NCBI GenBank assembly: GCA_964017185.1
Contig: OZ024876.1
Coordinates: 246,001 to 310,000 of the forward strand
DNA: 64,000 bases
DNA from: Rugalucina vietnamica
Lineage: Eukaryota > Mollusca > Bivalvia > Lucinida > Lucinidae
Direction of reading: 5' to 3'
The position numbers and the translations under genes were made by a program. A model generated the notes under the pieces. It was not told the DNA's origin, searched no databases, and saw nothing but the letters and a program-made list of their open reading frames with translations. Positions within the stretch are counted from its first letter, which is position 1. Every line of letters starts with the position of its first letter. Below are positions 1 through 64,000 of this stretch, one piece after another.

Positions 1-1085
1 ATAGAAAATATTTGAGTGAAGGTACAATGTATGTTGAGGTAGCATTGAACAACGTTTGGCGTTGAACTGTATAATACCGACAATGGAAGAAAAAATATTG
101 CGCGTCCTCAATGCTACCACACCTACAAAGTGGCGAATCAGATACACTTCTTGTGAACAGGTCTAAGTTTAAAGAACTGCAATTAGTCCTTAGTCTAGTA
201 TGTAAAATTTGTGCTCGTCGTTTACCAATATAATAGTATTTAGGTACAGGCGTTGTCTTAACTAAATGTTTTTTAAAAGAGGTAACAGCGTCAGATTGTT
301 TAATTTCGGACGGTAGATTAATCCAACCTCTTATAGCGGACGGTAAGAAAGACTCGTAGTTGAAATTTGTTTAAGAAAACAAAAACAACAGTTTGAATAC
401 TATCAGCATTGCGTAAGTTATAACGGGATGCTGCAGCAACTTGCTGTGGGACTAAATTCGTAAGGTACTCGGGTACCAGATGATTTTTCATTTTATAAAC
501 CATTGTTAGTTGGTGATTACTCCTCTTCTTTTGTAAAGTTTCCCACTGAATTTATGTAGTAAGTGCGTTTAAGGATATTAATTTAGTGGCGCCTATTAAG
601 ATTCTCGCTGCCTCAGTTTGAATTTTTTCTAAGTCTTCTTTTTCACATTTTGTGCAGTTATTCCATATTTTGTCTCCATATTCCAAAATTGGTCTAATAA
701 AAGTTAGGTATATTATTTACAAAGATTAGTGTCTAATTTAAACTTGAGTTTTCTCATGACGTTTATCCTCGACCAGGCTTTTTTATGTAATGTATGTGAC
801 TATGCCATGAACAATAATTCGAAAAGTAAATACGAAGATGCTTATGAGAGTCTATTTCTGATATTGGTTGGTTTTGCATGTACAGTGTAGGGTGGTAAGG
901 TTTATATGACTTTCGTGTAAGCAGTAAAGAGTTTGTTTTCGCAGCATTAAAAGAAACAAGCCACATTCCAGCCCATCGTGTTATTTTAGAGAGGTCATCA
1001 TTGAGAATATTGGCAGCTTCGGCAGGATTATCGACAATTATGAATAGGCTCGTATCATCGTTTAAGAACAGTGAACACATTAATG
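1..1085 (-). pseudogene. 3' part of a decayed non-LTR retrotransposon RT (jockey/CR1-like)
   Basis: Read on the minus strand from about 1,085 down to the window edge, the translation resembles the second half of a LINE reverse transcriptase. A degenerate catalytic box (LNDDTSLF for the usual FADDTSLF) is followed by NDDLSKITRWA and KTNSLLLTRK and by a thumb-like stretch with HKHLRIYFS near 870-800. Further down are RYNLRN (about 400) and a C-terminal Cys-rich segment with PLCRCG...FFHC (about 150-70). That order is typical of jockey/CR1-type ORF2 C-termini. Several frameshifts and stops split it, and the catalytic Ala is replaced by Asn, so the copy is dead. The 5' half is missing and the break coincides with a Naiad pLTR piece beginning near 1,095. 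The element continues off the left edge. Confidence 0.7.
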
Positions 1086-1094
1086 AGAAAGGGG

Positions 1095-1385
1095 ATATGC
1101 CATACCGATACTTCTGTGGTGGTCCCTTTTGTTTTATGTCTTGGTATTTAATATGTTTGTGCTGTTGGCGCCTTATGTATGTTTTCATATTTTAGTTAAG
1201 TTAAGGTATCTGAGTGGCCACCTATCGGGAAAATAGCTGCTCATTCGGCTTACTAAATGTTTTCAAGGTATTGGTACCTAATTGTTAGTTTGGTTCTTTC
1301 CCACCTCGGGTTTTGGAGTGGGAATCTTTTGCTGATTGTGCCTTTTCCTGATCTTTGCCTGCTTGTACCTTTTTCGACTATCAAA
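1095..1385 (+). mobile_element. Naiad pLTR / 3'-UTR fragment
   Basis: This is the 3' half of the repeated Naiad 3' UTR. It starts at the CGATACTTCTGTGGTGG arm and passes the GTTGGCGCCTTATGTATG and GGAGTGGGAATC landmarks. It ends at the family 3' terminus, TTTGCCTGCTTGTACCTTTT, near 1,375. It is fused directly to the LINE remnant on its left. Confidence 0.75.
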
Positions 1386-1394
1386 GTCTCGTCA

Positions 1395-1700
1395 GTGACC
1401 CTTTAGATTTGGCAACACGGAGCCAAAGAAATTACTGAAATTTGCAACATTCAACAAGGTAGTCGATACAAAGACTAGTATTATCTAAATCGGACCAAAA
1501 ATATTAACATTGGTTACAAAGTGAATCTGAACCGATAATTATTTTTGATTTCTCAGAATATCCTCGCTGATCTCGAAAGACCAACAAGAAAATACAATCT
1601 GCACTATGGATGATGTACGGTGAGACCTTAAGGGTCGCCACACGACACAACACCAGCAAACCGCGGTATGGCCCATCCCCTTTCTCATTAATATGCTAAG
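1395..1700. repeat. Dispersed short repeat family R1 (copy 1)
   Basis: About 0.25-0.3 kb of sequence recurs at 2,510-2,770, 13,100-13,330, 33,290-33,535, 44,830-45,020 and 52,440-52,690. Shared landmarks are AATACTAGTCTT...CGACT, the AAACCGCGGTATGGCCCATCCC type block (here 1,660-1,680), and GATCAGCGAGGGTATTCTGA. The copies are in different orientations and partly rearranged. No coding capacity is seen, so it is probably a non-autonomous element. Its superfamily is not identified. Confidence 0.5.
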
Positions 1701-2168
1701 GATCTCAGTTTTATTTATATATGTTTCAATTTTGTTACTTATAACACTTTTATAATGCACAATTTTGTTATGATGAATCTTTATTTTCATGATGAATATC
1801 AATTTTCAAAACCTTTTAATAAACGTGATTTCAGTTACAGTAAAATGGCGTCCTGTAGTCGTAATCAGAATATATGGCATGCGGAATTAAGGAAAAAACC
1901 TGTGCGCAAACACATTGCTGATTGCTCTGACCAGTAATTGAGCTATACTCCCATTTTATCAAATAAAAGCAGATATTATTATAAAACGCTAGAAAAGAAG
2001 AATTTTATTTGAACATGTTCATCGAAACTGAACTCTTTACATTGAGTGTATTTTTTTGTTTGTAATTTTGAGAAATATTGCGTCCATTGTATTTAATGAA
2101 TATTTAAACAGACATTTCTTTACATGAAATGCAGTTATCGTAAGAAATTAGTTGGTATTAGGGTATAT
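1701..2168. other. No gene seen
   Basis: AT-rich sequence. The short frames here match nothing I recognise and have no splice or codon signal. Confidence 0.5.
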
Positions 2169-4300
2169 CTGGGGCCAGTTTCATCACAAAAGTTCCTAGG
2201 ACAATTCTTTAAAGTGCCCCAGGACATTTTCTGAGACATGTGTAAGTCGGTTTCATCAAAACTTCCTTAAAATGTCCTACTACCTTAAATCTGCGTTTCA
2301 TCAAAGGTGTCCTACATTAACTATGTTATTCTGTTGGGCCCCAGGAATATCACGTGCTTGATCACGTGCAATCTTATTTTAGCTGTGTAATATCCATTCA
2401 AGTTTTCGTTTTTTTTTTTTTTTTTTTAAAACTGAACTGGTATAAAGAATTCACAACAAAAAAAAATCATTAAATAATTTAAATAAATTTCTGATATTAG
2501 CCGTACATCATCCACAGAGATATTTTTCTTTTGGCCCTTTGAGATCAGCGAGGGTATTCTGAGAAATCAGAAATTCATTAATATCGATTGAGATTCATTT
2601 TCAAACCAACGTTTTATAAATTGGGTATGTTTGGCTAATACTAGTCTTCGTATAGACTCTCCTGTTGAAGGTGCATTCTCTTTTGTTCCATGCTGAAGAG
2701 GCTTAAGTAGCCGAAACCGCGGCATGGCCCATCCCTACGAATTCGTTGCTCTTAAAGGATCTCAAATTTATCTTTTATCTATCATATTTCATCAAAATTT
2801 CTTCAGAAGTATTATACATGTAGCAGCCACACTTTCACGTATCAGGGGAAAAAACTCACACCGAGAGTGTTGAGTAAAGAGCAACATTCGTGACACGTCA
2901 TGTCGGGGACTTATTAGAACCGTGAAACACATTCGCGTCTGGTGAGCTTGTGTACGTTGAAGTACATCGTAGATACGTAGGTGCGCGTTGTCTCGAGAGT
3001 TTTTTTTCAAGCATGCTTAAAAATATCTTGAAGCTCGGCGCGTCTCGGGCGTGTGTCTTATAAGTCCAACATGCGTTACAGGTGCGTTAAATACACTTTG
3101 AACGCTTTTTGTGCACATTTTAGACATGTCAGTGTACGCTACATGCGCGTTTCGATTTTCCAATTTTACAAAATATTGGTTTGGGCGCAGTATTGTTTCC
3201 CAAGCGGGAAAAAGACGAGCGTAAAGCGTTTGATACGCGCCTGTAGCGTTTGCTTAACGTGTCTGGGATGTAACCCAAATGTTTAGATTATAAACATATT
3301 GTCAAAATGTTAAAATCTGAATTTTCGACTAATGAATTCACAAGACCAAAAATGCCAGATACTGTCACATATATTAACAAACTGCTATTAATAAGGTACA
3401 CAAAAGATGCAAACAACAAAATATTCAACACCAAAATATAACAACAAAAAAAAAAAAAAATAGAATGACAACAGATAGGTCACTGATATAATTATACTTA
3501 CTCAAGCTGTTGATGTTTATTCGAGATATTTTGAGCATGATTTACTTGACGTGTCCATATGACGATTAGCCAAGTCGTGTAGATCATGAACATGTGTAAG
3601 TTGCATTATTTCCATTATGCCATTCGAATAAGTTGCAACATTGCTCCATTGGCGGAGGGGTTTGGGTATGGGTGCGCGAGAAGGGGTCAAGCGAATCCCT
3701 CTTTTTGACCGAATTGTAATGACATATTTAGGCGACTATATCAAAACGAACCCCTCTTTGTAAGCTTGAACCGCATCCCTTGAAATTCTGGATCTGTCCC
3801 CCACACTGTTCGTCCATTCACCTATGTGTGTTTCCCAAGGCCGGTGCCACCTTTCAAAGACAACCTAAGCGTGTACATAATAAACGGCCTTCAATTAACG
3901 TATTTTTTTTTAAAAAAGCAACAACGGACATTAGGCATGCATATTATCAAATTATTGGATTTTGAGGGCCTCGTGGAAGATTGGCCATGACAAACGAGCG
4001 TCCCTATCTAAATCAATACGTTAAGTAATTTAACTTCTGCATGTTGGACAAGGGTACAACCACGGGTAGGTCCTCATCTTCTTCAGCCTCCAATACCAGC
4101 CATTATTAGAATATGCACACGATTTAAGACAGAAATTGTCAGGTCGGACGCCGAAACACTTGTCCTAAGTTGAAGACAAAATTTGAGAACTTCCTAAATT
4201 CCTTGAGTTTGATGAAACACGAGTTTTGTCTTTAAAACGTCCAAGGACATTTTCCAGGACAAAATTGTGTCTTAAACGCTTAGATGGAACTGGTCCCAGG
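2169..4300. mobile_element. Candidate TIR DNA element, ~2.1 kb, non-coding
   Basis: CTGGGGCCAGTTTCATCA at 2,169-2,186 is matched in inverted orientation by TGGAACTGGTCCCAGG at 4,285-4,300. Just inside each end, short GTTTCATCA/TTGATGAAAC blocks and ...GGACATTTT... blocks recur as subterminal repeats (2,200-2,330 and 4,170-4,270). No transposase frame is present, and an R1 copy sits inside at 2,510-2,770. It may be a non-autonomous DNA transposon, or two independent copies of a shorter repeat in opposite orientation. No clear target duplication was found. Confidence 0.4.
2510..2770 (+). repeat. Dispersed repeat family R1 (copy 2)
   Basis: It carries TTGAGATCAGCGAGGGTATTC, the AATACTAGTCTTCG block and the AAACCGCGGCATGGCCCATCCC-like block in order. 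It is the most complete copy of the family in the window. Confidence 0.5.
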
Positions 4301-4930
4301 TCGCTTAACAAGAGGACGCCAATTTAATTTGATTGCAATTACATTTGAAAATCGATCATAAAGCCGGTTAGCCATACGATATAAAAGACACGCAGCATAC
4401 TGTAGAACTATTTATTTACTATTAATACCCCGTATGAAGTGCTTTTTAACAATATATAATCTAAGTTATAACTTTATATATACAATAAGTCCCTCTCCTT
4501 GAATAAGTATATGTTTTTAGTTTTATTTTGTTCTTATTTTTACTTTTTCGTTTAAAGTCTACAACATGAATTAATGTTCTGAAAGTTATTTTTACAATTA
4601 TTACATAATTAAGAATCTATAAGAGTACATTATATTCTAGATGAAACTAAAATAAATCATGCGATTCAATCAATGCGTCGGATTTAATGAAATATATTTT
4701 ATAGTCATTAATTCATATACATTCGAGAACAACACTGAGCTAGTTCCCATTATACGACTTACGAGGGCCTATTTTCTCTAGACTATATAATGTAGGCTAT
4801 TCTATAGAACAGGTTCTGTACTGTTCTAGTTACAGTTTATAATTGTACTAGAACCTTCGTGTTTCTTCCTTAGACCTATAAATATAAGTCTCTATTTAGA
4901 CCGACATGTATTCAGAAAATCAAGTCAGTT
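4301..4930. other. No gene seen
   Basis: Strongly AT-rich sequence with no convincing coding, RNA or repeat signal. Confidence 0.5.
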
Positions 4931-4934
4931 AAGG

Positions 4935-5232
4935 AAAAAGGTACAAGTAGGCAAAGATCAGGAAAAGGCGCAATCAGAAAAAGACCCCCACTCCAAAAAC
5001 CGAGGTGGGAAAAAACCAAACTAACAATCAGGTACTTATACCATGAAACATATCGTAAGCCGAATGAGCAGCTATTTTCCCAATAGGTGGCCACTCAGTT
5101 ACCTTAACTTAACTAAAAATATGAAAACATACATAAGGCGCCAACAGCACAAAAAATTTTAAACACCAAGACATAAAACAAAAAGAACCACTACAGAAGT
5201 ATCGACTTGGAACGATCAGTAACACAAAGTAT
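4935..5232 (-). mobile_element. Naiad pLTR fragment
   Basis: This is a minus-strand copy of the 3'-terminal ~300 bp of the Naiad 3' UTR. It runs from the terminal GTACAAGTAGGC complement at 4,938 to the CAGTAACACAAAG hairpin at about 5,225, where it is 5' truncated. The following ~340 bp (to 5,572) show nothing recognisable. Confidence 0.75.
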
Positions 5233-5572
5233 AAAGGAGTATACAGTTGTACTGTTGGTTGTTCACCATACACCTTAGATAGGGATAGAATAATCTAGTG
5301 TTGATTATAAAACATTAAAACACTTAAGTTGTTGATAAGGAGTAAAAAATGGTTTTCATTTAGTTATAACGTTTCGAAATGCAAATAATCGCATGCGCAG
5401 ATATTTAAATATGATTCGGATATGCTACACCGATAAAATGAATGTGCCGACACATTTTAAGATACTGTTGTACTAAAACAAAATCATTCACACAAGAGCA
5501 TCGCCCTTACATAATCTACAAGCCAGCATTATGAAAGCTGACACATCACTTCTGTGAAATCAAATTCGACTA

Positions 5573-6225
5573 AAAAAGTACAAGTAGGCAAAGATCAGGA
5601 AAATGCGCAATCAGAAAATGATTCCCACTCAAATACCGAGGTGGGAAAAAACAAACTGACAATCAGGTACTTATACCATGAAAACATTTCGTAAGCCGAA
5701 TGAGCAGCTATTTTCCCAATAGGTGGCCACTCAGTTACCTAAGCTTATTCAAAAATATGAAAACATACATAAGGCGCCAAAAGCACACAAATTTAAAATA
5801 CAAAGACATAAACAAAAAGAACCACCACATATGTATCGCCTTGGAACGATCAATAACACAAAGTAACTGGCGGGCTTAAACCACTGCAGAAGCTGAGGGT
5901 AAGGTAAGGCGCCTGTAAAACCGGTTTAAGCCCGCCAGAAACTTTGTGTTACTGATCATTCCAAGGCGATACTTCTGTGGTGGTTCTTTTTGTTTTATGT
6001 CTTGGTGTTTAAAATTATATTGTGCTGTTGGCGCCTTATGTGTGTTTTCATAGTTTGAGTTAATAAAGGTAACTGAGGGGCCATCTTTTGGGAAATAGCT
6101 GCTTATTCGGCTTACGATATGTTTCATTGTATAAGTACTTGATTGTTAGTTTGGGTTTTCCCACCTCGGTTTTTAGGATGGGAATGTTTTTTTTTTTTTT
6201 CTGATTGCGCCTTTTCCTGATCTTT
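5573..6225. mobile_element. Inverted pair of Naiad pLTR fragments
   Basis: A minus-strand piece (5,573 to about 5,878) abuts a plus-strand piece (about 5,878 to 6,225). The two meet inside the structured block: minus reads to CTGGCGGGCTTAAACC, then plus begins at ACTGCAGAAGCTGAGGG. The plus piece holds a perfect AGGCGCCT palindrome (5,907-5,914) and AAACCGGTTT (5,918-5,927). Head-to-head junctions like this recur in the window and fit the tandem/inverted insertion habit of PLEs. Confidence 0.75.
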
Positions 6226-6300
6226 GCTAGATCAGCTGGCTAACCTGCACTCCGATACACTTCGTGACCTCGCTCCTCTCCCGTGACAGCTTAGCATAGG
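6226..6300 (+). repeat. Dispersed ~75-bp repeat (copy 1; copy 2 at 46,672-46,745)
   Basis: AGATCAGCTGGCTAACCTGC followed by CTTCGTGACCTCGCT and CCGTGACAGCTTAGCA occurs here and again at 46,672-46,745 with few differences. It directly abuts the 3' end of the preceding Naiad fragment. Identity is unknown. Confidence 0.5.
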
Positions 6301-6700
6301 TTGCCTTTAAACTATGGTCGAACAGATTATGGATTTCGTAAGAAGCTTATAGCTGCTTTACTTGGTGATAATTGTTAGAATGTTTGTTATGTTTTGTTAG
6401 AAAATGCATACATCTTTCAGTAAACATCTGGTTAGTCTGCAGAATTTCAATAAATTTGCAAAAAGCAATCGATTTTCTACTTTGTGTCCCATATTCTACA
6501 GTAGTCTCCCCTTATCATAAATAAAGTCCTATCAATCAGAAATGATATAACATAACATAATTTTCAATTTCTTTGGAGTCCAATGATTTTTTATCATTTT
6601 CGACCAAGGGCTAAATAGAAGTCATTTCCGTCGGTATGGAGAGGTCTAACGGAATACCAATGGAAATATTCCGTCTAGATCGTTGCCTACTTGTACCTTT
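6301..6700. other. No gene seen
   Basis: AT-rich sequence between two Naiad clusters. Nothing recognisable. Confidence 0.5.
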
Positions 6701-6705
6701 TTACA

Positions 6706-7455
6706 TGACCATAACCTCACCATCAGCTTTTGCAGTGGTTTATAATATTAAGTTAGTCCGTCGGTCCTCGTGGTGAATCTCTAACTAATCAATGAATCAT
6801 TAAGAACAAACAAATAAATCACGATAAACATCCTGATGATTCAAAAAACAGGACTCACAGATTGAGTAAGCCGCCCGACGATGGGGATCTATGGGCGTCA
6901 AATAATCTATTAACTCCGGAGCAAAAGAAAAACACCAGTTGGACCCCGGAGGGCCAAGCAACAGACAAGAAGCTCCGGCCCCAACCAACTAAAATGAATA
7001 TCTTCAAGTCGGGACCATCATAGAAAGGTACAAGTAGGCAAAGATCAGGAAAAGGCGCAATCAGAAAGAGATTCTCACTCCATAAACCGAGGTGGGAAAA
7101 AAACAAACCAACAATCAGGCGCTTATACCATGAAACATATCGTAAGCCGAATGAGCAGCTATTTTCCCAATAGGTGGCCACTCAGTTACCTTTACTTAAA
7201 ATATGAAAACATACATAAGGCGCCAACAGCACAAAAAAAATTTAAACACCAAGACATAAAACAAAAAGAACCACCACAGAAGTATCGCCTTGGAACGATC
7301 AGTAACACAAAGTTACTGGCGGGCTTAAACCGGTTTTGCAGGATCCTAACCTCACCCTCAGCTTCTGCAGTGGTTCATAACATTTAGTAAGTTCTTCGGT
7401 CCTCGTGGTGAATCTCTAACTAGTCAATGAATCATCAAGAACAAACAAATAAATC
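6706..7455 (-). mobile_element. Two tandem Naiad pLTR / 3'-UTR fragments
   Basis: 6,706-7,022 covers the upstream part of the 3' UTR, with the CTCCGGAGCAAAAG, GGGCGCC-like and GAATCATTAAGAAC landmarks. 7,023-7,455 covers the tail plus the structured block, with the AGGATCCT palindrome at 7,340-7,347 and AAACCGGTTT beside it. Both are minus strand and lie head to tail. The first carries a decayed palindrome (complement of ATGGTCAT). Confidence 0.75.
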
Positions 7456-9162
7456 TGAGTCTGACCCCTGACCCACTGGCGTGGAGTTAAAGAACGTAGC
7501 ATAGTTATCAACCATGATTGGGTTAAAAACTAAGCATGCAGACTGTCGCATAACATTAAAGTTATAATCTATACGTCAGTAACGTGTTATGATTTTTCTG
7601 AACTGAAAAGAAAAATCATTACATCCTATACGTTTCTTAAATTTGTAAACCAAGTCACCATAAAAGTCAGGTTTCGAAAGGCCCTGACTTAAAAGCGTCT
7701 TTAACCAAATATTATATTTTGACATCAATTCATAGTATCTACGATAAAATTTAGGAATAGGTTTACAAACATTTTCCTTCATTTCAAAAGAAAGGGAACA
7801 GCAAAACAAACATTTTGACACCACATTTATTAAAATCGGTTAAGTGGTTTTGAAGATATGAAAGTTTTAAGATTCAGCAATGGCCGCCAATGGTGGCCGC
7901 CATTTTGTTTAGCTAGTCACGTGACCAAAAAGGAAAAATGCTTTTTTACAGTAGAAGACTTTCTTTTTACATTCGAAAACAGATCAGTATGATTCTATTA
8001 AGTGAATGAAAAGTAGTTCAACAACTTTCATACTTCAATATGCATGGAAATGGCGGATATTTATAATTCCATGGTTGTGAGGGAGTGACGTCATACCCTC
8101 ACAGCCTCGTTCTGGATTTGGGCCATTAAATTTTTCAAACCGCCATAATTTTCTTATACCTTGATTGATTTTAATGAAATTTATTGCAAACTGTTCAGCT
8201 ACATGAAGGCTTTCACAATAGTTTGTGGGCCTATTCCTATAACGTTTTTCAAAGATTATGATACGGATATCCCTGTTGGAGAAGTTTGACCGTTAAGCAT
8301 ATATTTCGTGAGTTGAAGTCAGTAACATGATTGCAGACTGTAGCAAACCTAATAAGTAATAAATGTATACACCATAAGAAGCAGGATGAGGAGCGTCACC
8401 ATCCAAAAACGGACAATTTACTATATCAAAATCAAAGTCATCGCGCTTATCATAAATTTTAGAAGAAACAAATCCATTTGAAAAAGAAAAATGTAGAAAA
8501 TTTAAAAAGGGGGTTTCGGTATGTGAGATATTGGCTTTGTTCAACTGTAGTTCAGGGGGATAAATTTGATTGACCATACCTTCAAAATAAGGGTTGTCAA
8601 TGGTCAAAAGGTCGTTGAGGTACCTAGAAGTGGAATTAAAAGCCTCGATAACATCGGCTTTATTATCATGGTTAAGAGATCCCATGAAATCTCTTCCGTA
8701 GAAGTATAGAAATAAGTCAGCTACGAGAGGTGCGCAATTTGAACCAATCGGAATTCCAACAATTTGTCTGTATAACTTGGTCCCAAATCTAAGAAAAACT
8801 CAGTAAAAAAGAAACGCAAAGTTTTGATTTTTATTTGATCACGTAAGTATGATATATTTTCAAAGTCAAAGTAATTCTAAAGTTTTGCCATTCATATGAA
8901 TAGTTCACAACCGTGTTTCGTTACGATTTGAAAGAGGATGTAATTTTTAGGTGAAAACTTGTGAAATCATTATTTTTTCCTCCAAAATCACAATTTGGAG
9001 AGTTATTAAATAAAATCGAGTATGGTTATTGTAAAAATAATACGTAATAATAAAAACACAAAATTTATTGTGGACAAGCTCGTCGCAATGAACCCTCTAC
9101 ACTTCAATTTACTGAGCACCTCGTCAGATTTTTTATTGACCAAAAACAATTTTTATTTAATA
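7456..9162 (-). pseudogene. Naiad RT fragment (palm to C-terminus), broken by an insertion
   Basis: This minus-strand copy of the PLE reverse transcriptase begins near 9,162 at the WFWSIKN...CRGFR stretch upstream of motif A. It resumes at about 8,800 with the GIPIGSNCAPLVADLF region (motif B), then RYLNDLLTID (motif C, one Asp replaced by Asn), PFLNFLHFS and the conserved DGDAPHPASYGVYI stretch. The C-terminal FQFRKIITRY and the NPIMVDNYA-type end lie at 7,600-7,470. An unrelated segment of ~0.49 kb (7,763-8,248) splits it, and 8,805-9,068 is not Naiad. The loss of a catalytic Asp and several stops show it is inactive. Confidence 0.75.
7763..8248. mobile_element. Unidentified insertion inside a Naiad RT copy
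   Basis: The Naiad coding sequence breaks at AAAATTTAGGAATAGGTTT and resumes at TTTTTCAAAGATTATGAT. The intervening ~0.49 kb holds a GGCCGCCAATGGTGGCCGCC motif (about 7,880-7,900), an inverted near-repeat, but no coding frame. A flanking TTT could be target duplication or simple T-richness. The superfamily is not recognised. Confidence 0.4.
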
Positions 9163-11087
9163 TAAATATAGCCTTGTTGAATGAATCATTTGCGTTTTTG
9201 ATTGTTTGGTTTTGTTTCTCTCTTTATAGCTGTATGGAGAATTCAACCAAAGCTGTCGCCGTGATTCTATTGTCTTCAGTGTTTATTTGGGTGGTGCTTG
9301 TGAACACACAGTGAGTATATAGACGTATAAGGTAAATACGGTTGTCCAAAACAGCGTGCGAGAATCAATATACACTGAAGGGTTTTAAAAACGCAAAACA
9401 AAACAACGTAAATTAGTATTGTCTGCACCAATGGTATCTTTGGTCTTCCTAAACAGGTGAAAGTGGTCGGTAATTGTACTCTTCTTTTATATTTACATGA
9501 AGCCGACATTTTTAAGGCACTGACCAACGCCGGCAATAAAAAAAACTATTTACACGATTTGCCATGTGTAGGCTTTTTGAATTTGTTGGAGAAGAATATT
9601 TTAAAATTACGCATGGAGCTTGTAGTAATCCATATATGAAAACAAGTTAGTTTTATATATTTTTCCTTTTTTGCTCAATACACGGGTCTTCGAAAATGAA
9701 TTATACAGCACAACTGGACTTTTACAAACATGATTACTTACATGTGACATCACGTGATGTATTTTTGCTATCGCTCAACTATTCGGCACCTCAGCGGTCC
9801 CTCTCAGGCTATTTTGACAGTGAAAGGTTAACTCCGGTTTCATCAACGTAACATTTTATGTCAAGGCGCTAATGTCTCTAGAGAATTCACTGCGTAAAAT
9901 TACGTCAAAATTACGTCAACCATTCAGTCAAACTAACATCAATGCCAGACTATGCATCATGTCTTAGTAACGAATTTTCATACTAATGTGTCAATGAGTC
10001 AAATTGCTTTCAAATCAAACTACTACAAATATGCAAAAATATTTGAATTTCATTTTTTTCGTTGTTAAATGGGTCGTCACACCTATGCGAATTTCTTTAA
10101 CACAGACATGCGAAAGTGGAAAATCAGTTATCTTTGGTTTTCGTTTTTGTTTTGAAGAAATTTCTGAAAATGTGTTATTTAACAAATTCTGTAATTGATT
10201 AATCTTTTAACGAACGGTAAACGCCGGATAACTCTTTGTTGCGAATGATTACGAATCATAACGTTAATAAGCGAAATACGTTGGGTTGTGCAAGGCATAA
10301 TTGTTTAATCCACCTACGATAGGATGCACTAAGGATTGGTTAAGAGGACATACGAGCTTCAGCGAATTGCTGCGTGAACGCAACGCTATTTCCACATCCG
10401 CCGTATAAACGATTAGATCAATTTTGTTTCACAGGTTTAAAACTGCTGTAGTCTTAATTGTGCCACGGGTGTGCAACGAGCTAGAGGCTGAGATTTATTC
10501 AATATTTGAGTAGCCATAATCCATTTTTGGATATACTAAGTATATTTAGGATAAGTTGAAGGATTTGCATATAATCATTGAGCCGATTTTAAGATATCTT
10601 TACAATGTATGTATGTTTGTTTGTGTATTGGGGTGTAGGAAAGACCAATGGATATCCCCACATTAAATTAAGATTTCTTTGAATTATTCCGCATTTGAGG
10701 ATATCATACAATCGAATTAAAGATGAACATAAATATCTTTTTTATGTTTTTTGTTGTTGTTTTGTCTTTACATTCTTTTGATAATCATTAAATCTAATTA
10801 CCTCATGAATGTCCATCAACTTATTTTCGGATATCCTAAATTATATTTTTGGAAATAAGAAAATAAAGAAGACTGTAGCAAATTCATAATTATAATTATT
10901 ATTTAATTGCTGTGATAAAAAATAGCAAAAACGTATTTTTGCTCGTCCCCAAATCGCTCGAAGGATATCCTACACCAAGGGTATGTTAAACTTAAAATTG
11001 CAGCAAGTACCAATCTTCCGCGGGATCCTCAAAACATATCACATACAATCAATATATACAAGCTAAACACAGAATGATATGGTTAAT

Positions 11088-11138
<51 letters not shown>

Positions 11139-12170
11139 TGGCTGACAGCGGAGGTAAACTTTCGCAATTTGGTTATCCGAAATGTCCCTTACCTCAAGTA
11201 CATTCTTGGTGAAGATGCTATTCGGCAGTGACCAAACCTCATTTTACGATGTTCAAAATTTATTTCAAGATATCCTAAATTCATTAAATGACATCCTAAA
11301 TTCATATTATGATATCTCATATTTACCGTTCTTTTGCAAATGACTCGTAAAAATATGTTTTTGTCGGGTACGTATAAGATAAATTTCTGAATTTTTGGAT
11401 CTGACGCCATTTTTAAGTCCACTTTGGTATGAACTTTGCAAAGTTTGAAGTGTGATTGATTGTTTCTTTCTTTCTTTTTTGATAACGTCTAATAATTGTT
11501 GAATGTATTATTTTACAAAAACCTATACATGTATATTCATGTATATTTGCAACGCTACGATTTGCATGGATCCGTTTGTCTAAGTTTCCCTTCCTATGTG
11601 TTCGTAGACTAAACGCAGCAGTTAGCTTTCATGCGTCGGATTCGATTGGCTAAAATGCGCTTATGTTCGGTACAGTGCGTTAAAAATCGCAAGCAATCAT
11701 CCTCGAAGCGCATTCCTTCGGTGGATATGCATGCAAATTAGCCTGATCGTGTAATGCAGTTTTGCCTTCAGTTGCGAAGCCTTACGCACGATTACGCACG
11801 ATTACGCACGATAACGAATGCTATGCGAAGACTTGCGATTGGTGAATAAAGCGAAACGCACGGATGCAGAAATTTGTTTTCGCCACCCCTGTTTGAAATA
11901 TTCTTGCAGGTTCCACTCATCTTGACGAATGCAGACGCAGGCAAACGCATTCATACGAACACCACGAACGCTCTATAACTTATTTACAGACAAATAAATT
12001 GAAACGAATGCTGCTGATCTCAAGTTCGCAACCTAATGCAAGTCTGGGTTGAGGGACTTTCGCAAAGGTGTAGCTATTCAGAGTAATATTTAGTATAAAA
12101 TATTTTTCTCGCAAGTTTTTATCTGAACGCTATTTACTATTAGTATAAACCATTTCCTGTCTATAAAATA
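9163..12170. other. No gene seen; short repeated motifs and microsatellite
   Basis: This 3-kb stretch is without a recognisable gene. It holds a (GA)n tract at about 11,095-11,140 and repeated copies of a GATATCCTAAATT-like motif (for example near 10,840, 10,970 and 11,265-11,330, the last as two or three ~22-bp units). A triplicated ACGCACGATT decamer lies near 11,785-11,815. The frames present are no longer than chance would give in AT-rich DNA. Confidence 0.5.
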
Positions 12171-12171
12171 T

Positions 12172-12290
12172 AAAAAAATACAAGTAGACATTGATCAGGA
12201 AAACGGCGCAATCAGAAAGAAATTCCTACTTCAAAAACCGATGTGAAATAAAACCAAATTGACAATAAGTATTTAAACTTAAAAACACAT
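12172..12290 (-). mobile_element. Degenerate Naiad pLTR tail
   Basis: The sequence ATACAAGTAGACATTGATCAGG, followed by CGGCGCAATCAGAAAG, is a diverged minus-strand copy of the Naiad 3' terminus. It is more diverged than the other copies and so probably old. Confidence 0.55.
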
Positions 12291-13100
12291 TGAAAATTTA
12301 ACAGATCCTTTTGGTTAATGTCAAAGGGAGACAGTTGATAAATTTGTCATTTATTTACGAGCTTGTTTCAAATTTCAAATGGTGTAGTGACTTTTGTTAT
12401 TGTTTTAATTCAATACGCACATGGCACTTTCTGATGCCGCAACAAACTTGTCTGCGCTTTCGCATTAGCAAGCTTTGACGACAAAAACTGTAATCACCGA
12501 AAAGAACGTTACATCGATATTAAAAAGGATCATGCAATGACGCTTCAATTAATCTGCTGTTAGATGTTTGGAAAACAATTTGAAATCTTATTCAATACTT
12601 TTTTGCCTAATAGTTAGTCGGTAACATAAAGCTTCTAAGTGTAGAGCTTTCACTTTTGGCCAGTATATTTAGTTAAGACCGTGTAACTGAGTGTTCATCT
12701 ATTGAGAAATACAGTACAGCTTTCATGGTTTTCGAAAATTTTACGCTTATCACCGTGTTGCATTTGTTCATGGTGGCCGTCGCCGTGCCTAGTATGCTAA
12801 GATGTGCCACAGGTACGCTAGCGTGTATCATTGCGTGGCAATGGCGTGGTAAACAATTAAGATTTTCGCCTGAAATGAATATGTTTTTAGAAATAATTAT
12901 GAGATGCGATAAAAGTGTTCAGTCATACTTCTTTTTTTCTTCCTGGTCCGAATGCGAATAAGAACAAACTTAGTTCATATGAGAAAGATGCACATTTCGA
13001 TTATACATAATAATATTGTATACATATTGTTCCGCATACATTTAACAACATTCAGTGGTTATTTTTAAAGTATTTTGATCTATACGGATACCTCTTAAAT
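12291..13100. other. No confident gene
   Basis: A plus-strand frame starting at 12,725 begins with a hydrophobic, signal-peptide-like stretch (VFENFTLITVLHLFMVAVAV) and meets a good donor, CAG|GTACGC, at 12,812. This could be a first exon. Its splice phase (1) does not match the acceptor of the first NXPE exon at 28,622, so I leave it unassigned. Confidence 0.2.
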
Positions 13101-13330
13101 AAGGATTTAATGCCTGAATCAGTTTCATGGCAGGGAAAATAGTATCGTCATTTTGCTCAAAGCTGTTTCAGAAGTCAGAAATCCATTAATTAATATTTGC
13201 TCTGTCTGGATAATACTAGCCTTACTATCGACTTCTTTTGGAAGTTACAGTATTCTAACAAATTCAAAGGGTCACAGTAGCCGAAACCGCGGTATTGCCC
13301 ATCCCTTTTTCCATTAAAATGGGAAGAGAA
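13100..13330 (+). repeat. Dispersed repeat family R1 (copy 3)
   Basis: It carries the TCAGAAATCCATTAAT, GGATAATACTAGCCTT and AAACCGCGGTATTGCCCATCCC-like blocks in the order of the other copies. Nothing else is recognisable up to 13,700. Confidence 0.45.
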
Positions 13331-13705
13331 ATCGCGGTCAAACTTCGTTTTCAAAAGAACGTGGTTGTGAAATTAAAACATTTACATTATCGGCCATTGG
13401 ATACTTAAATACACGTACTTACAAATTTTATGCTAGAATGTTTTTACAGATATAGTCTATCGCAACGAAACTCATAATTATTATATTATATTGAATGCAA
13501 TATACTTATCAGATATATGTAGATAGTGCAAATACTTTGGCCGTGCCAGTTGACCTCTGACCTTGATCTGACTGCTTAAATAAATGCTTTGATGATAAAC
13601 AAAATACAGTTGTTTGACCACGTGTTTCGCATGATACTTGAAACTGTCATGATAAAACAAATAGGTGTCCCTTTTCTAGTGTTTACAAAACTTTGAAAAG
13701 TGAGG

Positions 13706-15111
13706 TCAAACATTCAAAGTATTTCCAACAAACATTACACTTTGAGCTTTACGCTTGAATATCAAAACAGTTGCAAATCCAGCCGCTGAGAGAATCACAA
13801 TGTCTTCACCAAAGTGTACATTCAGGCGATTGATGAGCTGTTTCCGTTTTTGTCCTACCAAACTATTCAATATAACAGACACTTCAATGGAATTCCATAC
13901 CCTACGAAGGGAAAGCAAAAAGTTCGTGGACTTTCTTAATAACTTTTATAATTGACGTCCGATTGTTTTCGTATTTTCACAAGTGTAATAATGGTCTATT
14001 GTCGACATTCATGTAAAATGTTATTTGTCAAATTTTTTTTTGATTGGTCAAATTACATCGACAAACACGTGGGGTTTGCTTCCCCGGAGCTCACCGTAAA
14101 ATCTCTGTTTACGTGTTTATAAATATAAAAATATTTTAAGAAATGTCATTTCTGAATCTCCTTAAATCATGGAAATATTGATAATGATATAATTCGGCTT
14201 GACGTGTGAAATTGCAGTTCTCGCATTCGAAACACAACGCTACAGCGACACTTTTTGAAAGATAAGTTTAAGCAAAAATTGAGTAAAAATGACGTTACTG
14301 GTAAATGGCGGAAACTTGCATATCGATAAAATTTGTGCGAGACTTCCGAATAAAACCAACAGAAACGTCCGATTTATTACAAACAGCTAGAGACACATAA
14401 GAACTGAAGCAACCAACAGTGTTCAATGATGTGCAAAGTGTAAGTCACAACGAAATACCTGTTAAAAGCAAAGAGTAAGCACAAAAATCTACGCGAACAA
14501 CTTTAACGTCATGGCATGTCCCGTATAATCCTAGCGTCAGTCGCAGAAATTGTCATAAAAAAACTAGTTTTTCTAGCGATTTGCCTTAAACTTTCTACTG
14601 TAATCCTTCACGGATGGGGAATAAATATATGAAAAATTTGCTTGAAGTCGAACGAGAAATAATGTTTTTTATAGGAACTTTTGACTCGGCCAGTGTATAC
14701 AGAAAACCCGTTGGCAAACGACGTTAACGTCTTGGCGTGCTCCGGGTAGCGCTTACACGCATCAAACAAATTGCCATAGAAACACCGTTTATCAAGCGAT
14801 TTGTCTGAAACTTTCTATGCTGTATTGTATTAAATTGACCGCAAACATACAGTTATTTCAGAGAAATCGTATATGCACTTTTGATTTTATTGACAAAGTC
14901 CACGAACTTTTTGCTTTCCCCTCGTAGACTCACCACTATGCATTGTTTTAAGAGCTTGCTCGAAGGCCTCATCTTGACATGATGTCCCACTTGATGATGA
15001 TGTTGATGCTGCCTTCATAGCACGCTCTGTTGTGAATTTTGTCCTACAATTAAGGTGACAGCGTGCGTCCGCAACATGTAGATCACTAACAGCTTCCTGG
15101 ATCCTTAACAT
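13706..15111 (-). pseudogene. Fragment of an uncharacterised invertebrate repetitive-gene family, split by a TIR element
   Basis: Two minus-strand pieces look like consecutive parts of one protein. 15,111-14,931 encodes a segment with AVSDLHVADARCHLNCRTKF and DEAFEQALKTMH. 13,897-13,706 encodes RVWNSIEVSVILNSLVGQ, then KQLINRLNVHFGEDIVILSAAGFATVL. From memory, uncharacterised multi-copy proteins of molluscs and cnidarians have a 'SDLHAADARYH' block followed by a 'WNSVE...' block, which supports the link. Biochemical role is unknown. The 1-kb gap is a TIR element (13,896-14,931) flanked by GTGAGT and TAG, so it may be spliced, but the phases differ by one base. No upstream or downstream exon was found. 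Confidence 0.4.
13896..14931. mobile_element. TIR element (mariner-like ends), ~1.04 kb, non-coding
   Basis: CTACGAAGGGAAAGCAAAAA with GTTCGTGGACTTT at 13,897-13,930 is matched inverted by AAAGTCCACGAACTTTTTGC with TTTCCCCTCGTAG at 14,895-14,931, giving terminal inverted repeats of about 37 bp. The interior has no transposase. Part of it (from the CAACGC-ACAGCGACACTTTTT block to the right end) is repeated at 29,010-29,615. The TIR resembles mariner-type ends. I found no clean TA duplication. Confidence 0.55.
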
Positions 15112-15204
15112 AACTACACCTACCCATTAATATATTATTTCATTATATATGTCTAACAGAAACTGCTTTATATATATCTTTGCCACTCTGTAAACTCTCT
15201 GTTG
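15112..15204. other. Spacer
   Basis: Short AT-rich gap between the gene fragment and the next Naiad piece. Confidence 0.4.
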
Positions 15205-15870
15205 CTTGGTCCACCGGGGTCCAACTGGTGTTTTTCTTTTGCTCCGGAGCTAGTGGGTTATTCGGCGCCCAGGGATCTCCATCGTCGGGCAGCTTACTCA
15301 ATCTGTGAGTCATTGTTTTTGATTTATCAGGATGTTTGTCATGATTGTTCTTGATGATTCATTGACTAGATCTAAACCATTGCAGAAGCTGAGGGTGAGG
15401 TTATGTCCATGTTAAACCGGTTTAAGCAGGTCAGTAACTTTGTGTTACTGATCGTTCCATGTCGATGCTTCTGTGGTGTTTTCTTTTTGTTTTATGTCTT
15501 GGTGTTTAATATTTAATAATAACCATTGCAGAAGCTGAGGGTGAGGTTATGTCCATGTAAAATCGATTTAAGCCCGCCAGTAACTTTTTGTTATTGATCG
15601 TTCCAAGGCGATACTTCTGTGGTGGTTCTTTTTGTTTTATGTTTTGGTGTTATCATTTTGTGCTGTTGGTGCCTTATGTATGTTTTCATATTTTTAATAA
15701 AGTTAAGGTAACTGAGTGGCCACCTATTGGCAAAATAGCTGCTCATTCGGCTCACGATATGTTTCATGGTATAAATACCTGATTGATAGTTTTTTCCACC
15801 TCGGTTTTTTAGTTGGAATCTTTTTTCTGATTGCGCCTTTTCCTGAACTTTGCCTACTTGTACCTTCTCA
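15205..15870 (+). mobile_element. Two tandem Naiad pLTR copies, ahead of a leader
   Basis: 15,205-15,518 starts in the upstream 3' UTR (CACCGGGGTCCAACTGGTG). 15,525-15,870 restarts at CCATTGCAGAAGCTGAGGG and runs to the terminus CTTTGCCTACTTGTACCTT. Both carry a near-palindrome ATGTCCAT, and the second has the perfect AAATCGATTT. The following Naiad leader at 15,871 makes this a pLTR-leader junction like the one at 34,027. Confidence 0.75.
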
Positions 15871-16165
15871 TTGTTGGTCTTATTTTTTTCAATCCCGTGA
15901 GATTGCTTGCAATCAGTTTGTATTTTCCTATCTCTAACAACCACAACTCTTCGGCACTGTGTTGAAGGTCATTAGTTGACCGTCACTCGTATTTCGTTGT
16001 ATAAGCGATTCTTACGTTTCTAGCCATGTACTTGTATTAGACATGGACGTATAGATGTGGGCTTCTGTTATACCTTTCTCTTTCATTCGAATTTTTTTTT
16101 TTTATGATTAACTTCATTATTTATTATATATCCGATATGAGTGTCGCGCTTCTTTTGGCAAAAAA
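15871..16165 (+). mobile_element. Naiad 5' leader
   Basis: About 0.3 kb aligns closely with 34,090-34,390. Shared blocks are GATTGCTTGCAATCAGTTTG, GAAGGTCATTAGTTGACCGT, TATTTCGTTGTATAAGCGAT and ATGAGTGTCGCGCT. In the longer copy this lies just upstream of the endonuclease frame. Here it is cut at 16,165 by an inverted pLTR. Confidence 0.6.
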
Positions 16166-16530
16166 TAGAAAAAAATTACAAGTAGGCAAAGATAAGGAAA
16201 AGGCGCAATCAGAAAATGTTTCCCACTCCAAAATCCGAGGTGGGAAAAAAACCAAACTAACAATAAACCGAATGAGGAGCTATTTTCCAAATAGATGGCC
16301 ACTCAGTTACCTTAACTTAACTAAAAATATGAAAACATACATAAGGCGCCAACAGTACAAAAATATTAAACACCAAGACATAAAACAAAAAGAAAACACC
16401 ACAGAAGCATCGACATGGAACGATCAGTAACAAAAAGGTACTGGCGGGCTTAAATCTATTTTACACGGCCGTAACCTCCCCCTCAGCTTCTGCAGTGGTT
16501 AATAACATTTAGTTAGTTCTTCGGTCCTCG
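16166..16530 (-). mobile_element. Naiad pLTR fragment (inverted)
   Basis: Minus-strand tail and structured block, with the perfect ACGGCCGT palindrome at 16,465-16,472. The adjacent second palindrome has one mismatch (AAATAGATTT sense). Confidence 0.75.
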
Positions 16531-16534
16531 TGGC

Positions 16535-16690
16535 ATTTAATTGCATTAACTCCCCTTAGGTTTTATGAGATAAGAATAGAGGGACCACTTTGCCGTGTCT
16601 TCTGTACGGACTACTCATTAAACTATCAATTTTCAAAATTTATTACCTAAAGCACTGTTATTTTTAACATCTACAGTTAATCTACACAGA
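16535..16690 (+). pseudogene. N-terminal fragment of a Naiad endonuclease frame
   Basis: GCATTAACTCCCCTTAGGTT, then a stretch matching NNFRNLLP...STVNLH of the copy at 34,430-34,565, shows a diverged N-terminus of the GIY-YIG protein. It carries stops and a deletion. It is sandwiched between two inverted pLTR pieces, as in the main copy. Confidence 0.5.
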
Positions 16691-16691
16691 A

Positions 16692-18530
16692 AAAAGGTAC
16701 AAGTCGGCAAAGATCAGGAAAAGGCGCAATCAGAAAAAAATCCCACTCAACGAACCTTAGGTGGGAAAAAACAAACTAACAATCAGGTACTTATACCATG
16801 AAAACATTTCGTAAGCCGAATGAGCAGCTATTTTCCCAATAGGTGGCCGGTCAGTTACCTTAACTTAACTAAAATATGAAAACATACATAAGGCGCCAAC
16901 AGCACAAAAATAATAAACACCAAGACATAAAACAAAAAGAACCACCACAGAAGTATCGACTTGGAACGATCAATAACAAAAAGTTACTGGCGGGCTTAAA
17001 TCGATTTTACACGGCCGTAACCTCACCCTCAGCTACTGCAGTGGTTCATAACATTTAGTTAGTTCTTCGGTCCTCGTGGTGAATCTCTAACTAGTCAATG
17101 AATCATCAAGATCAAACAAATAAATCATGATAAACATCCTGATGAATCAAAAACCAATACTCACAGATTCAGTATGCTGCCCGACGATGGAGATCCCTGG
17201 GCGCCGAATAACTTACTAACTCCGGAGCAAAAGAAAAACATCAGTAAGACCCCGGTGGGCCAAGCAACAGACAAGAAGCTCCGGCCCCAATCAACTAAAA
17301 TGAATAGCTTTAAGTCGGGGCCATCATAGAGTCTGACGCCAAACCCACCGGCGTGCAATTGAAAAAGGCAGCGTAGTTATCAACCATGATTGGGTTAAAA
17401 ACTAAGCATGCAGACCGTCGCATAACATTCAAGTTATAACCTATACGGCTGTAACGTGTTATAATTTTACTAAACTGAAAAGAAAAATCATTACAACCTA
17501 TAAGTTTCTTGAAGAAGATTTATGGCCAAGATGAAAAAAGTCCCTAAATCACAGATTTAGGAGGACAAATTTTTCAAGTTATAATTTTGGGGCTGAATTT
17601 AGCATTTATATGAAAAGAAATATATACACTTTTGTAAATAGAAAAGTTTGGCTGATTTAGCAGAATCCAGATAATGCAACTTACTAATTTCCCAACCCGC
17701 CCCATCTTTGTCAAAAATTTTGAAGTTTATTTTGAACGAAATGTAAGCATATTTGCATAAGATCTTTCAATCTCAAAATTTATTTCTAGGTACATTCCCC
17801 CCGCTAGACCCAGCATGTCCTTTCGACAGTTTATGTGTTTTTCACATATACACATCATATCAACGTGGCATCCTGGGTCTAGGGGGGGGGGGGAACAGGG
17901 TCATCAAGACGAAAATGTGTAATTTTCTGAAATTTTACAAACTAAAGCACTGTTTTTATGGACAATTTTAAAGAAATCAACTGTAGAATTGTAACTAGTC
18001 ATGGTCGTATTTCTTGTCAAACTACTGCCAAGGTGTGTATATTTAGTTTCTGTAGCTGTATAAATAGATATACAGTACATGTTCAAAAGTAAATTTGCTT
18101 TCAATCTATGTGTATTGCACAATGCTTAGAAGTGCAAATTCTCCAAAAAATGTTAAAACCGACATAAATAGTATCACTGACTTTCAAAATATGCCAGAAT
18201 ACACTAACAACAAAGAGCCAGGCCTTTACGTCTTTTAAAGTGACATATTTATCAATTAGGGAGAACTCCCATTTAAGCCATAGATGTCCTTTGTGAACCT
18301 AGTCACCATTAAATTCTGGTTACGAACGGCCCTCATTTAAAAGCGTATTTAACTCAAAATTATATTTGGAAACCAATTCATAGTGTCTACAATAAAATTT
18401 AGAAAAAGGTTTTTCGAAGTTTGTTATACCAATAGTCCTGTTGGAGAAGTTTTGCCGTTAAACATTTATTTCGAGCGTTGACGTCTGTAACATGATTGCA
18501 GACTCTAGCAAACCTAATAAGTTGCGAACT
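16692..18530 (-). mobile_element. Naiad 3' UTR plus RT C-terminus, with an insertion
   Basis: 16,692-17,330 is the full minus-strand 3' UTR, with ACGGCCGT at 17,011-17,018 and AAATCGATTT at 16,998-17,007. 17,331-17,512 encodes the RT C-terminus (FQF...NLNVMR..ACLVLNPIMVDNYA type). After a ~0.77-kb foreign segment the RT continues at 18,288-18,530 with the YELVSKYN and LRK...QQ parts. It ends at an abrupt fusion to a plus-strand tail at about 18,531. Confidence 0.7.
17513..18287. mobile_element. Unidentified insertion in a Naiad RT copy
   Basis: The Naiad sequence breaks after AAGTTTCTT and resumes at TTTGTGAACCTAGTCACC. The interior contains a run of G (about 17,881-17,893) and no recognisable coding sequence. 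Type unknown. Confidence 0.35.
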
Positions 18531-18860
18531 TTTCCTGATCTTTGCCTACTTGTACCTTTTCATGGTATACGCAACTGATTGTTAGTTGTTTTTTCCCACA
18601 TCGGTTTTTGGAGTGGGAATCTTTTTTTTCTGATTGCGCCTTTTCCTGATCAATGCCTACTTGTACCTTTTCATATTGTTTGTTAAGTTAAGGTAACAGA
18701 GTTGCCACCTATTGGGAAAATTGCTGCTCATCGGGATTACGATATGTTTTCATAGTATAAGTGGCTGATTGTTAGTTTGGTTTCTTCCCATCTCGGTTTT
18801 CGGAGTGGGAATCTTTTTCTGATTGCGCCTTTTCCTGATCTTTGTCTACTTGTACCTATC
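18531..18860 (+). mobile_element. Cluster of Naiad 3'-terminal fragments
   Basis: Three successive partial copies of the 3' end, each finishing at TTTGCCTACTTGTACC or a near match (18,537-18,560; to 18,668; to 18,858), lie in direct order. They look like repeated heavily 5'-truncated insertions. Confidence 0.65.
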
Positions 18861-18861
18861 T

Positions 18862-19072
18862 ACTTACGTAGATTCAGAACCTCCTATTATTTGTTATAAT
18901 TATGATTAACAAATCAGAAATACTATTTTTTCAATTTCAATAAACTTGTTTCTGACTTTGATATCGATGCTGACTCTCCTAAGCCTTGAGATTGTAAAGA
19001 TTCAAAATACGTTGATCAACCATCCGGACATATACATGTAGTTACTGGAAATTTAACTACATTTAACTTCAT
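18862..19072 (+). pseudogene. Naiad CxC-linker fragment with TGA at the first Cys
   Basis: A ~200-bp plus-strand piece aligns with the linker between endonuclease and RT in the other copies (NSEPPIICY...FNFNKLVSDFDID). The CxC motif reads CCT TGA GAT TGT AAA GAT TCA AAA, that is P-TGA-D-C-K-D-S-K, with TGA at 18,987-18,989. The SKYV..QPSGH stretch follows. The first Cys is TGC in two other copies and TGA in two more. The fragment is cut on both sides by pLTR sequence. Confidence 0.65.
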
Positions 19073-19074
19073 TG

Positions 19075-19480
19075 ACTATTTAGAGATTCACCACGAGAAC
19101 CGAAGAACTAACTAAATGTTATGAACCACTGCAGAAGCTGAGGGTGAGGTTAGGCGCCTGTAAAACCGGATTAACCCCGCAAGTAACTTTGTGTTACTGA
19201 TCGTTCCAAGGCGATACTTCTGTGGTGGTTCTTTTTATTTTATGTCTTGGTGTTTAAAAAAATTGTTCTGTTTGCGCCTTATGTAAGTTTTCATAGTTTT
19301 AGATAAGTTAAGGTAACTGAGTGGACGCCTATTGGGAAAATAGCTGCTCATTCGGCTTACGATATGTTTCATGGTATAAGTGCCTGATTGTTAGTTCGGT
19401 TTTTTCCCACCTCGGTTTTTGGAGTGGAAATCTTTTTCTGATTGCGGTTTTTCCTGATCTTTGCCTACTTGTATTTTTTT
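19075..19480 (+). mobile_element. Naiad pLTR
   Basis: Runs from GAGATTCACCACGAGAACCG to the 3' terminus TTTGCCTACTTGTATTTTT. It includes a complete structured block (19,123-19,231). Confidence 0.8.
19123..19231 (+). ncRNA. Conserved structured RNA block of the Naiad pLTR (representative)
   Basis: GAACCACTGCAGAAG (19,123-19,137) can pair with CTTCTGTGGTGGTTC (19,217-19,231) over 15 bp, with two G-U pairs in the middle. Inside lie the palindrome AGGCGCCT (19,152-19,159), a slightly mutated AAACCGGATT, the hairpin AGTAAC-TTTGT-GTTACT and a second hairpin ATCG-TTCCAAGG-CGAT. Other copies change both arms of the hairpins together and replace the 8-mer by other perfect palindromes. I infer a folded, self-associating RNA. 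The hammerhead core (CTGANGA...GAAA) is absent. No experimental support is available here. Confidence 0.55.
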
Positions 19481-19554
19481 TTTCCAAAAGGTAGAATTAG
19501 GGTATCAGAATGTCAAAAAGTTACAATATTATAAAAATGTTAAAAACTCCTAAA

Positions 19555-19890
19555 CGTTATGAGCCACTGCAGAAGCTGAGGGTGAGGTTAGGTACCTGTA
19601 AAACCGGTTTAAGCCCCCCAGTTATTTATAACTGACCGTTCCAAGGCGGTACTACTGTTGTGGTTTACTCGTATCTAATTTATTCCAATCACGAGTTTCA
19701 TGTTGCATAGCTTTGTGGCCACCCGAGTAAAATCTGGCTGTTCACTTAGCCCTCTGCATTTTACTTGTTCTGTCCAAGCTAGCACTGTGACCACCTAATA
19801 CCTTCAATAGCTGCTCACCCTGTTTTCCGTTATTAATGTTAAACTTTAGTATCTATGTTTAGTATTTCTTAATATGATTTTTCTTATATC
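19555..19890 (+). mobile_element. Naiad pLTR, divergent subfamily 2
   Basis: It shares the CCACTGCAGAAGCTGAGGG arm and palindromes (AGGTACCT at 19,590-19,597), but the hairpin is CAGTTAT-TT-ATAACTG and the next one ACCG...CGGT. The tail differs completely (TTCATGTTGCATAGCTTTGTGG, CACTGTGACCACC). Related copies lie at 39,430-39,780 (plus) and 35,290-35,640 (minus). Confidence 0.65.
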
Positions 19891-19892
19891 AC

Positions 19893-20325
19893 TGAACCAC
19901 TGCAGAAGCTGAGGGTGAGGTTAGGTACCTGTAAAATCGGTTTAAGCCCGCCAGTAACTTTGCGTTACTCATCGTTCAAAGTCGATACTTCTGTGCGGTT
20001 CTTTTTGTTTTATTTCTTGGTGTTTAAAATCTTTTGTGCTGTTGGCGCCTCATGTATGTTTTCATATTTTTAATTAAATTTAAACACCAAGACATAAAAC
20101 AAAATGAACCACTTCAGAAGTATCGCCTTGGAACGATCAGTAACACAAATTTACTGGCGGGATAAACCGGTTTTACAGGCGCCTAACCTCACACTCAGCT
20201 TCTGCAGTGGTTCATAAAATTTAGTTAGTTCTTCGGTCCTCGTGATGAATCTTTAACTAGTCAATGAATCATCACGAACAAACAAATAAATCATGATAAA
20301 CATCCTGATAAATCAAAAACCAGGA
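19893..20325. mobile_element. Inverted pair of Naiad pLTR fragments
   Basis: Plus-strand 19,893-20,077 meets minus-strand 20,078-20,325 at TTTTTAATTAAATTTAAACA. Palindrome AGGTACCT lies at 19,923-19,930 and AGGCGCCT at 20,177-20,184. The first has an intermediate second palindrome (AAATCGGTTT), one step between the two perfect forms. Confidence 0.75.
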
Positions 20326-20548
20326 CCTCACTATCGTGTATAAACGTATTAAGTTTTATTCACAAAATACTAATCTTTTACCTCCTAAACCCAAATCGTC
20401 ATTTAGGCATTTGAAGAAGGGTATCTTAGAATTTCATAGAAAGTACGTCTTGGTTCCGGCAGACAAAGCCGCAAACAATGTTGTTGTCGTTTGTAGGCTT
20501 CACTACGTTAACACCTTAAAACAGGAGCTTGATGGTACCAAGACTTAT

Positions 20549-20560
20549 CTGGAGACAGAT
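20549..20560 (+). repeat. Target-site duplication of the LINE (left copy; right copy 24,549-24,560)
   Basis: CTGGAGACAGAT occurs on both sides of the LINE. The uninterrupted Naiad copies at 37,370 and 41,640 have it, or a close relative, once. This fixes both LINE ends to the base. Confidence 0.85.
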
Positions 20561-23500
20561 GATAGTTCGTCTCTCACTAATGAGAAAGACCATCATTATT
20601 TCTTGAATAGTGCTGATGTGTGTTGGTGAGTTCTTTGATGGCTGACTAGGCCAATTCTGGCTCTAAACTGTCGGTTGCAAGTAGAGCAAGTCAATGTCAT
20701 AGAGTCTGATGGTGGCACATTTGTTTTGGCTTTGCGCTCTCTTCGCTTTCTTTCAGCTTCACAGATTCTCTTCTTTTCATAAAGAGCTGCCCCTTTGTTG
20801 ATGAGACCTCGCCACTTTGATCGCTCCTGTGCAGTCTGTTCCCAGGACCCCATTGGTATTTCGAAATCCTTCAGAGAGGCTTTGAGGGTGTCTTTGTAGC
20901 GTTTCTTCTGGCCACCTTGAGAGCGCTTTCCCTCCTGTAGTTCTCCATAGAAAACTTTCTTTGGAAGTCGCGCATCAGGCATTCTTATAACATGGCCAGT
21001 CCATCTTAGCTGTGCTAGCTTTAAGACTGTATGCATGCTTTGAATCCCTGCTTTCGTCAGGACCTCTGTGTCTGGAATCTTGTCCTGCCACTTGATTTTT
21101 AACAACTTTCTCAAACAGCTTAAGTGGAAATGGTTAAGTCTCTTTGCATGGCGTTGGTATACTGTCCAGGTCTCACATGCATACAAGAGGGTTGGCAGTA
21201 CCACAGCCTTGTAGACTTTCAGCTTGGTGTCAAGCTTGATTCCATTTCGCTCCCAGACATTTGCACGGAGTCGTCCGAATGCCACACTAGCCTTTGCAAT
21301 TCTGGCAGTGATCTCATCATCAATATGCACTGCTCTGGAGAGAGTGCTTCCCAGGTAGGTGAACTTGTCAACAACTTTCAGTTTTTGCCCATTCACAGTG
21401 ATGGTTGGTTCATTATATGGCTTTCCGGGCGCTGGTTGGTGTACAACCTCTGTCTTTTTTGTGCTGATTGTGAGATCATAGTTATCACATGACTGTGAGA
21501 CTTGATCCATGGCTCTTTGCATTTTTGTCTCTGTGCTGGCATTCTTATCCATATCATCTGCATAGAGGAGCTCATCTAGCACATCAGTCTGGACCTTAGT
21601 TTTGGCTTGCAACCTTCTGAGGTTGAATATGTTGCCATCAAAACGGTACCTGATTGGAAAACCAGTGTCACTGTCCTGAAAAGCATCCATAAGCATGGCA
21701 GAAAACATCATGCTGAACAGTGTTGGTGCCAGAACACAGCCTTGTTTGACCCCATTTGTTACTTCAAATGGTTCAGAGAACTCTCCATCATTTTGCACAC
21801 GTGCCTGCATGCCATCATGAAACTGCCGCACCATTGCTATGAATCTGGGTGGACAGCCAAATTTGGCCATGATTTTCCAGAGTCCATCACGACTAACAGT
21901 GTCAAAAGCTTTGGTGAGGTCAACAAACGTCATGTATAGATCTACATTCTGTTCTTGGCATTTCTCCTGAAGCTGTCTTGCTGTGAAGATCATGTCTATT
22001 GTCCCTCTGTCTTTTCTGAATCCACATTGACTTTCTGGGATAAGTCCCGTCTGATCAAGATGAACATTCAGACGATTCAACAGAATTTTTGCAAGTATCT
22101 TCCCAGCAATTGATAGGAGGGAGATGCCTCTATGATTGTCACAGACTTGAGGATTTCCTTTCCGCTTGTATAGGTGGATTATGGATGCATCCTTAAATTC
22201 TTGTGGGATAGCCTCCTTTCTCCACATACAGTGAAACAACTCTGTCAGTTTCTCTGCCATGGGTAGCCCCCCAGCCTTGTAAACTTCGGCAGGAATTGCA
22301 TCTGCACCTGGGGCTTTGCCAGATGATAGTTGTTGAACTGCTTTTCTTGTTTCCGTAATGGTAGGAAATTCATCTAACAGAACATTGCACTCTATCTGTG
22401 GAAGTCTGTCGATTGCATCCTCATTGATGCTTGATGGTCGATTAAGCACACTATTGAAGTGTTCTGCCCACCTTTCCAAGATAGCTTCTTTATCTGTGAG
22501 AAGAGTGTTTCCATCTGCACTGAGCAATGTGGTGGCTCCAGAACTCTTTGGACCATAAATGGTTTTCAGTGCATCATGAAATTTCTTCATGTCCTTTCTA
22601 TCCGCAAAAGACTGAATTTCTTCTGTTTTCTTCCTCAGCCAGGAATCTTGCATGTCCCTAAGCTTGGTCTGAACTGTCTTACAAATGTTGCTGTAGGCTG
22701 CTTTCTTTGATACTGAGCTAGTATCATCTTGATGTGCCTTGTGCAATCGGTGCTTTTCTTCAAGAAGCCTCTGAATTTCGTCATCATTCTCATCAAACCA
22801 GTCTTGATGTTTGCGAGATGGATGGCCTAAGGTGCTTGCAGCTGAAGAAAGAACTGTTTTATGGAAAACTGTCCAGTTTTCTTCGGGGTCCTCTGAACTG
22901 AGATTCATTGCATCCAGTTGGTTGCAAATGTCTGTTAAGAAATCTTGTCTCATGCTGTCTTTATTCAGCTTTGAAACATCCAGTCTCTTAGGAGCTTTCT
23001 TGCCTTGAGGTCGCCTCGCAGGCTGTATTCTTAGGTTGAGTTTGCTGACAACCAGTCTATGATCTGTCCAGCAGTCTGCACCACACATAGTCTTTGTCAC
23101 TTTAGCATCCTGCCTGTCTGTTCTCCGCACTATGACATAGTCTATGAGATGCCAGTGTTTGGAACGGGGATGCATCCAGGATGTTTTGTTCCTATTAGGT
23201 AGACGGAAGACTGTGTTGGTGATTAGAAGGTCATGTTCAGCACACTTCCTGAGAAGCAAGAGACCATTGCTGTTGCACTTTCCAACCCCTTCTGGACCTA
23301 TAACTCCTTCCCAGGTCTGGTGGTCTGTACCCACTCTGGCATTAAAGTCGCCAAGAAGGATAAGCTTGTCTGTACGGGGTGTTGCAGAAATAACATTGTC
23401 TAGGTCATCATAGAACTTGTCCTTGACCTCATCTGGATTGGTCATTGTGGGTGCATAAGCACTGACAATAGTTGCATGTTTATTGCCTGACAGAGGAAGT

Positions 23501-24548
23501 CTCAATGTCATTAGACGGTCATTAATGCCTTTTGGCAATCCTGACAGCTTACCAACAAGTTCTGTTTTGATGGCAAAGCCAACTCCTGCTTCACGCCTCT
23601 CTTCACTTTTGCGTCCACTCCAGAAGAAGGTGTATCCAGCACCAACTTCTTTGATCTCCCCAACATCTGCGAACCGAGTCTCACTCAATGCAGCTATCTG
23701 TATATCATACCTCCCAAGTTCTCTGCCCACAAGGGCCGTTCTACGTTGTGGTCTATCTGACCCAGCATTGTCCATTAAAGTACGCACATTCCATGCGCCA
23801 ATCCGTAAGGGGATTACTCTAGCTTTTTTTCTTTGTATTTCGACCGCTTAAGGGGATCCCCGCTGATCGCGGTTAACCAGCCAGGGGGTTTGAAGCAGGC
23901 AATTGTTTAGGGCACCTTTTCTAGCCCCTTCCCCATGCTACGGGGGTGAGCAGTGCGGTCCTAAATAGGTCTGCTCAGTCGCTCAGCCGACTGCCGAATT
24001 CTGCTTACTGCTTCTCCTCACAGAGAACGACCATTAGAACTGAGCCGCCTGTGTGCAGGTCTGCAACTACAGCTCCCAGTGTGTCCTACACCTGCTGCTT
24101 CGCCACTCGCCCATCGCCACAGGACTTTGTAGGTATGTGGGTGCAAGTGTGATGAAATTGTTGTGTATGCAAGTGCTTGTGTGTTGAGAAATAAGATGAC
24201 ATGCGCTATGAAATTGGATTATAGTGAGGAAGAGGTGCGCAACGTCAACCTCACTCTCTAGTCCTCGCCCAGCTGCGCCCAGAGGCAAGACACAGGTCAA
24301 GACGTCTGGAGTTGGGTTTGGATGCAGTGGATGACCGTAACATCTTTAGTGCCTTGTCACGCTCTGCATGTTCCACAACATGTTGCTGTATCGCTTTCTG
24401 AACCGTTGAATCAGGTGATTTCTTCCGCTCCATCTACCGAAACAGTCTTTGCATATCTGGACTAGGCATATCCAGACACACAGGTTTGATTTTGGAGTTT
24501 CCTTCTCCTAGATGAATTGCTGGCCACAGCTGAAGAGCTCCATCTACC
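20561..24548 (-). mobile_element. Full-length non-LTR retrotransposon (APE-type LINE), 3,988 bp
   Basis: The ends are defined by a perfect 12-bp target duplication CTGGAGACAGAT (20,549-20,560 and 24,549-24,560) inside a Naiad RT. On the minus strand it has a ~0.7-kb 5' region that includes CCCCCTGGCTGGTTAACCGC just before the main frame. The single long endonuclease-RT frame follows, and the 3' end is short (GACGAACTATC) without poly(A). An intact frame and perfect duplication indicate a recent insertion. A 5'-region frame (24,433-24,251) begins ERKKSPDSTVQKAIQQHVVE; I do not recognise it. Confidence 0.85.
20596..23847 (-). CDS. LINE ORF2: APE endonuclease + reverse transcriptase + C2H2 finger
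   Basis: The frame is open for ~1,083 codons after a TAA at 23,848-23,850. The conserved start of the endonuclease, RIGAWNVRTLMDN, lies upstream of the first in-frame ATG (23,773-23,775), so translation may start at a non-ATG codon. Numbering from that region, residues 1-235 are the apurinic-type endonuclease: ALSETRF (Glu), LLGDFNARVG (Asp, Asn) and WTDHRLVV (Asp-His). The RT covers roughly 440-800, with SSGKAPGADAIPAEVY, FVDLTKAFDTV (motif A, about 21,900-21,930), NGVKQGCVLAPTLF (B) and LLYADDMD (C, about 21,553-21,575). The last ~35 residues hold a C2H2 finger, CSTCNRQFRARIGLVSHQRTH-like. It nicks DNA and reverse-transcribes its RNA at the target. All catalytic residues are present. The clade (I/RTE-related?) is not resolved. 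Confidence 0.9.
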   Translation of the reverse strand, partial: AVEIQRKKARVIPLRIGAWNVRTLMDNAGSDRPQRRTALVGRELGRYDIQIAALSETRFADVGEIKEVGAGYTFFWSGRKSEERREAGVGFAIKTELVGKLSGLPKGINDRLMTLRLPLSGNKHATIVSAYAPTMTNPDEVKDKFYDDLDNVISATPRTDKLILLGDFNARVGTDHQTWEGVIGPEGVGKCNSNGLLLLRKCAEHDLLITNTVFRLPNRNKTSWMHPRSKHWHLIDYVIVRRTDRQDAKVTKTMCGADCWTDHRLVVSKLNLRIQPARRPQGKKAPKRLDVSKLNKDSMRQDFLTDICNQLDAMNLSSEDPEENWTVFHKTVLSSAASTLGHPSRKHQDWFDENDDEIQRLLEEKHRLHKAHQDDTSSVSKKAAYSNICKTVQTKLRDMQDSWLRKKTEEIQSFADRKDMKKFHDALKTIYGPKSSGATTLLSADGNTLLTDKEAILERWAEHFNSVLNRPSSINEDAIDRLPQIECNVLLDEFPTITETRKAVQQLSSGKAPGADAIPAEVYKAGGLPMAEKLTELFHCMWRKEAIPQEFKDASIIHLYKRKGNPQVCDNHRGISLLSIAGKILAKILLNRLNVHLDQTGLIPESQCGFRKDRGTIDMIFTARQLQEKCQEQNVDLYMTFVDLTKAFDTVSRDGLWKIMAKFGCPPRFIAMVRQFHDGMQARVQNDGEFSEPFEVTNGVKQGCVLAPTLFSMMFSAMLMDAFQDSDTGFPIRYRFDGNIFNLRRLQAKTKVQTDVLDELLYADDMDKNASTETKMQRAMDQVSQSCDNYDLTISTKKTEVVHQPAPGKPYNEPTITVNGQKLKVVDKFTYLGSTLSRAVHIDDEITARIAKASVAFGRLRANVWERNGIKLDTKLKVYKAVVLPTLLYACETWTVYQRHAKRLNHFHLSCLRKLLKIKWQDKIPDTEVLTKAGIQSMHTVLKLAQLRWTGHVIRMPDARLPKKVFYGELQEGKRSQGGQKKRYKDTLKASLKDFEIPMGSWEQTAQERSKWRGLINKGAALYEKKRICEAERKRRERKAKTNVPPSDSMTLTCSTCNRQFRARIGLVSHQRTHQHTSALFKK

Positions 24549-25895
24549 CTGGAGACAGATACTGATGAGCTGTCTGTAGTTAACGCCCACTTAAACGATT
24601 TACCTGTTAAGTTTTCAGTTTGTGTTAATGAAGGCCAAGCCAAACTTCCTACGATGTATTCGTTACCTAAGCTTCACAAACGACCGTACAAAGCTAGATT
24701 TATAAAAAAAGTCTAGCTCTTGTACTACCACTGAACTTTCTAAATTATTAACTTCCGTTCTTACTGCTACTAAATCTCATGTTATAAGATACTGTGAGAC
24801 AGTGTATGAAACTTCAAATAAAAATTGGTTTTGGTCAATAAAAAATCTGATGAGTGAAGTGTAGAGGGTTCCGTGCGACAAGCTTGCATGGTTTTTCTAC
24901 TCTGTATACGACATTACCACATAATCTAATATAAGAAAAAAAAACTCTTGATTTGATAGAGTGGACCTTCAAAAGAGCATTAAAATACTATGGTTCACTT
25001 TATTTGGCATGTACTGACAGAAAGACTTTTTTTACTTCCTCTGACCAAAGTCGGCATACACTTTCGTCATGCCAGAATGTGTGCGACGCCTTGTCCTATC
25101 TCCTTGATAATATTTATATTAGATTTGGGACCAAGTTATACTGACAAATTGTTGGAATTCCGATGGGTACTTATTGCGCACCTCTCATAGCTGATTAATT
25201 TTTATTCTGCTACGAAAGAGATTTCATGGATTTTCTTAACCATAATAATCAAGCTGATGTTTTCGAGGCTTTTAATTCGACTTCTAGGTACCTCGATGAC
25301 ATTTTGACCTAAATCTCAGATACCGAAGCCCCCTTTTTAAATCTACATCTTTCTGTTGCAAATGAATTTGTTTGTTTTTTTTGTGTGTTCTAAAATTTAT
25401 GATAAATGCGAAGAGTTTGATTTTGATAGAGCAAATTTTCCATTTTTGGATGGTGACGTTCCTCGTCGTGCTTTTTATGGTGTATACATTTCGCAACTTA
25501 TTAGGTTTGCTAGAGTCTGCAATCATGTTACAGACTTCAACGCTCGAAAAAATGTTTAACGGCAAAACATCTAAAAACAGGGCTATCGGTATCATAAACT
25601 TCGAAAAACCTTTTCTAAATTTTATCGTTGACACTATAAAGACACGTTTAAGTGAGAGTCTTTCGGAACCTGAAAATTATGGTGACTTGGTTTACAAATT
25701 TAAGAAACTTATAGGAATAAATGATTTTTCTTTTCAGTTCAGAATATTCAAAACACGTTACAGACGTATAAGTTATAATTTGAAAGTTATGCGATAGTCT
25801 GCATGCTTAGTTTTGAACCCAATCATGGTTGATAACTATGCTGCCTTCTTTAATTGCACGCCGGTGGGTCGGGCGTCAGACTCTATAATGGCCCC

Positions 25896-26440
25896 GACTT
25901 AAAAGCTATTCATTTTAGTTGGTTGGGGCCGGAGCTTCTTGTCTGTTGCTTGGCCCACCGGGGTCCAACTGGTGTTTTTCTTTTGCTCCGGAGTTAGTAG
26001 ATTATTCGGCGCCCAGGGATCTCCATCGTCGGACTGCTAACTCAATCTGTGAGTCCTGGTTTTTGATTCATAAGGATGTTTATCATGAGTTATTTGTTAG
26101 TTCATGATGATTAATTGACTAGTTAGAGATTCACCACGAGGACCGAAGAACTAACTAAATGTTATGACCCACTTCAGAAGCTGAGGGTGACGTAGGCGCT
26201 AACTAAAAATATGAAAACATACATAAGGCGTCAACAGCATAAAATATTAAAACACCAAGACATAAAACAAAAAGAACCACCACAGAAGTATCTACTTGGA
26301 ACGATCAGTAGCACAAAGTTACTGGCGGGCTTAGACCGGTTTTACAGGTACCTAACCTCACCCTCAGCTTCTGCAGTGGTTCATAACATTTAGTTAGTTC
26401 ATCGATCCTCGTGGTCAACCTCTAACTTGTCAATGAATCA
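25896..26440. mobile_element. Naiad 3' UTR (plus) fused to an inverted pLTR
   Basis: 25,896-26,195 follows the RT copy in the plus orientation. At GACGTAGGCGC|TAACTAAAAATATG the sequence flips to the minus strand (26,196-26,440), with AGGTACCT at 26,346-26,353. The flip occurs at the palindromic GGCGC. Confidence 0.7.
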
Positions 26441-28589
26441 TGAATCATGAATTGCATGTTAACCATTCATTTCGATTGCATGTTTATCGATTTGAAAACC
26501 AACAACATAAAGCAATAATGACCAGATTTTACAATTGACGGAAACCAAACAATTTTAGAAATTTACACGTTATGGCACTCGCGAAGGCCACGTTACATTG
26601 TTGACATTAGCTAATTAAAACTCCGAGCAACCTTCCACTATACCTGAGATGAAATGTACCTTGGTGCAAATAACTCTGTTATAAAATTAACTTCCGCTGT
26701 GCTACCGTGGTCAATAATGCACATATGGAACAAAATGTGTGAAAAGCAGCATGGACCAGATGATACGCAAAAGAAATGCATAATAATTTGTCCGAAATTT
26801 CTTTTAAATAATCCAGCCAAGGACATGTTCGGAAGCATGTTGCTTTTTTTAAAATCCAGTAGCATTTTTATCGCTTTTCTACATGTTACATGAATGATTT
26901 TACATCTTGATGGTAGCAGCTTTTTCTCTAGTATATTGTTTACATGCATTCTGCAGTAACCTGCAGCAACAGCTGCACTGTATTGCCCATTTTCAATGTT
27001 GCAACCATATGCCAATTCTATGGTTAAGAGAAGTAAGGAATTACAATTAATAATTTTGTAAGACTTAACAAGTATATGCTATCAAAAATCAAGACGCATT
27101 CTATCCGTTCATACCATGCATGTTGCGGTAATTCTGCACAATTTCTAAGGGCTATATGGCGCCTTTCAAATATACGACTTCTGTTATTCAGTATCATGCA
27201 CGTAGACAAAAAGAGAGTTGGCGCTGACAACAGTTTTGTAGGAATATCCATACTCAGCTGATAATTTCTTTATTTAAAGTCATTTGCAAAACCGTTCCTT
27301 TGCACATAAATTGTATCGCTGAGTCTTCGATCAAGATGATTAAAATACAGAGGGTGATTACAATTTTCACGATGCTCCTTTAATGAACGCGCGACTTAGC
27401 AAACTGTTTTTTTTTAAAACGTGTTCTTATGATGGATCATACTAGTACCTCAGCCAGTTTAATATACGTAACAACTATTTTGGATTTTACATGTAGCAGC
27501 CAGATGATCATTGATATTTCAATGATATTGAATCTAACGGTCGTATAATTTTTGAAAACATACAATAATCTCCAACCTTCTAAATAAAACCACATATCCT
27601 CTGCCTCGTTTTACCTTCATAAACATTCTTGACACTTAAAGTTGTTTTTTTTAACTTATCTGATCACAGGCAAATACAATATTTGTCTTAGCAATGATTT
27701 GATAACCTTTACATCTTACAAGTATTAAAAAGCTTAGATTCAAGGACCCTTATAGATAAAACCCTTTATTTTTCCCATTATTTCGTCTATTGTTTTTATA
27801 AATAGCATCGACCAATAAAACCACGTGAATTAAATATCCGAACAGAAGCAAATAGAACATTGCCATTGAAATCGTTTGACACCAGTTTCAGCGTGGGCCA
27901 TTGAAAGCAGAGATACAAATAATTTTGAATTTACCCAAGTCGATTGCCTCCTTCTAAGATTTCATTAATATTTCTGAAATAAACGTAGCATTTACAAAAG
28001 ATATTTTATGCATTTGATTAAAGTTATCTCATTATTAAATAGTTTATACATGTACTTGTATTACTTTAGAATCCAAGGTTTTTGATCGTCGTACATACCA
28101 AGTGGGTGGAGTAATTCAACACAATAAGAACTTCTTATAAGTATCACAAAGCTATGAATTAAACATTGTAATATAAGTTACTATGTATAAATTATATGTA
28201 CCATTGATCTACATGTACATGTAATATAATATACAGAGATAAACACAAATTATACGCATATTTAGAGTTCGAGCGTGTGTTTTACATTGTAAGCTTAAAT
28301 GAAAAGGTATCGTTAACGATTGCATTGCTTAACCATCATCCCCAACAAAGTTCCCGAGCAGTCCACTCCGCCCTTCCATCAGACGGTCAGACCTAACAAA
28401 CATAGTATTCAAACAAACAATAGCAAGCGATGTTACCTCCTTCTACCCAAACCGGGCTTGGCTCCAAGAACCTAAGTTTCTGAGACAGATGCTCTGACAC
28501 CGGGCCATTGTATGCCGACTTCTTAGTTATCATAGTTTCATAGAAAACTTACCAGAGCATGTTTTACAATCACCATTTAATTATATATC
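26441..28589. other. No gene seen
   Basis: 2.1 kb of AT-rich, low-repeat sequence upstream of the first NXPE exon. Frames such as the 125-codon one at 27,015-26,638 (minus) match no family I know and are within chance length. No promoter could be defined. Confidence 0.45.
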
Positions 28590-28621
28590 ATGCATTTATC
28601 AAATGCCTCTAATTATTTCAG

Positions 28622-28854
28622 ATATTTTCGACCACCACAAATGCTCCAACAACAGTTAATTAGACGTATTCCGCCAAAAGAATGGGCAACAGCAGATACC
28701 AATACTTATGTAAATGGTGGCCATAAAATTGAAACGGAAGCAAATGTCTCACTAGAGAGGGACTACCTAATTGAAGAAGAAGCACTGAGTTTTGCCAGCT
28801 TGACCAATATAACAAATGCAGTATCAATAGAGAGATCGAGTTTTAAGTTTGAAG
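28622..28854 (+). CDS. NXPE-family protein, internal exon 1 of 3 seen
   Basis: The acceptor TTATTTCAG|A ends at 28,621 and the donor GAAG|GTAGTT follows 28,854. The exon reads YFRPPQMLQQQLIRRIPPKE, then LIEEEALSFASLTNITNAVS and ERSSFKFEG. The end is phase 1 (G + GT gives the Gly codon) and joins the next exon at 43,991 in frame. NXPE proteins (neurexophilin/PC-esterase family, secreted or Golgi luminal) have a variable N-terminal region ending in a 'S.SFS' stretch just before the Ig-like domain, which fits. It begins in phase 2, so at least one upstream exon (signal or anchor) is missing. Identification rests mainly on the two downstream exons. Confidence 0.55.
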
Positions 28855-28991
28855 GTAGTTTTGTTTTAATTCATAGTTTCTTCTTATTATTTTTGGATTA
28901 TAGTATATTAATTTCTACAATAATTTGTCTAATAATTTATGTAATTAACAAGCATAATATGAGTTATATGACCTTGACGCTTTACCTTTGA

Positions 28992-29009
28992 CATATATTC
29001 GCATTAAAA
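28992..29009. other. Intron 1 begins at 28,855 and runs to 43,990
   Basis: The 15.1-kb intron between NXPE exons holds most of the repeats described below, including the best Naiad copy. Confidence 0.4.
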
Positions 29010-29615
29010 AATCAACGCCACAGCGACACTTTTTGGAAGACAACTCTAAGCAAAAATTCAGTAAAACTGACGTCACAGATAAATGGCAGAAACTCGCACA
29101 TCGAAACAACTTGTGTGATACTGCTGAGAAAAAAATCTACAGAAACATTTAATTTGTTTTAAACAGCTAGAGACTCATCATAACTAAAACATTAAACATT
29201 GTTCAATGGTAGGTAAAGTGTTAGTCACAAAGAAATAGCTGTCAAAACAGCAAGAAGGCAAAACATCTACTGAAATTGTTATAAAAACTAAAATTTTCTA
29301 TCGATTTCCTTAAACTTTCGATTGTAATCCTTCACGGATAGGGAATAAAGATATGAAATGTTGCTTGAAGTCGAGTAAGAAATAATGTTTATATAGAAAC
29401 TTTTGCTCAGCCAACGTATACAGAAAATCCTGTGTCAAATGAAGTTAACGTCTTGGCGTGCCCAAGGTAGCGCTTACACGCATCAAACAAATTGTCATAG
29501 CAACGGCCTTTATCAAGCAATTTGTCTGAAACTTTTCTCGTTTGTTTGTATTACATTTTGATTTTATTGACAAAGTCGACGAACATTTATGCTTAGCCTA
29601 CGTAGATACAATATT
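29010..29615 (+). repeat. Second copy of the TIR-element interior (see 13,896-14,931)
   Basis: CAACGCCACAGCGACACTTTTT, then GCAAAAATTCAGTAAAAC, TCCTTCACGGATAGGGAATAAA and TTTTGATTTTATTGACAAAGTCGACGAAC match 14,225-14,930 in order. Its left TIR is missing and its right TIR is degraded. It lies in NXPE intron 1, not in a coding sequence. Confidence 0.6.
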
Positions 29616-29944
29616 TTCAAAGTCTTTGCACCCGCCCATTGGGGCCTAAAGAAATAGATGGGCAGCTTTTGCCCCCATGCGAAGCTTCAACGCTTCATAC
29701 TGAATGTCCATCTGATTTTTTGGCTAATCGCTCAGGTCTGGGCCAGGAAAAGTTGTTCAAGTCAAGGCATTCATACATATAAGCCTTATTGGCTTCGCTG
29801 CGTGGCTATATTTGAAGCACATTTTGGGAGTCAAGACGTTCTACTTTTAGGTACAAGTCCGATAAAATGGAGGCAATACCCGACATGACCATAGCTGTTG
29901 GCTGGGACGCTTAACCACAACTCAAACAAACAAATAACAAGTAT
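29616..29944. other. No gene seen
   Basis: About 330 bp without recognisable content. It ends where a Naiad RT begins mid-domain. Confidence 0.4.
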
Positions 29945-30853
29945 TGTATTGCGATGCCTTATCCTTTCTCCTGGATAATATTTATATTAGATTTCGGACC
30001 AAGTTATACAGACAAATTATCAGAATTCCGATGGGTACAAAATGCGCACCTGTCGTAGCTGATTTATTTTTATACTTCTACGAACGAGATTTCATGGATT
30101 CTCTTAACCATGATAATCAAGCTGATGTTATCGAGGCTTTTAATTCACTTCTAGGTACCTCGATGACCTTTTGAACATTGACGACCCTTATTTTGAAGGT
30201 ATGGTCAACCAAATTTATCCACCTGAACTACAGTTGAACAAAGCCAATATCTCAGATACCGAAGCCCACTTTTAGATTTACATCTTTCTGTTTCAAATGG
30301 ATTTGTTTCTTCTGAAATTTATGATAAGCGCAATGACTTTGATTTTGAAAAAGTAAAATTTCCGTTTTAAGATGGTGACGTTCCTCGTCAATCTTCTTAT
30401 GGTGTATATATTTCGCAACTTATTAGGTTTGCTAGAGTTTGCAATCATGTTACAGACATCAACGCTCGAAATAAGTTTTTAACGGCAAAACTTCTCCAAC
30501 AGGGCTATCGGTATCATAAACTTCGATAAACCTTTTCTAAATTTTATCGTAGAAACTATGAATTGATTTCCAAATATAATGTTGGGTTAAAGACGCTTTT
30601 AAGTGAGGGCCTTTCGGAACCTGAATTTAATGGTGACTTGGTTTACAAATTTAAGAACCTTATAGGAAGTAATGATTTTTCTTTTCAGTTCAGAAAAATC
30701 ATAACACGTTACAGACGTATAGGTTATAACTTGAATGGTATGCGATAGTCTGCATGCTTACTTTTTAACCCAATTATGGTTGGTAACTACGCTGCCTTTT
30801 TTAATTGCACGCCGGTGGGTCGGGCGTCAGACTATATGATGGCCCCGACTTAA
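29945..30853 (+). pseudogene. Naiad RT, 5'-truncated (motif B to C-terminus)
   Basis: It starts in DALSFLLDNIYIRF, followed by RIPMGTKCAPVVADLFLYFYERDFMDSLN (motif B and following helix). A frameshift lies in the ADVIEAFNS...LGT region just before motif C (GTACCTCGATGACC). The conserved VNQIYPPELQLNKANI, SYGVYISQLIRFA, YELISKYNVGLKTLLSEGL and NPIMV(D/G)NYAAFFNCTP segments follow, ending at TAA 30,851-30,853. Internal stops and frameshifts make it inactive. It continues directly into its own 3' UTR. Confidence 0.75.
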
Positions 30854-31471
30854 AGCTATTCATTTAAGTTGGTTGGGGCCGGAGCTTTTTGTCAGTTGCT
30901 TGGCCCACCGGGGTCCAACTGGTGTTTTTTTTTAAGCTCCGGAGTTAGTAAGTTATTCAGCGCCCAAGGATCTCTTTCGTTGGGCAGCTTACTCAATCTG
31001 TGAGTCCTGGTTTTTGATTCATCAGGATGTTTATCGTGATTTATTTGTTTGTTCTTGATGATTCATTGACTAGTAAGAGATTCACCACGAGGACCGAAGA
31101 AATAACAAAATGTGATGAACCACTAAAAAAGCTGAGGGTGAGGTTGTGTCCATGTAAAAAGGTACAAGTAGGCAAAGTAGGCAAAACCGGTTTTAGCCCG
31201 CAAGTTATTTTGTGATACTGATCGTTTCTATGCGATCTTTCTGTGGTGGTTCTTTTTGGTTTATGTCTTGGTGTTTAATTTTTTGTGCCGTTGGCGCCAT
31301 ATGTATGTTTTCATATTTTTAGTAAAGTTTAGGTAACTAAGTGGCCACCAATTGAGAAAATACCTGTTTATTCGGATAGCGATATGTTTTCATGGTATAA
31401 GTACTTGATTGTTAATATAGTTTTTTCCACCTCGGTTTTTGGAGTGGGAATCTTTTTCTGATTGCGCCTTT
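30854..31471 (+). mobile_element. Naiad 3' UTR with internal rearrangement
   Basis: A standard 3' UTR runs from GCTATTCATTTAAGTTGG. At 31,157-31,185 the structured block is disrupted by an inserted GGTACAAGTAGGCAAAG tract, the complement of the element's own 3' terminus. The UTR is then cut by a fold-back element at 31,472 and its last bases resume at 32,176 (TTTTCCTGATC). Confidence 0.7.
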
Positions 31472-32175
31472 AGCTAGTATCTCACTGGCATGCGAATTTC
31501 TCGCGACTGTTTTGCGAATTTTGTCGCGGGACTTTCGCACGACATTCGTGCGAGTGTCGCGCGAGTGTCGTGAGAATTTCTTGTGTCACGAACTAGTCGC
31601 GAACTGGTCGCGAAGTTTTTCAACATGTTGAAAAATTTTATGCGAATTTTTTCTCCAAAATATTTCGCAAGACTGTCGCGCGACTGTCGTGCGACGGTCG
31701 CGCGACGTTCGTGCGAGTGTCGCGAACTTGTCGCCGCGAAATTGTGGCGAATTTACAATGCGAAATTTTCGCGACACTCGTACAAATGTCGCGCGAGTGT
31801 CGCACGACGGTCGCGCGACAGTCTTGCGAAAACCTCGCGACTATCTGGCGAGAAAATAAAACTAAGCGACATTCGTACGAATGTCGCGCGACACTCGCAC
31901 GAATGTCGCGCGACTGTCGTACGAATTTAAATGAAAATAAGTTACATTCGCGGGAAAGTCGTGAGACACTCTCACGAATATCGCGCGACTGTCGTGCGAC
32001 AGTCGCGCGATATACTTTCAAAATTAGACTGAAATTCGCGAATTTGTCGCAAAAATGTATATTCAATGAGACTGCAACGTGAAAGTTGTGTTTATATCGT
32101 TTATTTTTGTCGCGAAATAGTCGCGAACTATTCGCAAACTAGTCTCCAGTTGTCGCATTCCAGTGAGATAGGGGC
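31472..32175. mobile_element. Fold-back, TIR-bearing non-autonomous DNA element, 704 bp
   Basis: The ends carry AGC-N3-TATCTCACTGGCATGCGA (from 31,472) and its inverted partner TCGCATTCCAGTGAGATA-N3-GCT (to 32,175). The interior is a mass of short complementary tracts such as GTCGCGCGAC, TCGTGCGAC and TTCGTACGAA, on both strands, giving extensive self-complementarity. It interrupts the Naiad tail GCGCCTTT|...|TTTTCCTGATC, consistent with a 3-bp TTT duplication, although T-runs make that ambiguous. Long frames on both strands are compositional artefacts. No transposase. Confidence 0.7.
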
Positions 32176-32206
32176 TTTTTCCTGATCTTGTACTTTTGAA
32201 TAACAA

Positions 32207-32235
32207 AGCAAATATTATTATTATTATTATTATTA

Positions 32236-32333
<98 letters not shown>
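32207..32333. repeat. Compound microsatellite (ATT)n-(AGT)n
   Basis: An ATT repeat with one T-run interruption spans about 32,207-32,290, followed by AGT repeats to 32,333. It begins about 15 bp after the end of the Naiad tail (TTGTACTTTTG). Published Naiads are reported to favour microsatellite targets. Confidence 0.95.
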
Positions 32334-32774
32334 TTGGTGTTGGTGCTACAGTCCTCTGACAAAGGTTTAGTTCACGTAAAAGAGTACGTAAAAAGTGCAA
32401 AGTATTTTGGGGAAACTATCTAATATCCAAATTCATTCCCATTCATTGTTTCATTAGGCCAAATTGATTTCTAAATTCTCCATTCATTTCATCAATTTAA
32501 TTTTCCAAGGCTGTAAAACCATCAACCTACAGAAATCTCTATTAACACTGTTGCTAATCTAAGAAATGAGAGATAGTCAATTTAATAGCCAATTACTGCC
32601 AATCATTTCTCAGGGGGGTTGCCTTTTACTAGTCTTTAAAACTCAGCCAATTGGAGAAAACATCTTTGATAAACTAGCCAAACTATGAATTTGAATTTAA
32701 ATATAGGGAAAACATATCACAATCATGTTTTACAGAGTAGTAGCTAGTCTAGATCGATACCAGCTAGCTAGGTT
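32334..32774. other. No gene seen
   Basis: AT-rich intronic sequence with nothing recognisable. Confidence 0.4.
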
Positions 32775-33120
32775 TTTTGTTGCAAAAGTTTTTGCCCGAA
32801 CTGACTCGGAGTTTTTGTCTAGTTCAGTTAGAGGCGCGTGTGAGATATCCTTGTAGAAAAATAACATAACACCACAACCATTTCGGTTCTATCTTTTCTG
32901 TACACCAAGTTAAGAAAATGTGTCAATTTTTGTCTCCTGATTAACAAACCACAAACCAAGGAAGACAACACACTCAAGTTTTTTACCTCTAATAATGTTA
33001 ATGTTAATACTGGAAAATTTCTGACCCCTACTGAAATTGTTTTTGCTTGTAACGGTTTAATGGGACTTTGCTTCATGACCTTTTGCAAGTAGGTCAAACT
33101 TAATTTCACTTTCAAAGTTT
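32775..33120 (-). pseudogene. Fragment of the PHD-bearing CR1/L2-type LINE (endonuclease N-terminus)
   Basis: The minus strand aligns with 58,410-58,790. Shared pieces are KFDLLARGHEAKS, QKFSSININ..RGKKLE, QETKID, YRKDRT and HKDISHAPLTELD-like. Internal deletions (about 80 bp after QETKID) and stops are present. It is a second, older copy of the LINE at 57,977-61,447. Confidence 0.6.
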
Positions 33121-33289
33121 AAATGTTCATCGAGAAAAGAAAATGCGAAATTGAAAAAGTCACATTTCCAGCAGATCCATTTACAGTTTGAATATATAAC
33201 AAAGCCTCTTGTCATTGCCATTTACACGTACATGATCGACCGTGACTACCGCAATCAAATACATGTACGGGGGATGATTCAAAATAACG

Positions 33290-33535
33290 TAGACTTTATA
33301 TTTTTCTTTTTGATCCTTTGGGATCAGTGAATATATTTGAAGTATGTCAAATTTATTGTATGTTGAGAATCATCTTCTTTACTGTATTTTGGTTATTTTG
33401 CCCCTATGGGAATATGAGTCTTTGATTTAGACTACACAAATGTAAATTCTTGAAATTGCAACTAAAATGTTGGCTTTCGTTGCCAGTACGAAAAGGGTCT
33501 CTGATGAAGGTTCTAATAACTTTGTGTTACTAATC
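33290..33535 (+). repeat. Dispersed repeat family R1 (copy 4)
   Basis: TTCTTTTTGATCCTTTGGGATCAGTG, TGGGAATATGAGTCTTTGATTTAGAC and AAAGGGTCTCTGATGAAGG recur at 44,830-44,960. It is adjacent to the pLTR that opens the best Naiad copy. Confidence 0.45.
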
Positions 33536-33540
33536 GTTCC

Positions 33541-34030
33541 AAGTCGATACCCTCAGAAGCTGAGGGTGAGGTTACGGCCGTGTAAAATCGATTTAAACCC
33601 GCCAGTAACTTTGTGTTACTGATCGTTCCAAGTCGATACTTCTGTGGTGGCTCTTTTTGATTTATGTCTTGGTGTTTAAAATATTTTTGTGCTGTTGGCG
33701 CCTTATGTATGTTTGCATATTTTTAGTTAAGTTAAGGTAACTGAGTGGCCACCTATTGGGAAAATAGCTGCTCATTCGGCTTACGAAATGTTTTCATGGT
33801 ATAAGTACCTGATTGTTAGTTTGGTTTTTCTCACCTTGGTTTTTGGAGTGGGAGTCTTTTTCTGATTGCGCCTTTTCCTGATCTTTGCCTACTTGTACTC
33901 ATTCGGCTTACGACATGTTTCATGGTATGGGTGCCTGATTGTTAGTTTGTTTTTTTTCCATCTCGGTTTTTGGAGTGGGAATCTTTTTTGTGATTGCGCC
34001 ATTTCCTGATCTTTGCCTACTTGTACCTTT
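33541..34030 (+). mobile_element. Naiad pLTR preceding the leader (upstream pseudo-LTR)
   Basis: 33,541-33,898 contains the structured block, with ACGGCCGT at 33,574-33,581 and AAATCGATTT at 33,585-33,594, and runs to the 3' terminus. A shorter second tail follows (33,896-34,027). The leader begins immediately after CTTGTACCTTTTTATATC, so the pLTR lies upstream of the coding region, the head-to-tail layout seen in PLEs. Confidence 0.8.
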
Positions 34031-34404
34031 TTATATCAGAGTTCATGTGGTTGTGCCGTGTGGCGGCCTTAAAAAGTCTCCCCGTACATCCATTTAATGC
34101 TCTTATTTTTCCAATCCTCAGGGATTGCTTGCAATCAGTTTGTATTTTCCTATCTCTAACTACCACAACCCTTCCATACCGTATTGAAGGTCATTAGTTG
34201 ACCGTCACCCGTATTTCGTTGTATAAGCGATACTTACGTTTCTATCCATGGACTTGTATTAGACATGGACCTGAAGTGTGGGTTTCAGTTTTACCCGGTT
34301 CTTTCATTCGGAAGATTTTGCATTACGATTAAGTACATTATTTATTCTATAACTGGTATGAGTGTCGCGCTACTTTTGGCAGTATCAACACAATACTCCC
34401 AACT
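34031..34404 (+). mobile_element. Naiad 5' leader of the main copy
   Basis: About 0.37 kb lies between the pLTR and the first Met of the endonuclease frame and is homologous to 15,871-16,165. GATTGCTTGCAATCAGTTTG is partly self-complementary (TTGCAA centre). I see no clear core promoter. Confidence 0.6.
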
Positions 34405-34923
34405 ATGACTATCACAAAAAGATTAGGAATTACATTAACTCCCCTTAGGTTGCATGCCGCGTCTACTGTACGGATTCCTCATTCAAAAAACAATTTTCGA
34501 AATTTATTACCTACTGTTAGGGTGACACCTCTTAATTTATTTTCGGCATCTACTGTTAATCTACACGGAGCTTCTAATTCTAATATGTTTCGTAATAATC
34601 TTCTGATTAGGTTATCTCCACTCAAATCACCAATGTTACGTAAATATATTAATCCGTTCAAGAGACCTGGAATGTACCCTAGTATTTCTAAGTGCAATGC
34701 CAAGAAGTGCAACTGTTGCAATCCTTTATGCTCTTAGACTAATATCACTTCATCTGGGAATGGTAGGACATTTTCAGTGGTAAATGATTCTGATTTAGAC
34801 TGAAAATCAATGGATCTTGCATATGTTCATACTTGAAATACAAACAATTGTAGGATGCAATATGTTGGACAAACTTGTCGAACTTTGGAAAAAATATATT
34901 TGGTGATCACTATCGTAGAATCA
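34405..34923 (+). pseudogene. Naiad GIY-YIG endonuclease, N-terminal half, with two TGA codons at Cys positions
   Basis: The frame starts at ATG 34,405 (MTITKRLGITLTPLRLHAAS) and reaches a Cys-rich lead-in, KCNAKKCNCCNPLC (about 34,690-34,731). After a TAG (34,735-34,737, probably decay) the same frame continues. TGA 34,801-34,803 falls at the Cys that precedes 'xxNLIY' in GIY-YIG domains, and TGA 34,834-34,836 at the first Cys of the CCHH motif (LAYVHT-TGA-NTNNC). MQYVGQTCRTLEK, the YIG half, follows at about 34,855-34,890. A one-base frameshift near 34,893 precedes GDHYRR-like sequence. The domain lies upstream of the RT, the permuted Naiad order. I read the TGAs as probable selenocysteine codons of the ancestral element; this copy itself is dead. 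Confidence 0.75.
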
Positions 34924-35790
34924 GAAAAAGGTAAAAGTAGGCAAAGATCCCGAAAAGGCGCAATCAGAAAAAGGATTCCCATTCCAAAACCGAGGTGGGA
35001 AAAAAACAAACTAACAATTAGGTACTTATACTATGAAACATATAGTAAGCCGAATGAGCAGCTATTGTCCCAATAGGTGGCCACTCAGTTACCTTAACTT
35101 AACTAAAAATATGGAAATATACATAAGGCGCCAACAGCACAAAAAATATTAAACACCAAGACATAAAACAAAAAGAACCACCACAGAAGTATCGACTTGG
35201 AACGATCAGTAACACAAAGTTACTAGCGGGCTTAAATCGGTTTTACATGGCCATAACGTCACCCTCAGCTTCTGCAGTGGCTCTAATATACACAAATATA
35301 AACAAGCAATTAGGGAAAACATGTTTAGAAATATAAAAAATAGGTACCAACGTGTAACGTGAAGATCGGAGAGCAGAGTGAGCAGCTATTGAAGTGAGGT
35401 TGTCACAGTGCTAGCTTGGACACACAGGTAAAATGCAGACGGCTAAGTGAACAGCCAAATTATATTCAGATGGTCACAAAGTCATGCAACATCAAACACA
35501 TAATTGCAATAATTTAGATATAAAAGAACCACAGCAGCAGCTCCGCCTTGGAACGGTCAGTTATGAATAACTGGGGGGCTTAAACCGGTTTTACATGGCC
35601 ATAACCTCACCCTCAGCTTCTGCAGTGGTTCATAACAATTAGTCAGCTATTCGGTCCTCGTGGTGAATCTCTAACTAGTCAATGAATCATCAAGAACAAA
35701 CAAATAAATCATGATAAACATCCTGATGAATAAAAAATCAGGACTCACAGACTTAGTAAGCTGCCCGACGATGGAGATCCCTGGGCGCCG
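34924..35790 (-). mobile_element. Nested inverted Naiad pLTRs (subfamily 1 then subfamily 2)
   Basis: 34,924-35,285 is a minus-strand subfamily-1 tail with structured block (ATGGCCAT at 35,247-35,254). 35,286-35,640 is subfamily 2 (CAGTTATTCATAACTG hairpin in sense, ATGGCCAT at 35,595-35,602). 35,641-35,790 is upstream 3' UTR. Together they split the endonuclease domain between its YIG half and its C-terminal His/Glu part. Confidence 0.75.
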
Positions 35791-35801
35791 AAAAATAATG
35801 A

Positions 35802-36119
35802 AAAGGTACAAGTAGGCAAAGATCAGGAAAAAGCGCAATCAGAAAACGATTCCCACTCCAAAAACCGAGGTGGGAAAAAAAACAAACTAACAATCAGGTA
35901 CTTATACCATATAAACATTTCGTAAGCCGAATGAGCAGCTATTTTCCCAATAGGTGGCCACTCAGTTACCTTAACTTAACTAAAAATATGAAAACAAACA
36001 TAAGGCGCCAACAGCAGAAAAAAAATTACACACCAAGACATAAAACAAAAACAACCACCACAGAAGTATCGACTTGGAACGATCAGTAAAACAAAGTTAG
36101 GATCAGTAACACAAAGCCC
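35802..36119 (-). mobile_element. Nested Naiad pLTR insertion with 11-bp target duplication
   Basis: AAAAATAATGA occurs at 35,791-35,801 and again at 36,120-36,130, bracketing a minus-strand, 5'-truncated Naiad tail. The inserted end on the left is the element's 3' terminus (complement of ...TTGTACCTTT). Confidence 0.8.
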
Positions 36120-37009
36120 AAAAATAATGATACCTTTCTATACCAGCATTTTAAGCGCACTGGTCATTCTCCCAATGATGTTAAAGTTCAACCAGTGGAG
36201 AAAATCTCATATGATGAAAATTCCTCAGTTAGACTCAAAAACATTAAACGATTTGAAACTGAACTTAAATGGATAAAATTACTGCAAACACCCTTTCCAC
36301 TAGGATTTAACGACAACATTTACCATGAAGACAATATTGCCAAAATGCCCGATTTTGATGTACTTACACTTTCAGACTCTCGTAAACGTAAATCTGGATC
36401 TCATGGTACGGAAAAAGGGTAATGACAAACACAAACGGTGCGCTGCATTAAAATTGAACATTTCCCTTAATGATTTAGCTGTTAAACTAAGGATCCACGG
36501 TCGACAACCAATGCTGTCGTATCTTTGTTCTCTAACTATTGCTGCATTACGTTCCTTGGACACAGAGAAAAATAGATTTTACGATAGAAATCATCAAATG
36601 TATGACGCTACACTGTTAACAAGATGTTATACGCAGCATGCTCTTCGTCCAGTTATCGATTCCGAATCTAATCACATTAGAAAATGTATTAAAATTCCTT
36701 TCATTAATAAAGGAATTGACTTTATTGATTTACCAAGCATATTCCAAGATAAATCAGTGATACAGTCTATACCTACCTACTTCCAAAATTCAGAACCTCC
36801 TATTATTTGTTACAAATATATCAAACCAATCAGAAAGACAATTTTTAATTTCAATTAACTGGTTTCTGATCTTGATATCCAGCATAATACTCCTAATTCT
36901 TGAGATTGTAAAATTTCAAAATATGTTTATCAACCAGATGGACATATTGTTACTGGAAATTTAAAAATAATTTCGGATTCTAGAATTCGCAAAATCATTT
37001 CTAAAGGTC
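36120..37009 (+). pseudogene. Naiad endonuclease C-terminal half and CxC linker with TGA
   Basis: It resumes the domain with NNDTFLYQHFKRTGHSPND (two His of CCHH) and FETELKWIKLLQTPFPLGFN, which holds the Glu expected for GIY-YIG catalysis. Next come LRIHGRQPMLSYLCSLTIAA, a region with DTEKNRFYDRN and FINKGIDFIDLPSIFQDKSV, and then FNFN*LVSDLDI. The linker motif reads TCT TGA GAT TGT AAA (TGA 36,901-36,903), followed by SKYVYQPDGH and SKGPKNRFPSYINFDKCREE. A frameshift (near 36,400) and a TAA (just after 36,855) mark decay. The CxC linker joins endonuclease to RT and is diagnostic of N-terminal-endonuclease PLEs. Confidence 0.75.
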
Positions 37010-39179
37010 CGAAAAATAGATTCCCTTCCTACATTAATTTCGACAAATGTAGAGAGGAGATTTCATCCGCATTAAATGATTTCGGTAATCGATGATGTAA
37101 ACGAGAGGGTGTTGAGGATAATGCTCTTAAAGAACGGAACAGAAGTATCGTCACTATCGTGGATAAACGTATTAAGTTTTATTCACAGAATACTAATCTT
37201 TGACCTCCTAAACCCAAATCGTCATTTAGGCATTTGAAGCAGGGTATCCCAGAATTTCAAAGAAAGTATGTCTTGGTTCCGGCAGATAAAGCCGCAAACA
37301 ATGTTGTTGTCGTTTGTAGGCTTCACTGCGTTAACACCTCAAAACAGGAGCTCGATGGTACCAGGGCTTATCTGGAGACAGATACTGATGAGGTGTCTGT
37401 AGTTAATGCCCACTTAAACGATTTACCTGGTAAGTTTTCTGTTTGTGTCAATGAAGGCCAAGACAAACTCCTACGATGTATTGGTTACCTAAGCTTCACA
37501 AAAGACCATACAAAGCTAGATTTATTGCAAATTCTAGCTCTAACACTGAACTTTCGAAATTATAAACGTCCTGTCTTACTGCTATCAAATCTTATGTTAT
37601 AAGATACTGTGAGACAGTGTATGAAACTTCAAATAAAAATTGTTTTGGTCAATTAAAAATTCTGGTGAGGTGCTCAGTAAATTGAAGTGTAGAGGGTTCC
37701 GTGCGACAAGCTTGTCCACATATGATTTTTCTACTCTGTATACAACATTACCACATAATCTAATTCAAGAAAAACTTCTGGATTTGATAGAGTGGACCTT
37801 CAAAAGGGCATTAAAAACTATGGTTCACTTTATTTGGCATGTTATGACAGAAAAAGGTACAAGTAGGCAAACTTCAAATAAATATTGGTTTTGGTCAATT
37901 AAAAATTCTTGTGAGGTGCTCAGTAAATTGAAGTGTAGAGGGTTCCGTGCGACAAGCTTGTCCACATATAATTTTTCTACTCTGTATACAACATTACCAC
38001 ATATAACAAATATAACAAACCAATCAGAAAGACAATTTTTAATTTCAATAAACTTGTTTCTGATTTTGATATCCATGCTAATACTCCTAATTCTTGCGAT
38101 TGTAAAGATTCAAAATATGTTTATCAACCAAACCAATTTTTATTTGAATTTTTAATTGACCAAAACCAATTTTTATTTGAAGTCTGATTGGTTTGTAATA
38201 TTTGTAACATATTACCACATACCACGAAGACTTTTTTCACTTCCACTGACCAAAGTCGGTATACACTTTGGTCATGTCCGAATGTGTGCGACGCCTTATC
38301 CTATCTCCTTGAAAATATTTATATAAGATTTGGGACCAAGTTATACAGACAAATTGTTGGAATTCCGATGGGTACAAATTGCGCACCTCCCGTAGCTGAT
38401 TTATTTTTATACTGCTACGAAAGAGATTTCATGGATTCTCTTAACCATGATAATCAAGCTGATGTTATCGAGGCTTTTAATTCCACATCTAGGTACCTCG
38501 ATGACCTTTTGAACATTGACAACCCTTATTTTGAAGGTATTGTCAATCAAATTTATCCACCTGAACTTCAGTTGAACAAAGCCAATATCTCAGATACCGA
38601 TCTACATCTTTCTTCTGCAAATGGATTTGTTTCTTCTAAAATTTATGATAAGCACGATGACTTTGATTTTGATATTGTAAATTTTCCCTTTTGGATGGTG
38701 ACGTTCCTCGTCGTGCTTCTTATGGTGTATACATTTCGCAACTTATAAGGTTTGCTAGAGTCTGCAATCATGTTACAGACTTCAACGCTCGAAATAAATG
38801 TTTAACGGCAAAACTTCTCCAACAGGGCTATCGGTATCATAAACTTCGGAAAGCATTTTCTAAATTTTATCGTAGACACTATGAATTGATTTCCAAATAC
38901 AATGTTGGGTTAAAGACGCTTTTAAGTGAGGACCTTTCGGAACCTGAATTTTATGGTGACTTGGTTAACAAATTTAAAAAAAACTTAAAGGAATTAATGT
39001 TTTTTTCTTTTCAGTTCAGAAAAATCATTACACGTTACAGACGTATAGGTTATAACTTGAATGTTATGCGACAGTCTGCATGCTTAGTTTTGAACCCAAT
39101 CATGGTTGATAACTATGCTGCCTTCTTCAATTGCACGCCGGTGGGTCGGGCGTCAGACGCTATGATGGCCCCGACATAA
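37010..39179 (+). pseudogene. Naiad reverse transcriptase of the main copy, rearranged before motif B
   Basis: The RT begins with the EEISSALNDFGNR region (Trp codon now TGA near 37,094) and KREGVEDNALKE. It continues through KYVLVPADKAANNVVVV, LKQELDGTRAYLETDTDE and RYCETVYETSNK. Motif A (YDFSTLYTTLP, 37,722-37,760) is followed at about 37,848 by a ~370-bp patch that repeats the motif A stretch and a piece of the CxC linker (with TGC) and adds inverted bits. Normal order returns at about 38,222: DALSYLLENIYIRFGTK, GIPMGTNCAPPVADLFLY (B), RYLDDLLNID with both catalytic Asp (38,500-38,505), SYGVYI and NPIMVDNYAAFFNCTPVGRA, stop 39,177-39,179. Frameshifts rule out function. Confidence 0.8.
37848..38221 (+). 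repeat. Mosaic patch inside the RT (template-switch scar)
   Basis: After ATGACAGAAAAAGGTACAAGTAGGCAAA (the last part complements the element's own 3' end), three pieces follow out of order. They are RT TSNKYWFWSIKN...YTTLP again, the linker piece KPIRKTIFNFNKLVSDFDIHANTPNSCDCKDSKYVYQP-like, and an inverted copy of the TTTTTATTTGAA tract. Such patchworks are expected from repeated template jumps during reverse transcription. Confidence 0.7.
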
Positions 39180-40133
39180 AGCTGTTCATTTTAGTTGGTT
39201 GGGGCCGGAGCTTCTTGTCTGTTGCTTGGCCCACCGGGGTCCAACTGATGTTTTGCTCCGGAGTGAGTGGGTTATTCGGCGCCCAGGGATCACCATCGTC
39301 GGGCAGCTTACTCAATCTGTGAGTCCTGGTTTTTGATCTATCAGGACGTTAATCATGATTTATTTGTTTGTTCTTGATGATTCATTGACTAGTTAGAGAT
39401 TCACCACGAGGACCGAAGAACTAACTAAATGTTATGAACCACTGCAGAAGCTGAGGATGAGGTTAGGCGCCTTTAAAACCGGGTTAAGCCCCCCAGTTAT
39501 ATACAACTGACCGTTCCAGGGCGGTACTCCTGTGGTGGTTCGATTTTATACAAGTTATTCCAATTATGTGTTTCATGTTGCATGACTTTGTGGCCATCCC
39601 AATATCAATTGGCTGTTCACTTAGCCCTCTGCATTTACTTGTCCTGTCCAAGATAGCACTGTGACCACCTAACCTTCAACAGCTGCTCACCCTGCTTTCC
39701 GTTATACATGTTTTACGTTGGTATATCTTCCCAACATGATTTTCTTTATTTATTGTTTATATTTGTATATAACAGAACTTCTGCGGAAGCTGAGGGCGAG
39801 GTTAGGCGCCTATAAACTGGTTTAAGCCCGCCAGTAACTTTGTGTTACTGATCGTTCCAAGTCGATACTTCTGTGGTGGTTCTTTTTGTTTTATGTCTTG
39901 GTTTTTAATATTTTTGTGCTGTTGGCGCCTTATGTATGTTTTCATATTTTTAGTTAAGATAAGTGAACTGAGTGGCCACCTATTGGAAAAATAGCTGCTC
40001 ATTCGGCTTACGAAATGTTTTCATGGTGTGGGTACCTGTTGTTAGTTTTTTTTTTTTCCGATCTCGGGTTTTTGGAGTGGGAATCTTTTGCTGATTGCGC
40101 CTTTTCCTGATATTTGCCTACTTGTACCTTCCC
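39180..40133 (+). mobile_element. Naiad 3' UTR of the main copy, composite of subfamilies 2 and 1
   Basis: A normal upstream 3' UTR (39,180-39,430) leads into a subfamily-2 block (39,435-39,780; AGGCGCCT at 39,465-39,472; hairpin CAGTT-ATATAC-AACTG). A subfamily-1 tail follows (39,781-40,133; AGGCGCCT at 39,804-39,811) and ends at TTGCCTACTTGTACC. Confidence 0.75.
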
Positions 40134-40829
40134 ATATTGTGCATCGGTTTCGAGTAAACATAAAGAACTATGGCGATTACGAATAACATTTATGTCATGT
40201 GCACGTAGCTTTCATTAAACACACGTACGAAATAAGAACGGATATTGCGCAGGCATCGAATGTATATTGACATATCCTATTTCACCAGTTATGTCATCAG
40301 AACCCAATATTGCGTATTGGTTTCAATACACAAATGCATTATACAGAGACGGATATTGCACCACTTCGAATACATTTACATTACCGGTTTTCACCTCTTA
40401 TTGGTTTTCCATAACATAAACATTCAAATGAATATCGCATCGAATGCGTATATATGCGTAAATAGCTCTGCCCATTATCTTTTATTTTTTTTTTCATAAT
40501 TATAATTTTCAATACACACAAAAAAGATACGGATATTGTATTTGTGTATTGAAAATTATACGATATAAGCATACCTTAAAGAGTTTGACATGTATTCGGA
40601 GCTGGTGCAATAAATGTGTATTAGAGCAATCGTAGACAGAACTCTGGCAATGCACTGTGTGTATGCAATAGGTGCAATATCGGTGTATGACTTTGTGTAT
40701 TGAAACAAGTAACGGCTGATATTAGATAAATCACGTATTTAAATGCCCCCATGAAGATAACCCATGCAATACAAGGAATGATGAAATATTTTTGACTCAA
40801 TGCGCATGCTCAAAAGTAACCCCAGCTTA
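40134..40829. other. No gene; AT-rich with ATACGGATATTGC-like repeats
   Basis: Several copies of a (A)CGGATATTG motif and of TTTCAATACACAAA lie between 40,235 and 40,545, suggesting a degraded tandem array. No coding signal. Confidence 0.4.
40501..40560. repeat. Perfect 18-bp inverted repeat (hairpin)
   Basis: TATAATTTTCAATACACA (40,501-40,518) is the exact reverse complement of TGTGTATTGAAAATTATA (40,543-40,560), with a 24-nt loop. The loop contains one of the CGGATATTG motifs. Confidence 0.85.
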
Positions 40830-41245
40830 CCGATGAGAAACAACGGATAGTGATCACTGTCCTAGGTTTCTCGCATAAACCTAGGATTCCCAATATAAAC
40901 CTATGATTCTCGACTTTTGGTGCATTTGGCGCATTAAATGGTCCAGAAACTATGGTTTTAAGGAATATCCCGGGTTTCTGACCGCGTCAGTGAGAACCCT
41001 AGGTTTACCGATGAGAAACCACGGATAGTGGTTTACTATCCTAGGTGTCTCGCATAAACTTAGGATTCCCGATCATTATCCTAAGTTTCTCGACTTATTG
41101 TGCATATGGCGTGCTGTAAACCGCGGTTTGTGACAGAAACCACGGATACTAAAATTGAAAGCTATGATAGTAAATTAAAAGATTAGGTTTTCAATGGAAA
41201 CCTATGATTCTCGACTTATTGTGCATTTGGCGCATTAAACGATCC
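40830..41245. repeat. Tandem repeat, unit ~178 bp, about 2.3 copies
   Basis: CCGATGAGAAAC-ACGGATAGTG starts at 40,830 and again at 41,008. TTCTCGACTT-TTGTGCAT-TGGCG recurs near 40,910, 41,092 and 41,213. The unit is rich in CCTAGG(T/A)TT and AAACCTA-type complementary words, so each unit can form hairpins. Confidence 0.75.
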
Positions 41246-41249
41246 TGAA

Positions 41250-41372
41250 AAAGTACAGGTAGGCAAAGGTCAGGAAAAGGCGCACGACTCCCACTCCAAA
41301 AACCAAGGTGGGAAAAAACCAAACTAACAATCAGGTACTTATATCATGAAAACATTTCGTAAGCCGAATGAG
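41250..41372 (-). mobile_element. Naiad 3'-terminal fragment (inverted), fused to an RT
   Basis: Starts at the complement of the 3' terminus (AAAAAGTACAGGTAGGC) and stops at GCCGAATGAGCAG, where the plus-strand RT begins. Confidence 0.7.
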
Positions 41373-43105
41373 CAGAGAGGGTGTTGAGGATAATGCTCTT
41401 AAAGAATGGAAAAGAAGTATCTTCACTATCGTGGATATACGTATACAGTTTTATTCACAAAATGCTAATCTTTTACCTCCTAAACCTAAATCGTCATTTA
41501 GGCATTTAAAGCAGGGTATCCAAGAATTTCACAAAAAGTATGTTTTGGTTCCGGCAGACAAAGCCGCAAACAATGTTGTTTTTGTTTGTAGGCTTCACTA
41601 CGTTAACACCTTAAAACAGGAGCTGGATGGTACCAGGGCTTATCTGAGGACAGATACTGATGAGGTGTCTGTAGTAAATGCCCACTTAAACGATTTACCT
41701 GTTAAGTTTCCTGTTTGTGTCAATAAAGGCCAAGACAAACTTCCTACGATGTATTGGTTACCTAAGCTTCACAAAAGACCATACAAAGCATGATTTATTG
41801 CAAATTCTAGCTCTTGTGCTACTACTGAACTTTCTAAATTATTAACTTCCTGTCTTACTGCTATCAAATCTCATGTTATAAGATACTGTGAGACAGTGTA
41901 TGAAACTTCAAATAAAAATTGGTTTTGGTCAATAAAAAATTCTGGTGAGGTGCTCAATAAATTGAAGTGTAGAGGGTTCCGTCCGACGAGCTTGTCCACA
42001 TATGATTTTTCTACTCTGTATACAACTTTACCACATAATCTAATTAAAGAAAAACATCTGGATTTGATAGAGTGGACCTTCAAAAGGGCATTAAAAACTA
42101 TGGTTCACTATGGTTCACTTTATTTGGCCTGTAATGACAGAAAAGTTTTTTTTACTTCCTCTGACAAAGTCGGTATACACTTTGGTCATGTCAGAATGTG
42201 TGCGACGCCTTGTCCTATCTCCTTGATAATATTTATATTAGATTTGGGACCAAGTTATACTGACAAAGTTTTGGAATTCCGATGGGTACAAATTGCGCAC
42301 CTCTCGTAGCTGATTTATTTTTATACTGCTACGAAAGAGATTTCATGGATTCTCTTAACCATGATAATCAAGCTGATGTTATCGAGGCTTTTAATTCCAC
42401 ATCTAGGTACCTCGTTGACCTTTTGAACATTGACAACCCTTATTTCGAAGGTATGGTCAATCAAATTAATCCACCTGAACTTCAGTTTAACAAAGCCAAT
42501 ATCTCAGATACCGAACCCCCCTTTTTAGATCTACATCTTTCTGTTGCAAATGGATTTGTTTCTTCCAAAATTTATGATGAGCGCGATGACTTTGATTTTG
42601 ATATAGTAAATTTTCTTTTTTTTGGATGGTGACGTTCCTCGTCGTGCTTCTTATGGTGTTTACATTTCGCAACTTATTAGGTTTGCTAGAGTCTGCAATC
42701 ATGTTACAGACTTCAACGCTCGAAATAAATGTTTAACGGCAAAACTTCTCCAACAGGGCTATCGGTATCATACACTTTGAAAAACCTTTTCTAAATTGTA
42801 TCGTAGACACTATGAATTGATTTCCAAATATAATGTTGGGTTAAAGACGCTTTTAAGTGAGGGCCTTTCGGAACTTGAATTTTATGGTGACTTAGTTTAC
42901 AAATTTAAGAAACAAAGGAATTAATGATTTTTCTGTTCAGTTCAGAAAAATCAAAACACGTTACAGACGTATAGGTTATAATTTGAATGTTATGCGACAG
43001 TCTGCATGCTTAGTTTTAAACCCAATCATGGTTGATAACTATGCTGCCTTCTTAAATTGCACGCCGGTGGGTCGGGCGTCAGACTCTATGATGGCCCCGA
43101 CTTAA
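41373..43105 (+). pseudogene. Naiad RT, nearly complete, with a mutated catalytic residue
   Basis: It reads REGVEDNALKEWKRSIFTIV, SSFRHLKQGIQEF, VLVPADKAANNVVFV and TMYWLPKLHKRPYKA. TGA replaces an Arg codon near 41,790. Motif A is YDFSTLYTTLPHNLI (42,001 onward), and a frameshift at about 42,165 affects the SSDQSRYTLWSC region. MGTNCAPLVADLFLYCYERD (B) follows. Motif C is RYLVDLL, where the first catalytic Asp is Val (GTT 42,414-42,416). The rest matches SVANGFVSSKIYDERDDFDF, SYGVYISQLIRFARVCNHV and the C-terminus ASDSMMAPT, stop 43,103-43,105. Roughly 580 codons of RT are covered. The motif C change alone would abolish polymerisation. Confidence 0.8.
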
Positions 43106-43730
43106 AGCTATTCATTTTAGTTGGTTGGAGCCGGAGCTTCTTGTCTGTTGCTTGGCCCACCTGGGTCCAACTGGTGTTTTTCTTTTGCTCCGGAGTTAGT
43201 AGGTTATTCGGCGCCCAAGGATCTCCATCGTCGGGCAGCTTACTCAATCTGTGAGTCCTTGTTTTTGATTCATCACGATGTTTATCATGATTTATTTGTT
43301 TGTTCTTGATGATTCGTTGACTAGTTAGAGATTCACCACGAGGACCGAAGAACTTACTAAATGTTATGAACCACTGCAAAAGCAGAGGGTGACGTTAGGA
43401 TCCTGTAAAGCCGGTTTAAGCCCGCCAGTAACTTTGTGTTACTGATCGTTCCAAGGCGATACTTCTGTGGTGTTTCTTTTTGTTTTATGTCTTGGTATTT
43501 AAAATTGTTTGTGCTGTTGGCGCCTTATGTATGTTTTCATATTTTTAATTAAGTTACAGTAACTGAGTGGCCACCTATTGGGAAAATAGCTGCTCATTCG
43601 GCTTACGATATGTTTCATGGTATAAGTGCCTGATTTGTTGGTTTGTTTTTTCCCACCTCGGTTTTTGGAGTGGGAATCTCTTTCTGATTGCGCCTTTTCC
43701 TGATCTTTGCCTACTTGTACCTTTTTCCGT
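43106..43730 (+). mobile_element. Naiad 3' UTR (cleanest plus-strand copy)
   Basis: It follows the RT stop directly and runs without rearrangement to the terminus TTTGCCTACTTGTACCTTTTT. The structured block lies at about 43,369-43,476, with AGGATCCT at 43,397-43,404. It gives the full length of the family's 3' UTR here as about 0.62 kb, shorter than the composite one at 39,180. Confidence 0.8.
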
Positions 43731-43990
43731 GACCGGTGATATTTCGCGCTGATTTTGACATGAACGTTGCAAACATGTCAAACTGGGGCTTAAGGCAAAA
43801 CAGCACTGAGAAAACGCGGGCCTTTGTCTCTAATTGGCATTAATGCAATGGTTCTATATAAAATAAGACGAGTCCAAAATCGGCAAAACCCTCCCTGACC
43901 TTTCGGTTAGTTTGGCCTCGATAATATATTGGATTTGTTGTTATGCACTACATTTTGTAAATTAAGAGTGCATGCTATTCATTCTTTCAG
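43731..43990. other. End of NXPE intron 1
   Basis: Short non-repetitive stretch before the exon. A pyrimidine-rich ATTCATTCTTTCAG acceptor ends at 43,990. Confidence 0.5.
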
Positions 43991-44265
43991 GTAGCATAAA
44001 CTCTGTCAGTGTCGGCGACAAAATAAGGATATCAGTAACACTTAAGACATCAGATGGCACACCAAGGAGACGGGGAGGAGACAAACTTCATGTTCGGATT
44101 ACGAACACAACTTTGGGTGCATTTGCTGCGGGTTACTGTATAGACCATGACAACGGAACGTATACAGCGGTTGTCCCGGCGTTGTGGCCTGGGCTTTCTT
44201 CTATATCTATACGCCTAGCATATCCCAGGGAACTAATTCGAGTTATTTTTGATACAAAGCGCAAG
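43991..44265 (+). CDS. NXPE-family protein, internal exon (Ig/filamin-like domain)
   Basis: The acceptor TTTCAG|GT and donor CGCAAG|GTAAAA give an exon that is phase 1 in and phase 0 out. It encodes SINSVSVGDKIRISVTLKTS, then GTPRRRGGDKLHV, DHDNGTYTAVVPALWPG and ISIRLAYPRELIRVI. The pattern 'VGD...V....G.....GGD.......A...VDH.NGTYT..FPLLWPG...V...L.HPSE' is characteristic of the NXPE N-terminal Ig-like domain, and nearly every landmark is present. NXPE proteins are secretory-pathway proteins with a C-terminal PC-esterase-type domain. The joins to 28,854 and 50,021 keep the frame. Codon use and lack of stops support a live exon. Confidence 0.8.
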
Positions 44266-44299
44266 GTAAAATAATTTTGCATCCAATTTTAAATACTAT

Positions 44300-44690
44300 G
44301 AAAAGGTACAAGTAGGCAAAGATCAGGAAAAGGCGCAATCAGAAAAAAGATTCCCACTCCAAAAACCGAGGCGGGAAAAAAACAAACCAACAATCAGGTA
44401 CTTATACCATGAAAACACTTCGTAAGCCAAATGAGCAGCTGTTTTCCCAATAGGTGGGAAAATATGAAACTTAACTAAAATATGAAAACATACATAAGGC
44501 GCCAACAGCACAAAAATATTTTAAACACCAAGACATAAAACAAAAAGAACCACCACTGAAGTATCGACTTGGAACGATCAGTAACACAAAGTTACTGGCG
44601 GGTTCAAATCGATTTTGCATGGCCATAACCTCACCCTCAGCTTCTGCAGTGGTTCAGAACATTTAGTTAGTTCTTCGGTCCTCGTGGTGA
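44300..44690 (-). mobile_element. Naiad pLTR in NXPE intron 2
   Basis: Runs from the 3' terminus (ATGAAAAGGTACAAGTAGGC) to CGGTCCTCGTGGTGAA. It carries ATGGCCAT at 44,619-44,626 and AAATCGATTT. It is antisense to the host gene and begins only 35 bp after the donor site. Confidence 0.8.
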
Positions 44691-45680
44691 AACGGATGTG
44701 ATTCTAGTACTGTAAACAAGACATTTGCTGGTAAAATGGTAAAATTGAAATGTCTTAACTTAGTTGATATATTCTGCTTGCTCACTTAACAAAGTTTTTC
44801 ACACAACTCCAGGAGCTGTAGAATTAAAACTTTAATGTGGCATTTCGGCCCCTTTGGGAATATGTGTCTTTGATTTAGACTAACCAGATGTAAATTCTTA
44901 AAATTGCAGCAAAAAGTCTGGCTTTCGCTGCCAGTTTTGTAAAGGGTCACTGATGAAGGTTCATAACCTGAAATTGTACAATATGGCCCATCTTCTTGCT
45001 TTGAATGTTTACTGCTTCCAAAGGATCTAACAAATATGTTTATTTTCTATTTTAACGCTAGTTAGCCATACATGTACTAATTTACTCATTTTGCATGTTT
45101 GACTCAATTGCTTAAATGCATCGGATATACTTATAAGGTGCTCATCATGCCGTGTTTCAATAAGTTACCTTTAGTCATATTTTCATCATAGACATGTTCA
45201 GATTCTATAAGTATGCTACCTTCGGGGTTTTCATAAATAGTAAAAACGCATAAAGCAGATCAGGTATTTACTGCATATAAGGAGAGTTCTTATGTTATAT
45301 CCTATAAGTAATAGTTATTATTAGATAATAAAGATCATCACGAAAATAAGAGACAATTAAGGCATAAAAATAGCTGTGTTTCCGCTAACGGTCTGAAAAA
45401 AAAGGTAGGTAGGTAGGATTTTTTTATTATCTTTTTTTTATTTTATTTTTTGTTCCGCAAAAAATCCAGGGTTGGAAGGTAAATGTTCTTTAAATACGCA
45501 GTTATCCAAACAGGTCAAAATGGCCAATGCCTCGCAAAGGTATGAATTGTATATTCTTCAGCCATGTTAACCCATCAGTGACAAAGACTGGCAACACAAT
45601 TTACAAAAAAAGATTCAGTTTCCTTGCCTCAATTGAGGTTGATTAACTTCCTAATGGTCAAAGGCCACTCTTTGTGAGCA
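44691..45680. other. Intronic, no gene; R1 copy at 44,830-45,020
   Basis: The R1 block (TGGGAATATGTGTCTTTGATTTAGAC, CACTGATGAAGG) lies at 44,830-45,020. A GTAGGTAGGTAGG tract lies at 45,405-45,418, and AGCTGTGTTTCCGCTA at 45,374-45,389 recurs inverted at about 47,135-47,150. Nothing else recognisable. Confidence 0.4.
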
Positions 45681-45682
45681 GG

Positions 45683-45945
45683 GTGGCCTAGTGTTAGAGC
45701 GTCAGACTCCGAACTGTGAAGTACTGTACTGGAATCCCACCGGCACCGGGTCTTGTCCTTCGAAAGAAACCCTCTCTCTCCTTTGTTCTGCTTGACACAG
45801 AAGAAACACTGGCTGCATCCCAACATGACTACGATGTACAAATTCATAACGAACAATTAAATGGATGGTTATTTGACCTATTTCACATAAGAACACTCTT
45901 ATTCCATGTAACTTGGCAGGACAGGCCATAAATGACAAACTAATT
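45683..45945 (+). mobile_element. Possible tRNA-derived SINE
   Basis: GGGTGGCCTAGTGTTAGAGCG resembles a Pol III A box. The B-box position (GGAATCCC near 45,730) is degraded. The downstream CAGAAGAAACACTGGCTGC block is SINE-body-like. The classification is tentative. Confidence 0.4.
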
Positions 45946-46254
45946 AGAAATAAACAATTTTATTAACTGTCAACATATCAATATCGATATATAGACAACT
46001 CACCAATTTTAAACTATAACTATAACTGCATATCTGTTCCGGGTCACTTTGGCCCAAACCCATTCACATTTGTACTGCACAGCGACTTTGAACCAAAGAA
46101 AATCTCTAATACAAATTCAGAGACTCCCTTTATAAGGGATTACCCCAGATGGCTTAATCATTCATTAAAACTCCCTGATCCTCTTCATGAGTATTAAAAG
46201 TCAAAATCCAACAAATGATTAGCATTATTATTTTATTCTGAATGTCTTATCGTC

Positions 46255-46455
46255 CAACCGCTGGGAGCGTCTCGGCTATCCCCTGGTAACGGAGAGAAGA
46301 GAAGCCAGTGTTCGCCCTTTTAATGCTGAGCGCCAAGCAAGGTAGCCACTGGTACCATTTTTAACGGTTTGGTTTGACGCGGCCTGGGATCGAACCCGCA
46401 ACCTCCCACTACCGAAACGGACGCTCTAACCATTATGCTATCTGGACCCGTTTTA
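46255..46455 (-). mobile_element. tRNA-derived SINE
   Basis: On the minus strand, TAGCATAATGG (A box; 46,430-46,440) and GGTTCGATCC (B box; 46,387-46,396) are at tRNA spacing. The body contains GTACCAGTGGCTACC and TTGGCGCTCAGCATTAAAAG, a body type I recall from metazoan tRNA-SINEs. It does not fold as a functional tRNA. Confidence 0.65.
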
Positions 46456-46671
46456 TCATATAGCAGAAAGGCAGTTAGCCATGAGAAACCCAGATGAGAA
46501 AAGTTGGTTTTATAGTATGAAGGACACATTGAAGCGTCATGACATGCTTTCGATATATTCACTTTTAAAACAAGACATTTCTAAGTCGCAGTGGAAGAAA
46601 CTCCTGAATAGCTCAGTTAATTTATATGAAGAAGATGCATGAAAATGTGAAGTCAGTGTGTGTGCGTGTAA

Positions 46672-46745
46672 GATCAGCTGGCTAACCTGCACTCTGATAC
46701 GCTTCGTGACCTCGCTTCACTTCCGTGACAGCTTAGCACAACACA
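46672..46745 (+). repeat. Dispersed ~75-bp repeat (copy 2)
   Basis: It matches 6,226-6,300: AGATCAGCTGGCTAACCTGC, then GATACGCTTCGTGACCTCGCT and CCGTGACAGCTTAGCA. Confidence 0.5.
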
Positions 46746-47079
46746 GGCTCCTGCCTCCTGACAGTACGCCATTGTCAGCAGATTGTCCTGGAAGATCGTC
46801 ATGGGACATCGGTTAATGGTCTCAATACGAAGGACTTGAGAAACCCGGGATCGTACCTGCGACCCCTTGTTTACAAGACAAATGGCACCAAATTCTACGT
46901 CATAACGACGATGACTCGCTCAATAATCGGGGGCAGTCTACGATACAACAGAACAGATGCTGAAACTATCAGAAATGTATCAGAAAGACTAACGAAACCC
47001 GCGACACGAAATGCTTGGGTCGGTCTACAGAAAATGCTGGGTCAGATGTTGTAATTTTTATATTTTGTTTTATTTCAAT

Positions 47080-47295
47080 CATTAAAAATAGTAGAGTCGG
47101 CGGGTTGAGACACAGTCGGTCGGGCTAGCGGAAACACAGCTATTGTTACGCCCAAAACATTAACCAGAAACTTGCGAACCATGCCTTGACGATTTATGAT
47201 CTTTGTGTGTATTTCATAATTGGTCCGACCGGTACTCGAACCCAGGTCCTTACGCTCTAAATTCTTGTACGCTACCAACTGAGCTACAGAGACAG
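47080..47295 (-). mobile_element. tRNA-like SINE head with body
   Basis: The minus strand shows TAGCTCAGTTGG (A box, 47,275-47,286) and GGTTCGAGTACC (B box, 47,231-47,242). The acceptor and T stems do not pair well, so this is a SINE head rather than a tRNA gene. The body runs into TAGCTGTGTTTCCGCTAG (about 47,133-47,150) and ends near 47,080. Confidence 0.55.
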
Positions 47296-47780
47296 ATGTC
47301 CCAATGTCTCAAACTATTTCTTTGTGTGTTTGTCGTGTTCAATTCGAATCTGTTTTGCTATCGATAATTCTTGACCAAGCAATGGTTAAACTTAAACCTC
47401 GTCTTCATCTCAAATACGACCTCACGAGTCGCCGCCCATCATGCACAAACTCGAAAGCGCCAGCGACAGCGAAAGTAAATTTCAAAAGTGAAAATGTCTA
47501 ATAAAATACAGTTCCTTAGATTAAATTTAAGACAAATACAACCCAGGCAGGATAAATATGTTTTTGTATCATGAGTACTTTGGGGATTTCCAGCTCTTTA
47601 ATTTTCTTAAACTCGTGCTGTTCTGGCACCAATGGATAATTTTAATGTGAATTTTGTTCAATATTATACCGAATTTACAAAATGTAGAAACAAAATCCTG
47701 GCTCAAAATCCTACCTGAAAATCCTACCTGAGCAATTCTAATCAGAGATATTTATTTTGACGCATAAAAAGATCATAAAC
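47296..47780. other. Intronic, no gene
   Basis: A tandem AATCCTACCTGA-AAATCCTACCTGA lies near 47,705-47,730. Otherwise nothing. Confidence 0.4.
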
Positions 47781-47784
47781 AATA

Positions 47785-48205
47785 GGCAAAGATCAGGAAA
47801 AGGCGCAATCAGAAAAAAGATTCAATTTTCAAAAACGGAGGTGAGAAAAAACTAAATAAACAATCAGGTACTTATACCATAAAACCAATTGTAATTCGAA
47901 TGAGCAACTATTTTCCCAATAGATGGCCATTTGTTTTCCTAAACTTAACTAAAATATGAAAACATACATAAGGCGCCAACAGCACAAAACTTTTAAACAC
48001 CAAGACATAAAACAGTTTAGTTTAGGTAACTGAGTGGCCACAGACTGGGAAATAGCTGCTCATTTGGCTTTCGATATGTTTTCATGGTATAAGAACCTGG
48101 TTGTTAATTTAGTTTTTTTCCCATCTCGGTTTTTGGAAAAGAACTCTTTTTCTGGTTGCGCCTTCTCCTGTTCTTTGCCTTCTTGTACCTTTTTCTACAC
48201 ATGCT
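47785..48205. mobile_element. Inverted pair of Naiad tails
   Basis: Minus-strand tail 47,785-48,015 meets plus-strand tail 48,016-48,205 at ACATAAAACAGTTTAGTTTAGG. Both are diverged. The plus one ends at CTTGTACCTTTTT. Confidence 0.65.
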
Positions 48206-49329
48206 CCTTGTGGTGTGTAGCTTTTCTCATTCTGAAACTTGTATTGGAAGCCTGGTTAAGTATCAGATGGAAGTCAATAAATAATGTTTCGTATATCTGT
48301 TGAACAAAGGGCTAGAGCGATCGGTTTAGTTTAGGGGTTAACGTCTTTTTCGCAGGTACATTTAAAGTCAATGCAATAAGGAAGTCTTAATTTCGCCTTT
48401 TTTTCTTAAACACAACCATCTGGTATTTTTCGAGTTCAAGTTTGAAAGGCAACCATTTTGTCATAAAGTTAAATCCGTTCTCACTTTCAGCCTGACCGTC
48501 CGTCCACTTGTAGAAAGACTCAGTTATAGCCCATAAAAGTGTAATTTCTGCAAATCATCACATCCGTCGTCAGTTAGTGCAAGTGTTGGTTGCTGAATGG
48601 GCTTACATTCCACAAAATGTAAAAAAAATATATAAGCCTATCCATGGGACAGCGCTGTTTAGCAGTGATAAGAGCTAGTGGAATGAGATTCGAATTTCAG
48701 CTTACGTGCCCTTTTAGGAAACTTACTTAAGCAGTTGATTTCAATTATTGATAAAAGTCTCACTATCACACAACAAAATTGTTCTTTAAATCATTTTATA
48801 ACGTTACGTACTATTTCCCCTCACCTAAGACTACCAAATGTTTTCAAGACGTTTTTTCTAGACTTTTCGAATCATGGGTGTGCTAACCAAATGCTCGATA
48901 AATTTCGATAGAAATCACCGATTTCAATGAAATTTCACTACAATGTTTTCAAATGATGTATCTTATCATGCAGCGAATTTGAACATTTTCGGTCGATTCA
49001 TTTTTGAAATATTCTAAAAAAGCATACTAGATGCGTTGGAAATACGGTTAAGTATATATGATTATAAGGTGGTGGTGGTGATGGTAATTCTTTGGCCATT
49101 CTAACACTGGTTATATCCCCTAGGTGCTTCTCAATTCTTTTGCCGTCTCTAGGTGATTTTCACAAAGTGTTAGATATTCGAGCGAGTTAACTTCACAAGG
49201 TGTTTTGCTACTTGTTTATTTACATGAAAATTTGAAGTTTATTTTGATTTTGTAATCCGTTCTGTTGATTTCAAGAATGTTACGAATGTCTTCTTCGGCT
49301 CCCCGTTGATGCTTCTGCTTGCTTCGTCT
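48206..49329. other. Intronic, no gene
   Basis: AT-rich, with a short GGTGGTGGTGATGG tract near 49,068. No recognised element. Confidence 0.4.
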
Positions 49330-49624
49330 AGATTACACGTAAATACCTTCAGGTTAATTACCGACTGAGCAACCCCGTTTCTGACCAGATTTCCTCAACA
49401 TCCCTCCCCAAGTCATTTCGTTTATTTTTGTATTTTTCACAATGAAATACATAGTGCTGGATGGTTTCTTTTTCTAAACATGACTCACAAAGATATGATA
49501 AGGTTTTGTCAATTTTAAATGCTTTGCGATTAAGTTCCACTTGGCCCGTAATTATCTGATTTGTGATTGTCTCTACGTTCCCGTCTCCAATGGTAACTTG
49601 TGATTTGCCAACTTCTGAAATCAT
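49330..49624 (-). pseudogene. C-terminal fragment of a LINE ORF2
   Basis: The minus-strand frame from 49,624 reads QVTIGDGNVETITNQIITGQ, then LSYLCESCLEKETIQHYVFHCEKY. The C-x2-C-x8-H-x4-C spacing and 'ETIQHYVFHC' wording are those of the Cys/His tail of I/jockey-type ORF2 proteins. Only this tail remains. Confidence 0.55.
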
Positions 49625-50020
49625 TTCTTACAGCAAGCCTTTTGTGTAGAATTTGTGTATATCTTCTGTCATTTGTCTTGCAGCCCACGTTTCATCAGTT
49701 TAAGAAATTCCGATCAGTCCGCAACACCCTCATAGAAATCCCCTTCCTTTCCCTCTATTTGTTTTGCTCCCTCTTTGGATATACATATTGATTGTTATGG
49801 TTATTAGGTCAATATTTTGTTCAACGGCAATGATGTGTCAAAACAAATGGCTTATAGTGCAGAGAGACTGAATGGTCTTTAAGTGACTTAATTTGCTGTG
49901 GCAGGAATGAACAGACTCAGTTTGACCGAATAATTTTGTTGACCGTTCTTTTTCGCCGTTGCTATCATTGTTCCCAACAAATCTAACTTGTCATAATTTA
50001 TTTGTGTTTTTCTTTGACAG

Positions 50021-50268
50021 AAATTTTCCGCTAATGGTATTCGTGGACGGTTCCAATCCGGCAAAATGAGTGAAGAGGTTCTGTGTCATCCAGCGAGGGA
50101 GTACTTCAGGTCATCACTGTCTGTATGTAATCTAACAATGACGAACGGCGGCATGTCGTGGTTCTGTGCGAGACCAAAGAATAAACATATTTTGTGCGAC
50201 AACTGGGTTGATGTTAGTAGAATGGGATGGGATTACATCATGAACGATGCAGAAAAGCTATTAATTAG
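50021..50268 (+). CDS. NXPE-family protein, internal exon 3 of 3 seen
   Basis: The acceptor TTCTTTGACAG|AAA and donor TTAG|GTAATA bound the exon, phase 0 in and phase 2 out. It encodes KFSANGIRGRFQSGKMSEEV, LCHPAREYFRSSLSVCNLTM, GGMSWFCARPKN and ILCDNWVDVSRMGWDY. The spaced Cys residues with 'WFC.RP' and 'LC..W' match the segment between the Ig-like and PC-esterase domains of NXPE proteins. The phase-0 join to 44,265 gives ..KRK|KFSANG.. without a break. The remaining C-terminal exons are not in the window. Expression and exact paralogue cannot be told. Confidence 0.75.
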
Positions 50269-50596
50269 GTAATACGCTCTCATATATTTATCAAAAGAAG
50301 TCATTTATTCGCAGCATATAAGTGACTTTGTTGGATAAATGTATGTAGGCAAAACGTCACCACTTACGTGGAATAAAGGGGTGTCGATACTTTATTGTGT
50401 AGATTAATGGTCCTTCTGATTTACTATATCTTGGATTATAGATTACTAGCTATAAATAACACAACAATAATGAGGGTATCCATCTGTTATTTTCAAAATT
50501 ATTGACTTTCTGAAAATCCATTGTTTTAAACATTTTCAATTTCCATTTATCCAAGGAATGGGTAGGAAATGTGTCAGCGAAATGTGCTTGAAATCT
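50269..50596. other. Intronic, no gene
   Basis: Nothing recognisable between the exon donor and the next Naiad remnant. Confidence 0.4.
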
Positions 50597-51135
50597 AATA
50601 GTAGGCAATGATCTTTATCAGAAAGAAATTCCCATTCCTTACACCGAGGTGTGGAAAATCTAAATTAATAATCAAGTACTTATACTAAGAAAACATATCG
50701 TAAGCGGAGTGAGCATCTATATTCCCAATAGGCGGCCATTAAGTAACCAAAACTTAAATAAAATATGAAAACATTCACATTACTAAAACATGCCCATGCA
50801 ACATACAAAGGTTTTTAATGCTGTGAAAAATGATTTTTTTTTCAGTAGAAAACATTTGCCTCTCCGAGGCGGTTCTAACGTGTACACACACTTTATGTTT
50901 GGGAACAAAAATACCCCTGCGTGCCCCAGTTTTGCTTTTAAAATGTGGGATTGGAGGGGGTGCACTTTTCACGGACATGTTTGCCTGATGATGAGTTGCA
51001 AACAGAATAATATTCAATGCCAACACATAAAGCAGTAAGAACCACTACAGAATAATCGCATTGGAATGAATTTGTGGGGGTCTTAATATAGAATTATAAG
51101 GAAGCTTATATTTGGTGTACAGGCGCCAATTTCAA
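50597..51135 (-). mobile_element. Degenerate Naiad pLTR
   Basis: Diverged tail landmarks (AGAAATTCCCATTCC, CATATCGTAAGC, CAATAGGCGGCC) lie at 50,600-50,775. The distal part (CACATAAAGCAGTAAGAACCACTACAG) is at 51,020-51,050, and ~240 bp of other sequence lies between. Confidence 0.5.
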
Positions 51136-51179
51136 TCTAAGTATCTTTATTAACTAGCTCAGTACCAAAGTTGAAAGAT

Positions 51180-51760
51180 GAAAATTGATTATATGTATTC
51201 TCGGACAAAACACTTTTTTAAATACATTTCAATTCCGAAAAAAAAATACTAACGTTGCTTGGATACAGAGGCTAACATATTTTACGATAGAACGTATCAC
51301 CTGTATCATGCTGCACTGTTCACAAGATGTAATACTCATCATCCACATCGGTGTTTTTCGATTATGAATCGATTAATATTAGACATTTCATCAAAATTTA
51401 TGCCATTAATGAACGGATTGATTTTATTGATATACCAATCATATTACGGGTTTTGACACTGTCCATACCTACTTACTACATACCGTTTTGTATGAATATA
51501 ATAAATCAATCAGATATATTATTTTAATTTCAATAACCTTGTTTCTGATCTTGATATACATGCTTATACTCCTAAGTCTTGCGACTGTAAAGATTTAAAT
51601 ATTTTATCAACCAACCGGACAAGGGGTTACTGAGAAAAATAATTCCACATTCCAGAACTCGCAAAACTGATTCTATACGAATTGAGAGACGAGGTTGCAT
51701 CTGCATTGAATGATTTCGTTAATCGATTGTGTAAACGACAAAAGCTTGAGGATCCGAGGA
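51180..51760 (+). pseudogene. Naiad linker fragment, decayed, with CxC encoded TGC-GAC-TGT
   Basis: It aligns with 36,550-37,100: LDTEANIFYDRTYHLYHAAL, FINERIDFIDIPIIF-like and NLVSDLDIHAYTPKSCDCKD (CxC at 51,580-51,588, TGC at the first Cys). ELRDEVASALNDFVNRLCKR-like sequence follows. Many stops elsewhere. It shows the Cys form of the linker alongside TGA forms in other copies. Confidence 0.6.
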
Positions 51761-51934
51761 TTGGTCAAAACATTCTGCCATAGGTGTAATAACTTTGTTG
51801 GTAGACATGATAGGTAGACATGATAGGATGTTGTGATACACACTAATTGAAAGGGCTGTATTTCTACTGTTACATGATACCAACAACATATATAAAATGA
51901 ACAAATAGTTCACATTATTCGTATAGTAGCATAC

Positions 51935-52430
51935 TCACAATAAGGACTGAATAACTAACTAGATGTGGTGAACCATTGCAGAAGATGTGGGTGAGGTAAG
52001 GTGCCTGTAAAACCGGTTTTGGCCAGCCCCAGGAATCCTTATAAACAATGTGCCCTTTAAACATGTCATCATGGACACATTTCCGTGTGAAACTTAACCC
52101 CTTCAAACCTAAACTTATATAGTAAAATTGAGTTTTGACGAGTCAACAGCAAAATCAATCATTGATGTAATTATGTAATTTTAAAGTAAAAAAAAATGCT
52201 AAATTCGAACGCAAGACAAATATTTTGTTAGATTAAAATTTAGTTCATAAAATTATATCTAATGTGTAATTAAAAAAAATCCCCAAGTAATCATGCAGAG
52301 GTTCCCGTAATATAAAACACTATCTTAGTATCAGGACTTATCAGGAGACAGATCCTTATGAAATGGCTGCAGTTAAACGAATTGCCTGTTAAGTTTCTGT
52401 TTGTGTCAATAAAGAGCAAGACAAATTCTA
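51935..52430 (+). mobile_element. Two short Naiad scraps
   Basis: 51,935-52,022 is pLTR (GAACCATTGCAGAAGATG, palindrome decayed to AGGTGCCT, AAACCGGTTT intact). 52,325-52,430 is an RT piece (ETDPYEMAAV, LPVKF.FVSIKSKTNS-like). The ~300 bp between hold nothing recognisable. Confidence 0.5.
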
Positions 52431-52439
52431 TAGGGTCAA

Positions 52440-52690
52440 TGAAGAGGTATAAGTAGCCAAAACCGCCGTTTGGCCAATCCCCATTCTCATAAAATGTTCA
52501 CTTCTCTAAAAGGATCTCAATTTTATTTTTATTTGCAATAACTTCAGCTGGTGTTGTACCGTGTAATGACTCTAAAGTCTCCCCGTACATCATCAATAGT
52601 GCTAATTATATTTTTCTTTTGGTCCTTTTAGATCAGCAAGGGTATTCTGACAAATAAGTAATTTCAAATTATGATAGGTTGATATTCGTT
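52440..52690. repeat. Dispersed repeat family R1 (copy 6)
   Basis: GTAGCCAAAACCGCCGTTTGGCC and TTCTTTTGGTCCTTTTAGATCAGC blocks are present, in rearranged order relative to 2,510-2,770. Confidence 0.4.
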
Positions 52691-52769
52691 TTCTTACCAA
52701 TTTATCACAGCCTACTTGTACCTGTTTATGTCATCCTATTTGGTTTATACCAGTTATTATAATTTTTAT

Positions 52770-54735
52770 TTGTTACAAATATAATAAACAAATCAGAAAT
52801 ACTATTTTTAATTTCAATTAACTTGTTTCCGATCTTGATATCCATGCAAAAACTCCTAAGTCTTGAGATTGTAAAGATTCAAAATTTGTTTATCAACCAG
52901 CCGGACATATACTTACTGGAAATTTAAAATAATTTCGGATTTCTAGAATTCGCAAAATTGTTTCTAAAGGTCCGAAGTATAGATTCCCTTCCTACATCAA
53001 TTTCGACAAATGTAGAAAGGAAATGACATCTACATTGAATGATTTCGGTAATCGATGGTGTAAACGAGAGGGTGTTGAGGATAATGCTCTTAAGGAATTG
53101 AAAAGGAGTATATTCACTATCTTGGATAAACGTATAAAGTTTTATTCACATATACTCGTAACTAATCTTTTATTTCCTAAGCCCAAATCGTCATTTAGGC
53201 ATTTGAAGCAGGGTATCCAAGAATTTCAAAGAATGTTTTGGTTCCGGCAGACAAAGCCGCAAACAATTTTGTCGTCGTTTGTTGGCTACTCTACGTTAAC
53301 ACCTTAAAAAACTTAATGTCCTCTTCAACGATTTAACGGTTAAGTTTTCTGTTTGTGTCAATGAAGGCCAAGACAAACTTCATACGATGTACTTGTTACC
53401 TAAGCTTCACAAAAGACCATACAAAGCTAGATTTATTGCAAATTCTAGATCTTGTACTACTACTGAACTTTCTAAATTATTAACTTCCTGTCTTACTGCT
53501 ATCAAATCTAATGTTATAAGATACTGTGAGACAGTGTATGAAACTTCAAATAAAAATTGGTTTTGGTCAATAAAAATTCTGGTGAGGTGCGCAGTAAATT
53601 GAAGTGTAGAGGGTTCCGTGCGACAAGCTTATCCACATATGATTTTTCTACTCTGTATACAACATAACCACACAATTTAATTAAAGAAAAACTTCTGGAT
53701 TAGATAGAGTGGACCTTCAAAAGGGCAATAAAAACAATGGTTCCCTTTATTTGGCACGCAATGACAGAAATGCTTTTTTCACTTCCTCTGACCAAAGTAG
53801 ATATACACTTTGGTCATGTCAGAATGTGTGCGACGCCTTATCTTATCTCCTGAATAATATTTATAGTAGATTTGGGACCAATTTATACAGACAAATTGTT
53901 GAAATTCCGATGGGTACAAATTGCGCACCTGTCGTAGCTGATTTATTTTTATACTGCTACGAAATATATTTCATGGATTCTCTTAACCATGATAATCAAG
54001 CTGATGTTATCGAGGCTTTTAATTCCACTTCTAGGTATCCAGATGACCTTTTGAACATTGACAACCCTTATTTCGAAGGTATGGTCAATCAAATTATCCA
54101 TCTGAACTACAGTTGAACAAAGCCAATATCTCAGATACCGAAGCCCCCTTTTTAGATCTACATCTTTCTGTTGCAAATGGATTTGTTTCTTCTAAAATTT
54201 ATGAGAAGCGCGATAACTTTGATTTTGAAATAGTTAATTTTCCGTTTTTTGATGGTGACGTTCCTGATCGTGCTTCTTATGGTGTATACACTTCGCAACT
54301 TATTAGGTTTGCTAATGTCTGCAATCATGTTACAGACTTCATCGCTCGAAATAAATGTTTAACGGCAAAACTTCTGCAACAGGGCTATCGGTATCATAAA
54401 CTTCGAAAAAAACCTTTTCTAAATTTTATCGTAGACACTATGAATTGATTTTCAAATATAATGTTGGGTTAAGGACGCTTTTAAGTGAGGGCCTTTCGGA
54501 ACCTGAATTTTATGTAACTTGGTTTATAAATTTAAGAAATTAATTTGAATTAATGATTTTTCTTTCAGTTCAGAAAAATCATATCGCATTACAGACACAT
54601 AGGTTATAACTTGTATGTTATGCGACAGTCTGCATGCTTAGTTTTTAACCCAATCATCGTTGATAACTATGCTGCCTTCTTTAATTGCACACCGTCGGGT
54701 CGGGCGTCAGACTCTATGATGGCCCCGACTTTAAG
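52770..54735 (+). pseudogene. Naiad linker + RT, decayed, with TGA in CxC
   Basis: The linker reads FNFN*LVSDLDIHAKTPKS, then TGA (52,864-52,866) GAT TGT, then KDSKFVYQPAGHILTGNLK. The DFGNRWCKREGVEDNALKEL stretch has an intact Trp (53,058). RT parts in order are SSFRHLKQGIQEFQ, LHTMYLLPKLHKRPYKARFI and SNKNWFWSIK, motif A at about 53,640-53,670 (frame broken), LYRQIVEIPMGTNCAPVVAD (B), RYPDDLLNID (C, both Asp present), NGFVSSKIYEKRDNFDFEIV and NPIIVDNYAAFFNCTPSGRA. The usual stop is lost. Several frameshifts. It continues into its 3' UTR. Confidence 0.75.
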
Positions 54736-55012
54736 CTATTCATTTAAGATGGTTGGGGCCGGAGCTTTTTGTCTGTCGCTGGTGTTTTTCTTTTGCTCCG
54801 GAGTAAGTATGTTATTCAGCGCCCAGGTATCTCCATCGTCGGGCAGCTTACTAAATCTGTGAATCCTTGTTTTTGATTCATCAAGATGTTTATCATGACT
54901 TATTTGTTTGTTCTTGATGATACGTTGACTAGTTAGAGATTCACCACGAGGACCGAAGAACTAACTAAATAATATGAACCACTGCAGAAGCTTAGGGTGA
55001 AGTTAGGATCCT
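54736..55012 (+). mobile_element. Naiad 3' UTR, truncated at the palindrome
   Basis: The plus-strand 3' UTR ends exactly after the AGGATCCT palindrome (55,005-55,012, then GTAAAA). The sequence flips there to the minus strand (TGTACAAGTAGCC). Confidence 0.7.
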
Positions 55013-55712
55013 GTAAAATGTACAAGTAGCCAAAGATCAGGAAAAGGCGCAATCAGAAAGGGATTCCCACTCCAAAAACCGAGGTGGGAAAAAAACAAAC
55101 TAACAATCAGGCACTTATACCATGAAACATATCGTAAGCCGAATGAGTAGCTATTTTCCCAATAGGTGGCCACTCAGTTACCTAAGCTTATTCAAAAATA
55201 TGAAAACATACATAAGGCGCCAAAAGCACACAAATTTAAAATACGTAGATACAAGTTACCTTAACTTAATTAAAAATATGAAAACATACATAAGGCGCCA
55301 ACAGCACAAAAAATTTTAAACACCAAGACATAAAACAAAAAGAACCACCACAGAAGTATCGCCTTGGAACGATCAGTAACACAAAGTTACTGGCGAGCTT
55401 AAACCGGTTTTACAGGATCCTAACCTCACCCTCAGTTTCTGCAGCGGTTAATAATATTTAGTAAGTTATTCGGTCCTCGTGGTGAATCTCTAACTAGTCA
55501 ATGAATCATCAAGAACAAACAAGTAAATCATGATAAACATCCTGATGAATCAAAAACAAGGACTCACAGATTGAGTAAGCTGCCCGACGATGGAGATCCC
55601 TGGGCGCCGAATAACCTACTAACTCCGAGGCAAAAGAAAAATACCAGTTGGACCCCGGTGGGCCAAGCAACATACAAGAAGCTCCGGCCCCAACCAACTA
55701 AAACGAATAGCT
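55013..55712 (-). mobile_element. Naiad 3' UTR (minus), with a small internal duplication
   Basis: The tail, structured block (AGGATCCT at 55,414-55,421, AAACCGGTTT beside it) and upstream UTR are all minus strand. A ~60-bp stretch around ATATGAAAACATACATAAGGCGCC is duplicated at 55,199-55,222 and 55,277-55,300. Confidence 0.75.
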
Positions 55713-56700
55713 TTAAGTCGGGGCCATCATAGAGTCTGACGCCCGACCCACCGGCGTGCAATTAAAGAAGGCAGCATAGTTATCAACCATGATTGGGTTA
55801 AAAACTAAGCATGCAGACTGTCGCATAACATTCAAGTTATAACCTATGCGTCTGTAACGTGTTATGATTTTTCTGAACTGAAAAGAAAAATCATTAATTC
55901 CTTTAAGTTTCTTAAATTTGTAAACTAAGTCACCATAAAATTCAGGTTCCGAAAGGCCCTCTCGTAAAAGCGTCTTTAATACAACATTATATTTGGAAAT
56001 CTATTCATAGTGTCTACGATAAAATTTAGAAAAGGGTTTTCGAAGTTTATGATACCGATAGCTCTGTTGGAGAAGTTTTGCCGTTAAACATTTATTTCGA
56101 GCGTTGAAGTCTGTAACATGATTGCAGACTCTAGCAAACCTAATAAGTTGCGAAATGTAAACACCATAAGAAGCACGACGAGGAACGTCACCATCCAAAA
56201 AAGGAAAATTTATTATATCAAAATCGAAGTCATCGCGCTTATCATAAATTTTAGAAGAAACAAATCCATTTGCAACAGAAAGATGTAGATCTAAAAAGGG
56301 GGCTTCGGTATCTGAGATGTTGGCTTTGTTCAACTGAAGTTCATTGGATAAATTTGATTGACCATACCTTCAAAATAAGGGTTGTCAATGTTCAAAAGGT
56401 CATCGAGGTACCTAGATGTGGAATTAAAAGCCTCGATAACATCAGCTTGATTATCATGGTTAAGAGAATCCATGAAATCTCTTTCGTAGCAGTTAAAAAA
56501 CAAATCAGCTACATGAGGTGCGCAATTTGTACCCATCGGAATTCCAACAATTTGTCTGTATAACTTGGTCCCAAATCTACTGTAATATAAATATTATCAA
56601 GGAGATATGACAAGGCGTCGGACACATTCTGACATGACCAAAGTGTATACCGACTTTGGTCAGAGGACACGGACACAGAATTTTGAAAGAGAAGTTTTTT
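55713..56700 (-). pseudogene. Naiad RT, 5'-truncated (before motif B to C-terminus)
   Basis: Read from about 56,700 down: SDQSRYTLWSCQNVSDALSYLLDNIYI-like, GIPMGTNCAPHVADLFFNCY (B), RYLDDLLNIDNPYFEGMVNQ (C, both Asp), NKANISDTEAPFLDLHLSVA, RASYGVYISQLIRFARVCN and LTAKLLQQSYRYHKLRK. The C-terminus ends at TAA (55,713-55,715). Only a few lesions occur (frameshifts near 56,340 and 56,040). It is among the least decayed RT segments here. It is truncated at its 5' end in a non-Naiad flank. Confidence 0.8.
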
Positions 56701-57410
56701 TTCTATTATTTTTCGAATTTCCCATTGTTTTTGTTTGTAAAACTTCCCGACTTTAGGTCAAGAAGTTTGGGACCTGCAATTTTTCATTGTTGGTCGCTGT
56801 TTTCCCCCAAATTAAGAGTCTAAGCATCGATTGTCTTAGTCGTGCGATTCGCGCCAAAACGATTCGTACTTTACTTGAAAATTTCTTTTCTTGAAACTTT
56901 TTGGCCTGAGAGCTGACAAGCTTTTGGACCAGAATTTGTTCAAGCTTCATTGACAGTGACATTGAACGGCTCTAGCAGGGCTGCAACGATCTGTCATAAA
57001 ATTTAAAGAATCTGAATAGTTTTTCTGGTTTGACCTTCCCCCACCCACTTTTTACATATAGTGATTTAAGGTCTTTTTGTTTAATCATTTGAATTGGAAC
57101 TCATGGCTTGAGGTGTTGTCGGTCCAACTGTGGGGTGGTTGACTTGTCGGGGTGGAAAAGAGCTGGTATGTTGTTTCCATACACCGAAGTCTTGTCCGCT
57201 GCTCCTCAGGTTGGCTTTGTTGTTGGTTTTCGGGCTCTGTGTTTGGAAGTGGACAACATCAGGAGATATTTTAGATGCGAACCAGGACTGTAGTATAGGA
57301 TTTGGTAAATCAGTTGGTGGAATTGCTCAGAGCTTGGCTCTCACAAGGAAAATTGGTAACCGAAGAGGCTCCGAAGGATTACGCAGTTTCAATCCTTCAA
57401 AGGGAACAAA
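56701..57410. other. No gene seen
   Basis: 0.7 kb of non-repetitive sequence. A plus-strand frame at 57,130-57,423 contains a Leu-rich run (LLLRLALLLVFGLCVW), but I recognise no family and it runs into a Naiad tail. Confidence 0.35.
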
Positions 57411-57976
57411 AAGGTACAAGTAGGCAAAGATCAGGAAAAGGCGCAATCAGAAAAAGATTCCCACTCCAAAAACCGAGGTGGGAAAAAACCAAACTAACAA
57501 TCAGGTACTTATACCATGAAACATATCGTAAGCCGAATGAGCAGCTATTTTCCCAATAGGTGGCCACTCAGTTACCTTAACTTAACTAAAAATATGAAAA
57601 CATACATAAGGCGCCAACAGCACAAAAAATTTTTAAACACCAAGACATAAAACAAAAAGAACCACTACAGAAGTATCGACTTGGAACGATCAGTAACACA
57701 AAGTTACTGGCGGGCTTAAACCGGTTTTACAGGTACCTAACCTCACCCTCAGCTTCTGCAGTGGTTCACAACATTTAGTTAGTTCTTCGGTCCTCGTGGT
57801 GAATCTCTAACTAGTCAATGAATCATCAAGAACAAACAAATAAATCATGATAAACATCCTGATGAATCAAAAACCAGGACTCACAGATTGAGTAAGCTGC
57901 CCGACGATGGAGATCCCTGGGCGCCGAATAACCTACTAACTCTGGAGCAAAAAAAAAACACCAGTTGGACCCCGGT
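57411..57976 (-). mobile_element. Naiad 3' UTR (minus), cut by a LINE
   Basis: A complete tail with structured block (57,659-57,767) runs to CACCAGTTGGACCCCGGTGG, where the LINE begins. Confidence 0.8.
57659..57767 (-). ncRNA. Conserved structured RNA block of the Naiad pLTR (minus-strand example)
   Basis: The basal arms lie at 57,659-57,673 and 57,753-57,767. The hairpin CAGTAAC/GTTACTG is at 57,691-57,709 and the second hairpin at 57,675-57,690. The palindromes are AGGTACCT (57,731-57,738) and AAACCGGTTT (57,718-57,727). Every element is intact in this copy. Confidence 0.55.
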
Positions 57977-57984
57977 GGACAAAC

Positions 57985-60900
57985 TTGTTGATTCTTATTA
58001 TTTTGGCTGGAGATATAGAAATGAACCCAGGCCCCAGGTTCCAGTGCCGCACGTGCAAGAAGTATTGTAAGGCGGCCGAGAAAGCAGTTAAATGTGAAGA
58101 TTGCGAGAAACGCTTCCATGCGTCTTGCGGAAGTCTTGGTCCCGTTGAGTTACAAAAGATTGAGTCGGGTAATGATTCTTGGTATTGTTCAAACTGCAAA
58201 GCTGAGTGCAGCCTATGCAGTGGTGCTGTTTTGAATTCCCATAAGGCTGTTCAGTGTGACAAATGTGAAATGTGGGTGCACAATAACTGTTCTTTTATGT
58301 CAGACTCAGAGTATGAAGCGATGCAAAACTCAAACTGTACATGGATTTGCCCAAAATGTGACTTTTTCAATTTTTCAGACTCTTTTTTCAATGAACAGTG
58401 TAACTTGGAAAGTGAAAATAGGTTTGACCTACTTGCAAGAGGTCATGAAACCAAGTCCACTGAAACCTTGAATAGCAAAAACAGTTTTATTAGTGGTCTG
58501 AAATTTTCCAGTATCAACATAAACAGTATAAGAGGAAAAAACTTGAGCTGTTGGCCTTCATTGATTTTCATCAATTATCTCAGATTTTGGCGATTCAGGA
58601 AACAAAAATTGACAATTCCATATTAACGTCTGAATTATTTCCGGAATCTTTTCCATACAGCGTGTACAGAAAGGATAGAACCTTAAATGGTGGTGGTCTT
58701 ATGCTTCTTGTACACAAGGACATCCCACACATGCCCCTCACAGAATTGGACAATGACTCAGAGTCAGTTTGGGTCAAACTTTTTATAAATAAGAAAACTC
58801 ACTTTGTGGCTAGCTGCTATCGACCACCTGTCGATGGTCATTTACCAGTATCGGACAATGAAAATGACTTATTGAATTCCCTGGAAAAGTTTGACAATTT
58901 ACTTAGAGAACAGCTTGACAAAATCAAAAATATTAAATAAATAAAGGCAACAAACCCCCCTTAATTCATGTTTTAGGTGATTTTAACTTTAGAGATATTG
59001 TATGGCCGGACAGACTCAGCAAATCTGGGTCATCACTGAGTCAGACGAAGGGTCAGATTTTGATAGATATCATGAATGACCATGGTTTGGAACAATTAGT
59101 CAATTTCCCCACCAGAGAAAGAAATATTTTGGACTTAATTTTGACCTCTCTTCCTGAACAGTTTGTAGACATTCATTCCCCGGATAAGCTCAGTGATCAT
59201 GACATTGTTTCTGGCACATTGAAAATTGCTATCCCCCCTATAAAGAAACCTAGGAGAGAAGTGTATCGTTATCAGAAAGGTGATTATGAATCTATGAGAG
59301 CAGAAACACTTAAATTTGCAAAGGAACGATACTTCAACGGTTACTCAGATACTCGGTCGGTCCAGGAAAATTTCAATCTCATTACATCGTATATTCAGGA
59401 ATCGGCAGATAAACATATCCCCTCAAAAACTAGTCGATCAGTTTCCTCTGTCCCTTGGATAACACCTGAAATAAGAAGGAAGTTTCGCAGAAAAAATGCA
59501 ACTCATGCAAAAGCTAAAAAGACTGGTAGTGCAAAATTTAGATCTAAATTTGAATCTTTACGGAAAGAGATCAAAGCTGATATCAGGAAGCAGCATGATC
59601 TTTATGTGAACAACTTGGTAGGAGATGTTAAGGCTAATCCTAGAGATTTTAACAGGTACATAAACAGTCAGAAAAAAGATACCCAATGTATTCACGCGTT
59701 GAAAACGAGAAATGGAAGTGGAATAGCTCAATCCGAATTTGAGAAGGCGGAAGAATTTAATGGTCAGTTCTCGGATGTTTTCACTAAAAGTGAATACAAA
59801 CAGGTCCCTCTTATGGATAGATCTGCCCCATTCATGCATGATATTGTGGTCACAAAGGAAGGGGTGACCAAACTTCTCAAAGGTCTTAACCCGTCTAAAG
59901 CCTTAGGGCCTGATGAGCTTCATCCCAGAGTCCTAAAAGAACTGGCTATGGAATTAGGGCCGGTATTCGCCCATCTCTTCCAGCAGTCAATACAGGTGAA
60001 ATTCCTAAAGAATGGTCTCTTGCTAATATTTGCCCCCTGTTTAAGAAGGGCGACAGGTCACTTGCCCGCAATTACCGCCCTGTTTCTTTGACATGCATTC
60101 CTTGTAAGCTTCTTGAACATAGTGTATGCTCTAATATTATGGCCCATCTTGATGAACATGAACTCCTGTCGGACAGGCAACAGGCATTTAGGAAATGGCA
60201 TAGCTGTGAAACTCAGTTGACTACAGTGATAAATGACTGGGCCAAAATCTTAGACAAAAAAGGCCAGGTCGACACTTTTATACTCGATTTTGAAAAGGCT
60301 TTCGATACTCCTCCCCATGAACTCCTTAAAAGCAAATTGTTCAGCTATGGAATAGGTGGAACAACACTGAATTGGATAAATGCTTTCCTTTGTTTCAGAC
60401 AACAAAGGGTGGTGGTTAATGGTATTAAATCGGATTGGGCTCCAGTTGTGTCGGGTGTCCCTCAGGGCACCGTTCTCGGCCCCTTACTGTTTTCCTTGTA
60501 TATAAATGACATCTCAGCAGACATCGAGTCTGAAATAAGACTCTTTGCTGATGATTGTGTTTGCAATCGTGAAATCAAGAATGAAGAGGATACATTGAAA
60601 CTTCAAAGAGACATTGATCGCTTAGGCAGTTGGGCTACAAAATGGGGAATGAGATTTCAACCCGTCAAATGCAACATGATGCAGCTGACAAATAAATGGT
60701 CTAGTAAGATACAGGCTAACTACACCCTTGAGGGCACTTTACTGGAAAACGTTGAAAGCATAAAATACCTGGGTGTAACTATCACCAATGATTTGAAATG
60801 GAATACTCATATTTCCAATGTTTGTACAAAGGCTAACAGAACTCTCGGATTCTTGAGGAGAAATTTGTATTCTTGTCCCCCAGATGTGAAAGAAGCAGCT

Positions 60901-61239
60901 TATAAAGGACTGGTGCGGCCAGTCTTGGAATATGGAAGCTCAGTTTGGGACCCTCACACTCATGGCCTCCAGGAAGAGCTGGAAAAGGTCCAAAATCTTG
61001 CGGCAAGTTTTGTGACGGAAAATTATGTTTTTAAAACTGGGAGCATGATTCGCATTTTAGGTCAATTGAAATGGGAATCTCTTAAGAAAAGGAGGAAGGA
61101 TAGTAGACTTATATTGCTATACAAAAGTCTAAAGGGTAAAGCCAGAATACCCACAGATGACCTTATCCCAAAGAATAGGCGTTGTAGAAATCAACACTCT
61201 TTGGCTTTTCAGATACCTTCAGCTAGCAAAGAAGCGTAA
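57985..61239 (+). pseudogene. LINE ORF2-like frame: 2A motif, two PHD fingers, endonuclease, RT (frameshifted)
   Basis: The frame opens with LLILIILAGDIEMNPGP (no ATG; 57,985-58,035). PHD finger 1 follows (CRTCKKYC...CEDCEKRFHASC...WYCSNC, about 58,040-58,200), then finger 2 (CSLCSG...CDKCEMWVHNNC...WICPKC, about 58,207-58,365). After FSSININSIRG a frameshift (near 58,540) leads to the endonuclease: QETKID, GDFNFRDIVW (58,975-59,010) and SDHD (about 59,195). A TAA lies at 58,938. The RT has LNPSKALGPDELHPRVLKEL, another shift near 59,995, NYRPVSLTCIPCKLLEH, ILDFEKAFDTPPHELL (A), SGVPQGTVLGPLLFSLYIND (B) and RLFADDCV (C, about 60,540). Catalytic residues are intact but at least three lesions block translation. 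Confidence 0.85.
58012..58035 (+). other. 2A-like ribosome-skipping motif (DIEMNPGP)
   Basis: DIEMNPGP fits the 2A consensus D(V/I)ExNPG|P exactly and is preceded by a hydrophobic LLILIILAG run. 2A-like motifs are known near the N-terminus of some APE-type LINEs in invertebrates, where they may separate the N-terminal peptide or act as a signal sequence. Activity here is inferred from the motif only. Confidence 0.7.
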
Positions 61240-61447
61240 AAAAGTAGTTTCTTTCAACAGACTATCAGGGACTGGAATGACCAATGTGATTCACTTGTCA
61301 CCCCTGCTGAAATGTCTGATGACTGTGTGTCCAAGTTCGCTTCACTCGTGCGTTCAAGGGACTAATTTCTCCCCCATCCGAACCCCCTGGTGAAACAATG
61401 TCATTTGGCGTGTCACCAGTAAACTATTCAGATTCAGATTCAGATCC

Positions 61448-61918
61448 AGAAGTGAAAAAAGCCTTTCTGTCATTACATGCCAAATAAAGTGAACCATAGT
61501 TTTTAATGCCCTTTTGAAGGTCCACTCTATCAAATCCAGAAGTTTTTCTTTTATTAGATTATGTGGTAATGTTGTATACAGAGTAGAAAATCATACGTGG
61601 ACAAGCTTGTCGCACGGAACCCTCTACACTTCAATTTACTGAGCACCTCACCAGAATTTTTATTGACCAAAACCAATTTTTATTTGAATTTTCATACACT
61701 GTCTCACAGTATCTTATAACATGAGATTTGATAGCAGAAAGACAGGGAGTTAATAATTTAGAAAGTTCAGTGGTAGTACAAGAGCTAGAATTTGCAATAA
61801 ATCTAGCTTTGTATGGTCTTTTGTGAAGCTTAGGTAACCAATACATCATAGGAAGTTTGTCTTGGCCTTCATTGACACAAACAGAAAACTTAACAGGTAA
61901 ATCGTTTAAGTGGGCATT
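61448..61918 (-). pseudogene. Naiad RT fragment (fingers to motif A)
   Basis: Minus strand: LPMMYWLPKLHKRPYKARFI, TTTELSKLLTPCLSAIKSHV, NSNKNWFWSIK, a broken motif A (about 61,590-61,560) and EWTFKRALKTMVHF. The right end meets a plus-strand pLTR at GTGGGCATTAAACCAG. Confidence 0.75.
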
Positions 61919-62770
61919 AAACCAGTTTAAACCCGCCAGTAACTTTGTGTTACTGATCGTTCCAAGGCGGTACTTCTGTGGTGGTTCTTTTTATTTTATG
62001 TCTTGGTGTTTAAAAAATGTGCTGTTGGCGCCTTATGTATGTTCATATTTTTAATTAAGTTAAGGTATCTGAGTGGCTACCTATTGGAAAATAGCTGCTC
62101 ATTCGACTTAGGATATGTTTCATGGTATAAGTACCTGATTGTTGGTTTGGTTTTTTCCCACCTCCGTTTTTGGAGTGGGACCTTTTTTCTGATTGCGCCT
62201 TTTCCTGATCTTTGCCTACTTGTTCCATTCTTACAGCTATTCATTTTAGTTAAGTGGGGCCGTAGCTTCTTGTCTGTTGCTTGGCTCACCGGGATCCAAT
62301 TGGTAAAATTATTTTGCTTATCATGATGTTTATCATGATTTATCTGTTTGTTCTTATGATTGATTGACTAGCTAGAGATTTACCACGAAACCGAAGAACT
62401 AAAAAAATGTTATGAACCACTGCAGAAGCAGTGGGTGAGGTTAGGTACCTATTAAATCGATAAAAGCCCGCCAGTAATTTTATATTACTAATCGTTCCAA
62501 GGCGATACCTCTGTGATGGTTCTTTCGTTTTATGTCTTGGTGTGAAATTTATTGGTGCTGTTGGCGCCTAATGTATATTTTCATATCTTTAGTTAAGTTT
62601 AGGTAACTGCGTGGCCACCTATTGGGAGAATAGCTGCCCATTCGGCTAACGAAATGTTTTCACGGTATAAGTATCTGATTGTTAATTAATTATTTTCCCA
62701 TCTGGGTTTTTGGGTTTAGGAATCGTTTTCTGGTTGCGCGTTTTCCTGATCGTTGCATACTTTACCTTTC
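61919..62770 (+). mobile_element. Naiad pLTR pieces (two, partly scrambled)
   Basis: 61,919-62,228 is a tail starting inside the second palindrome. 62,229-62,770 restarts in the upstream UTR and is complete to the terminus, with AGGTACCT at 62,443-62,450. Its hairpin has AGTAAT-TTTAT-ATTACT, a compensated variant. Confidence 0.7.
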
Positions 62771-62954
62771 TACACATATTCTTCAAAGTTTATCGCACGT
62801 AATTGATATGGAAACGTTATCAAACAAAATCCATGTGTGTGTCCATGTTTGGTTATGATCAAATAATTGAAGAAAAAAAATCAAAACAAAAAATATCTAA
62901 TTTGACATCTGTCGCCGGTTAAGGGCTGATTTTACATGAACAAAGATGACTGAG
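62771..62954. other. No gene seen
   Basis: Short AT-rich gap. Confidence 0.35.
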
Positions 62955-63825
62955 ACTGAGTCTGCAATTATGTTACAAACTTCAACGCTCGAAATAAATG
63001 TTTAACTTCCAAACTTCTCCAATAGGGCTATCGGTATCATAAACTTCGAAATAAAATTTCTAAATTTTATTGTAAACACTATGAAATGACAAGAAGCTCC
63101 GGCCCCAACCAGCTGAAATGAATAGCTTTAAGTTGGGCCATCATAGAGGTGACGCCCGACCCACCGGCGTGCAACTAAGGAAGGCAGCGTAGTTATCAAC
63201 CATGATTGGGTTGAAAACTAAGCATGCAGACTGTCGCATAACATTGAAGTTAACCTATGCGTCTGTAACGTGTTATGATTTTTCTGAACAGAAAAGAAAA
63301 CTCATAACTTTCTATTAGTTTCTTGATTTTGTAAACCAAGTTACCATACAATTCTGGTTCCGAAAGGCCCTCATATAAAAGCGTCCTGAACGCAACATTA
63401 TATTTGGAAATCAATTCATAGTGTCTACGATAAGTTTTAGAAAATGTTTTTCGAAGTTTATGATACCGATAGCCCTGTTGGAGAAGCTTTGCCGTTAAAC
63501 ATTTATTCCGAGCGTTGACGTCTGTTACATTATTGCAGACTCTAGCAAACCTAATAAGTTACGAAGAACGTCACCATCCAAAAAAGGAGAATTTACTATA
63601 TCAAAAACAAAGTCATCGCGCTTATCATAAATTTTAGAAGAAACAAATCCATTTGCAACAGAAAGATGTAGATCTAAAAAAGGGGGTTTCGGTATCTGAG
63701 ATATTGGCTTTGTTCAACTGAAGTTCAGGTGGATATATTTGACCATACCTTCAAAATAAGGGTTGTCAATGTTCCAAAGGTCATTGAGGTACCTAGATGT
63801 GGAATAAAAAGCCTCGATGTATGTT
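62955..63825. pseudogene. Inverted pair of Naiad RT C-terminal fragments
   Basis: Plus-strand 62,955-63,086 encodes the CNHV.NFNARNKCL..KLLQ.GYRYHKL stretch. It then flips to minus-strand 63,088-63,825, which covers the beginning of the 3' UTR back through NPIMVDNYA, LTAKLLQQGYRYHKLRK and the region near NIDNPYFEGMV. At about 63,822 it flips again to a plus-strand tail. Confidence 0.7.
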
Positions 63826-64000
63826 TTCATATTTTAAGTTAAGTTAAGGTAACTGAGTGGCCACCTATTGGGAAAATAGCTGCTCATTCGGTTTACGATA
63901 TGTTTCATGGTATAAGTACCTGATTGTTAGTTTGGTTTTTTCCCACCTCGGTTTTTGGAGTGGGAATCTTTTTCTGATTGCGCCTTTTCATGATCTTTGC
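63826..64000 (+). mobile_element. Naiad pLTR tail, running off the window
   Basis: It starts at TATGTATGTTTTCATATTT and reads to TTTCATGATCTTTGC at the window edge. The junction with the preceding minus-strand RT shares ATG. Confidence 0.7.

Follow-up and report, generated by a model that had tools for sequence, protein, structure and literature searches.

In a very abundant retrotransposon, a motif of eight nucleotides within the 3' repeat keeps its self-complementarity while its sequence changes, and it does so far beyond chance. This octamer lies in a conserved RNA module on the strand of a reverse-transcriptase-like open reading frame (ORF), and the module resembles a circularly permuted (type P5) twister ribozyme. 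In the window, by which we mean the whole analysed stretch of 64,000 nucleotides, positions 57731-57738 read AGGTACCT. The RNA orientation of octamer and module is the minus strand of the window, and module positions (r) equal 57768 minus the window position. Copies taken from the window and from random stretches, and thus not chosen by the genome pattern introduced below, are called pattern-free. The module is composed of the following parts.

57659..57767, minus strand: conserved RNA module of 109 nt, from alignments of 79 and 68 copies
57753..57767 (r1-15), minus strand: outer stem P5, 5' strand; 15 bp including two G-U, 93.2% of cells paired
57745..57748 (r20-23), minus strand: 3' strand of P2, GGGU, pairing with r53-56
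57741..57744 (r24-27), minus strand: GAGG of internal loop L1, 97% conserved in 33 pattern-free copies
57731..57738 (r30-37), minus strand: palindrome 1, the octamer, AGGTACCT here, with eight palindromic kinds
57718..57727 (r41-50), minus strand: palindrome 2, the decamer, AAACCGGTTT or AAATCGATTT, directly 5' of the AA of UAA
57716..57718 (r50-52), minus strand: UAA; predicted site of twister cleavage between 57718 and 57717
57712..57715 (r53-56), minus strand: 5' strand of P2, GCCC or ACCC, from stem pairing in the alignment
57710..57711 (r57-58), minus strand: GC of loop L2, from Rfam comparison and alignment
57691..57709 (r59-77), minus strand: P3 hairpin; at r65/r71, U-A replaces C-G in 14 of 64 cells
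57675..57690 (r78-93), minus strand: P4 (AUCG/CGAU) with loop L4, UUCCAAGU; U-A to C-G exchange in four rows
57659..57673 (r95-109), minus strand: outer stem P5, 3' strand of the same 15-bp stem

Within the window, copies of a 130-nt context were aligned, which gave 30 rows, 25 of them with a readable octamer. The octamer is incomplete in four of the rows left out (5822, 26196, 5188 and 36055), and in the fifth (61984) the similarity stops within the octamer, which reads GCCCACTT. Perfect palindromes occupy 20 of the 25 readable copies and come in five kinds (AGGCGCCT and AGGTACCT in five copies each, AGGATCCT in four, ATGGCCAT and ACGGCCGT in three each). On realignment this reproduces to the copy the count of an earlier, sequence-only reading of the window, and the pairs which that reading had named recur as well, with GC, UA, CG and AU as the central pair and GC, UA and CG as the second. 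The other five octamers read, on the plus strand of the query, ATGGACAT (two copies), ATGGACAC, AGGCACCT and ATGACCAT (one copy each); in RNA orientation, these five are ATGTCCAT (two copies) and GTGTCCAT, AGGTGCCT and ATGGTCAT (one copy each).

In the 1.09-Gb genome, where the window covers positions 246001-310000 of contig C8, the pattern GAGGGTGAGGTTA-N6-TGTAAAAYCG, which fixes the outer A and T of the octamer and favours well-preserved copies, matches 19,910 times (10,050 + 9,860), and the reversed control pattern gave 0 matches in the same genome. Octamer kinds were read in the 100 pattern matches listed, all of which lie at the start of contig C1. Six perfectly palindromic kinds make up 86 of them (ATGGCCAT 34, AGGTACCT 21, ACGGCCGT 13, AGGATCCT 9, AGGCGCCT 7 and AGGGCCCT 2), compared with 13.8 per 100 expected from independent columns; none of 20,000 column shuffles reached 86, the maximum being 28. 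Each non-palindromic form occurs at most twice among the 100 matches listed. A random sample of 20 stretches of 10 kb (200 kb) was searched by ungapped flank match, with rows of seven to eight flank mismatches (L010, L016 and L025) left out as unrelated, and it contained eight copies, namely three exact palindromes, three that are off by one G-U pair and two that are broken. Window and random copies together, none of them chosen by the pattern, include 22 palindromes in 33. Two further palindromic kinds, AGATATCT (L001:3128) and GGGATCCC (L028), come from the random stretches and bring the kinds seen to eight in total, with all four pairs changed on both sides. After removal of identical cores, 81 of 102 distinct cores remain palindromic.

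The covariation for which the sequence-only reading had proposed to search is present in the octamer. In 68 distinct aligned copies its score is 0.621 as against 0.138 in shuffled columns, none of 500 shuffles reaches it, and 96.0% of octamer cells are paired compared with 70.1% after shuffling; the window's own copy is shifted by 13 bases in this set and cut at one end, and its octamer is complete there. Slid versions of the octamer register score at most 0.357, on two pairs. Chance palindromy is ruled out by the column shuffles and the covariation test. Contrary to two possibilities that the earlier reading had raised against itself, palindromes are the majority both among the well-preserved matches listed and among the pattern-free copies, and the kinds differ from one another by double, symmetric changes. 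On a weakly supported tree built without the octamer columns (54 of its 76 inner branches are open), the palindrome kind must have switched 21 times or more; columns 31, 33, 34 and 36 change 16-23 times versus 1-4 times for columns 30, 32, 35 and 37. These recurrent changes on the weak tree may reflect recombination between copies.

The deviant octamers bear on the nature of the signal. Within a palindrome, a C to T change on one DNA strand is a G to A change on the other, and under neutral decay G-U and A-C forms should therefore be equally frequent. Wobble intermediates with G-U were considered as a signature of RNA, with six G-U forms versus one A-C form among the 100 matches listed, and this is not upheld by the genome counts of one mirror-mutant pair, ATGGTCAT (G-U) with 206 versus ATGACCAT (A-C) with 183. 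As to whether the deviants are INTERMEDIATES, no clear G-U preference appears in the one mirror pair counted genome-wide, and they are thus best read as decayed copies. The missing bias removes one possible RNA signature and leaves the covariation untouched. Three window copies (15393, 15539 and 31136) carry, in RNA orientation, the non-palindromic octamers ATGTCCAT or GTGTCCAT, which are absent from the 100 genome matches listed; these ATGTCCAT-type copies may form a small non-palindromic lineage, a possible exception to the reading as decay.

A second palindrome, the decamer, is found at 3 nt from the octamer and is written AAACCGGUUU in the module. It is self-complementary and covaries, and, like the octamer, it is unable to fold on itself. 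Positions r44/r47 are CG in 61 and TA in 33 of the 102 distinct cores, two thirds of which were found by a pattern requiring C or T at r44, so that 94 cores pair, compared with 53.4 expected if the two positions were independent. In the pattern-free copies they pair in 28 of 33 versus 18.9 expected. The decamer sequence AAACCGGTTT also occurs in the random stretch L025, in a repeat whose units are spaced by about 350 nt and whose flanks are unrelated.

In RNA orientation, the module runs from the 15-bp outer stem through GGGU-GAGG, octamer, GUA, decamer, AA and (G/A)CCC-GC to P3 and P4. Its stems P2-P5 are paired in 92.6-97.0% of cells, and two-sided changes occur in P3 (C-G/U-A), P4 (U-A/C-G) and P5. 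Letter conservation was counted without the pattern-selected copies, which inflate the GAGG figure; in the 33 pattern-free copies it amounts to 97.0% for GAGG, 94.9% for UUCCAAG, 93.9% for AA and 92.9% for the P5 stem, with a core mean of 89.9%.

Twister types including P5 have been described (excerpts of PMC5408937 and PMC10085705). With type P5 the module shares UAA, a P2 of 4 bp, the GC of L2, P3, a P4 that ends in G-C, a loop of the form U-N-CCAAG, GAGG, the outer P5 stem and the circular order. P2 joins GGGU with (G/A)CCC in four pairs beside UAA and GAGG that are 92.6-96.6% paired; this register, GGGU before GAGG, was picked after inspection, and its last pair is mostly U-G (in 68 copies, U-G 49, U-A 13, C-G 1 and unpaired 5). 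It replaced a P2 of AGCU before the first GAGGG, which has mismatches. P4 with its extra G-C pair is 97.0% paired, and L4 with the closing G-C, GUUCCAAGUC, agrees with the Rfam consensus GUCCCAAGCC in 8 of 10 letters. A divergent copy (L036:1484-1592) has the L4 GUCCCAAGGC, which is closer to the twister consensus than the majority. The tertiary contacts fit in part. T1, which comprises three Watson-Crick pairs and an A-A between L4 and L1, is incomplete, the third partner being U-U in 76 of 79 copies, while two G-C pairs are kept in 75 and 78 and the A-A in 77 of the 79. For T2, between the GC of L2 and L4, one pair is C-G in 62 of 67 copies, and the other is variable (in 65 cells, G-U 30, C-G 7, U-G 1 and unpaired 27, with G-G in about one third of copies). 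The module thereby differs from type P5 in the third pair of T1 and in the second of T2 (G-U, C-G or G-G), and further in a P1 that consists of two palindromic strands instead of a cis hairpin and in its sub-threshold score in Rfam.

The only ribozyme match in Rfam is twister-P1, in three copies with 20.2, 22.6 and 20.8 bits versus a gathering threshold of 67.2, and with E values (0.23, 2.8 and 9) at chance level. The low score may result from the permuted order, in which GAGG precedes the P1 region and the outer stem closes the whole. A genome search with Rfam twister-P5 at E 0.001, in which 80 of 21,143 candidates were scored, found nothing, and the control genomes likewise showed no match. 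Because of the sub-threshold scores and the partial tertiary fit, we speak of a twister-like module and not of a twister. Other Rfam matches, to MIR7533, MIR5998, tsr1 and similar families, lie far below gathering and fall on repeats. A descriptor was further derived from the printed Rfam consensus, with a maximum of 27, P3 and P5 unscored and weights chosen by the analyst, and 331 kb including module copies were scanned on both strands and in three orders. In the P5 order, module copies account for 44 placements at 23.5, 15 at 24 and two at 24.5, compared with a best score of 22.5 outside the module; lower-scoring placements are taken to be alternative placements or decayed copies.

Adjacent bases are unable to pair within one hairpin, and base pairing in the octamer, if kept, must therefore join two copies. 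The sequence-only reading had drawn this conclusion for two RNA molecules or two tandem copies, and it is supported by the covariation and by palindromy beyond chance. To the self-complementarity and the proposed pairing between copies are now added the decamer and the twister-like module, both unnoticed before. The octamer is probably an RNA self-recognition site at the tip of the folded twister-like module, where two copies would join. In the proposed mechanism, the octamer, and probably the neighbouring decamer too, would connect two modules, which may belong to separate RNAs or be repeats within a single RNA. Both strands of P1 would then be palindromic, the octamer as its 3' strand and the decamer as its 5' strand at UAA, and P1 would be built between the two copies, octamer with octamer and decamer with decamer, in the manner of helix III in the double hammerheads of Penelope-like elements. 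Model twisters can cleave without P1 (excerpts of PMC5408937), and that P1 is maintained here points to a function in pairing itself. Changes in the palindromes would persist only if symmetric, which would give rise to subfamilies with different pairing codes. AGGATCCT takes the place of AGGTACCT in two window copies with ORF parts 96.5-96.6% identical to the reference, so the pairing code can shift with almost no change in the protein, and a code specific to the subfamily would follow. This points to RNA pairing as the means by which the element recognises its own kind. More tentatively, the module might be a dimeric, permuted twister-like ribozyme whose fold is completed between copies of the same subfamily, with the palindromes as a kin-recognition code against rivals and decayed copies; we entertain this possibility with some reserve.

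Predicted folding energies favour the dimer for the seven palindromic kinds tried, by -5.9 to -15.1 kcal/mol. Four broken octamers folded as dimers gain 6.6-9.5 kcal/mol, above the intact ACGGCCGT (5.9), and given this overlap between broken controls and intact kinds, folding energy alone decides nothing. The predicted minimum-energy fold of the reference monomer pairs GGUG/CGCC and GGUU/AGCC, not the twister P2; pairs of the GGGU type appear in the dimer fold and in some variant monomer folds, not in the reference monomer. The consensus fold contains GGUU/AACC, which takes two letters of the twister loop GAGG, is paired in most of the 79 copies and could present the octamer in a loop. Folds of single sequences vary by kind.

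Double (dimeric) hammerhead ribozymes of Penelope-like elements (PLEs) were reportedly described by Lunse et al. in 2017. The sequence-only reading had seen no hammerhead here, and Rfam agrees: no hammerhead model matches the window, either at the gathering threshold or with E relaxed to 10. In the proposed reading, the module has in common with the PLE double hammerheads that a ribozyme-type module lies in the repeats of a retroelement, that tandem repeats supply the second copy and that a weak terminal stem is combined with a palindromic loop merging between copies. It differs from them in its twister-like fold without an Rfam hammerhead and in its palindrome, which is 8 nt long, comes in at least eight kinds and has a second palindrome as its neighbour. 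The hammerheads of PLEs usually occur without helix III (excerpts of PMC6155905), and double hammerheads, those of PLEs included, require a palindromic stem III loop and tandem copies (excerpts of PMC6466107). Given the covarying decamer and the module resembling a permuted twister, the nearest precedent is the PLE double hammerhead and not a retroviral packaging signal. Among the open-access papers listed by full-text searches, no title or beginning of an abstract described a twister or a palindromic pairing code in Penelope-like elements. Dimeric hammerheads are already known from PLEs. The 19,910 copies with intact flanks supply natural compensatory mutants of the pairing site, with eight kinds seen so far, and they make it possible to test directly how specific dimers are, whether cleavage needs a dimer and whether there is any kin recognition. 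If the twister reading is true, a second ribozyme class would do the job of the hammerhead in a similar element, by means of the same palindrome trick.

Palindromy and covariation stand on their own, and they would equally accompany a signal that serves dimerisation or packaging alone, without catalysis; the palindromes would then be a kissing or duplex site resembling the retroviral dimer-initiation site (DIS), and the twister likeness would be a coincidence or a dead relic. Retroviral DIS are six-base palindromes which differ between HIV-1 subtypes, and the octamer resembles them as a self-complementary site, perhaps in a loop, whose sequence varies between lineages while palindromy is kept. 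The RNA of Ty1 also dimerises via kissing loops (PMC5454406). The octamer is distinguished from both by its position in the 3' repeat of another kind of retrotransposon, by the twister-like module, by its length of 8 nt and by the second palindrome. A signal without catalysis would accord with the sub-threshold twister scores and the partial T1 and T2, and also with the 5' ends of the element: none of 106 hit starts falls at the predicted cleavage site (ref 1580-1589), and no ends defined by cleavage were seen. It accords less well with GAGG, UUCCAAG and AA being conserved slightly above the P5 stem and the core mean, and with the core letters, which in their order and spacing come closer to a P5 twister than the other sequence scanned does. 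We consider such a signal rather unlikely.

Two explanations do without RNA pairing. Dimeric DNA-binding proteins typically bind palindromes, and a protein of the element or the host, with a specificity shifting per subfamily, might bind the octamer as DNA; the missing bias of G-U over A-C, which gives RNA no support, is in line with this. We judge it improbable in view of the eight kinds that use all four central pairs, of a kind that differs already between copies at 96.5-96.6% ORF identity, and of the other columns of the surrounding module, which covary as RNA stems. Template switching, for its part, can correct short quasi-palindromes, and a mutation or conversion bias of this type, or by fold-back, could perfect a short palindrome without selection and would fit the absence of any non-palindromic form above two among the 100 matches listed. 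An 8-nt palindrome without a loop would, however, be a poor substrate for fold-back, and non-palindromes persist, both in the 206 and 183 genomic copies of the mirror pair and in the three ATGTCCAT-type window copies, which makes this bias very improbable.

In most copies the 3' end of the element that carries the module varies by no more than a few bases: of 108 hit ends, 58 lie at ref 1890-1893, and the reference itself was cut at 1893 after comparison of eight copies. Hit starts cluster at the 5' edge of the module (19 of 106 at ref 1530-1549, with a few rows from overlapping stretches). The module start is also where similarity to at least one other family sets in; upstream of it, the members of that family have a different sequence that they share among themselves. 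The part of the reverse-transcriptase-like ORF comprises 422 aa with YLDD and no in-frame TGA. A Pfam search of the ORF pieces gave no match for it and nothing informative. It has 5,812 homologues; among the 120 listed, two carry source names, both 'hypothetical protein'. The element may be a Naiad, a Penelope-like element. Close homologues of the ORF, P0021 (81%) and P0039 (77%), stand in records of Candidatus Thiodiazotropha MAGs and are probably host DNA in symbiont assemblies; they point to a lucinid or another bivalve as the host. The search for relatives in genome contigs of other species found one distant reverse transcriptase (L077), without the motif, and that in viral contigs found none.

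A related copy in the window has a match to a SECIS element upstream of its module, above gathering.

17268..17335, minus strand: SECIS element of the related copy, Rfam SECIS_1, 36.2 bits

Further SECIS_1 matches, below gathering (26.5-34.4 bits), lie at 30828-30895, 39154-39221, 43080-43147, 54708-54775, 55671-55738 and 63088-63153. Six of the seven matches are followed by a module or module start on the same strand, the exception being 63088-63153, and on the strength of these matches the ORF of the retrotransposon may use selenocysteine.

Other repeats of the window were noted in passing. The studied copy adjoins a fragmented LINE on the plus strand (57985-61239), with PHD-finger-like, endonuclease and reverse-transcriptase pieces as read by eye, and an open frame of 1,063 aa on the minus strand (20596-23787) appears by eye to encode a LINE-type endonuclease and reverse transcriptase. 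Positions 31671-32333 hold imperfect repeats of 11 and 22 nt of the GTCGCGCGAC type, followed by runs of the trinucleotides TAT and TAG.
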